From Bolinopsis microptera (Eukaryota; Ctenophora; Tentaculata; Lobata; Bolinopsidae), in the NCBI RefSeq assembly GCF_026151205.1, contig NC_087073.1:11386636-11434577 (forward strand): 47,942 nucleotides of DNA, in the 5' to 3' direction. Positions 1 through 47,942 of the stretch are shown here, in pieces; the stretch's first letter is position 1, and every line of letters starts with the position of its first letter. The notes under the pieces are model-generated. The model was given only the letters and a program-made list of their open reading frames with translations. It was not told the origin of the DNA and made no database searches. The translations under genes and the position numbers were made by a program.

Positions 1-130
1 CTGCATGTCTAGAACCGATGTTACCAATGTTCCAAAATGTTCCAATTCGAGTGGTTTTAGGACCAATACAAACACTTTCCGACCAATTTTAAACCGCTCT
101 GAGCAATTCCAAAGAGTTTACGAAAGAGTC
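1..130. repeat. partial, diverged copy of the 331-bp satellite
   Basis: This stretch repeats the part of the satellite unit containing ACACTTTCCGACCAATTTTA and the block around the TCTAGA-ACCGATG word. It is more diverged than the main array downstream and is separated from it by about 750 bases. The array may continue to the left of the window. No coding sequence is supported here. Confidence 0.7.
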
Positions 131-884
131 ATAAGGCCAATCAACAGACTATTCATTTACTGTACTGTTAAGATGGTTCGGTATTCTGCACCCCTCGTAT
201 CAGTTCTGGGCATGCAGTGATTCCATAAACAGTCAGACAGTCACACAATGTACACCCTATATTTAGATCACATCAGTTTCATTTGTATCACATCACTTCG
301 TGTAATAGATGTGTGGAAGCAAATAAAGATGTGATCTGAATAAGGTGATCCGAGCGTAGCAAGGTTATCCGATCTTATTTGGTGTGATCGGATGTAGAGG
401 CGTAAGATCAGATCAGGTCATCAGCAATAGGATTAACTTAGCAAGCTTGTTAATGAATAAGAAGAGAATAAATAGATAATTAAGTTATACAAATCATTTT
501 CCCTCTCTGTTAACCACAACAACTACAACGACAATGAATCCCTTCACTAAATTGATGAGCCTACCTCTTTATCTACCAGTTCAAAGAAGCACCAGCAGTC
601 CACCTCACTCAACCAACCCCTTCACCAGCAACCTTCATCCCTCAACCAACTCATTCACCACCAGCCTACCTAACGCAACCAACCCCTTCACCAGCAACCT
701 ACCTCGCTCAACCAACCCTTTCACCCGCAACCTTCATCCCTCAACGAACAAATACAGCTAATGATGTCAAAAATTTATATCAATATATTGGGGGATTATT
801 AAAACCAAAATAGTTGCCCAATAAAATAATTTCTGCCTTCTCTTGGAGGTACGTGTGCTAATTGTACATAATTCTGAATGCAAC
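131..884. other. non-coding spacer with a short CAACC-rich minisatellite
   Basis: I see no gene. Positions about 600-745 hold degenerate repeats of a word like TCAACCAACCCCTTCACC. They keep a 75-codon frame open (534-761) whose product is only an S/T/N/P-F-T repeat. The open frame is best explained by the repeat. Positions 275-400 are low-complexity, rich in GTGATC-like words. Confidence 0.55.
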
Positions 885-2765
885 TTTAAGACTCTGTTGG
901 ACGAAAATATTGACTTTTGCCACCATTTTCTTACCATTCTGAGCGCTTTAAGGAAAATTTTCATTTTTGTTCATTTTCGTTCATTCCATGAACCTAGGTA
1001 ATGTTATTTGAGTTTTGATGGCTCTTAGGCCTAGTTTTTACCTATATCCATCTTAGAAAACCGAATTGAGGCTTCCCAGCACTTAAATACAGCCAATACT
1101 TCGATGTGCCCATGTTCCAAAAATCTGGATTCTCAGGAGAATTATTGTGCCAAAATTGGAACATTTTGGAACATTGGTAACATCGGTTCTAGACATGCAG
1201 AGATTCCCAAACTTGGTTTGAGTGGTCCTAAGACTAATATAAACACTTTCCGACCAATTTTAAACCGTTCTGAGCATTTTTAGGACAATATTCATTTTTG
1301 TTCATTTTCGTTCATTCCATGAACCTGGGTAAAGTTATTTGAGTTTTGATGGCTCTTAAGCCTAGTTTTTACCTATATCCATCTTAAAAAACCGAATTGA
1401 GGCTTCACAGCACTTAAATACAGCCAATACTTCGATGTGCCCATGTTCCAAAAATCTGGATTCTCAGGAGGATTATTGTGCCAAAATTGGAACATTTTGG
1501 AACATTGGTAACATCGGTTCTAGACATGCAGAGATTCCCAAACTTGGTTTGAGTGGTCCTAGGACTAATATTAACACTTTCCGACCAATTTTAAACCATT
1601 CTGAGCATTTTTAGGACAATATTCATTTTTGTTCATTTTCGTTCATTCCATGAACCTGGGTAATGTTATTTGAGTTTTGATGGCTCTTAGGCCTAGTTTT
1701 TACCTATATCCATCTTAGAAAACCGAATTGAGGCTTCCCAGCACTTAAATACAGCCAATACTTCGATGTGCCCATGTTCCAAAAATCTGGATTCTCAGGA
1801 GGATTATTGTGCCAAAATTGGAACATTGGTAACATCGGTTCTAGACATGCAGTGATTCCCAAACTTGGTTTGAGTGGTCCTAGGACTAATATAAACACTT
1901 TCCGACCAATTTTAAACCGTTCTGAGTATTTTTAGGACAATATTCATTTTTGTTCATTTTCGTTCATTCCATGAACCTGGGTAATGTTATTTGAGTTTTG
2001 ATGGCTCTTAGGCCTAGTTTTTACCTATTTCCATCTTAGAAAACCGAATTGAGGCTTCCCAGCACTTAAATACAGCCAATACTTCGATGTGCCCATGTTC
2101 CAAAAATCTGGATTCTCAGGAGGATTATTGTGACAAAATTGGAACATTTTGGAACATTGGTAACATCGGTTCTAGACATGCAGTGATTCCCAAACTTGGT
2201 TTGAGTGGTCCTAGGACTAATATAAACACTTTCCGACCAATTTTAAACCGTTCTGAGCATTTTTAGGACAATATTCATTTTTGTTCATTTTCGTTCATTC
2301 CATGAACCTGGGTAATGTTATTTGAGTTTTGATGGCTCTTAGGCCTAGTTTTTACCTATATCCATCTTAGAAAACCGAATTGAGGCTTCCCAGCACTTAA
2401 ATACAGCCAATACTTCGATGTGCCCATGTTCCAAAAATCTGGATTCTCAGGAGGATTATTGTGCCAAAATTGGAACATTTTGGAACATTGGTAACATCGG
2501 TTCTAGACATGCAGTGATTCCCAAACTTGGTTTGAGTGGTCCTAGGACTAATATAAACACTTTCCGACCCATTTTAAACCATTCTGAGCACTTTGAGAAG
2601 AATGTTCATTTTCGTTCATTTCTGGTCATTCCATGGGTAATTTTATACGACTTTTGATGGCTCCTAGGCCTAGCTTACGGCTATATCCATCTTAGAAAAC
2701 CGAACTGAGCCTTCCCAGCACTCAAATACGGCCAATACTGCGATGTGCCCATGTTCCAAATTTAT
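885..2765. repeat. satellite array, about 331-bp unit, 5-6 copies
   Basis: The landmark CATGAACCTGGGTAATG recurs at about 990, 1321, 1652, 1973 and 2303, and a degenerate copy lies near 2629. Spacings are 331, 331, 321 and 330. The 321-bp unit lacks a 10-base block (ATTTTGGAAC). The last copy decays near 2700, and a 41-bp segment of it (TGCGATGTGCCCATG...) is repeated once more at about 2740-2820. Short open frames in the array are repeat artefacts. It probably lies in an intron of the M1 peptidase gene, because the first exon seen is downstream at 3790. Confidence 0.9.
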
Positions 2766-2984
2766 GGATTCATCTACTGCTGCGATGTGCCCATGTTCCA
2801 AATTTATGGATTCATCTACTGAAATCCCCTACAAAATTCAGGGAAACGTCTTCTGAATGATTTATGTAACGCGCGATGTCTTAGATATTGAAGCGCGCGC
2901 GCGCACCTGCATGGTTAATTTATATTATTTCAATCTGTGCACTGAGTAAATGATGTGTCGACACATCGCCAGTTAAATGGCAAT
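2766..2984. other. spacer with GCGCGC run, no gene seen
   Basis: Positions 2892-2904 are an alternating GC run followed by AT-rich unique sequence. No open frame or structured RNA is evident. Confidence 0.5.
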
Positions 2985-3655
2985 TAAATATTATTATTAT
3001 TATAAAGGGTCTCAATAAGAGGTCTCGATTGCCTAGGCGTCAAACCTTGGCAGTCGGTAGTTTTCCTCTGGCCCGGGATCAGCTGACCCTAGGGACCAGA
3101 GGGTAAAGGTGTAGAGACTATGTGTATCTACAAATCTTTCGATTATTATTAATATTATTAATCAACTATATACAGCAAACACAAGATAATAGAAAATAAA
3201 TCATAAAATCGAGTGGCCGAGTAGTCTCGACTCACCCATAGCTTCTCCATAAACGTCTATCATGAGCTTTGTACACTAAATCGTTGAAATTACTTAAACT
3301 AAATCTTTTATTTACAATCACAATAATATTCTTTGTCATAATGTCTTTAAATAATAAATCAAATAAATTTGAACGAGGTCTGCCCCTCCTTCCTTTGTAG
3401 TCAAAACATCCTAAACATGCAAATCTAAAAGATAAGAAAGCGGGAGTGTCATCACCGTTTCTGAGAACGTGCCCAAGCATCTTCCATCTTGCTTTCTTGA
3501 TCCTTTCAGTAAGGGGTCTGACATTACATCTCTTATATAAATTCTCGTTACTGATAACCGTAGGCCAATAGGTGTTGATTATCTGTCTCAGATGCTTTCT
3601 TTGAAGAACGTCGACAGATGCCATTACGGTTTCAGGAATGAACATCGATTAACTG
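2985..3655 (-). mobile_element. 5'-truncated non-LTR retrotransposon, C-terminal fragment
   Basis: On the minus strand 3645-3232 encodes 137 aa that match the extreme C-terminus of endonuclease/reverse-transcriptase LINE proteins. The pattern is H-L-R-Q-I, then N-E-N-L-Y, then A-R-W-K-M-L-G-H-V-L-R, then G-R-R-G-R-P-R-S-N, then D-R-R-L-W-R. The reverse transcriptase catalytic part is missing, so this is a 5'-truncated copy. Downstream on the same strand is a 3' UTR ending in an (ATA)n tract at about 2985-3000, a usual LINE tail. I did not find a convincing target-site duplication. The copy lies just upstream of the first visible M1 peptidase exon, presumably in an intron. Confidence 0.8.
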
Positions 3656-3789
3656 TCGAAATTGCTGAAATGAGAAATTATCATACAATAAATATCTATA
3701 ATTAATATGTTTACCTTTTTAAATCTTCTCAGCGATGCGCGATTAATATTAACACATACTAAACCTTCTCATCTCTTTTTTCTCTTTAG

Positions 3790-5097
3790 ACTGCTAAACA
3801 CATGGATCAAGCAATAGACATCGGCGAGTTCATGGGAAGTTGGACGCTACAGATGGGTTACCCTATAGTTCATGTGAAACTAACTGGAGAAAACAAAGTC
3901 CAGATTTCTCAGACGAAATACAAGTTCCCCGGCGAAGTGGAGACTGAGTCCCCCCTCGGGTGAGTTAATATATCAAGGGTATATTTTCAAAACATCTGTT
4001 GATTTTGTCTAGAGTGACATGCCGCCCGTCTACTCTCTGTAAGTAACTGTAACATAATCATCAAATTCCAGTTATAAATGGCACATACCGTTCTGGTACC
4101 AAACAAACGAGGAAACTGGAAGCAACAAGTTCCTCTGGGTATCTGAAGACTCGGTAGAGTTTGAGACAAAAGAGAACACCAAGTGGATCCTGGGAAACTC
4201 TCTAGCAAGAGGCTTCTACAGAGTCAACTACGATGCGGAGAACTGGGGCAAGATTATAGATTTACTACACAACAGTCATACAGTCTTTCATGAAGTGGAC
4301 AGGATGAAGATTATAGACGATTTGACGTCCATCAGCCAGTAAGTACTCAAGTTTTACTTACCACAGTGTAGTAATTGATATAATAACATAATTATGATAG
4401 TTTGTGTTTTTGTGGAGAATAACATCACTATCACTGCGTCCAGTGAAACTTTTTAACTTATATCTTCAACTTTACTCAGTACTATATAAGCTGTATATTT
4501 TAATCCTACAGGGTAGTAGATGATGTGGATATAACACTGGCGCTTGAAGCAAGCTTGTACTTGAGGAATGAGTTATCTCTATACACTCTTACAGGAAGTC
4601 TTACCTCACTTTCTAGAATCATTGGTAAATATTCTCCTCGCTGAGCTATTTTTTTGCTAGATGACTTCTTGTAAGATTTGAAGATTTACCGTCCTGTTTT
4701 GAATACAGTTTTAATATTTTAAAGACTAAAAGTATAGAAATTAACACTACGATTCCCAGGTAAGCTAGCGGTGCTTGAAGAGTACGGTGACGAGATCAAC
4801 TCCTTCTTCCTCCACATAATGGAACCTGTCGTTAAGAGGATAGGATTGGAGCCTAAAGAAGACGATGACTTTCAAACAGGGTACGACTGGAAATTAGTGC
4901 GATTTATATTTAACTTCGAGCTATTGCGATGACGAAACAGTTTATAATTTCCTCGGCTTGATAAAACTATTTTAATTTAACTGTATCTCAGGTTGTTCCG
5001 CGGGGAGATCCTGACAGAAGTAGCTCAACACGGTTACCAGCCAGCTGTAGATTATGCACACAAGCTGTATCAAGAACACATCTCTACTGGACAACAG
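3790..5097 (+). CDS. M1 aminopeptidase (APN/ERAP-like), middle exons
   Basis: Five exons (3790-3959, 4072-4338, 4512-4624, 4760-4880, 4992-5097) join with matching phases and GT-AG sites. They encode the part of an M1-family zinc aminopeptidase that follows the catalytic domain. The end of the catalytic region is marked by W-T-L-Q-M-G-Y-P, the linker beta domain by G-F-Y-R-V-N-Y-D, and the start of the ERAP1_C-like helical domain by the R-M-K-I-I-D-D segment. G-F-Y-R-V-N-Y-D points to the aminopeptidase N/A/ERAP branch rather than the puromycin-sensitive branch. The exons with the HExxH zinc site and GxMEN motif are not in the window and must lie to the left. Such enzymes remove N-terminal residues from peptides, usually as type II membrane ectoenzymes. 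Membrane topology cannot be judged here. The last donor at 5098 opens directly into an 11-bp minisatellite. The phase-0 junction continues to the exon at 16760. Confidence 0.92.
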
Positions 5098-5600
5098 GTT
5101 TGTGTTACCAGTGTGTTATCAGTGTGTTACCAGTGTGTTACTAGTGTGTTACCAGTGTGTTACCAGAGTGTTACCAGTGTGTTACCAGTGTGTTACCAGT
5201 GTGTTACCAGTGTGTTACCAGTGTGTTACCAGTGTGTTACCAGTGTGTTACCAGTGTGTTACCAGTGTGTTACCAGTGTGTTAGCAGTATGTTACCAGCG
5301 TGTTACCAGTGTGTTACCAGTGTGTTACCAGTGTGTTACCAGCGTGTTACCAGTGTGTTACCAGTGTTTTACCAGTGTGTTACCAGTGTGTTACCAGTGT
5401 GTTACCGGTGTGTTAGCAGTATGTTACCAGCGTGTTACCAGTGTGTTACCAGTGTGTTACCAGTGTGTTACCAGCGTGTTACCAGTGTGTTACCAGTGTT
5501 TTACCAGTGTGTTACCAGTGTTTTACCAGTGTGTTACCAGTGTGTTACCAGTGTGTTACCAGTGCAATGTGTTACCAGTGTGTTATCAGTGTGTCTGTGT
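5098..5600. repeat. 11-bp minisatellite (GTGTGTTACCA)n at an intron start
   Basis: About 45 tandem copies of GTGTGTTACCA with scattered variants such as GCGTGTTACCA and GTGTTTTACCA. A higher-order pattern is visible, since a segment at about 5280-5380 is repeated at 5410-5520. Because 11 is not a multiple of 3 and the unit lacks stops in all phases, every frame stays open and reads V-C-Y-Q-C-V-T-S-V-L-P. The array begins within about 10 bases of the splice donor at 5098. It is intronic in the model. Confidence 0.9.
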
Positions 5601-5632
5601 ATTGTAGCATGTGAAGTTAGGGGTACTTTGAT

Positions 5633-6615
5633 CAGGGGCGTGCACAGGATTATTGAAAGGGGTAGGCTCCGCGAGCAGCAGCAGGGGCCCGGGGTGCAGC
5701 CCCGGGAAAATTTTTAACTGAATTATATGCTAAACCAATAGGATATCAATACAGAAGGTTCAAAGCAGTTGATAACAAACATGGTCATTAGAAACATTAC
5801 ATTGGACAAATTAAGATTAAAGATGGCACGAATTTTAAGTTATTTCGGATATCTCCAGTCTGAAGAGTGGTAGTATGATTGAGTGTACGCTATTTGGTAC
5901 TGGATCGTGATGTCCAATGATTCTGATATAATTATAAATTATGATTGAGGTTCAATTTCTGAACTTTATCAGCCTAGATGCCAATTGGCTCATCATCAGT
6001 CATCTAACATTGTACATGAAGATACTAGATCAAAGTAGATACTTTTAGCTACTCTTTCCCATATTAATCTGCCTCTCTCTAATCTCTTGACTCTTTTGAG
6101 CTTGAACTGTTTCTTAATATGATGCCATTTCTGACTGTATTCTGGAAATATTAGCATTCATGTAAGTCATGTTACGTTTAATGTTTAATCCATTTTCAAC
6201 CTTCCCAATTTCAATTGAATGCTGGTAAAGTAATGACCATTAATCATGAATGATGACGGTTACAACGTTTCATTGGATCTCGAGCCTCATGGGGCACGAG
6301 CCTCATCGATTCCCACCTAACCATGAAGGAGTGGCTACCTAGAATTGGAGCAACCATCCCATGGAAAATGTATGCAGAAGGCATGTGTAACAGTCTTCTT
6401 TCATTATATTATATTAGTTCGAATTTAGTATTTTTGTTTAAAAAATAATACTTGTGTTTGATGTCGTTTAATGTTTTTGTGAAAATTTTTATAAAATGTT
6501 TAATACAAATATTTTGTTGCTGTAAAAAGCAATTTTTAACAAAAATTATAGGTCAACATTTCAAAAAGGGGGCGGCGACCGCCTGCATCGCCCCCCCCCC
6601 CTGGGCACACCCCTG
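5633..6615. mobile_element. hAT-type non-autonomous element, 983 bp
   Basis: The ends form imperfect terminal inverted repeats: left CAGGGGCGTGCACAGG, right (reverse complement) CAGGGGTGTGCCCAGG, 14 of 16 matching. Perfect 8-bp target duplications ACTTTGAT flank it (5625-5632 and 6616-6623). CAGGG-type ends and an 8-bp duplication are the established signature of hAT elements. No long open frame lies inside, so it is non-autonomous. It sits in the large M1 peptidase intron. Confidence 0.88.
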
Positions 6616-6918
6616 ACTTTGATATATATTATATATATATATATTTGAGACATTCAGTGAAACAGTAAAACACGAATTTCACATTAAGCTATCGATTGTG
6701 TAATCTTTACATGTCTCATTCTGAAAGCAAGTTTATTAAAATAACTGTTCTATGAAGTAAATTAAAAACATGACAAAAATAGATCAATACTGAGATGGGA
6801 AATTTGTGAGTAAGTCTCATTCAATCATAAGATATAAACAAAAGATGCAGAGGTGAAAGTAAACATCAAAATGCAAGTGTCTGTGGAAAGATTAATATTA
6901 AAGCATATCATATAAAGG
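6616..6918. other. AT microsatellite and 3' flank of the Penelope-like element
   Basis: A (TA)n tract at about 6621-6643 follows the hAT target duplication. The rest is AT-rich and probably the 3' untranslated part of the minus-strand Penelope-like element. No other feature is seen. Confidence 0.5.
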
Positions 6919-9392
6919 TCAATTTTTTATTTCATTAAGAGCACTACGTTTATTAAGTCCTCCAAAATCACTGAGGGTCATAAGCTGGTTTTGCCAAAAT
7001 GATTCTCTTTCTTTAGCAACCCTACTTCTATCTTCTAAGGTTAAACATTTTATAAAATCTAGCTTTTCAAAAATATTAACCTCTATCTGATCAGATAACT
7101 CATTGTCAAACGTTTTTAAGGGCTCTTTGGTAAGATTATGGAACTGGTTATCGTTAAAATGACAAGAAATTTCACAACTCCTAACCGCTTTCCTAATATG
7201 TGATTTGTGGTTCTGCCATCTGGTCTTAAAATTGTTAACTGTGCTTCCTACTGAAGCACGTCTGCAGACTTTATCCCTTACTAGATAGCACACCCCTACT
7301 GTGTTGCAGTCTAGTTGTCCAATGATGTTAACAGTGTACCCCGAGTGGTAGCTCTGAGCTGTTTTTGATTCACAAATATACATTCTACAGGCTTTACATC
7401 TGGAGTTACAATGATAACATCCCCCCTCTTCTATACTAGTAGGCAGAGCCACATTTTCAGTGTTAGAGTTTAAAGTTATAACATTACTATCTTCATGATA
7501 CTTACGATCTTCTGAAAGTTTACTCGGAACTAAAGTTTCTTTGATAGTTTTATTACCACGATATGAAACAAATACTTTACTAGGCTGGATCACAGACTTT
7601 AAAAGGGGGTCTAGGCCAAGGATAAATTTATTCTTGTTAACTATTTTACCAATTGGAGGTAAGTTAGGGTCAAAATCACAAACTAAAGGAAAACATCTTT
7701 CACTCTTCTTACTATTAGAGCTTGTAAGGTTTTTTGAAATCAGATCATCCCGTTTAAGTAACTCAACTTTCTCAAAGGATTTATGGATAAGATCTTTATT
7801 GTAATTCCTATCTTCTAGATATTCACTAAATTCAATTTTACATTTCAAATACTCTTCTTCCTCTGAACAGTTTTTGAACACTCGATGTGCTACTCCATAT
7901 GGAATATTCTCTGCTATGTGTGTAGGGTGGCAGGATTGTGGGAGTAAATAGCTATGGGCATCACTAGGTTTGCAGTACGTCCTAGTTTCTAGCTTGCAAT
8001 TTTTCGAGTAAATAAACAGGTCTAGAAATTCAGTCCCCTCTGTAGAAGGTGTCGACATTGTAAACTTGAGGTTTGGATGGTATTGATTGAGCCAAAGTAG
8101 GAACTGGTCTAGCTTCTCCAGTGACTCAGTCCAGGTGATGTATATGTCGTCACGGTATCTGCCATAGAACTCAGGGGTTGTGATTTCTTGGCTCTCCACG
8201 ATCTTACTGTCCAAGGGGCTGAGAGCTGAGTCTGCATACTGGCAAGCATTATTTGGACCCATCGCAGTTCCACTTGTCTGTACATACATGTTGCCATTGA
8301 AAACAGTGATGTTGTTATCCAGGGTTATCTCCAAAGCTTCCATAACGCAGTCTGTGGAGAAAAGTTTAGTACTTCTTTGGTCTAGTAAGGTTCTACAGGC
8401 TGGTAGTCCAATCTCCTTTGAAATGCTGGGGAACATGTTTACAATATCAAATGTAACGTGGTAGATGGTCTTCCCAGTCAATCTTCCTGACTCATTGAGT
8501 TCTTTCATCTTCATAAGTAGATCATTAGAATCCATGAGGCAGTGGGGCAGGGTTACCTTCTTTAGTTCTTCTGCTGTGAATATTGAGAGGTTCTTGTTGT
8601 AAGAGTTACATCCAGTGCTGATAAGTCTCCCAGGGTAGTTTTTCTCTGGTTTGTGAGCTTTCAGGTTCATGTAGTTTACTCCAGGTTCATTTTCCTCTTC
8701 ACTAGGTGTTACCCATTCCATAAAGTTTGGGGTCATGCCAGGGCAGTCAGCATCTGCTGAGTATTTCAGAACCCACTCTTTGATGGTGATGATGGTTGTG
8801 TGGATCTGTTCTTGTTGATCCGATACTTGTTTGAAAGTGCTCTGATCTTTTAGAGCAGCTTCTACTCTATTGATGTAGTCTGATTTGTCTAACACAAAGA
8901 ACCCAGTCCCTTTATCAAATAATCGAATTACAGCATCATCCCAGCTTTTGAGCTCTTGGATTGCTTTTGTAGTCTCCTTGTCTACATTCCTAGGAGCTGG
9001 CTTTGGTTTTCTAGGGTGATTAGATATCTGTTTCTTGACATTGCTGATGAACAGTTCTAATGCATGATTACCACTGTTAGAGAAATTCTTCTTCTTTGAG
9101 GTTTTTATTCCTAGAACTTTCTCCATTTGCTTTACCTTCTGGTCAAGGGTTTTCTCATGTTCTTCTACATTTTGGGTGGGGATTACAACTCTACTGAGGA
9201 CGAAACTCATTCTAAGTGAGTTTGCCCAGGAGTTTACATCTTCTACTAGTTTATCTCTGTTCGTTTTAGAAGGAGTAACTGCAAATGATTCTCCAAGGTG
9301 GAAGACAAACTTATGAGCATTTGTAACTGTTTTGGACGAGAGATTAATGACAGTTTTGTCTAATGCAGCTTGGCTGACATTGTTTATATATA

Positions 9393-9431
<39 letters not shown>

Positions 9432-9447
9432 CGAACAATTGAAACAA
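6919..9447 (-). CDS. Penelope-like element polyprotein (RT plus GIY-YIG)
   Basis: An uninterrupted frame encodes a Penelope-like retroelement protein (up to 842 aa). The reverse transcriptase has motif A F-D-I-V-N-M-F-P-S-I (about 333-342), motif B G-T-A-M-G-P-N-N (393-400) and motif C Y-R-D-D-I-Y-I (431-437). A GIY-YIG-type endonuclease follows: V-G-V-C-Y-L (717-722) stands for the first half, V-G-S-T (733-736) for the second, with R743, H747 and the acidic R-E-S-F-W near 813-817. The GIY and YIG words are degenerate, as is usual in this group. Cysteine pairs at about 677-687 (CxxC-type) precede it. The N-terminal 20 residues translate a (TA)n microsatellite, so the real start is probably further inside, or the 5' end is lost at this insertion. 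The element could copy itself by target-primed reverse transcription. The absence of stops suggests recent activity. It is antisense to the host M1 gene. Confidence 0.9.
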
Positions 9448-9640
9448 ATCAAATTGGCGGGCAAACGATCCGTTTCATGATATGTATAAAACAATACCAA
9501 TCATCAGGGCAGAATTATAATGCTCCTGCTTAACTGCAGACGAGCACTCTCTTTGGGAAACCAAGCAACTAAGCAACAACTATTTATTATATATATTATA
9601 TATATATGTATTTTTCATATTGTTCAGACAGTAGATGTAT
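9398..9640 (-). other. 5' flank of Penelope-like element: TA tract and hammerhead-like core
   Basis: A (TA)n run at 9398-9427 abuts the coding frame, and another TA-rich run lies at about 9589-9606. On the minus strand, 9507-9472 reads CTGATGA, a segment able to form a 6-bp stem (TGGTAT with ATATCA), then GAAAC. This is the order of the catalytic core of hammerhead ribozymes, which are known in Penelope-like element terminal repeats. Stems I and III and the cleavage triplet could not be assigned by eye, so the call is tentative. Confidence 0.4.
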
Positions 9641-10318
9641 ACGTGTAACATCATTAAATAGGTGTTTGAGGCTAGATAGGTATCTTGAAGCTGTCGAGGA
9701 GATTATCTGATGTATAATAATTGATCAGTGTTTTACGATATGTCGAGTCTAAGTGTAGGATGAGAGTTGGGCCATGTAGACTCCTCAGTCCTCGAGTCTT
9801 CGTAATTTGAGTAATGATGTAGAGTGTAGACGATCAGTAGTAACTATACTTGAATATGAAGTAGGAGACATTGTATTGGGCTGTGCTCAATATGAATGAT
9901 CCAGCGAATTGCCTAAGGAGTCAAACGACATTCGAAAGCGCGCATGGTTAATGTTATTACGCCAATAAGATAGCCCCTAGGAGACCACTGATCCCACATA
10001 TTATTACCATAATAACTATACTAATGGGCACATGATCACATAATTGCTGACTGAGCGATTCCGTACAACAACCTTTCTGGTACAAATTTGTCTAAATTTC
10101 CCTAACAATGAGAGTAATGCTGAAACGCCACTTTGAGTTTCACATCGTGGGTGGTCAGGTTTAGAACCCATATTAAACTAGCTCTATTCACCCTTCTGAC
10201 GTTACTGAAACACGTTGCCCTCTCGTTTGATCAACTCATTACCTCAACTGAGTGTGGACTAAAAAGACCAAAGTATTTCTGACTTCCCTTACCATTGATG
10301 GCCCCAGAACTATGAAGT
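9641..10318. other. intronic spacer upstream of the GPCR gene
   Basis: No open frame, RNA gene or clear repeat is seen. The last 250 bases may contain the promoter and 5' UTR of the GPCR gene, but no TATA element stands out. Confidence 0.4.
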
Positions 10319-11596
10319 ATGAACTCAACAGTTGACCTAGCAGATCCAGTCGAAATGAACGACGTATACAACCCCCACGTCAAAGATTATCCCAACATAA
10401 AATATCCTGACATGAAAACTCCCTTCGTCCCCCTCGACTATTCGCTAGGTTTCCTCCTACTCCTCTGTACCTTGATCGGTATCCCTGGCAACATCTTAGG
10501 AGTCTTCTACTTCACTTCAATGACCAAGAAAGATCGGGTCACGTTGCTTTACATAATAATTTGCAGCATTGACATCATCACTTCCTTCTCTCACTTGCCG
10601 GTTGCCATAGCAATGTTCAGGGGGCGGAAACCAGGACTGTTCAACAACTACCTGTTCTGTGCTCTCTGGGAGACAACGTTCACCATCCTACAGAAAATGT
10701 CAATATTCTTAGTCCTGCTTCTGAGCACCCTGAGAACAGTAGCAATAGTGAAGCCCTTCTATAAGATACGGATAAGAACAGTAATGGGAAGTGTGGCGGG
10801 ATACCTGGTGATCCTGATCCTGATCCCAGTTCTCCAGTACAAGATTCCTCCTCTGCGGGGCGAGTTCAAGTACTCCTGGGATGGGGCCTACTGTTACTAC
10901 AACTTTGAGATGAAGTTCGAGCACGCTGTGAACCTGGTCATGGTGGGACTTCCTCCCATTTTAACCTTCGTAACCCTCATGGTATCAGTTCTCAAGTTGC
11001 ATTTCTCTGCTAAAAAGTCTGTAAGTCGGAGTGTCAAGGGTGATAGAAGTCCGAGAGCCAAGGTGATTCAGATGTGGAAAGACCGAGCAAGCATAACAAT
11101 AGTGATGTTCAGCAGTCTGTTTCTGGTGTGTAACCTCCCCCTTTTTGTGAACATGATGCACAACATGACCAGTAGGTTCTTCGGGGTGAAGTATCCAGGG
11201 GTTTACTTTGGTACTCGCTTCATGTTCTGGTACTCCTGGCACATTGCCAAGATGGAGAGTGTTGTGGTAAACGCAGCTCTCAATCCAGTATTCTACTACT
11301 GCAGGATGAGACGGTTCCGGTTGTGGTGCAACATGGTTATTACCTGCAGATCCTTTAGACTAAACGACCTTCACGATAGCATGAGACCGGGATTTTCAGG
11401 GATGCAGGCTAGTAGTGATGCAGCTTATAGGCTGAGGATGGTGCGTGCTTCGAAGATGGCGAACGGGACATTTGAAAATGGACAATGTCAAACAATGTCA
11501 CAGAGTGTTGCCGACTCGAGTGGCACTGGGTGTAGTGGGCTCGTAGAGGAATTGGCTTCTTCATCTGCTGATAATTATTGTGAGACTAATTTATAA
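10319..11596 (+). CDS. class A (rhodopsin-like) GPCR, intronless
   Basis: This single-exon 425-aa protein has seven hydrophobic segments: TM1 about 41-68 with G-I-P-G-N, TM2 74-99 with S-I-D near the usual LAxxD site, TM3 112-141, TM4 153-175, TM5 203-228, TM6 257-280 and TM7 about 300-328 with N-P-V-F-Y. Cys114 at the top of TM3 and Cys192 in the second outer loop can form the class-typical disulfide. In place of D-R-Y at the end of TM3 it has L-R-T (138-140). An N-glycosylation site is at Asn2. The C-terminal tail (about 330-425) is Ser-rich. The ligand cannot be inferred, and the divergent TM3 end fits lineage-expanded receptors of early animals. It lies on the same strand inside the 11.66-kb M1 intron, so it needs its own promoter. 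ATG at 10319 starts the frame ahead of TM1. A nearby upstream ATG is out of frame. Confidence 0.88.
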   Translation: MNSTVDLADPVEMNDVYNPHVKDYPNIKYPDMKTPFVPLDYSLGFLLLLCTLIGIPGNILGVFYFTSMTKKDRVTLLYIIICSIDIITSFSHLPVAIAMFRGRKPGLFNNYLFCALWETTFTILQKMSIFLVLLLSTLRTVAIVKPFYKIRIRTVMGSVAGYLVILILIPVLQYKIPPLRGEFKYSWDGAYCYYNFEMKFEHAVNLVMVGLPPILTFVTLMVSVLKLHFSAKKSVSRSVKGDRSPRAKVIQMWKDRASITIVMFSSLFLVCNLPLFVNMMHNMTSRFFGVKYPGVYFGTRFMFWYSWHIAKMESVVVNAALNPVFYYCRMRRFRLWCNMVITCRSFRLNDLHDSMRPGFSGMQASSDAAYRLRMVRASKMANGTFENGQCQTMSQSVADSSGTGCSGLVEELASSSADNYCETNL

Positions 11597-12131
11597 TTAA
11601 ATTCATTCAAGAGATAATCAGCATCGGACTGATATGAAGAGGCTTAATAGCTTGAATAATTACTTCTGTTGTGCCCAAATTATTATCGCTATGATTACGT
11701 TAGGCTTGTTGGCTTTCTTATAGCTATGTAGACATAGACTGAGCTACATATCGCTTTCTCATATTTCAATATGTTAGATTCATCTCTAATTGGTACAGTA
11801 TCGGAATACATTGTAGTCTCTTTTAATATTATATTGTAAATTTAGTAAGTTCGTTAATTTATATTTCTTCATTTAGTTCAAAAACAAGTTAAATTCTTGC
11901 ATCAAATTCAATGAATTTTTTCCCAAATTACAATCAAAGAAAATCTCAAAGTATAATGGCCATGGTTTTAATACTACTTTATCAAATCAAAGTAAGGTTA
12001 TTGTTAACCCCTTATATAATTGCATAATTTATACCCTGCGATAAAATGTAACAAAAAGTGTCCATATCTTGATATCTTATTATTATATCATTAACATACA
12101 ATTCTTAGTGTCAAAACCCCATAGTCCGGAT
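11597..12131. other. GPCR 3' flank and left edge of the tandem duplication
   Basis: AT-rich and non-coding. From about 11725 the sequence pairs with about 20640 onward, marking the left edge of the 8-kb duplicated unit. The last bases are probably the 3' UTR of the minus-strand secreted-protein gene. Confidence 0.6.
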
Positions 12132-14363
12132 CTAGTTGAGCATGCAGAACATGAACACAGCCAGGTCGTAGTATCCTGACTCCTCCATACCATGCTTCAC
12201 CATCTTCCTCCACACTTCCCAGTGTTCTGCGCTGTCCGCGTGCACTGTCACAACTCCCTCATCGTCTACCAGCTTCTCTGCTATATCTTTCAGCAGCTGG
12301 GGTTGTAAGAGTTGTCAATAAGAAGAGCATTTTCAATAACCACATGTGTCGTTATTACAAAAAAAACTTGCAAGAGATACGATTATGTTTATACATATCT
12401 AGCTTACCTCAATATCGGAGAGATCAAAGTCAATTCCATCAAAGTCCGCTTGTAACCCCTCGCCACTTAATGTCAAGGCATATCTCATATGGTAGCGTGA
12501 TTCTATGTCGTACAGGTCAAAGTCAGCTGATCGTCTCTCTCTAGATTCGAGGTCTGAAATTATAATTTATGCCAAACCCAGCTCGCAAATGGAGTTGAAA
12601 CCTCGCCATTTTTAGCAGGGTTGTAGAAAAAGGATAGGAATAGGCTATAGCATTCTTAGAATTTTGATTTAGGCTTTAGATTTTTTATAATTAACGTCGG
12701 AAGTGAGGTAAAATAACCGTTAGAATAATGTCGTTATTTTAGAAAAGGTTTACTGCGCTGTTGCGTAGCAACGTTAAAATGCACGTGCGCGAGCAAGAAC
12801 ATCATAACTACGCGCGTTGTTATGCTGTATGCTACGTCATAATTTCAAAACTAGCTCACATTTACGCTCACGCTATGACTTATATTCATAACTTTAGTTG
12901 TGATTGGTATTTTTTGATGCGGTAAAAAGTATCGTTTTGGGAATCCGAATACTAACAACGCTGTCGCCATTGTTAAATAAATTCCATTATGTCTACTGTA
13001 TAACAGAGCTGTATGATGAAGAGAAATTAAAACATAACTGATTTTTAAAATTTCCTCGAACAAAGCTTTCGACTAGCGGGTTTCTAGTATACTATATACT
13101 GGTCCTTACATACCCTGTTATGTGGGTACGACCTTGATTACGACGAATTACTCACAATGATCTGTAAGGGTTTTGTTTCCAGAGGTAATTCCAGGGTACT
13201 TGATCTTGAAGGCCATGAGATTCAGATAGTTCAGGATATCGTTCTCTGCAACATTGGTTACACAACCACAGATATCAGACTCAGGGTCCAGTAGTCGTTT
13301 TACCAATCTGTACTGTTCGGCGGCGCTGTCCCAGACCTCAGCCATATGAAAAGCGTGGGTCAGTTTATCGAGGGTGTTGAAATTGGTAATTCCCCACCAG
13401 GTTCGATTCATGTTCCTCATCACCTGCGCAAATATTAATTGGTCAGTATGAAGGTGCTGAGAGTTTTATTTGAGCACTGAACAAATTTAATATTCAAGTA
13501 GTCGGACAATAATGCCTCATTAAGTCTCTGAAGCTAAAACGCTCAACGTATCTCCCTCGTTACTGTTCACCACACTTACCAAGTCGAATGTCTTCATGCT
13601 CTGTGTCGAGAAGTCTTCATCATACCCTGCTAACGGTGCGTTGGGTAGAATCCTCGTGTCGCTCATCAGATCAATATTTACTGAAATATCATGTATCTTA
13701 AATAATGTCGTTCACTTCACTAATTTTAATTGGGAAACCGATTCATATTAACTATAAATAGCATGCATTATAATGGTAATTGGCCACAACCGTCGTATCT
13801 ATTTGGCAAGAGAAAGATACATATCTTTATCAAAATATACGAATTACCCGTTGGGACGCCATTTTCCTCCGTAGCATCCTCCTTGAAAAAGTAACGGATG
13901 TCCTCTAGTGTCAATGAATGTATGCTATGTGCTACCATTGGGGCAAACATCTTCGATATTCCGGCCGCATCTAGGATTCTCGGGCATTCTTCAGAAGTTG
14001 AACCTGAAGTGTTATTTATCATTTTTATTGTTCACAGAAGAGAGTTTCAACTTACAGGGAATGGAATGCGTTTCATTTTCGCTCGGTCAGTGAATACTAT
14101 ACTAATAAGGATACAATGTCTTACAATATCAAAAGTAGAATGTAATGTTTTTGTGTATTAGAGCTTTAGCCACAGGTAGGTTGGTCTGTACGGAGCCCCA
14201 CAGTTTCAATTCCTTGTTTAACTAGCCGTACAGCAAGGATATCTACTGTATGATATTAACAATTAGGAGTGATAAACATCAAAAGCTTTTATAAATTATA
14301 ATGATATGTTTGATTACCTGCTCCAACAGTTCCGATTAGAAATACGAGGGCTACAAACATCAT
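12132..14363 (-). CDS. unrecognised secreted protein, 293 aa, copy 1
   Basis: Six exons in coding order: 14363-14318, 14003-13848, 13680-13580, 13423-13156, 12553-12408, 12296-12132. All splice sites are GT-AG and the phases agree (882 nt). The first exon encodes a signal peptide, M-M-F-V-A-L-V-F-L-I-G-T-V-G-A-G. The mature part holds scattered cysteines (E-E-C-P near its start and C-G-C in exon 4), an N-R-T glycosylation site, a furin-like R-E-R-R site at the start of exon 5 followed by Asp-rich sequence, and a C-terminal end with two Cys (F-C-M-L-N). I do not recognise the family, so function is unknown beyond likely secretion and possible proprotein processing. The gene is nested antisense in the M1 peptidase intron and has a second copy at 21018-40341. 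An apparent open segment at 14040-14095 is not used in the model because including it breaks the frame. Confidence 0.75.
12571..13082. mobile_element. insertion specific to copy 1, possible MITE
   Basis: Copy 2 goes directly from GAAATTATAATTTAT to the GGTCCTTACATACC region, whereas copy 1 has about 510 extra bases. The ends are weakly inverted (AAACCC-AGCT on the left, AAACCC-GCTAG on the right). No target duplication could be fixed with certainty and no gene is inside. It lies in the intron between exons 4 and 5 of the secreted-protein gene. Confidence 0.5.
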
Positions 14364-16232
14364 ATTGTTCTGGTGTTAAACGGTCAAAACTTTGTTGTTT
14401 GGGAAGATTTAAAAATACAAATTTGTTCCTACTCAATAAAACCCCAGAATACCGTGCTCTGTGGAGGAAGTGCACTGTCATTTTGTGGATGAATTGTTCG
14501 GAAAAAGGTTAAATTTATAACTTTGAGACCCGGCATTCCGGGGCAACAGAATTTCGGAAATTTATTGTATGAAACGTTGGCTTGAAATACAAGAAAAACG
14601 GATATTATATAAAAGCCTAACATGAAAAAATAGCATGATTCATGACAATTTGAGCAAAAAATAGGCCAAACATGACGGAAAAGTTCTCCTATGACTCTGA
14701 AAAGAGTCAAGAGATTTAGTTTAATTCCTCAATTACTGTGGGCAGTGGTGTTTCACTGTTAAAAGGGCTTACGGAAAATGAAAACGCGTTGCTCACAACG
14801 CGACAGTATCCTTCAAATCAGGGAAACGTGCACATTGTAATTAATGTTTCATAATTCGATTAATTAAATGAGATGATAAAATTTCCCGTGGATATTATTA
14901 CGTTCCTCAGCGAAAAATAAGTTCGGGAGAGATTTTACCACCTTAAGGTCAATAAATTTGGTTCCCAATAAATTTTCGGTCATACATCCGGATCCCGATC
15001 GCACTGTCGCGGCACTCTCGAGGCACTGTCGAGGCACTCTCGTGGCATTATGGCGGCATTCTCGTGTAATCACTATGGTGGCATTCTCGTGGCACTATGG
15101 CAGCAATATGGCGGCACTCTAGCGGCATAGTTCCAACTTTCAATCATGTTCGTTTAAAAACATAGAAAATCATTATACCTTCATTATTATCTTTGATTTT
15201 TCCATTATTTAGCTACCGATTTATTTCCGATTTCGCACATATATAGCAGCGGTTTTAAAGGTTAAATTCTAGAAGGTGTCGTTTCACATAATTTTTTTCA
15301 ATGAGTTAAACTAGATGCAGATACTGTCTGATGGGAAAAGGAAGTAAGATAATGTGAAAGCATAAAAGCAGTGGATTACACATGTAATAGTCAAAGTAGT
15401 TCAGCAGTAGGAACGGTGATGTCATTATATTAATTATTACAATGTAAGCTCAATAATATTCATGTCATATATTATGCTCTATTGAAATTGTGGTCTGCTT
15501 TAAAATTAGTCGCCGAAAAATTTAGTCTCCAAAAATTTGGTTTACAACAATTTTAATCACAATTTTGACTAAATTTATGGTAGAAATTTGTCGTTCTTAA
15601 GGTAATCTACATTTTATCTTAATTGCTAAATCCTGATAATGCCCCAACGTCCCTAATCTCAATATATATCTTCCTGATAAAAGGCACCGATTTCATAATA
15701 CTACTACTAGGATACCGTTACCGGGGTCTCTGCACGATAAGTATTACCGTATGGTGGATCTAGTTAATATGAATAAACTCTTTGTGCTTGATACATCGGT
15801 TATCTGAGAAACTTAATTTTCCATTTTTTCTGGACATAAGTACATCAAATTCTTCATTTAAAAAATGAACACCAATATTGATGTATTCTTCGAACCAACG
15901 ATAATAGCACGTCATACTAAATTGTTACAATTATAGGGCACTCAGCGACTGAGTAATAATACAACGTATGTGTATTGACTTTTCCCCCTCCCTTTTGTTG
16001 ACATTTCTACCAGACATAAAAGAGTTTGGGAAAAGCACGTACAGCTCTCCTGAACAACACATGCAGTTAGGAGAGATATTTGCTAAATAGTACCTGCAGA
16101 TCAGCTAATGAGGCAGAAATTATGTGACGGCTATTCTCTCTAAATTACCGTTTATTTTGTTGACTTGGTTCCTAAATACTTCCAAGTCTTGACTCTTGCA
16201 GATGATTACCAATTCTTGGCAATAGAACAATA
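14364..16232. other. intronic spacer in copy 1
   Basis: Positions 14364-14990 match copy 2 at about 40342-40980 and are probably the 5' flank of the secreted-protein gene. About 14996-15130 is a degenerate short tandem repeat of GGCACT(C/G)TCGTGGCATT-like words. About 15130-16040 has no counterpart in copy 2 apart from a roughly 35-bp piece at about 15690-15726, which is inverted there. No gene is supported. Confidence 0.5.
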
Positions 16233-16370
16233 AGGGGTCGTTCACATATTACTTAATCAGCCGAGGGGGGGGGGGGGGGGGGGCTTTCAAATGCTTACGG
16301 TTGATTACGGAGGGGGGGGGGGGGGGTAAAAATTGCCAAAATATTGATTACGTAATATGTGAACGACCCC
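16233..16370. mobile_element. mariner-type MITE, TA target, copy 1 only
   Basis: The terminal inverted repeats begin AGGGGTCGTTCACATATTAC and share about 25 bases. The interior holds long G runs. TA flanks both sides (16231-16232 and 16371-16372). The same position in copy 2 (about 41597) is an empty site reading GAACAATACTGTTAC, so this copy inserted after the duplication. Same family as 18878-19046. Confidence 0.85.
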
Positions 16371-16759
16371 TACTGTTACTGATTAAGACTGCAACTTGGT
16401 AATTGCGCCAGGTGCTGCTCTGCTATAACGGTGGTTTAGTCGACGGAATATTATCTTTTGTGATTAATAATCGGAGCCTTGATTTTAACCGGTCAGACTT
16501 TTATTAACTCAGTTACACTTACAGAGTAAAAAGCAAAAGTTATGCGGTCTGTTATAGCAGTACCACTGGCGCTGTGAAAAGGGGGTTAAGAAGGAGGGGG
16601 GGGGGGGGTGGGCTCTGGCAAATGATGAATTTCGATGAATGCTCAGTACAGATAAAAGTTGTAATTCATGGGTTTCTATGGAATTAGAATAATCCTACCC
16701 TAAAATAAAGTTGTAATAAAACTGTATTATTGCAAATACTCACCGTTATATTTTGTCAG

Positions 16760-17923
16760 GTAGAAGCTAATCTGTACGCTTTTGTGTACGCGACAGTAGC
16801 TATGAACTGTACCGAGAAGGAGTGGGAAGCTATTTTCCAGGAGTACACTAAGGAATCCCTGCAGAGCAAGCAAAGATATCTTATGAAGGCGTTAGCGTCC
16901 ACTTTTAATGTGGACATCGTCAAGAAACTCCTCAAATACACCATGGGTATGTTAAACCTGATAATTCTGTAATATTTCATACGTACTTGTTCAGATTTTT
17001 ATTCAGATTTTACGATAGTGTTCACATAACGAGTACTGTGCAATGAAAATAATTAGTTTACCATTGACACTAACAAAGTAACTGACTCAGATGAGAAGAT
17101 GATCAGAAGACAAGACGCCAGGATTGTTCTGATGCACATATCTATGGGAAGCTACCCGGCCAACTACGCTACCTGGGACTTTCTCAGAGAGAACTGGGCC
17201 TTCTTCTATGAAGAGTGAGTCACTGAGGAGTGTTATAACACAACCGGTACCCTACTTAATCTGTAGTATTATAACACTACACAACCTGGCCAATTTCTCT
17301 TATAGTGCCACTTTTAGTGTGACTTTTAGTGTGACTTTTAGTCAAGTTACCAAGTTACTATGGTTGCCAATGATTCTGTACGGCCCAAACTGACCTGAAC
17401 TTGTAAACATTTTCCCAATAATGATGTTAATAAGGTTTGCACACTTGCAGGTTTGGTCACACTAACTCAGGGTTCGACCTGCTCATAGAATCTGTTATCG
17501 GCCAGTTTTACAAAAAGGAAGATATAGATGAAGTTAACAAGTTCTTTGATAACAAGGACGATTTGGGCAGCATTGAGAGAGGAGTTAAAAAAGGTAACGT
17601 TCTTATTTCGTTATTCTTATAATAACTTGTAATTAATAAGTAATTAATAAAGCTGAAATGCTCATACTATTGAATATCTCCATGAACATTGAATATTTGG
17701 CTATGAATAGTGTGTTCTGTGCATGGTAATATAGTGTATTTACAACGATTACAACCCAAAATCTAAATATCTTGAGAACAATCTAAACCCGTTCAGCACT
17801 AACACAAATGCTGATTTCTAACACTCTCCAGGTCTAGAAGCAGCCTCACATCGGAGAGAGTGGTTGAAGAAACATAAAGAGCATGCTGGAGGCTGGTTAA
17901 AAGTTAACTTCCCCCGAGACTAG
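16760..17923 (+). CDS. M1 aminopeptidase (APN/ERAP-like), last four exons
   Basis: Exons 16760-16946, 17091-17214, 17451-17593 and 17832-17923 continue the M1 protein from the exon ending at 5097. Every phase matches, and the frame ends in N-F-P-R-D-stop. They encode the C-terminal HEAT-like helical domain of M1 peptidases. Family marks include N-L-Y-A-F-V-Y, the E-W-E-A-I-F-Q-E-Y segment, R-R-Q-D-A-R, a W-D-F-L-R-E-N-W motif, and the closing E-R-G-V-K-K-G-L-E-A-A pattern with a following W. In known members this domain caps the active site and limits substrate length. There is no C-terminal ER-retention signal. The intron before this block is 11.66 kb and holds two other genes and several transposons. 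A duplicated, broken set of the same four exons lies at 42271-43651. Confidence 0.9.
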
Positions 17924-18877
17924 ACTAGATATCCCGCTCTCCAAACTTTCTCTCTTCAGTCTTCACTTGTCAGCCGACAACATCCAGTTAAAACATGCCT
18001 CATCACTAAAATTGTTGACACCGGAATAATGTAATTGTGTCTGATTTGCGGGACGATTAGGGCTGTTTTCAGTAAATTATTATGTCAATTAAAAGAATTC
18101 CAAATAAGCGTGCCACGTGATCTGTTAATTAAAACATACTCAGTATATTTGAAATGGTGTTAATTTCGTTATTATGTATCAGGAGGAAAAGCGTGTAAAT
18201 TTGGACAAATTTAGTATTGTAAATTAGGATTGATTTGGAAAGCTTTCTTATAGCTGACGTATGTTATTAGTAATTTAAATTAGAAGAATAGTTCTTGATT
18301 TAATTTAGGAGTGTCCGTGTTGTATCTTCATTCACCACAAATGGTTTAACTTAATTTTGCATCCTGTTTTGTTTTAATCTTTATTTAAATTTGTGTATTA
18401 TGATGAAATATTTATTCAGCTGGCTGGAACAGCTAAGATTATTTTATCATCGTCGAACCCGCGGAGTGATTTGATTTTAGATTATGAAAGCAGATTCAAC
18501 GACTAATTTTGACAAATTTAAATTTGTTTAATTTAGATTTCTGACGGCGACGATATTAGTCGTTGCATCTCAAAGGAAGTGTTAAGCCAGAAGATTCACG
18601 AGTTTCCGCGGTTTCAGAAAGTTTTGTTTATTTTGGATCAAGATGAAATTGTATTTAATTTGTCTTGTTTAGTTTTTCTGCAGTTTATTCATTTTGTTGC
18701 ATTTCCAAATTCTTCCCGATGAAAATAAAGGAATTGTAAGTATATTCCTTATTGGATATATTTCGCAGAATCAGGAACATTTTTATTGAATTTGAGTTTA
18801 AATTAAAAGTTTTAACCGGTGCTCGAGTAAGCAGTTCACGAGTGATATTAAACACTCTACACTCTACACCCGATATA
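17924..18877. other. M1 gene 3' UTR and duplicated non-coding flank
   Basis: AT-rich sequence closely matched by about 43652-44636. A candidate polyadenylation signal AATAAA lies near 18723 (GATGAAAATAAAGGAATTG), so the last exon may extend about 800 bases past the stop. No other gene is seen. Confidence 0.5.
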
Positions 18878-19046
18878 AGGGGTCGTTCACATATTACGTA
18901 ATCACTTTTTGAAAAATTTAACCCCCTCCCCCCCTCCGTAACCAGTTTTACGCATATCTATTGTGTTAAAATTACGCTAGCGTAATCATTTGGAAACCCC
19001 CCTCCCCCTCGGCTGATTAGTGATTACGTAATATGTGAACAACTCC
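18878..19046. mobile_element. mariner-type MITE shared by both duplicate copies
   Basis: Ends GGGGTCGTTCACATATTACG and its inverted partner, with TA on both sides. The interior has C-rich runs. The paralogous copy at 44637-44805 occupies the same position, so insertion preceded the duplication. Confidence 0.85.
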
Positions 19047-19904
19047 TAATATTAAAATCAGTTCTTGAGGGGTTTAAAAACCACCGTTATGTGAGCTGAC
19101 GGCACCGGTTCAAATGGATTTATACTGCTAATCTGCTATCTCTACTACCTGTGGATCAATTCTTGCTATATTTATTTAAATTGATTTTGAATGAAATTTA
19201 TCTCTATAAAAAAATGTATATTTAAATACAAGCGAATATCATGACACATAATAAATTGTATAATTTTATGATATTATATTTTATGTTTTATGACACCAGG
19301 CTAATTAACAATTTATTTCAGCTTCAATGCTAATACAATTTAACATTCGCAATTACTATAAATAGTAATATATGGTAACTTCAAACTCGGGAGATCAAAT
19401 TGTTTTCATCACTCATAAGACGATGTTGTATAGCGAAAACTATTTCTGGTATATTATTTGTCTAATGTTTTATTAAGTTTAAGCTCTCGTGTTATATTTG
19501 TTGTTTTGGAAATTACGGGGTATCAATTTGTATTTTCTCCAATTTTCATCTAAACGCAAAGCAAGATCACTCGTTTTAATTTTATGATTAGTTCAAACTC
19601 CCTAATCGAGGAAATCAAATAATGAATGAAATTTTGAAGAAACATAATTATTAACATTGTACATATTGATATAGATGAGTAGTCCGTAGATCCTACCAGT
19701 ACAGACAGATCCGTCTAACAAAATAATTTTCCGACAGTTTTGAGTCCCACTAGGTGTCCTTTATGGCCGACCAACTTTTCCAAACTGTTCTTAAGTTGCT
19801 TTATTATATAGTTTATGTAATAAGCGCCATGAGTTGGCACAGAATTTTTCCTCCGATCGCGATTTTTGATAAATTTTGTATCAAAAGTTGTCTAAAAATG
19901 TGAA
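19047..19904. other. non-coding end of copy 1 and spacer
   Basis: To about 19745 this matches copy 2 (44806-45340 and 46892-47030). After that it is unique. No gene is seen. Confidence 0.5.
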
Positions 19905-20245
19905 TAATACAAAGGATGATGATTAATCACTATACACTCGACTGTTTCGTGACTTTTTCAACCTGTTCTCTGATCTAGCTGGCCCTGAAAGGCTATTCGA
20001 AATCATAACCCAATCCCTGACAAAATCATATGCTGAAACCCTAACGAGAAATTAGGCCAACTTCCTTATAAGGTCATATCACATGATCGAGACAGCTTTT
20101 CGCCAATATCTTGCCAGGGGAGTATTTTGACCCTATGTCATGCTTGGTTTCAACTGTCCCGTCGAGGGCCCTTTTAGAAAAATTTCAAAGATAGATTGAG
20201 TGTAAAGTGATTTAGCACGCTTGTAATATGTAATACTAATACAAA
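19905..20245. repeat. dispersed repeat, second copy inside the foldback element
   Basis: The segment from GATGATGATTAATCAC to GTGATTTAGCACGCT matches 45903-46310, which is the central part of the foldback element. It lies outside the duplicated unit here, so it is a separate dispersed copy or the remnant of one. No coding capacity. Confidence 0.65.
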
Positions 20246-20308
20246 ATTTTACCGTGCAGCAATTGTTGCTTCAAAATGCTTCACCATTCACGGCGCTTGT
20301 TGTATTAA

Positions 20309-20492
20309 CGGGTGATACTCGTAAAAATAAAATATTTGTTCCAAATCGGCGCGCGTCCTGCATGGTAGGTTATAAACCTACAAGCGCTACTTTGTAGGTT
20401 TACAACCTACCAGGACGCGCACCGAGTTGGACTCGTCGACGGTACAATATATGGAACAATATATGGAACAGATATTTTACGAGTATCACCCG
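20309..20492. mobile_element. palindromic MITE with TTAA target site
   Basis: Perfect terminal inverted repeats starting CGGGTGATACTCGTAAAA and a nearly palindromic interior (for example TGTAGGTT paired with AACCTACA). TTAA lies on both sides (20305-20308 and 20493-20496). This is the signature of piggyBac- or Kolobok-type non-autonomous elements. A partial copy lies at about 39379-39414. Confidence 0.85.
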
Positions 20493-20496
20493 TTAA

Positions 20497-20639
20497 GCGC
20501 TACTTCATACTCATAGCACTTGCCATCTTGGAGGACTTCGCCGCTTCGACGCGCCGCGCAAACTAGCAGTAGCATTTTTGCTTCGCATCGATCGTTGCTT
20601 TGCTTCGCAGAAATTTAGACGAGTAACATCCGTCAATGT
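20497..20639. other. spacer between the duplicate copies
   Basis: Short GC-richer unique sequence with CGCCGC-like words. No feature is seen. Confidence 0.4.
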
Positions 20640-21017
20640 AAACATAGACTGCGCTACATTTTTAATTAGTACAGTATCGGAATACATTGTATTTGTAGTC
20701 TCTTTTAATATTGTATTGTAAATTTAGTTATAAGTTCGTTAATTCATTATATTTCTTTAATTAGTTCAAAAACAAGTTAAATTGATGCATCAAATTCAAT
20801 GAATTTTCCCCAAATTACAATAAAATTATTGACAACCTTAGAAAATCTCATAGTATAATGGTTTTAATACTACTTTATCAAATCAAAGTAAGGTTAACCC
20901 TTATATAATTGCATAATCTATACCCTACGATAAAATGTAACAAAAAGTGTCCGTATCTTATTATTATATCATTAACATACAATTCTTAGTGTCCAGACCC
21001 CATAGTCCGGATCTAGT

Positions 21018-22056
21018 CTAGTTGAGCATGCAGAACATGAACACAGCCAGATCGTAGTATGCTGACTCCCCCATACCATGCTTCATCTTCTTCCTCCACA
21101 CTTCCCAGTGTTCTGTACTATCCACGTGCACTGATATAATTCCTCCATCATCTACTAGCTTTTCTGCAATATCTTTCAGCAGCTGGGGTTGTAAGATTTT
21201 TCAATAATAAGAGCAATTCAATAACCACATGTGTCGTTATTACAGAAAAAACTTGCAAGAGATACGATTATGTTTATACATATCTAGCTTACCTCAATAT
21301 CGGAGAGATCAAAGTCAATTCCATCAAAGTCTGCTTGTGACCCCTCACCGATTCTTGGTCGGACAGTACCTGGACAGTACCTGTACATCGTGTCAGCTGA
21401 TCGTCTCTCTCTAGATTCGAGGTCTGAAATTATAATTTATTTGTATACTAAATGGTGTATATATATAAGGTATATACTGGTCCTTACATACCCTGTTATG
21501 TGGGTACGACCTTTATTACGACGAAACTTACAATGATCTGTAAGGGTTTTGTTTCCAGAGGTAATTCCAGGGTACTTGATCTTGAAGGCCATGAGATTCA
21601 GATAGTTCAGGACATTGTTCTCTGCAACATTGGTTGCACAACCACAGATATCAGACTCAGGGTCCAGTAGTCGTTTTACCAATCTGTACTGTTCGGCGGC
21701 GCTGTCCCAGACCTCAGCCATATGAAAAGCGTGGGTCAGTTTATCGAGGGTGTTGTAATTGGTGAGACCCCACCAGGTTCTGTTCATGTTCCTCATCACC
21801 TGTGCAAATATTAATTGGTCAGTATCAAGGTGCCGGGAGTCTTATTTCAGGACTGAAGAAATTTATTATTCAAGTAGTCGGACGATAATGCCTAACTACG
21901 ACTCCTAAACTACAAGGTTCAACGTATCTCCCTCGTTACTGTTCGCCACACTTACCAAGTCGAATGTCTTCATGCTCTGTGTCGAGAAGTCTTCATCATA
22001 CCCTGCTAAAGGTGCAATGGGTAGAATCCTCGTGTCGCTCATCAGATCCATATTTA
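21018..22056 (-). CDS. secreted protein copy 2, exons 3-6
   Basis: Exons in coding order: 22056-21956, 21799-21532, 21423-21293, 21182-21018. They match exons 3-6 of the gene at 12132-14363, with the same splice positions and open frames. Exons 1-2 lie across the giant transposon at 40341-39943. The fifth exon is 15 nt shorter and its middle is rewritten: the Asp/Tyr-rich stretch of copy 1 is replaced by a Y-R-Y-C-P-G-T-V-R-P-R segment carrying an extra Cys. The other exons differ by few residues. The shared stop and W-W-G, C-G-C and N-R-T marks are kept. If the 17.9-kb intron is spliced correctly, the gene can still encode a full-length secreted protein. Family unknown. Confidence 0.7.
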
Positions 22057-22155
22057 CTGAAATATCTTAAATAATGTCGTTCACTTCACTAATTTTATTG
22101 GGAAACCCACTCACATTATCTAATAGCATGCATTATGGTGGTCATTGGCCACAAC

Positions 22156-22439
22156 TAGTGTATGTACTAAGAGCATCAACTTGCGGGTGAACATTTTATG
22201 TCTCAAAACCCAACATATTATACATCATTGGAAAGGTCTCATTGAGTAGAGTCGTTTGGTACCAAGTTTTAGGCAAATGGCTGTTCCTAGCGAAAGTTAT
22301 AGCCCGTCAAAGTCCCAAAAATGGTTAATTTAGAAAATGGGGCGGGGCATCGTGTTTTTAAAGTTTTTGACGAATTTTTTTTACAGCATATTGTTTATCA
22401 CATTTTTTTACACAAGATTTGCTGTATGCCGTAATTTTA
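22156..22439 (+). repeat. left terminal inverted repeat of the giant element
   Basis: It pairs with 39593-39876 in inverted orientation. Both begin TAGTGTATG at the outer edge and end at GCCGTAATTTT inside. The two ends differ at about ten positions, including TTAGGC/TTGGGC and CAAAGTCCC/CAAAGTTCC. Confidence 0.93.
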
Positions 22440-23039
22440 TTTTTTGATATTTTAATCAAAAATAATTTTTATTTGGATTTAAAAGTACGCGCTACGCCGC
22501 GCAGTTAGAAATCGCAATAAGGAGATTTTACCAAATTTTTTGTTGCGCAATTTTTTTTCTCATATCAAATTTACATGCTCATGTCGCATTTTCGGTTGCA
22601 TCAAATTCAGCTGACGTCCACAACATGAAGTTTAAATGATCACACTGTGAAATTGGTTTGAAAGTATAATGCAAATATTCTTAGTTCTGGATAGTAATAG
22701 TATGTATACACTTAAAGGAAGAATCCAGGGTTTTCCCTATACTATCCAGTATTGTCGACTGTTTTACAAATTTGAAGATATGGTTGAATTTACTGTTGTT
22801 AATGTTTATTGCTCTAGTCTGATGTATGCAATGGAATCACGATGATTGGTATCTATCTAAAAACATATATAATGTGTAATGCAATTCATTATAGAATAAA
22901 TGCAATTAGAAGTATCAATACCAGTTCTTATCTTACTAGAAACATGAACTGAAAGCTATAATACTAAGGAAAGCTATAAAGCACAGTTACAAAGTGTAAC
23001 ACTCTACTCACCACAGTAGAGTTCAGGGTGACTTTGCTA
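22440..23039. other. left subterminal region of the giant element
   Basis: AT-rich with a GCGCTACGCCGCGC word near 22490. I see no coding frame, RNA gene or repeat. Confidence 0.45.
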
Positions 23040-23516
23040 AAGGGGAAAGATTGGTTAGAACAGTTAAGATCCTCCGTAGTCCTTAGTGGTTTTCTAATTA
23101 TCCTCATTCTGCGTGTCATGATATGGATGCCCTTGCAGAGGAGGTGCTGGGATGTTTCTGCTTCTCCTGAAAGTGTCCACAATCTTGTGTCTCGAAGTTG
23201 ACGTTGTTAAACTAGTGGGCTGTGATCTATCCTGACAGTGGCCATGTCAGCCATCTGATGTGAGTTCCAGAAAAATTAAAATACCTGTATTTATGTTTGT
23301 GAAGGAACATCTCAAGTGTGATTTTCCTTTGTCACTGAGTTTGGCCTAATTGGGAGAAAGGGTTCTGGTCCTATGGGGATGTTGTTGGATTGATCATCCC
23401 TTGCTAATTCGTCCGCTAGTTCTTTACCGTTACTCCTTCATGCCCTGGAACATCCAAGTTCTACTCGATGTGAATACCTATTGAATTGAGTTGGTCTGAG
23501 ATGTTCAGAACGAACC

Positions 23517-23777
23517 CAGGCACGTAGACAGGGGGGGGGGGGGGGGCTAGTGTCCCCTAGACCGTAGGAAATGTCAAAATCTATTTTGCAAAATTTTCCG
23601 GGGCCTGCGCCACCCTAGCCCCCGCCAAGTGGCTCCGCCCCTGGGCCCCGCTGGGCCCTGTGCCCCCAGACCTCCGCCACAGCTTGCTCGCTTTGCTCGC
23701 TGCGCAGCTGGAATGGACGCGTTGGCTCGCCGACAGGCCCCCCCCCCCCCCAAAGAAAAATCCTGGCTACGTCCCTG
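23517..23777. mobile_element. hAT-type MITE nested in LINE copy A
   Basis: Ends CAGGCACGTAGACAGG and (reverse complement) CAGGGACGTAGCCAGG, with perfect 8-bp duplications AACGAACC at 23509-23516 and 23778-23785. LINE copy B has the single unduplicated AACGAACC at about 30010-30020, an empty site. The interior is G/C-run rich and non-coding. The 92-codon minus-strand frame at 23615-23893 runs across the insertion edge and is not a gene. Confidence 0.92.
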
Positions 23778-24835
23778 AACGAACCTGGAGTTAAAACTGG
23801 TGCTGTTAGGCGCTTTAAATGCAGCCTGGGAATCTGAGAGGAATTAATGATTGATGGGGATCCTAAGTTATCATTAGTCCAGATACTTGCCATGTGTAAT
23901 GCAAATAGTGGGTACTATTTTCTCAATGAAAGTAAAGGAGGATTGTCTGTCCTGTATTGTTACCATCTAACGTTGGGCTAACAAATTGAATCCAAAGTTT
24001 GAGTAATGCATTCGTTAAAATTTTGATGTCCTAATATTTGCATCCCTGAGGCATTGCATTGTTGTTTGTTCCTGGTCCGATTATGCTTTAGTGAGCTATG
24101 CTGTCCACCAGGGTACTGTAGATCTAAGGGTTCCCCGTGTAATGTGACAGGCTATGATAGAGCATCTCTGGAGGATGTCCAAGATGAACTGTTTTCGAAC
24201 GTTAAGAACTTCTGCTGTATAAACTGATTAGAACCAGTAATGGTGTCAGTCGAACTCTGCTGCTATTAGATGATTGTAGAGCAGTTTGTCACACTTCAAT
24301 GAAGAGTGTGGCAAAGCTAACCCGGTCCCCTAATCCTAGGTTAAATGTGATGGCCTCAAGATGAGCCCTTAGCTGTCTAGCTGAGATGACCTGGAATATG
24401 GTTACTGGAGGGAGAAGTGCTAAGGATTCTCGCTATCAGTGTGTCCTCACTCCTCATAGTCAGAGTGAGAGATTTGACATCCCTAACTCTGTCTTATCAC
24501 GAGCCTGTGTCTAGCGTGTGTCAGCCCTTATGCATTACCTATCTTAACTGAAAAAGACCTGAAAAGTGGTTACTTGAGGGAGTGCAAAGACTACTAATTA
24601 TCAGTGTGTCTTTGTAGTCAGAATGAGCGAATTGGAATCCGCAGCTCTGTGGTGGGTGACTTCGTTGGGACCTAAAAGCCGAAGGAGAATTTCTTGGTGA
24701 TTTAATAGCTCTTAGAGCTAGGTATCTTTGTCTAACGTGTCGTCATTCGTGCGTGTACTATCTGGTATCCTGATATCTGAAAGAGAAATTTCCTGATGCT
24801 TGGTAGCTGTTAGTGTCGACTTCCTAGTTCCTGGT

Positions 24836-24990
24836 AACTTTGAGTTGGCAAGTCCCAACCTTTGTACTCAACAAGAGAGCACACCACCCGTTACTGCCAA
24901 CCAGGCCACATGGGAACTTTGAGTTGGCAAGTCCCAACCTTTGTACTCAACAAGAGAGCACACCACCCGTTACTGCCAACCAGGCCACAC
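24836..24990. repeat. 79-bp tandem duplication in LINE copy A
   Basis: The block starting AACTTTGAGTTGGCAAG at 24836 is repeated from 24915. Copy B near 31013 has it once. Confidence 0.85.
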
Positions 24991-25021
24991 CACGCTGAGG
25001 TTCGGAGAGGATTTCGTGACC

Positions 25022-25556
25022 CTTAGACTAAAGTTATATGTATGACCACACCCTTTATCTCACTTGTTTTAAGATATCTCTGCTTCTGATAAGAGCTAAA
25101 CTTTCGTCTTGTGTATTTAATTTTAAATGATCATGGTTTTAGAGTCTTCAGACTTCGGGTTGTTGTGTTTTCAGTTCAGACCCCATTTTTACACTCTCAC
25201 GAGCATCGATTGACACACTTCATACAAGATATCTCAGCTTCGGTCTTTTGATGGGAAATAAGTGGTCATCTTGGTCATTACAATGGTTAGAATCATCTCA
25301 ACGAGATAAACAAATTGCTTGATAATTTCGTCATTTTAGTTTTACATAGGTTTGGCGCCATCGTTTTAGAGCATATTCTTGATTTCATGACCTATAGTAA
25401 CATAAGATAATGAAGTTTCTAAAATTTTGACAAACACGAGTATAAGCAAATCAATGTTAATTGATCAATGATGATTATGTTGTAATATAATGACCACATA
25501 ATTTTTTCTTTCGTGAATTTTCACATCCTTTCAAGACCTACTTTTCAGCATTTTTG
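25022..25556. other. 5' flank of the giant-element gene, with a dispersed repeat
   Basis: About 25195-25320 shares a diverged repeat with 47563-47690 (landmarks AAGATATCTCAGCTTC and GGTCAGAATCATC). The rest should contain the promoter of the gene at 25557. A possible splice acceptor (TACTTTTCAG) ends at 25548, so an upstream non-coding or short coding exon cannot be excluded. Confidence 0.5.
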
Positions 25557-28500
25557 ATGGACATTAGGATTCGAAAGATATGTCCAATTTGTAAGACGAC
25601 AGGACGTAAACCGCTTATTGTCGGAAATGATACTGGTAATTCTACAATAGCAAAGAACCTCCTATCTCATCACGTGAACCACGGGAGTGACATAGACCTT
25701 TATGAGATGGGATGGAGCGGTTTACGTGACGACCACGAGTCGATAGCCAACTTTTTGAACGAAATCAAAGCATCCTTTCACCAAGCATGCAAAAAACGTT
25801 ACCAGAAGAAAAACGAGACAGCTACCGCTTATGCCCCCATAGCGGCAGCTTCTCAATTAAACGAGGAAGAAGTTATCCAGCAAGTCCAAGCCCTTCAGAA
25901 TACCCTAGAAAACAGCAATGATTTAGCAGCAGTAGGCAATCCAATTGTTGCTACAGAAGATGAAGTAGAAGAAAGTGACTCGGCCAATACCCCCTCAAGT
26001 GAAGCAAGCCAATGGACACCAGGGAAACGGCTTATCGAAGATGAGGACCTTCCAAGCACTCCAAAACGTCCATGTCACTTACGACGAGTGAGGCTGATGA
26101 GAGCATTGCTTGCTAAGATAGAAAAAGGAGGAATTTATTCCCGCACTCAGCTCTTTAGTTTGTTTAATGAACTTGTATCATCAACTCTATCAGATAGATA
26201 CAAGGACGAAGAACTTTTTCACAATGAAATATCATTTTTGTCTTCCGTGAAGACGCATATAGGAACAGAAATTGTAATTGAACATGATGGGTCGTGGCGT
26301 TATGTCATGATCTGTTCAAAACAAAACCTTCATGGTATCATGAAGCAAGCCTTTGAGAAGGAGCAGGACAGTAACTCTATTCATGTCGACCTCCAACTTG
26401 TGCGGAACTCGATTGTTAACTGCACATCAGGCGGTAGATTCGCTGGATCGTTTTCCGAGGACATCATTGAACAAGTTTCTGCTCCAGTAGATCTTCGAAA
26501 GACGGTCAGCTACTTGTGTTACGGGGTGTCTGACGTGGAGTCTTTTGATATTTTGAGTATATCAAACTCAATCTATTACAATCATCGGAAAAGACCTGAT
26601 GTTCTAAAAATGGTAAGTTACATTTGAATAATATTGTAATGTTGTAATATGCTTCCATCACTCCTGTAAGGAGTAGATGATATGAAACATAACAAATGAT
26701 GTTCAAATCTTATTTGCAACACGACCGCAAAACTTTCCATAAACAGTATAACCTAAAATACATCCGTTTGTTCTGACCAGCAATTTAATGAACGATTCAA
26801 TAGTTTCTCATTTACTTTCCATCCAGGACCCATTGTATAGAAGGAGGGCTGCTGAGCACGAGACCAGTACAACTCATTATATGAGTTTGAAGTTATACGG
26901 AGACACTCAGCGAGCTTCCGTCATGGATCCTCTGACTGCTACTGGACAGGTTAGGAAGTCTATATTTTAATTTACTATTTCGTTTTAATGACCGCGTCTT
27001 GAAACGATACCGCGTATGTAGTTGGATTGACCACAAATAATTAACTTTGTAAATTTTTACTTTAATAAGAAGCTGCATAGCGTATATCGATATATTTTAT
27101 TTCATTAAAATTATTAACCAACTGTAAGTATTATTTTCATTTTCAGGTATGTCATTTTAGGAGAGATAGGATGATGGTCATATCCTTGGCAGAACTCTCA
27201 GCCAAGACGTATTCTAAGAACAAGGTGGTCTCTCCATTGAACTGTCGGATGGGACTGTTCCATATTCACGGAAAAGACAACTTGGACAGCAACGTCGCCA
27301 GCAGGATTGCTTCTGAGCACTTCCACGGAACATCAATGTCTGTTTTCCAGTTCCCAACGCAAGGTAAGAAGTATATGCAGGTATTGACGCCAAAATTCTT
27401 ACATGATACCTGATAAAAGTTGGCTTTTATAAGAAGTTTAAAACAACTCGGTACGAAGAGCCAACAATATTCTCCCGAAATGATGATACCGTCAGCCGCT
27501 TTTGCCCCGATGAATTAGTAGCCTCATGCGTAACCGTATTGCTATTATGTTTAAAACTAAATATTAAGATGTTTCTATTGACACTGTTTTTAGATAATTG
27601 TGGTACCACCATGGAAACAGCGGAATATGTGGAAGTAAAAGAGGTAACAACACCTCTACCTGATTACTTTTCCTATGATCCCTGTAAAGAAACGTTTATT
27701 CCGAAAACATACAAACTTGATTCTGTTCAACGTGGAGAGTGTCGAGAATTGAACACAGAAGCAAAGGTATTGGTAACATAGAAACATTTATCAAGACGTA
27801 CATTAAAGTATACATTAAAATATATTAAATTAATATAGTATCTTGTGGACATATCTTGTGGATTATTGTGAGGGGCAACATACGAGAGTGGAAAAATGTT
27901 CCGAAAATTTGCCTAAAATTTCTTAATGCGTGGAAAATTTGACACATAGTGCGGCTTGGGAGCGGCAAATATTTGGAATATGCGGCAAATGCGAACCTGC
28001 AACGAATTTTAAGCAGATATTTCTGTGTGTTGGAAAGCTACCCACAAATTATTGCAGGAGGTAATTTTAACTATTCTTTCTAAAAAATATGTCAGCTTGA
28101 AGTTAAAGAGCTTTAGTTAATTTGAATAAAAATCAAATATATATACAGTCCTCAATAGTTTGCTTGTGAATGTCTTATAATGGTGAGATATCCCCTGTTT
28201 AGTGAAAAAGTTAACCTTTTTGGGAGCCGTCGATATACTGTAAGAATCAGACGGTGGCGGTGCAAGACGTTTGAAAACGATCCATAATTGGAAATCAATT
28301 GGTTTAAAGACAGTTAATTGGACATAATTTGTAACTGATTCTCCTTATTTTGAAATTTACCCAGAATATAACGATAGATTGAACTTGGTTTTTATAACTT
28401 CAATTAAATGAAAAATGTGCCTTAAGTGTGAAGCACTGAAGCTGTGCCAAAAATGTGAGAAACGACTGATACTGCTAGAAACGGCTTACAGTGGGAAACC

Positions 28501-31500
28501 GCTAAAAGTAAAATGCGATTCTGTAGCCGTCTCATTTATATGTTGCCTCTGATCATTTTACCCTACTTTAATCTTCTCGGAAGACGGACACTTTATACTG
28601 AAGGATAAACGTCTAGTCGAATTGGTGATGGTTTTTACTCCCGATCCGCTGGATACGTCTTCTCACGCATCTCCAAATTTTCATTTTTCTTTGTTACTTT
28701 AAACGATTAACTGTTGCTCCCAATCAGATCCAGGAAGCTCGTGTAAAGGAGATAGCTTGGTTGAACTCTGTGTGTGCAGCATCTGAAGATTCTAACGTTA
28801 TCACTTGGGGAGTGTTTCACTCTCAAACATCAAGCGCTCCTACTAAAACCATCGTTGGGACATACCCCCTACAAAAAGAATCTCCGACTTCCCACACTAT
28901 GATGAGACACACGATCGATATTGCCAAGTATGTTCTTTTTGACAGAAAATGTCTGTCTAACCGAGTAACTGTGTATTGTATTATTATTTGTGCAGTATAT
29001 ATATATACATATATATCAACACCGACTTTTAATGTGTAGGAGTACAGCTACAAAATATATATATATAATATATGCACTTTGGTATATTTTTTAAGTATAA
29101 GTGGTACAGTGAAATTAAGTTCATGAAATAAAGTTTCGTTTCAAGAAACTCTCTCTCTCTCTCTGTTTTGGTCAACGGTTTCTGGCCTCCTAGTGAAGAG
29201 GGAGGCCTTCTCGCCGTGCCCACAGAGTGTGACTCCTGCTAGCCACACTCCAGGACTCCCTAAGTATATACAAAAACATAGAATAATAGATATCAACGCA
29301 ACAGACCTCTGGAGTCTCGAAGCTGTTACTACCTTGCTCAGAGCAAACCCACTTCAGATGTTCTTCTTTGGCGGGCAGGCGAGGGACTTCCGAGCATGGT
29401 CCACACCTGAATATGTGTCACTATCTGGGATGGTCCTGTGTGGGTCTAGTGTATGATTGTTTATGAACCTTGGTGTATGTCCTAGATGCTTATCCAAATA
29501 GATCGTCTCTGTCAAACCTTGTTGACTGTTCCACGAATTTGATAATGTGGTCGAGTTTACTATTGATGAGTTCCTCAATTGTTAGGATGGGTTTACCAAA
29601 TATCCTCATTCTAGTTGTCATCAGCTGGATGCATTCACATAGGAAGTGTTGTGATGTTTCTGCTTCCCCTGGGCAGTGTTCACAGTCTTGTGTTTCGAAA
29701 TTGGAGTTGTTTGCTACCGTCTGGAAGTATGCTAGTGGGCTGTGTCCTGATAGTAGCCATGTTAGCCATCTGATGTGAGTACCTGTGATGTTAATTTTCT
29801 TGTACCTGTTTTTGTTGAGGAAAAATGTTAGTGGGGTTTTTCCTTTATCACTGAGTGCCACCTGTTTATACTTCTTGATATGGAGATTGAAGAGGTAATC
29901 TTTTATTTGGGTGTTGATTATAGTTCTTTACCGTATACTCCTTCATGTCCTGGAACAAAGTTCTACTCGATGCGAAAACCTAGCGAGTTGAGTTGGTCTG
30001 AGATGTTCAGAACGAACCTGGAGTTAAAAGTGGTGCTGTTAAGGGCTTTAAATGCAGCCTGGGAATCTGAGAGGAATTTATGATTGATTGAGATCCTAAG
30101 TTATCATTAGTCCAGAAACTTGCCATGTATAACGCAAATAGCGGGTACGATTTCCTCAATGAACCTGAAGAAGGAATATCTGTCCTGAATTGATACCATG
30201 TAACGTCGAGCTTAAAAATGAATCAAAAGTTCGAGTAAATCGTTAAACGTTGTATGTCCTATTTGCATCCCCTAAGCATTGCATTGATGTTTATTTCTGG
30301 TCCGGTTAGCTTTGCGTCTCAGAAATAAAGAGGTCCACTATGCTTAAAGAGCTAAGCTGTCCACCAGGGTACTGTAGATCTAAGGGTTCCCCGTGTAATG
30401 GGGCAGGCTGTGATAAAGCATCTCTGCAGGATGTCCGAGATGAACTGATTCGAGTGTTGAGAACTTCCGCTGTAGAAACTGAATAGAACCAGTAAGGATG
30501 TCAGTCAAACTCTGCTGCTACTAGATGATTGTAGAGCGTCCAGTCACACTTCAATAAAGAGTGTGGCAAAGCTAACCCGGTCCCCTGAAAAGTGGTTACT
30601 GGAGGAAGAAGTTCCAGGAATTCTCGTTATCAGTGTGTTCTCGTAGTCAGAGTTGAAATCCCTAATTTTGTCTTATCACGAGCCTGTGTCTAGCGTGTGT
30701 CAGCATTAGCTGTCTTAACTGAAAAGACCTGAAAAGTGGTTACTGGAGGGAGGAAGTGCCAAGACTACTCATTATCAGTGTGTCCTTGTAGTCAGGATGA
30801 GCGAATTGGAATCCCTAGCTCTGTGGTGGGTGACTTCGATGGGACCTGAAAGCTGAAAGAGAATTTCCTGGTGATTTAATAGCTCTTAGAGCTAGGTATC
30901 TGTGTCTAACGTATCGTCATTTGTGTGTGTACTATCTTGTAACCTGATATCTGAAAGAGAAATTTCCTGGTGCTTGGTAGCTGTTATTGTTGACTTCCTG
31001 GTTCCCATGGGAACTTTGAGTTGGCAAGTCCCAACCTTAGTACTCAACAAGAGAGCACACCACCCGTTAGTGCCAACCAGGCCACACCACGTGGAGGTTC
31101 GGAGAGGATTTCGTGACCCCGTTTCAAGAAACAAACATTATATTAACCCAACTTAACCAGGAAACCTTACAGGAAAACAACGGCCTTCTTAAATCCGGGA
31201 CAAGTGACAGTTGACGTATCTGATGAGCCACTGTATGCCCGATGTAAAGAGATCCAGTGGTTTTACCCGCAGCAATACGGGAAATCTACTTACTTTCCAT
31301 TGATGGGCGGCTTTCATATCGAGAAGGTAAGATAAGAGAGTTTACCTTGTTTGCCTATTTTGGTTTCATGTCTTTGTTTTTATATTCAACAGCATTTTTC
31401 CACTGAACACTGCCCATCACAACACTGCACGATCAATATCGATAATATCGTTAGTCAAAAATTGTTATTTAACGCTGCATATCTTTTCTCTTTGGACCTT

Positions 31501-34387
31501 ACTATGTATTCAGATGGTCCTGACAATGTACGCTCGTCTCGTCGAGGGGAGTGGCCTTGTTGAGTGCTTGAACAATGCTAACATGACCCAGACTGGAGCT
31601 GGAACTGCTTTGATCTCAGTGTCGAACAATGTATCCCGATCAAAGTATATTCTCCAGGTAATAACAAATTATTGAATGAGGGGTAATTATATTTGGCGAT
31701 ATGCTTGATTTAATTTTGCATCAACGGTGCATGATATCTGATTCAAACTAAAGCCTGAAGTGCATGACATAAATAAAACTTTGTTAATTCCATTTCAAAA
31801 TTTGCAGCCTCATCTTAGACAAAGGTCATCTTCTCAAAGATCCGTAGGGCGTAGACCTAGGAAAGATCTGTAGTCTGTACATGTATCTCTAACATATTGT
31901 TAATATGTACAATATGTACAATATGTACATCTTAAGCATGGGCACCCTAATCGTGTTTTTAAGCATTTCCAGAGAAAGTGTGTTTATATCAAAAAATTTG
32001 ATTCGTTATTTTTATATTAGAGTGTTTTATTTCAAAAATTCTATCATCAGGTTGTGACTGTCTCGCTTTACAAGGCTAAGATTGCTGCACATGAATGCAA
32101 TCATGGAAGAGACTGGGACGAGTGGGAAAAATCTAGCCTCATAAATTCAGACATGTTCCACTATTGGAATATGATCTTGGACTTGGGGATATTATACCTT
32201 CTTCTCGAGAGAGCATCGAGAGAACGCGATTTCGCCTTGTATTGTTCAGTGCTAGAAAGTATTCTACCCTACGCTTTCATGCTGGATAGAATAAACTATG
32301 AACGATGGTTGGCTGTGCATGTAGATGATCTTCAGCAGCTACAGTCAACAAACCCATCTCTGTATTCAGAGTTCCTTAAAGGACATTTCGCCGTATCGGT
32401 GACAGGAAGACCCTTCTCTTCTATAGCTTGCGATCAAGCTCACGAACAAACAAACAAACTTATCAAATCCTACAAGGCAGCATTAGGTAGTGACATCGGC
32501 TCCATCTGGAATCTAGCGTGTCCAGAGCTGATAAGAGTCGTGGGAGAGTTTGAGGACATTATGGGTATTTCACGTGAGGACGACTATGAGCATCGTCATG
32601 ATGACCATACGTCCGTCCAAACAGCATTTTTGAGAAACGTAAAATCAGCTTATGAAAGCATCATACGTTCCACAAACCCGTTCAGTGCTGATCATAGCTT
32701 AATTGTCTTCCTCCATAATGGAGAATCCATGAACTCTTGTAAGATCATGACGGAAAATCTCAGATCTTTGGTATCCAAAGGAAAAGAATTATACTTGATA
32801 TTCAAGGAAGAAAGATTAGTGAAATGCACTACAGACTTCACTGATCCCGTTAAAAAACACTCAATGCTCCTCCCTGGAGATAAAGAGAAGCTCCCGCCTA
32901 TAGTAGTAGGACTAACTTCTTATCAGGAATTAGCATTCATTCAGGAAATTAAAGATGTTGTTTCTGATAGGTTTGATGAAGCTGTCGAGGCGTTTGAGGA
33001 TGAGCCATTTAATGTTCCTGGTGCCTTTACTAAACACGGAGAAAGTTTCAATTCTTCGAAGAGCGCCGTACTGAAAAGGATTCACAAAACGTCATCATCT
33101 ACTAAGGAAGCAGCTTTTGCAGTTGATGGTGCACTTATTGTTGACATCAGTTTCGTGGTGATTCTTCTTGGAGCTGCCGGAAAATATGTGAACTTTTACA
33201 GCTTCTGTGAAGCTATCTGGAAATATATATCAAACATTGGACGCAACAATTGTCGTATCGACATTGTGTGCGATAATTATACTGACAAACATTTGCTCAA
33301 AGAAAAAACACGGAGTTCGCGGGGTTCTGGAAGTGATATTAATTTTTCATTACAATCACCGTTCCCCAAGGACTTCGTGAAAGATTTTATGAAAAACATT
33401 AAAAACAAAGAGAAGTTTTATGACTTGTTAATTTCCTTTCTCTATGAGAAATCATTATCATTAAACAGAAAGTATGTTTTCACGAACCGCCGAAAGGTTA
33501 CTTCAAATCATATCTCAGAAATGGAAGATTGTAGTCACCTTGAGGCGGATTCCCGAATCGTACTTCATATTGTTAGTGCGATTCGGGAAGGACTGAAGAG
33601 AGTTGTTGTTAGGAGTAATGACACTGACGTTTTAATCATATTGATTCAGTATTATAATCACTTCTGTGAAGTGGCCAAAACCGACAATTTTAACATCATA
33701 TTGATGTCTGGGAAATCTGCTACTGGCATCCTCTTCATTAACATTAACTTGGCATCCAAGTCGTTTACTCCACATCAGCTACGAGGATTACCCCTACTAT
33801 TTTCAATGTCAGGGTGTGACTATGTGGAGTCATTTTATGACGTTGGACAACTGTCATGGCTCAACATCTATTTAAAAGATGATATCATTCCTCAAGTTTT
33901 TAGTGAGTTAATGGCGGATCCTCTGAAGCTAATAGACAAATTTGAAGAAGTTATGCAATTTGTGTTAACAACCTACAAAGTTAGGAATCCGAGTTTGGGT
34001 TGCTCGGTTGGTAGAGTAGATACCTTCAAATTTAAGACAATCAAGACTCTGCGCCAACTCCCACCATCTAAGGCTGCACTCTACCTGCACATGCGCCGTG
34101 CTCTGTATGTTGCAACGAATGTTTGGGGCCGAGCTCATATCCCTGAACCTCCCCATGTGGATCCTTATCAGTGGGGTTGGGTGAACTCGAACGGTGCCTG
34201 TGTTCCCTTGTGGACAAGCCGCGTGTACGATCTATCTAATAAAACGAGAGACCCTTTTCTTAAACTAAGAAGCCGTTGTTCTTGTGGTCGAAGCGGAACA
34301 TCGCAACCCTCACTTTGTAAAAACTGTTCTTGCAAAAAGTTGAACATGAAGTGTTGGAAGAAATGCGGTTGTTTTGGGGATTGTTGA
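25557..34387 (+). CDS. giant-element protein with FEN/XPG-like nuclease motifs, 1467 aa
   Basis: Exons: 25557-26612, 26827-26949, 27147-27363, 27594-27766, 28728-28927, 31173-31326, 31514-31657, 32051-34387. GT-AG sites and phases agree at all seven junctions (4404 nt, no stops). Visible parts: an N-terminal C-P-I-C with following H-H (about 8-36); a Ser/Glu-rich linker (about 110-165); and in the last exon D-Q-A-H-E-Q-T-N-K (817-825). Acidic motifs follow in FEN1/XPG order: V-D-G (1047-1049), C-D-N-Y (1096-1099), E-A-D-S-R (1187-1191), S-N-D-T-D-V-L (1211-1217) and S-G-C-D-Y (1276-1280). The last 35 residues are a C-x-C-rich tail. From memory, similar proteins without a function are numerous in cnidarian genomes. 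It is the only intact gene of the 17.7-kb element, so a role in excision or integration is inferred. The ATG at 25557 is chosen as the first in frame. Intron 5 holds LINE copy B. An acceptor at 31161 would add 12 nt in frame. Confidence 0.85.
29150..31119 (-). mobile_element. RT-less LINE derivative, copy B, with 13-bp TSD
   Basis: Flanked by identical 13-bp direct repeats CGTTTCAAGAAAC (29137-29149 and 31120-31132). Its 3' end on the minus strand is a (GA)n tract (29150-29164). It encodes a P-W-W segment near 30370, then directly an RNase H-like D-S-Q-A-A-like segment near 30050, then a 123-codon C-terminal frame (29861-29490) with W-L-L-S-G-H-S-P, C-E-H-C and E-T-S-Q-H-F-L-C-E-C. No reverse transcriptase motif is present. 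It occupies intron 5 of the giant-element gene in antisense orientation, and the exons around it stay in phase. Confidence 0.85.
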
Positions 34388-34727
34388 TATGGTTTTAGTT
34401 GTTCATCATGGTTATATCTTCGAAATGATCATATGTATATCATAACTTGATTGTAATTTTGATAATCATTAGTACGACGTTTATAAATAGGATTTATATT
34501 GTTTAGGAATTTACTTAGGAATTGTATTTAGAATTTTAGTTATTTTTTCATCTAGGATTTTATCAAGGATTACTGAATACTGAGTGAAAATGTATTACTG
34601 ACGTAGATCTGTAGTCGGTTACTAAAATACAATGCTAGGCTGGATGAAGGACGTCTGATTCGCCTCTAAAGGGAGTAGAGTTTTGTGATGTGTGCAAAAG
34701 TTTAATGGATCCCAACAAAGTAATGGG
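34388..34727. other. 3' flank of the giant-element gene
   Basis: AT-rich, presumably 3' UTR. The first AATAAA-like signals occur in the adjoining tandem array, where each unit carries one or a close variant. Confidence 0.5.
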
Positions 34728-36502
34728 TATATTTATTATTTATGAATGTTTCAATATGGTTCGTTTCACAATCTCTTGTGTGGGGGCCAAGGATTGTGAA
34801 AATAATATTGTTTTGTAATTAGTTGTCGTTGTTTGGTTATACCATGTTTATTGTATAATATATTTTCTTGACCAATTAAACTTTTTACGCACGTTCTGAC
34901 AATGGGCAAGCAGGACGAGTCCAATATTATTTATTTATGAATGTTTCAAATTGGTTCGTGTCACAATCTCTTGTGTGGGGGCCAAGGATTGTTGAAATAA
35001 TATTGTTTTGTAATTAATTGACGTTGTTTGGTTATACCATGTTTATTGTATAATATATTTTCTTGACCAATTAAACTTTTTACGCACGTTCTGACAATGG
35101 GCAAGCAGGACGAGTCCAATATTATTTATTTATGAATGTTTCAAATTGGTTCGTGTCACAATCTCTTGTGTGGGGGCCAAGGATTGTTGAAATAATATTG
35201 TTTTGTAATTAATTGACGTTGATTGGTTATACCATGTTTATTGTATAATATATTTTCCTGACCAAATAAACTTTTTTACGCATGTTTTGACAATGGACAA
35301 GCAAGACGAGTCCAATATTATTTATTTATGAATGTTTCAAATTGGTTCGTGTCACAATCTCTTGTGTGAGGGCCAAGGATTGTGGAAATAATATTGTTTT
35401 GTAATTAATTGACGTTGATTGGTTATACCATGTTTATTGTATAATATATTTTCCTGACCAAATAAACTTTTTTACGCACGTTTTGACAATGGACAAGCAA
35501 GACGAGTCCAATATTATTTATTTATGAATGTTTCAAATTGGTTCGTGTCACAATCTCTTGTGTGGGGGCCAAGGATTGTGGAAATAATATTGTTTTGTAA
35601 TTAATTGACGTTGATTGGTTATACCATGTTTATTGTATAATATATTTTCCTGACCAAATAAACTTTTTTACGCACGTTTTGACAATGGACAAGCAAGACG
35701 AGTCCAATATTATTTATTTGTGAATGTTTCAAATTGGTTGGTTTCACAATCTCTTGTGTGGGGGCCAAGGATTGTGGAAATAATATTGTTTTGTAATTAA
35801 TTGACGTTGTTTGGTTATACCATGTTTATTGTATAACATATTTTCCTGACCAACTAAACTTTTTTACGCACGTTTTGACAATGGACATTGGACAAGCAAG
35901 ACGAGTCCAATATTATTTATTTATGAATGTTTCAAATTGGTTCGTGTCACAATCTCTTGTGTGAGGGCCAAGGATTGTGGAAATTATATTGTTTTGTAAT
36001 TAATTGACGTTGATTGGTTATACCATGTTTATTGTATAATATATTTTCCTGACCAAATAAACTTTTTTACGCACGTTTTGACAATGGACAAGCAAGACGA
36101 GTCCAATATTATTTATTTGTGAATGTTTCAAATTGGTTCGTTTCACAATCTCTTGTGTGGGGGCCAAGGATTGTGGAAATAATATTGTTTTGTAATTAAT
36201 TGACGTTGATTGGTTATACCATGTTTATTGTATAATATATTTTCCTGGCCAAATAAACTTTTTTACGCATGTTTTGACAATGGACAAGCAAGACGAGTCC
36301 AATATTATTTATTTATGAATGTTTCAAATTGGTTCGTGTCAAAATCTCTTGTGTGAGGGCCAAGGATTGTGGAAATAATATTGTTTTGTAATTAATTGAC
36401 GTTGATTGGTTATACCATGTTTATTGTATAATATATTTTCCTGACCAAATAAACTTTTTTACGCACGTTTTGACAATGGACAAGCAAGACGAGTCCAATA
36501 TC
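34728..36502. repeat. 196-bp tandem array, nine units, inside the giant element
   Basis: The landmark CAAGACGAGTCCAATATT recurs at about 34916, 35111, 35307, 35503, 35699, 35902, 36098, 36294 and 36490. Spacing is 195-196, with one of 203 caused by a 7-base insertion. Each unit has an inverted repeat CACAATC...GATTGTG around TCTTGTGTGGGGGCCAAG, and in most units an AATAAA in GACCAAATAAAC. Units differ at a few positions, and the first two share private variants (GGGCAAGCAGG). It starts 340 bp after the stop codon of the element's gene. No coding frame. Confidence 0.95.
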
Positions 36503-37850
36503 ACGCTATAATTAAATTGAATCAACAATTTAAAATCCATGAGTACCTTGCATTTAAATTTGTTAAAGAGCTTTGACTTTTGAGAAAAATTACAAATTTT
36601 GTAATTGTTCATTAGCAGAGATGACGTTTAAAAACGCTCAACGGCAGCCTTTTGTTATTAAATTCTTATAATTCAAGTTAACAGTTTGTTTTATTTTACA
36701 ACGTGTTCGAGTGGCATGCAAGAGCTATTAAACATTTTAGATAGATGAATTATTGCGATTAAGAATCGTTTCTTTTAAAAACCGAAGCATCTCTGCTTAA
36801 GAGAAATAAATTATGGCTCGATGTTTGTCACAATACATTTCTGTTTTATTTTCTCTATCATTGAACTACTAAATGTCACCCCAAAAGTATTTAAAGGATA
36901 ATTTTTACATACACAAAAATCATACTAAATATTTTTTTGCTTATCTGCATACTGCGTTATAATATTATTAGCAGCTAAATGTGTTTGTCTCAGAATAGAA
37001 AAATGGCTACTACTCTAAAGAAAATGGGGCATTTGCTGACATGTAAGGTCAGTATTGTGCGAAGCATATTTTATACCAGATTATGTTGATTGATGCTGGT
37101 TGTTCTTTTAATAAAATATTACTGTCCTATTAGAAGGACCACAGGGGGTTTAATTAATGCAATAACAATTTAAAATGCATAACTTTCCTTCTCACCAAAC
37201 GTGAAACGAAGGCAAATCTCATGTGAAATATTTTCAGGATTGTACTGATTCGGTGACCAGATGTCAGGGTAGGATTGAGTTGACAAAGCTCAAGATGAAA
37301 AGGTTATTCAATATCAGATAATAGTGATTTGTTACATTTACCAAGAAGCTAATTATTTTGGAAATATACTGTGTAATAATGGTTAGTAAGTTCTAAAAAC
37401 AGTGAACTAAAGTGGACGCCATCCTTTGAAAAAATGTAAATTTGTTGCCTTCCTAATCTCGCTTTAAACGGTGCGCTAGAAGGTCATTTGATGCGCTAGA
37501 AGGTCATTTGATCTGGACGGCACAAACCACTGTTTTTGTCTATGCCCCCTTAAGGGGGGGCATACACCAAAACAGCGGTGTTAGGCCCAACAAATTGGGC
37601 CTAATTTGGACCAAATATGGGTGTGGCTGCCCCGCGGGTATCGTTTGGGGGTTGGGGTCGGGGACCCCCTCAAAAGTTCGGTCACTGGTCCTGGTTTGTT
37701 GCTATCTCGTGATCAAGTTTCACAAAAAATATCCATTGCCCCCCCCCCCCCCCCCTTTAACTCTGTATGATAACAAGAATTTCGTTCCTGGAAAGAATTG
37801 GCTTAAATCTCATAAACTAACGATGAATATTTCAATTCAATTAGGGTACG
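36503..37850. other. right part of the giant element, mostly non-coding
   Basis: AT-rich. Two possible short plus-strand exons are visible: 36991-37045 (acceptor CTCAG, reading M-A-T-T-L-K-K-M-G-H) and 37242-37310 (acceptor TTTTCAG, reading D-C-T-D-S-V-T-R-C-Q). They join in phase 0, but their donors are weak. A 21-bp segment (GCGCTAGAAGGTCATTTGA) is tandemly doubled at about 37479-37519. About 37520-37770 is a G/C-run-rich repeat remnant with an incidental 116-codon frame. Confidence 0.4.
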
Positions 37851-37909
37851 AAGATTAAAAAGCACAAGGTCAACTCCAATACTTGTAAGAACTGGAGAAT
37901 AAAGTACCA

Positions 37910-38079
37910 CACCGTACTCGAAACCTAAACGAGATATTATTGATCTTATTGATGAGGAGGAAACGATAAAAGAACTGCAAGAGCTTTTAGATAGCTCTCC
38001 AACAAAAAGTGCAGCCAGCACAGACAGTTTAGAATATGCTGAAATTATTCATAAGAATTTTTTTGCCTCATCGCCCTAA
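37910..38079 (+). pseudogene. acidic coding remnant in the giant element
   Basis: The frame reading P-Y-S-K-P-K-R-D-I-I-D-L-I-D-E-E-E, then E-L-Q-E-L-L-D-S-S-P-T-K-S, and ending S-S-P-stop looks protein-like by its composition and codon pattern. It is closed upstream by a stop at about 37903. A Lys-rich open segment in another frame (K-I-K-K-H-K, from about 37854) precedes it, as if a frameshift separates the two. It could be the last exon of a second element gene or a decayed fragment. Function unknown. Confidence 0.35.
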
Positions 38080-39592
38080 ACGATAACCATTAACCATACA
38101 TATTAATATCTCCAAAATCATTATCTAGGACGTTTTATTCGCATTTGGATGTAACTTTTCCACACTCAATAAATCTGTCGGAAGTCCGAATTTATCTTAT
38201 TGCAATCTCTTGCACTATATATCAGTTATCTGTGCACTTATCGGCACAGGGCCGTTATATTATATGTATTAAGCGGTCTCGCTATATTCTGTACTTGCCG
38301 ACCTTTTGTTTATTTAAGGCACAGTCATATTATAAGAGTGAGTTTCCGGGAGCACACGACAGTATATAAAACAGCAGACGACATGGCGCCAATTTGGGAA
38401 GTACCAACTCCATTTTAACGGATCATACATCTTGCATGATTATACAATATACATCTTATGTACAATGTACATTGTACATCTTAAACGTCGTTATTGGCTT
38501 TTTAGATTTGGTCCATTACATGACGGATAATAATTGTACGTCATGTTCCCAGTTATGATAATCCAAGATAACTGCACTGTACTGGTAAATATATAGGGAA
38601 TAAATGTCCTTCTTCCTGAACATTTTAAAAGCTTGCCCAAACCGAGGTTATTTATGTAGTTGAAGCGGATACCGCTCGAACTACCGTTATTTAATGCACT
38701 GAACGTATTCTAAATCTTAAATACGTCCTTTGAGGTCGCATTTCACAGGACAAAAAATGCCTACCCATTTAAATATTATAAGTTACTAGAATATTAATAA
38801 TTATCTAACTGAGAAGGAAATCTGCTGTATTTTTGTTATAAATTTATTCGAATCATAGTACACTTGATGAGTGATGGTTTTTCAAATGTTTTTATCTGAT
38901 GATGTGATTAACTTGTTTATGAGAAAGAAATGTTACATAAATGCTAACCAGTTTTGAGTCGTACAAATAAGGAGGACTTAAAGACTGTACATTTCTTACC
39001 GTTGAATAAATGCTTAAATCTTTGGAATGATTTTAAAAGCAGCCGCAACCTTGCAACTATGTTATTCAGCAAGTCTTGTTGTGTGAAACAAATATTATAT
39101 TGACTGCTAGTAAAATAGACATTTTAAATTTTAAATTTTAAACTGTATAAGGATCTCTCGATTCGATTTAGAGTCTGATTTTTTAGCTTGACTAAATGAC
39201 TGTTAATCTATATTTTAATTGAAATAAATTTCGATCAAATGCTCCGTTTATTTTTGTTTTGAAAACACAAAAATAACAGAGAAATACCCTCTTCCATTAG
39301 ACATGTAACTTAACCTTCAGTTTGACATCTGTACTGCTGTTACTCCTACAGCTGATGCTAGGGAGGCGCTTATTACACTTAACGGGTGATACTCGTAGGT
39401 TGTAAACCTACAATTATTACACTGACTAACGTGCGAACATGTGCGTTGCTGGGTAAATCTGATATTGTAACGCGCGAATTAATAATTTGTAGACAAACTA
39501 GCGCGCCGGGAACCATGCGGAATACAGATTGTCTCTTTACGTAATTCAAACTCTGATGACAAAATAAATTGATTGTGACTGTAATAATGGAT
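38080..39592. other. right subterminal region of the giant element
   Basis: Non-coding and AT-rich. A TATATAAAA box at about 38362 stands before an ATGGCGCC that opens only 11 codons. A partial copy of the palindromic TTAA MITE end (CGGGTGATACTCGTAGG) is at about 39381. No gene is supported. Confidence 0.45.
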
Positions 39593-39876
39593 TAAAAATT
39601 ACGGCATACAGCAAATCTTGTGTAAAAAAATTTGATAAACAATATGCTGTAAAAAAAATTCGTCAAAAACTTTAAGAACACGATGCCCCGCCCCATTTTT
39701 TAAATGGTCATTTTTGGAACTTTGACGGGCTATAACTTTCGCTAGGAACAGCTATTTGCCCAAAACTTGGTACCAAACGACTCTACTCAATGAGACCTTT
39801 CCAATGATGTATAATATGTTGGGTTTTGAGACATAAAATGTTCACCCGCAAGTTGATGCTCTTAGTACATACACTA
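39593..39876 (-). repeat. right terminal inverted repeat of the giant element
   Basis: Inverted partner of 22156-22439. The outer edge is CATACACTA followed by the AAC duplication. Confidence 0.93.
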
Positions 39877-39942
39877 AACCGTCGTATCTATTTGGCAAGA
39901 TAAAGAATGGCTAGCATATCTTTATCAAAATATGCGAATTAC

Positions 39943-40341
39943 CTGTTGGGACGCCATTTTCCTCCGTAGCATCCTCCTTGAAAAAGTAACGGATACCCTC
40001 TAGTGTCAATGAATGTATGCTATGTGCTACCATTGGGGCAAACATCTTCGATACTCCGGCCGCATCTAGGATTCTCGGGCATTCTTCAGAGGTTGGACCT
40101 GAAGTGTTATTTATCATTTTTATTGTTCACAGAAGAGAGTTTCTACTTACAGGGAATGGAATGCGTTTTATTTTCGCTCGGTCAGTGAATACTAATAAGG
40201 ATACAATGTCTTACAATATCAAAAGTAGAATTGTATGATATTAACAATTAGGAGTGATAAACATCAAAAGCTTTTATAATGATATGTTTGATTACCTGCT
40301 CCAACAGTTCCGATTATAAATACAAGGGCTACAAACATCAT
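39943..40341 (-). CDS. secreted protein copy 2, exons 1-2
   Basis: Exon 1 (40341-40296) encodes the signal peptide M-M-F-V-A-L-V-F-I-I-G-T-V-G-A. Exon 2 (40098-39943) has the same length (156 nt) and splice sites as copy 1 and reads S-E-E-C-P-R-I-L-D-A-A-G and Y-F-F-K-E-D-A-T. The following intron (39942-22057, minus strand) is 17.9 kb long because it contains the giant transposon. Exons 3-6 are at 22056-21018. Confidence 0.7.
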
Positions 40342-41143
40342 CTTGTTCTGGTATGGTGTTAAACGGTCAAAACTTTGTTGTTTGGGAAGATTTAAAAATA
40401 CAAATTTATTCCTACTCAGTAAAACCCCAGAATACCGTGCTCTGTGGAGGAAGTGCACTGTCATTTTGTGGATGAATTGTTCGGAAAAAGGTTAAATTTA
40501 TAAATTTGAGACCCGACATTCCGAGGCAACAGGATTTCGGAAATTTATTGTATGAAACGGTGGCTACAAGATACATATATATACAAGAAAAACAGATATT
40601 ATATAAAAGCCTACGAGAACATGAAAAAATAGCATGATTTATGAAAATTTGAGCAAAAAATAGGTCAAAACATGACGGTAAAGTTGTCCTATTATGACTC
40701 TGAAAAGAGTCAAGAGATTTAGTTAAACTCCTCAACTGTGAGCAATGGTGTTAAAAGGGCTTGCTGAAAATGAAAACGCTTTGCTCACAACGCGACAGTA
40801 TCCTTCAAATCAGGGAAACGAGCACATTGTAATTAATGTTTCATAATTCGATTAATTAAATGAGATGATAAAATTATCCGTGGATATTATTACGTTCCTC
40901 AGCGAAAAATAAGTTCGGGAGAGATTTTACTACCTTAAGGTTAATAAATTTGGTTACAAAAAGTTTGGTCATTCATCTGGATCCCGGTGGCACTGTCGAG
41001 GTTCTCTCGTGGCACTGTCGTGGCACTGTCGTGGCACTGTCGTGGCATTATGGCCCCGCGGTAACGGTATCCTAGTATTATGAAAAACTTGAGGTTCCAT
41101 TTTTTATGTTGTTTACAGCTCTCTTGAACAACACAGGCAGTTA
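40342..41143. other. 5' flank of secreted-protein copy 2
   Basis: Matches copy 1 at 14364-15060. A short degenerate GTGGCACTGTC repeat lies at about 40988-41050. About 41055-41085 is inverted relative to copy 1. No gene. Confidence 0.5.
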
Positions 41144-41429
41144 CATACATGTTACATGGCGAGATCTCCATCCAAAAGGATTAGTCTGCGTCGACTGCGT
41201 CATTACTTTGTATTATACAACTTCGGCGGGTAACATTTCTCCATCCCTTTCGGTCTGCAGCTAATATATATATATAATCTTCTCATACAATCATTCGTAA
41301 GTCCATTACGATCCAATCTCTGCTCGGCATCCTCAATAAATACATCATTTAAGCTCTTCCTAGGCCTGCCTCTTGATCTCTTCCCATGCTTGGGTTTCCA
41401 TTCAAGTAAATAGTTGGGTAACCGATCTT
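41144..41429 (-). mobile_element. 5'-truncated LINE fragment, 286 bp
   Basis: Flanked by 10-bp direct repeats CAGGCAGTTA (41134-41143 and 41430-41439). Copy 1 has a single site near 16060 (CATGCAGTTA). The minus strand reads G-K-R-S-R-G-R-P-R-K-S-L-N-D-V-F-I-E-D, typical of LINE C-termini. Inserted after the duplication. Confidence 0.85.
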
Positions 41430-41439
41430 CAGGCAGTTA

Positions 41440-42270
41440 GGCGAGATATTTGCTAAATAGTAGTAAATGTAATTAGGCAGAAATTATGTGACTGCTATTC
41501 TCTCTAATTTTACGTTCATTTTGTTGACTTGGTTCCTAAATACTTCCATAAGTCTTGACTCTTGCAGATGATTACCAATTCTTGGCAATAGAACAATACT
41601 GTTACTCCTGATTAAGACTGCAATTTGGTAATTGTGCCAGGTGCTGTTCGGCTAAAACGGTGGTTTAGTCGACGACATCTTATCATTTGTGATTAATAAT
41701 CGGAGCCTAATTGATTTAATCTTTAATATGAGCACCAATCGCTGCTCACTTTACCGTCCTTCCGAGCACCTTTTCCATCGAATAGGGGTGAAATGAGTTC
41801 CGTACAAATTAACCCTCTACCTACTTCCGACTTCTTTAATTAAGAAATCTAAGAAATAGGACGATAAAGGCTAAATAAAGCACATATTATCACAGCAACA
41901 TTGATAAGATTTAAGTTCAAATTTGTTAATTATTTTAGGCCAATTGCCAAACCACCTTAGTATGCCCAAAACCCAGATTTGAGGTGCTCTACTGAGTTAT
42001 GAGCTAAAAACCATATGCCCATATTTACGCACCAAATTTAGTAGTCTTTTGGCCTTAGTTTCCACATTTCTATAAATATTAAGCTATATATCTCAGAAAA
42101 TCTATAGTTTAGGCTTACCTTTCATATAAATCAAATGATTTTTCGGTGAATTCTCAGTACGGATAAAAGTTGTAATTCATGGGTTTCTATGAAATTATAA
42201 TAATCCTGCCCTAAAATAAAGTTGTAATATAACTATATTATTGCAACTACTCACAGTTATATTTTGTCAG
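41440..42270. other. intron-derived flank of the M1 pseudogene
   Basis: The first 250 bases and the last 100 match copy 1. The middle (about 41720-42140) replaces a different copy-1 segment (about 16465-16620). No gene. Confidence 0.45.
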
Positions 42271-42767
42271 GTGGAAGCTAATCTGTACGCTTTTGTGTAC
42301 GCGACAGTAGCTATGAACTGTACCGAGAAGGAGTGGGAGGCTATTTTCCAGGAGTACACTAAGGAATCCCTGCAGAGCAAGCAAAGATATTTTATGAAGG
42401 CGTTAGCGTCCACTTTTAATGTGGACATCGTCAAGAAACTCCTCAAATACACCATGGGTATGTTAAACCTGATAATTCTGTCGTAACTCATACGTACTTG
42501 TTCAGATTTTTGTTCTGATTTTACGATAGTGTTCACATAACGAGTACTGTGCAAATCTCAAGGTCACATGATGATGAACTTGTAAGATTAAAATAATTTG
42601 TTAAACTTTGACACTAACAAAGTTACTGACTCAGATGAGAAGATGATCAGAAGACAAGACGCCAGGATTGTTCTGATGCACATATCTATGGGAAGCTACC
42701 CGGCCAACTACGCTACCTGGAGCTTTCTCAGAGAAAACTAGGCCTTCTTCTATGAAGAGTGAGTCAC

Positions 42768-42822
42768 AACCGGTACACAACCGGTAAACAACCGGTACAC
42801 AACCGGTACACAACCGGTACCC
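42768..42822. repeat. ACAACCGGTAC minisatellite, five units
   Basis: Five copies of ACAACCGGTA(C) lie just after the splice donor of the second pseudogene exon. Copy 1 has one copy at the same place (about 17239). Confidence 0.9.
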
Positions 42823-43202
42823 TACTTAATCTGTAGTGTTATAACACTACACAACCTGGCCAATTTCTCTTAAAGTGCCACTTTTAGTGTGACTTTTAGT
42901 CAAGTTACCAAGTTACTATGGTTGCCAATGATTCTGTACGGCCCAAACTGACCTGAACTTGTAAACATTTTCCCAATAATGATGTTAATAAGGTTTGCAC
43001 ACTTGCAGGTTTGGTCACACTAACTCAGGGTTCGACCTGCTCATAGAATCTGTTATCGGCCAGTTTTACAAAAAGGAAGATATAGATGAAGTTAACAAGT
43101 TCTTTGATAACAAGGACGATTTGGGCAGCATTGAGAGAGGAGTTAAAAAAGGTAACGTTCTTATTTCGTTATTCTTATAACTTGTAATTAATAAGTAATT
43201 AA

Positions 43203-43373
43203 GTGGGCAGGGGGGGGGGTCTTTATGATGAAATTTCTCTCGAAATTGATTTTATAGTTGTTTCTTATAGAGGGGAGTGATACCAAAAGCAGCAGATAGA
43301 TATCCCTCCCCTCTATCAGAAACAACTCAACTTCGAGAGTAATTTCATGAAGACCCCCCTGGCCCCTGCCCCC
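43203..43373. mobile_element. TTAA-flanked MITE in copy 2
   Basis: Inverted ends GTGGGCAGGGGGG and GGGGGCAGGGG, inner arms TTTCATGA/TCATGAAA-like, TTAA on both sides (43199-43202 and 43374-43377). Copy 1 has the empty site near 17638. Probably piggyBac-type. Confidence 0.8.
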
Positions 43374-43651
43374 TTAATCAAGCTGAAATGCTCATACTAC
43401 CTATTGAATATCTCCATGAACATTGAATATTTGGCTATGAATAGTGTGTTCTGTGCTGGTAATAATGTATTTACAACGATTACAACCCAAAATCTAAATA
43501 TCTTCAGAACAATCTAAACCCGTTCAGCAAAAAATGCTGATTTCTAACCTTCTCTACAGGTCTAGAAGCAGCCTCACATCGGAGAGAGTGGTCGAAGAAA
43601 CATAAAGAGTATGCTGGAGGCTGGTTAAAAGTTAACTTCCCCCGAGACTAG

Positions 43652-44636
43652 AGCAGATATCCCGCTCTCCAGTTACAAACTTTCTCTCTCTTCAGTCTTC
43701 ACTTGTCAGCCGACAACATCCAGTTAAAACTTGCCTCATCACTAAAATTGTTGACACCGGAATAATGTAATTGTGTCTGATTTGCGGGACGATTAGGGCT
43801 GTTTTCAGTAGATTATTATAAGTCATTGTCAATTAAAAGAACTCCAAATTAGCGTGCCACGTGATAGGGTAGGTGGTGGACGTTGGATCTGTTAATTAAA
43901 ACATACTCAGTATATTTGAAATGGTGTTAATTTTGTTATTATGTATCAAGAGGAAAAGCGTGTAAATTTGGACAAATTTAGTATTGTAAATTAGGATTGA
44001 TTTGGAAAGCATTCTTATAGCTGACGTATGTTATTAGTAATTTAAATTAGAAGAATAGTTCTTGATTTAATTTAGGAGTGTCCGTTCTGTATCTTCATTC
44101 ACCACAAATGGTTTAACTTAATTTTGCATCCTGTTTTGTTTTAATCTTTGTTTAAATTTGTGTATTATGATGAAATATTTATTCAACTGGCTGGAACAGC
44201 TAAGATTATTTTATCATCGTCGAACCCGCGGAGTGATTTGATTTTAAATTATGAAAGCAGATTCAACGACTAATTTTGACAAACTTAAATTTGTTTAATT
44301 TAGATTTCTGACGGCGACGACATTAGTCGTTGCATCTCAAAGCAAGTGTTAAGCTAGAAGATTCACGAGTTTCTGCGGTTTCAGAAAGTTTTGTTTATTT
44401 TGGATCAAGATGAAATTTTATTTAATTTGTCTTGTTTAGTTTTCTGCAGTTTATTCATTTTGTTGCATTTCCAAATTCTTCCCGATGAAAATAAAGGAAT
44501 TGTAAGTATATTCCTTATTGGATATATTTTGCAGAATCAGGAACATTTTTATTGAATTTGAGTTTAAATTAAAAGTTTTAACCGGTGCTCGAGTAAGCAG
44601 TTCACGAGTGATATTAAACACTCTACACTCGATATA
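43652..44636. other. duplicated 3' flank of the M1 exons
   Basis: Close match to 17924-18877. No additional gene. Confidence 0.5.
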
Positions 44637-44805
44637 AGGGGTCGTTCACATATTACGTAATAACTTTTTGAACAATTTTAACCCCGTCCCCCCTCCGTAA
44701 CCAGTTTTACGCATATCTATTGTGTTAAAATTACGCTAGCGTAATCATTTGGAAACCCCCCTCCCCCTCGGCTGATTAGTGATTACGTAATATGTGAACA
44801 ACCCC
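44637..44805. mobile_element. mariner-type MITE, paralogue of 18878-19046
   Basis: Same ends, interior and TA flanks as the copy-1 element, at the same position within the duplication. Confidence 0.85.
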
Positions 44806-45346
44806 TAATATTAAAATCAGTTCTTGAGGGGTTTAAAAACCACCGTTATGTGAGCTGACGGCACCGGTTCAAATGGATTTATACCGCTAATCTGCTATCT
44901 CTACTACCTTTGGATCAATTCTTGCTATATTTATTTAAATTGATTTTAAATGAAATTTATCTCTATACAAAAATGTATATTTAAATACATACGAATATCA
45001 TGATAAATTGTATAATTTTATGATATTATATTTTATGTTTTATGACACCAGGCTAATTCACAATTTATTTCAGCTTCAATACTGATACAATTTAACATTT
45101 GCAATTGCTAATATAGGGTCACTTCAAACTCGGGAGAGCAATTTGTTTTTATCTCTCAAGACGATGTAAAGCGAACACTATTTCAGTATTTCTGGTATAT
45201 TCTTTCTCTGATGTTTTATTAAGTTGTGGCTCTCGTGTTATATTTGTTGTTTTGAAAATTACAGGGTATAAATTTGTATTTTCTCCAATTTTCATCTAAA
45301 CGCAAAGCATAATTACTCGTTTTAATTTTATGATTAGTTCAATTAG
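44806..45346. other. duplicated non-coding sequence before the foldback element
   Basis: Matches 19047-19590 with small indels. No gene. Confidence 0.5.
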
Positions 45347-46885
45347 CGGTTCTTTTGCGATAGTCAAAACGCGACAACTAGCGCTGGATGGCGACAACTA
45401 GCGCTATCCAGCGCTAGTTGTCGCCATCCAGCGCTAGTTGTCGCTATCCAGCGCTGGATAACGCTGGCCAGCGCAAAATATATATGTTCGATAATTGTCG
45501 CTATCCAGCGCTAGTTGTCGCCATCCAGCGCTAGTTGTCGCCATCCAGCGCTAGTTGTCGCTATCCAGCGCTAGTTATCGAACTGTTTTCTGCGATGGCC
45601 AGTTGCGACAACTAGCGCTGGATAGCGACAACTAGCGCTGGCCAGCGCTGGCCAGAGCTAAGCGATAGCCAGCGCTGGCCAGCGCTGGCCATCGATATCC
45701 AGCGCAAAATTTTTGCGCTATTACTCGTCAGCTAGCGCTGGCCAGCGCTGGCCAGCGCTAGTTGTCGCTATCCAGCGCTAGCCAGCGCTGGCTAGCGCTA
45801 GTTGTCGCTATCCAGCGCTAGCCAGCGCTGGCCAGCGCTAGCCAGCGGTAGCCAGCGCTAGCCAGCGCTAGCCAGCGCAATGTATCAAAGTCATATATTA
45901 CTCGGATGATGATTAATCACTAGCTTTACACTCGACTGTCACGTGACTTTTTAACCCATTCTCTGACTCTAGCTAGTTCTGAACGACTTTTCGAAACCCT
46001 AACCCTCTAATTTGATCCAAACCCTAACCCTAACCCAATCCTTAACAAAAACATATGCTGAAACCCTAACAATAACGAGAAATTAGACTAACTTCCTTAT
46101 ACGGTCATATTACGTGATCGATACATGTACAGTTTTTCGCCAATATCTCGTCAGGAGAGCATTTTAACCCTATGTCATGGGCCCATGGGGGTTGATTCGG
46201 AATTAGCGTCCGAAAATACATCGATTTAAGTTTCAAGTTGGTTACAACCATCGTGGGCCCTTTTAGTCTTAGAACAATCTCGAAGATAGACTGTAGAGTG
46301 ATTTAGCACGCTCGATATTACTATTAGTATTACTCGTCAGCCAGCGCTGGCCAGCGCAATATAGTTGCGATATTACTGAAATTACTCGTCAGCTAGCGCT
46401 GGCCAGCGCTGGCTAGCGCTGGCTAGCGCTGGCTAGCGCTAGCTGACGAGTAATAGCGCAAAAATTTTGCGCTGGACATCGATGGCCTGCGCTGGCCAGC
46501 GCTGGCTATCGCTTAGCGCTGGCCAGCGCGCTAGTTGTCGCTATCCAGCGCTAGTTGTCGCTATCCAGCGCTAGTTATCGAACTGTTTTCTGCGATGACC
46601 AGTTGCGCTGGCCATCGCAAACTATCGCGTGCGACAGTGTCGCATAGCCAGCGACAACTAGCGCTGGATAGCGACAACTAGCGCTGGATGGCGACAACTA
46701 GCGCTGGATGGCGACAACTAGCGCTGGATAGCGACAATTATCGAACATATATATTTTGCGCTGGCCAGCGTTATCCAGCGCTGGATAGCGACAACTAGCG
46801 CTGGATGGCGACAACTAGCGCTGGATAGCGCTAGTTGTCGCCATCCAGCGCTAGTTGTCGCGTTTTGACTATCGCAAAAGAACCC
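45347..46885. mobile_element. foldback element of short palindromic modules, 1.54 kb
   Basis: The ends are long inverted repeats starting GGTTCTTTTGCGATAG, flanked by AATTAG (45341-45346 and 46886-46891; 7 bp if the adjoining C is counted). The arms (to about 45885 and from about 46335) consist almost wholly of interchangeable words GCGCTAG, TTGTCGC, TATCCAGCGC, TGGCCAGCGC, many self-complementary, so each arm can fold on itself as well as on the other arm. The core (45890-46330) is the dispersed repeat also at 19905-20245 and contains CCCTAA-like repeats. Copy 1 lacks the arms at this site. No coding frame. Confidence 0.85.
45995..46036. repeat. degenerate telomere-like AACCCT repeats
   Basis: Several AACCCTAACCC words in the core of the foldback element. 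The copy at 19905-20245 has lost most of them. This is an interstitial repeat, not a chromosome end. Confidence 0.7.
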
Positions 46886-47030
46886 AATTAGCTTCATACT
46901 CGAGAAAATAACAAAATGATTGAAATCTTGAAAAAATGTGAACAGTTACACCGCACATAGATGAGTCACCCGTAGATATTACTAGAACATACAGATCCGT
47001 CTGAAAAAAAATTGATTTTTCAAATTGAGT

Positions 47031-47942
47031 TCAAATCCCGGCCTCCTCTTACACCAATGCACCATGGCTTTAGGTGCAGGTTGCAACTTTAAAAAATACG
47101 AAAAAAAGGAGAAAAGATTGGAGTGATCCTTATTAATCGAACACTCTAACATCGATAAAAACACTTTGATCATCTTAAATTTATTAAATTATTAGGCTTT
47201 CTGTGTAACATATAATCCTGGACCAGGCAAAAGTCCTGCTCACATTGGGACGTCCGCTCGGTTTCTCGATGTAATCCGACTTATATGGTCCTAAATAACA
47301 CTAATTACTCGGGTACACTTTTTCACCAGTGGGGCATTTCTCGGAATCACGCCCTTTTTGACCGCACCCATATCGCGACCCCCACTATAAATTATCTCGG
47401 CTTCTGAGTGAAATACAGACCTCAGGTATGAACCAAAATGTGCCTAAGATGCATGTTTATATGAGTGCTATGAAGATACTTAAGGCCTAATAAGGTACTT
47501 AAGGCCTATAAGAGACTCAGTTTTTGAGAAATCGCCAAAAATCCGATTTTACTATATTAACAGTCTCGCGAGTGGCGATTGATGCACTTATTTCAAGATA
47601 TCTCAGCTTCTGATTGGAGATTAGCGCTCATCTTGGGCATTAAAATGGTCAGAATCATCATATTGAGTGGGGTAGAGCATAGTTTTAAAGTCCAACGTTG
47701 CCTGTTGGTGCCCCCCCCCCCCCCCCGCTGAAAAAAGCGCCCCCCTGTTGGCGCCCCTCCCCTTTTGGCGCCCTTCCCTAAAATTGAACAAATTGGATGA
47801 TTTTAGAGGATACGCTGGTAAAATCTCTAAAAAAGCGTGTGTTCTAGAGCAAAAAGCGCAGTTTTGCTAGTACCGTAGTTAAGTTTTCCAAATTGTCCCA
47901 CATTCAAACAACTAAACGATTTGGCGCCCCCTAAGATTGCAC
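47031..47942. other. repeat-derived non-coding end of window
   Basis: About 47563-47690 is a diverged copy of the repeat at 25195-25320. About 47700-47780 has C runs and GGCGCCC repeats typical of MITE interiors. No gene is supported. Confidence 0.5.

Follow-up and report, generated by a model that had tools for sequence, protein, structure and literature searches.

The window (the whole 47,942-nt stretch analyzed, C2:11386636-11434577 of a 264.65-Mb assembly whose contigs are labeled C2, C4, C5, and so on) contained a 17,721-bp DNA transposon at 22156-39876, which probably encodes the transposase of an AcademX-type cut-and-paste family with recent activity. It carried an apparently intact gene for a predicted 1,467-aa protein, in which a DDE-transposase-like core appears to be joined to a FEN/XPG-type nuclease region. 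Likened to AcademX by description, the element quite likely represents a new family within the known Academ superfamily.

The ends of the element and the structures used to define them were as follows.

22153-22155: left copy of the target-site duplication (AAC); junction reading, and empty site with a single AAC
22156-22438, + strand: left terminal inverted repeat (TIR), starting TAGTGTATGTACTAAG; 96.5% identity to the right arm, at least 71 genomic ends
39595-39876, - strand: right TIR, last letters CATACACTA; BLASTN self-comparison
39877-39879: right copy of the target-site duplication (AAC); junction reading
13782-13795, + strand: paralogous empty site, GGCCACAACCGTCG; self-BLASTN and motif search of the window
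34729-36501: tandem array, 9.0 copies of 196 bp; repeat analysis

The identity of the inverted arms was calculated over 283 columns (BLASTN, window against itself). The junctions read ...GGCCACAAC/TAGTGTATGTAC ... GTACATACACTA/AACCGTCG..., with slashes at the element boundaries, and the letters of both flanks thus gave a duplication of AAC, exactly 3 bp. On its + strand, the window had a single occurrence of GGCCACAACCGTCG, which lay 8.4 kb away from the left end of the element and contained one AAC. An initial annotation had described near-identical TIRs of about 284 bp, a 3-bp AAC duplication, and an uninterrupted paralogous target 8-9 kb away, and all three were recovered here. The flanks were part of a segmental duplication (13093-13790 vs. 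21471-22155, 92%; 13788-14141 vs. 39877-40231, 94%), the pieces of which showed 84-94% identity, plus one short piece at 73% (window self-BLASTN). Because the other copy runs uninterrupted through the empty site, the element is absent there, and its insertion is younger than the segmental duplication. Part of the length of the element was due to a 1,971-bp nested insertion and to the 1.8-kb tandem array.

The TIR tip (25 bp, up to 2 mismatches) was present at least 71 times in the genome (38 forward and 33 reverse), whereas the backwards control gave 0 matches; the TIR search of the genome yielded 40 scored matches from 124 first-look candidates. When neighboring + and - tips no more than 25 kb apart were taken as one element, 28 elements of 6,229-19,251 bp were obtained, and 15 tips were left single. 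Both junctions were examined in all 28, and an exact 3-bp duplication was found in 27 (AAC, TGT, CTG, AAG, and ATT among them), the exception being C5:11765533-11773798. TAGTG was the start on both sides in 27 of the 28 pairs, and the remaining pair had TAGTG on one side and CAGTG on the other. One element with a 3-bp duplication, C10:8247117-8255017, had its terminal base altered from A to G. The tip counts relative to the control, together with the duplications in 27/28 pairs, exclude chance. The large TIR DNA transposon proposed in the initial annotation was therefore confirmed as a multi-copy family, and the genome search suggested there as a check returned paired TIRs, 3-bp duplications, and the same open reading frame (ORF) in other TIR-bounded copies. 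The family has probably been active in recent time.

Eight predicted exons with AG/GT borders, when joined, gave 1,467 codons with 0 internal stops; splicing was judged by eye from borders and frame, and both splicing and DDE catalysis are predictions from sequence. The gene and the structures within it were as follows.

25557-26612, + strand: exon 1 (predicted), N-terminal part with a Cys-rich CPIC start; surrounding 377-aa frame with 98% identity in two other elements
26827-26949, + strand: exon 2 (predicted); AG/GT borders, in-frame join
27147-27363, + strand: exon 3 (predicted); gene model
27594-27766, + strand: exon 4 (predicted); gene model
28728-28927, + strand: exon 5 (predicted); gene model
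29138-31132: nested insertion (29150-31120) in intron 5 with its 12-bp direct repeat GTTTCAAGAAAC (29138-29149 and 31121-31132)
31173-31326, + strand: exon 6 (predicted), VSDEPLYA...GGFHIE, with a candidate catalytic Asp; gene model and alignment with two distant relatives
31514-31657, + strand: exon 7 (predicted); gene model
32051-34387, + strand: exon 8 (predicted), within a 788-aa open frame (ORF788, 32021-34387); ORF list, Pfam, gene model, and relatives
33128-33985, + strand: putative FEN/XPG-type nuclease region; invariant acids in alignment A6 of relatives
34277-34384, + strand: C-terminal cysteine cluster, CXC-like; sequence, with 2 of 15 A6 members matching Pfam TCR/CXC

Exon 8 held the end of the DDE-like core (ACDQAHEQTNK), the nuclease region, and the cysteine cluster. 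The Pfam match of ORF788 to DUF6589 was weak (E = 0.0047, below its cut-off), and the conserved D, D, and E of the core were common to three relatives only. The direct repeat around the nested insertion would fit a retroposed origin, and an ORF in the insertion had a weak zf-RVT match (E = 0.04). Of the 12 element ORFs that reached at least 90 aa, 7 were scanned with Pfam, as were two ORFs outside the element and residues 1-862 of the spliced protein; in the element ORFs and residues scanned there was no match to a CACTA/EnSpm, Harbinger, or Zator transposase or to a helicase, DNA polymerase B, or capsid family.

EnSpm elements also have 3-bp duplications, and EnSpm/CACTA termini begin with 5′-CACTA or CACTG; Harbinger duplications follow the rule TWA. 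Passages in PMC10045372 give duplications of 3 bp for Zator, 0-4 bp for Harbinger kin, and 6 bp for Polinton. The duplications of our family would thus be possible in a CACTA/EnSpm, Harbinger, or Zator element, and the letters CACTA do stand at one terminus, though merely as the inverse of TAGTG. We regard these assignments as very unlikely: the terminus is reversed (TAGTG...CACTA), with TAGTG and not CACTA or CACTG at the start of both sides in all pairs except one; the family duplications break the TWA rule; and the scanned ORFs and residues gave no Pfam match to a transposase of these kinds. A Polinton/Maverick or virus-like giant element after gene loss, which would suit the large size and long TIRs, has a negligible probability, being contradicted by the duplication length (3 bp vs. 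6 bp) and by the element's own open transposase-like gene. The initial annotation had likewise set the element apart from Polintons, in accordance with this duplication and with the lack of polymerase and capsid families in 7 of the 12 ORFs.

The C-terminal region is likely a FEN/XPG-type nuclease in fold and role, although its scores were weak. Five acids were invariant across 15 aligned relatives in A6 (E191, D193, D217, D219, and D283 in the numbering of alignments A4 and A6; E at codon 33542 and D at codons 33548, 33620, 33626, and 33818), a count that left out P0001, P0003, L074, L075, L082, L085, and L087 (mostly near-duplicates), with row P0003, if kept, breaking three of the invariant columns. 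The nuclease acids were retained by distant relatives in the same genome, and the hhalign match to archaeal FEN1 was weak. Profile A3 against PDB gave primase matches only (E = 2-2.4) and no nuclease match. The AlphaFold2 models were too poor for a firm fold (ORF788, pLDDT 43 from a 5-row alignment; nuclease region, pLDDT 61 from a 6-row alignment), and Foldseek returned 0 matches at E ≤ 0.001 with either.

Intact copies of ORF788 with 99% identity were found at C4:8347474-8349837 and C5:1059113-1061458, and a broken copy at C9:4060270-4062631. All three were enclosed by tip pairs (C4:8342208-8357139, C5:1053630-1068693, and C9:4052844-4072094); the two with an intact ORF, intactness here referring to the last-exon ORF, were 14.9 and 15.1 kb long. 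Broken ORF pieces at C2:1427800-1437849 had no TIR tip among those listed. A 40%-identical relative was present at C4:15231618-15233831, and the genome contained 68 matches in total. Many relatives were 22-34% identical, and the open frames that held some of them reached 1,569 aa. Protein database searches gave 5 relatives in all, and among viral contigs 81 pattern matches to related loci yielded 0 confirmed. A relative with a 1,568-aa ORF formed a TIR family of its own, with units of 6,963 and 6,966 bp on C6 and C7, TIRs of approximately 410-420 bp, and 3-bp duplications (TAT and TTA) in 2/2 copies; the C9 copy, masked on its left side, was excluded from this count, and the terminus and duplication were fitted by eye before the junction check.

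The interiors of 16 of the 28 elements were examined in full and grouped by shared sequence. In the first group, the window element was accompanied by three derivatives with deletions (C13, 8.4 kb; C7, 11.1 kb; C13, 6.2 kb), of which the 8.4-kb and 11.1-kb ones kept exon 1. The second group consisted of seven elements that shared the left 3.16 kb wholly or for the most part, followed by a 315-aa frame that was complete in five, shortened in one, and split in one. This frame carried an HW...D...Q..DCG arrangement and matched Ulp1-type proteases weakly (RickCE_cat, E = 0.013; Peptidase_C48, E = 0.033; both below cut-off). The five elements of the third group had only approximately 415 bp at either end in common with the window element; among themselves they shared most of the interior. 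The most unusual feature was that the same ends enclosed three kinds of interior, including one in which the transposase was absent and a Ulp1-like protease ORF was present. Later retrotransposon insertions were observed inside some interiors.

Pairs of the five complete Ulp-like ORFs differed by 0-4 non-synonymous and 0-2 synonymous codons, and pairs of the three exon 1 copies by 3-6 and 1-2, respectively, which are too few for a selection test. Because the complete Ulp-type frames differed by no more than 5 codons per pair, these elements moved recently.

ORF788 was encoded by only one of the 16 elements with examined interiors, the window element, as would be expected if it were a host gene trapped between two TIRs with the true transposase elsewhere. 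We consider this extremely unlikely, since three further TIR-bounded units contain ORF788, and the ORFs related to it occur repeatedly and have a DDE-like core; one family of these relatives is itself bounded by TIRs and flanked by 3-bp duplications.

As an AcademX-type transposon, the element would move by binding of the 1,467-aa protein to the inverted repeats of approximately 283 bp. The DDE-type core would cut at TAGTG...CACTA and join the ends to a staggered target, with subsequent gap repair producing the 3-bp duplication. Fused to this core, the FEN/XPG-type 5′ nuclease would probably trim or process branched or flapped DNA at ends or gaps, and the shorter transposase-less copies with the same ends may be mobilized in trans. 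Few DNA transposon superfamilies are as poorly characterized as Academ, and no established role is known for its fused nuclease. The function of a FEN/XPG-type nuclease in DNA transposition could be addressed practically with this copy, which is apparently intact and recently moved, has precisely defined ends and an empty site, and is accompanied by two further intact last-exon ORFs and many non-autonomous partners.

The element might instead belong to a separate, uncatalogued DDE plus nuclease superfamily, whose resemblance to AcademX would be limited to the length of the duplication and the type of nuclease. No named Academ sequence was matched, all Pfam matches (mainly DUF6589) were sub-threshold, and protein-database relatives were few, all of which would favor such a superfamily. 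It is nevertheless unlikely, because the element agrees with AcademX, as described in passages of PMC10045372, in its transposase-like core, its nuclease region, and its 3-bp duplication, and because the same genome contains many and varied relatives, as expected for a widespread superfamily. We give a similarly low probability to a DDE plus FEN-type-nuclease lineage outside the catalogued superfamilies with one set of ends and three interiors, in which the Ulp1-like protease elements would be a trans-moved partner or cargo. Academ membership of the element is what we infer, because nuclease scores were weak and the comparison with Academ was by description only. The initial annotation had assigned the element to no recognized superfamily and proposed a new type of transposon; this was not upheld, given the agreement of its DDE-type core, FEN/XPG-type nuclease region, and 3-bp duplication with AcademX as described. 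Among the papers listed for Academ, none was seen to describe this transposon family, and the literature searched gave no mention of DUF6589; AcademX appeared only in PMC10045372 among the matches listed.

Among known systems, Kolobok differs from the element in its duplications, which are TTAA and not 3 bp, and in its nuclease types. Its likeness lies in the coupling of a DDE transposase to a nuclease; passages in PMC9587614 report accessory nucleases in the KolobokE, P, and D lineages. According to passages in PMC10045372, AcademH, of the same superfamily as proposed for the element, has 9-10-bp duplications and encodes a helicase, AcademX (Kojima 2020) has 3- or 4-bp duplications, and this difference is linked to helicase vs. 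nuclease. Unlike AcademH, the element family had 3-bp duplications in 27/28 pairs, the length range given for AcademX, as did both counted copies of the 1,568-aa-ORF family. Copies with an intact last-exon ORF were 15-17.7 kb long, compared with 5,565 bp on average for curated bivalve Academ elements (PMC10294476). The element, with its TIRs, 3-bp duplication, and predicted transposase and nuclease, resembles the DNA transposon AcademX as known by description. The AcademX nuclease is XPG-like. The element differs from AcademX in the eight exons predicted for its gene, its 283-bp TIR, and the transposase-less elements that share its ends.

The empty site of the element was supplied by a segmental duplication within the window, where several other repeats and open reading frames were also found.

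Features of the window (strand where assigned)
835-2771: tandem repeat, about six units, each about 331 bp
4991-5607: 11-bp minisatellite, 42 registered copies
6919-9447, minus strand: 842-aa ORF with reverse-transcriptase-like motifs (read by eye)
10319-11596, plus strand: 425-aa ORF with a match to 7tm_1, the rhodopsin-type 7TM receptor family (E = 1.3e-9)
11781-20142 versus 20657-46179: segmental duplication, split into several pieces that are 73-94% identical
34729-36501: nine tandem units of 196 bp, inside the element and directly downstream of the gene
45348-46884: fold-back block, palindromic, with 100% complementarity between its 233-nt arms

The fold-back block is made up of the subrepeats GCGCTAGTTGTCGC and GCGCTGGCCAGCG, and similar sequence forms the insertion site of another element of the family, L041. 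An open frame of 204 aa is present at the minisatellite. The 842-aa ORF also has a GIY-YIG match at its C-terminus, which is weak (E = 0.016); together with the motifs, this suggests perhaps a Penelope-like retroelement.

Among the 28 paired copies read, target-site duplication was absent only from G000:C5:11765533-11773798. In a 6.2-kb derivative on contig C13, one stretch of approximately 224 bp aligned to every 196-bp unit of the window array, so the derivative seems, from this alignment, to have retained a single unit.

Open frames were also found in a distantly related family and in elements with the same TIRs as the window element.

Related units and frames elsewhere in the genome
L089/L092 (contig C6) and L090/L093 (contig C7): units of the distant family, 6.96 kb each
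L037:3332-4276: 315-aa frame, with matching frames in L035, L038, L039, L042, L045 and L048

The C6 and C7 units showed TIRs of approximately 410-420 bp, 3-bp duplications and one 1,568-aa ORF. In the seven same-TIR elements, the 315-aa frame (complete in five) occurred in place of the transposase, and its matches, which were weak, were to Ulp1-type cysteine proteases.
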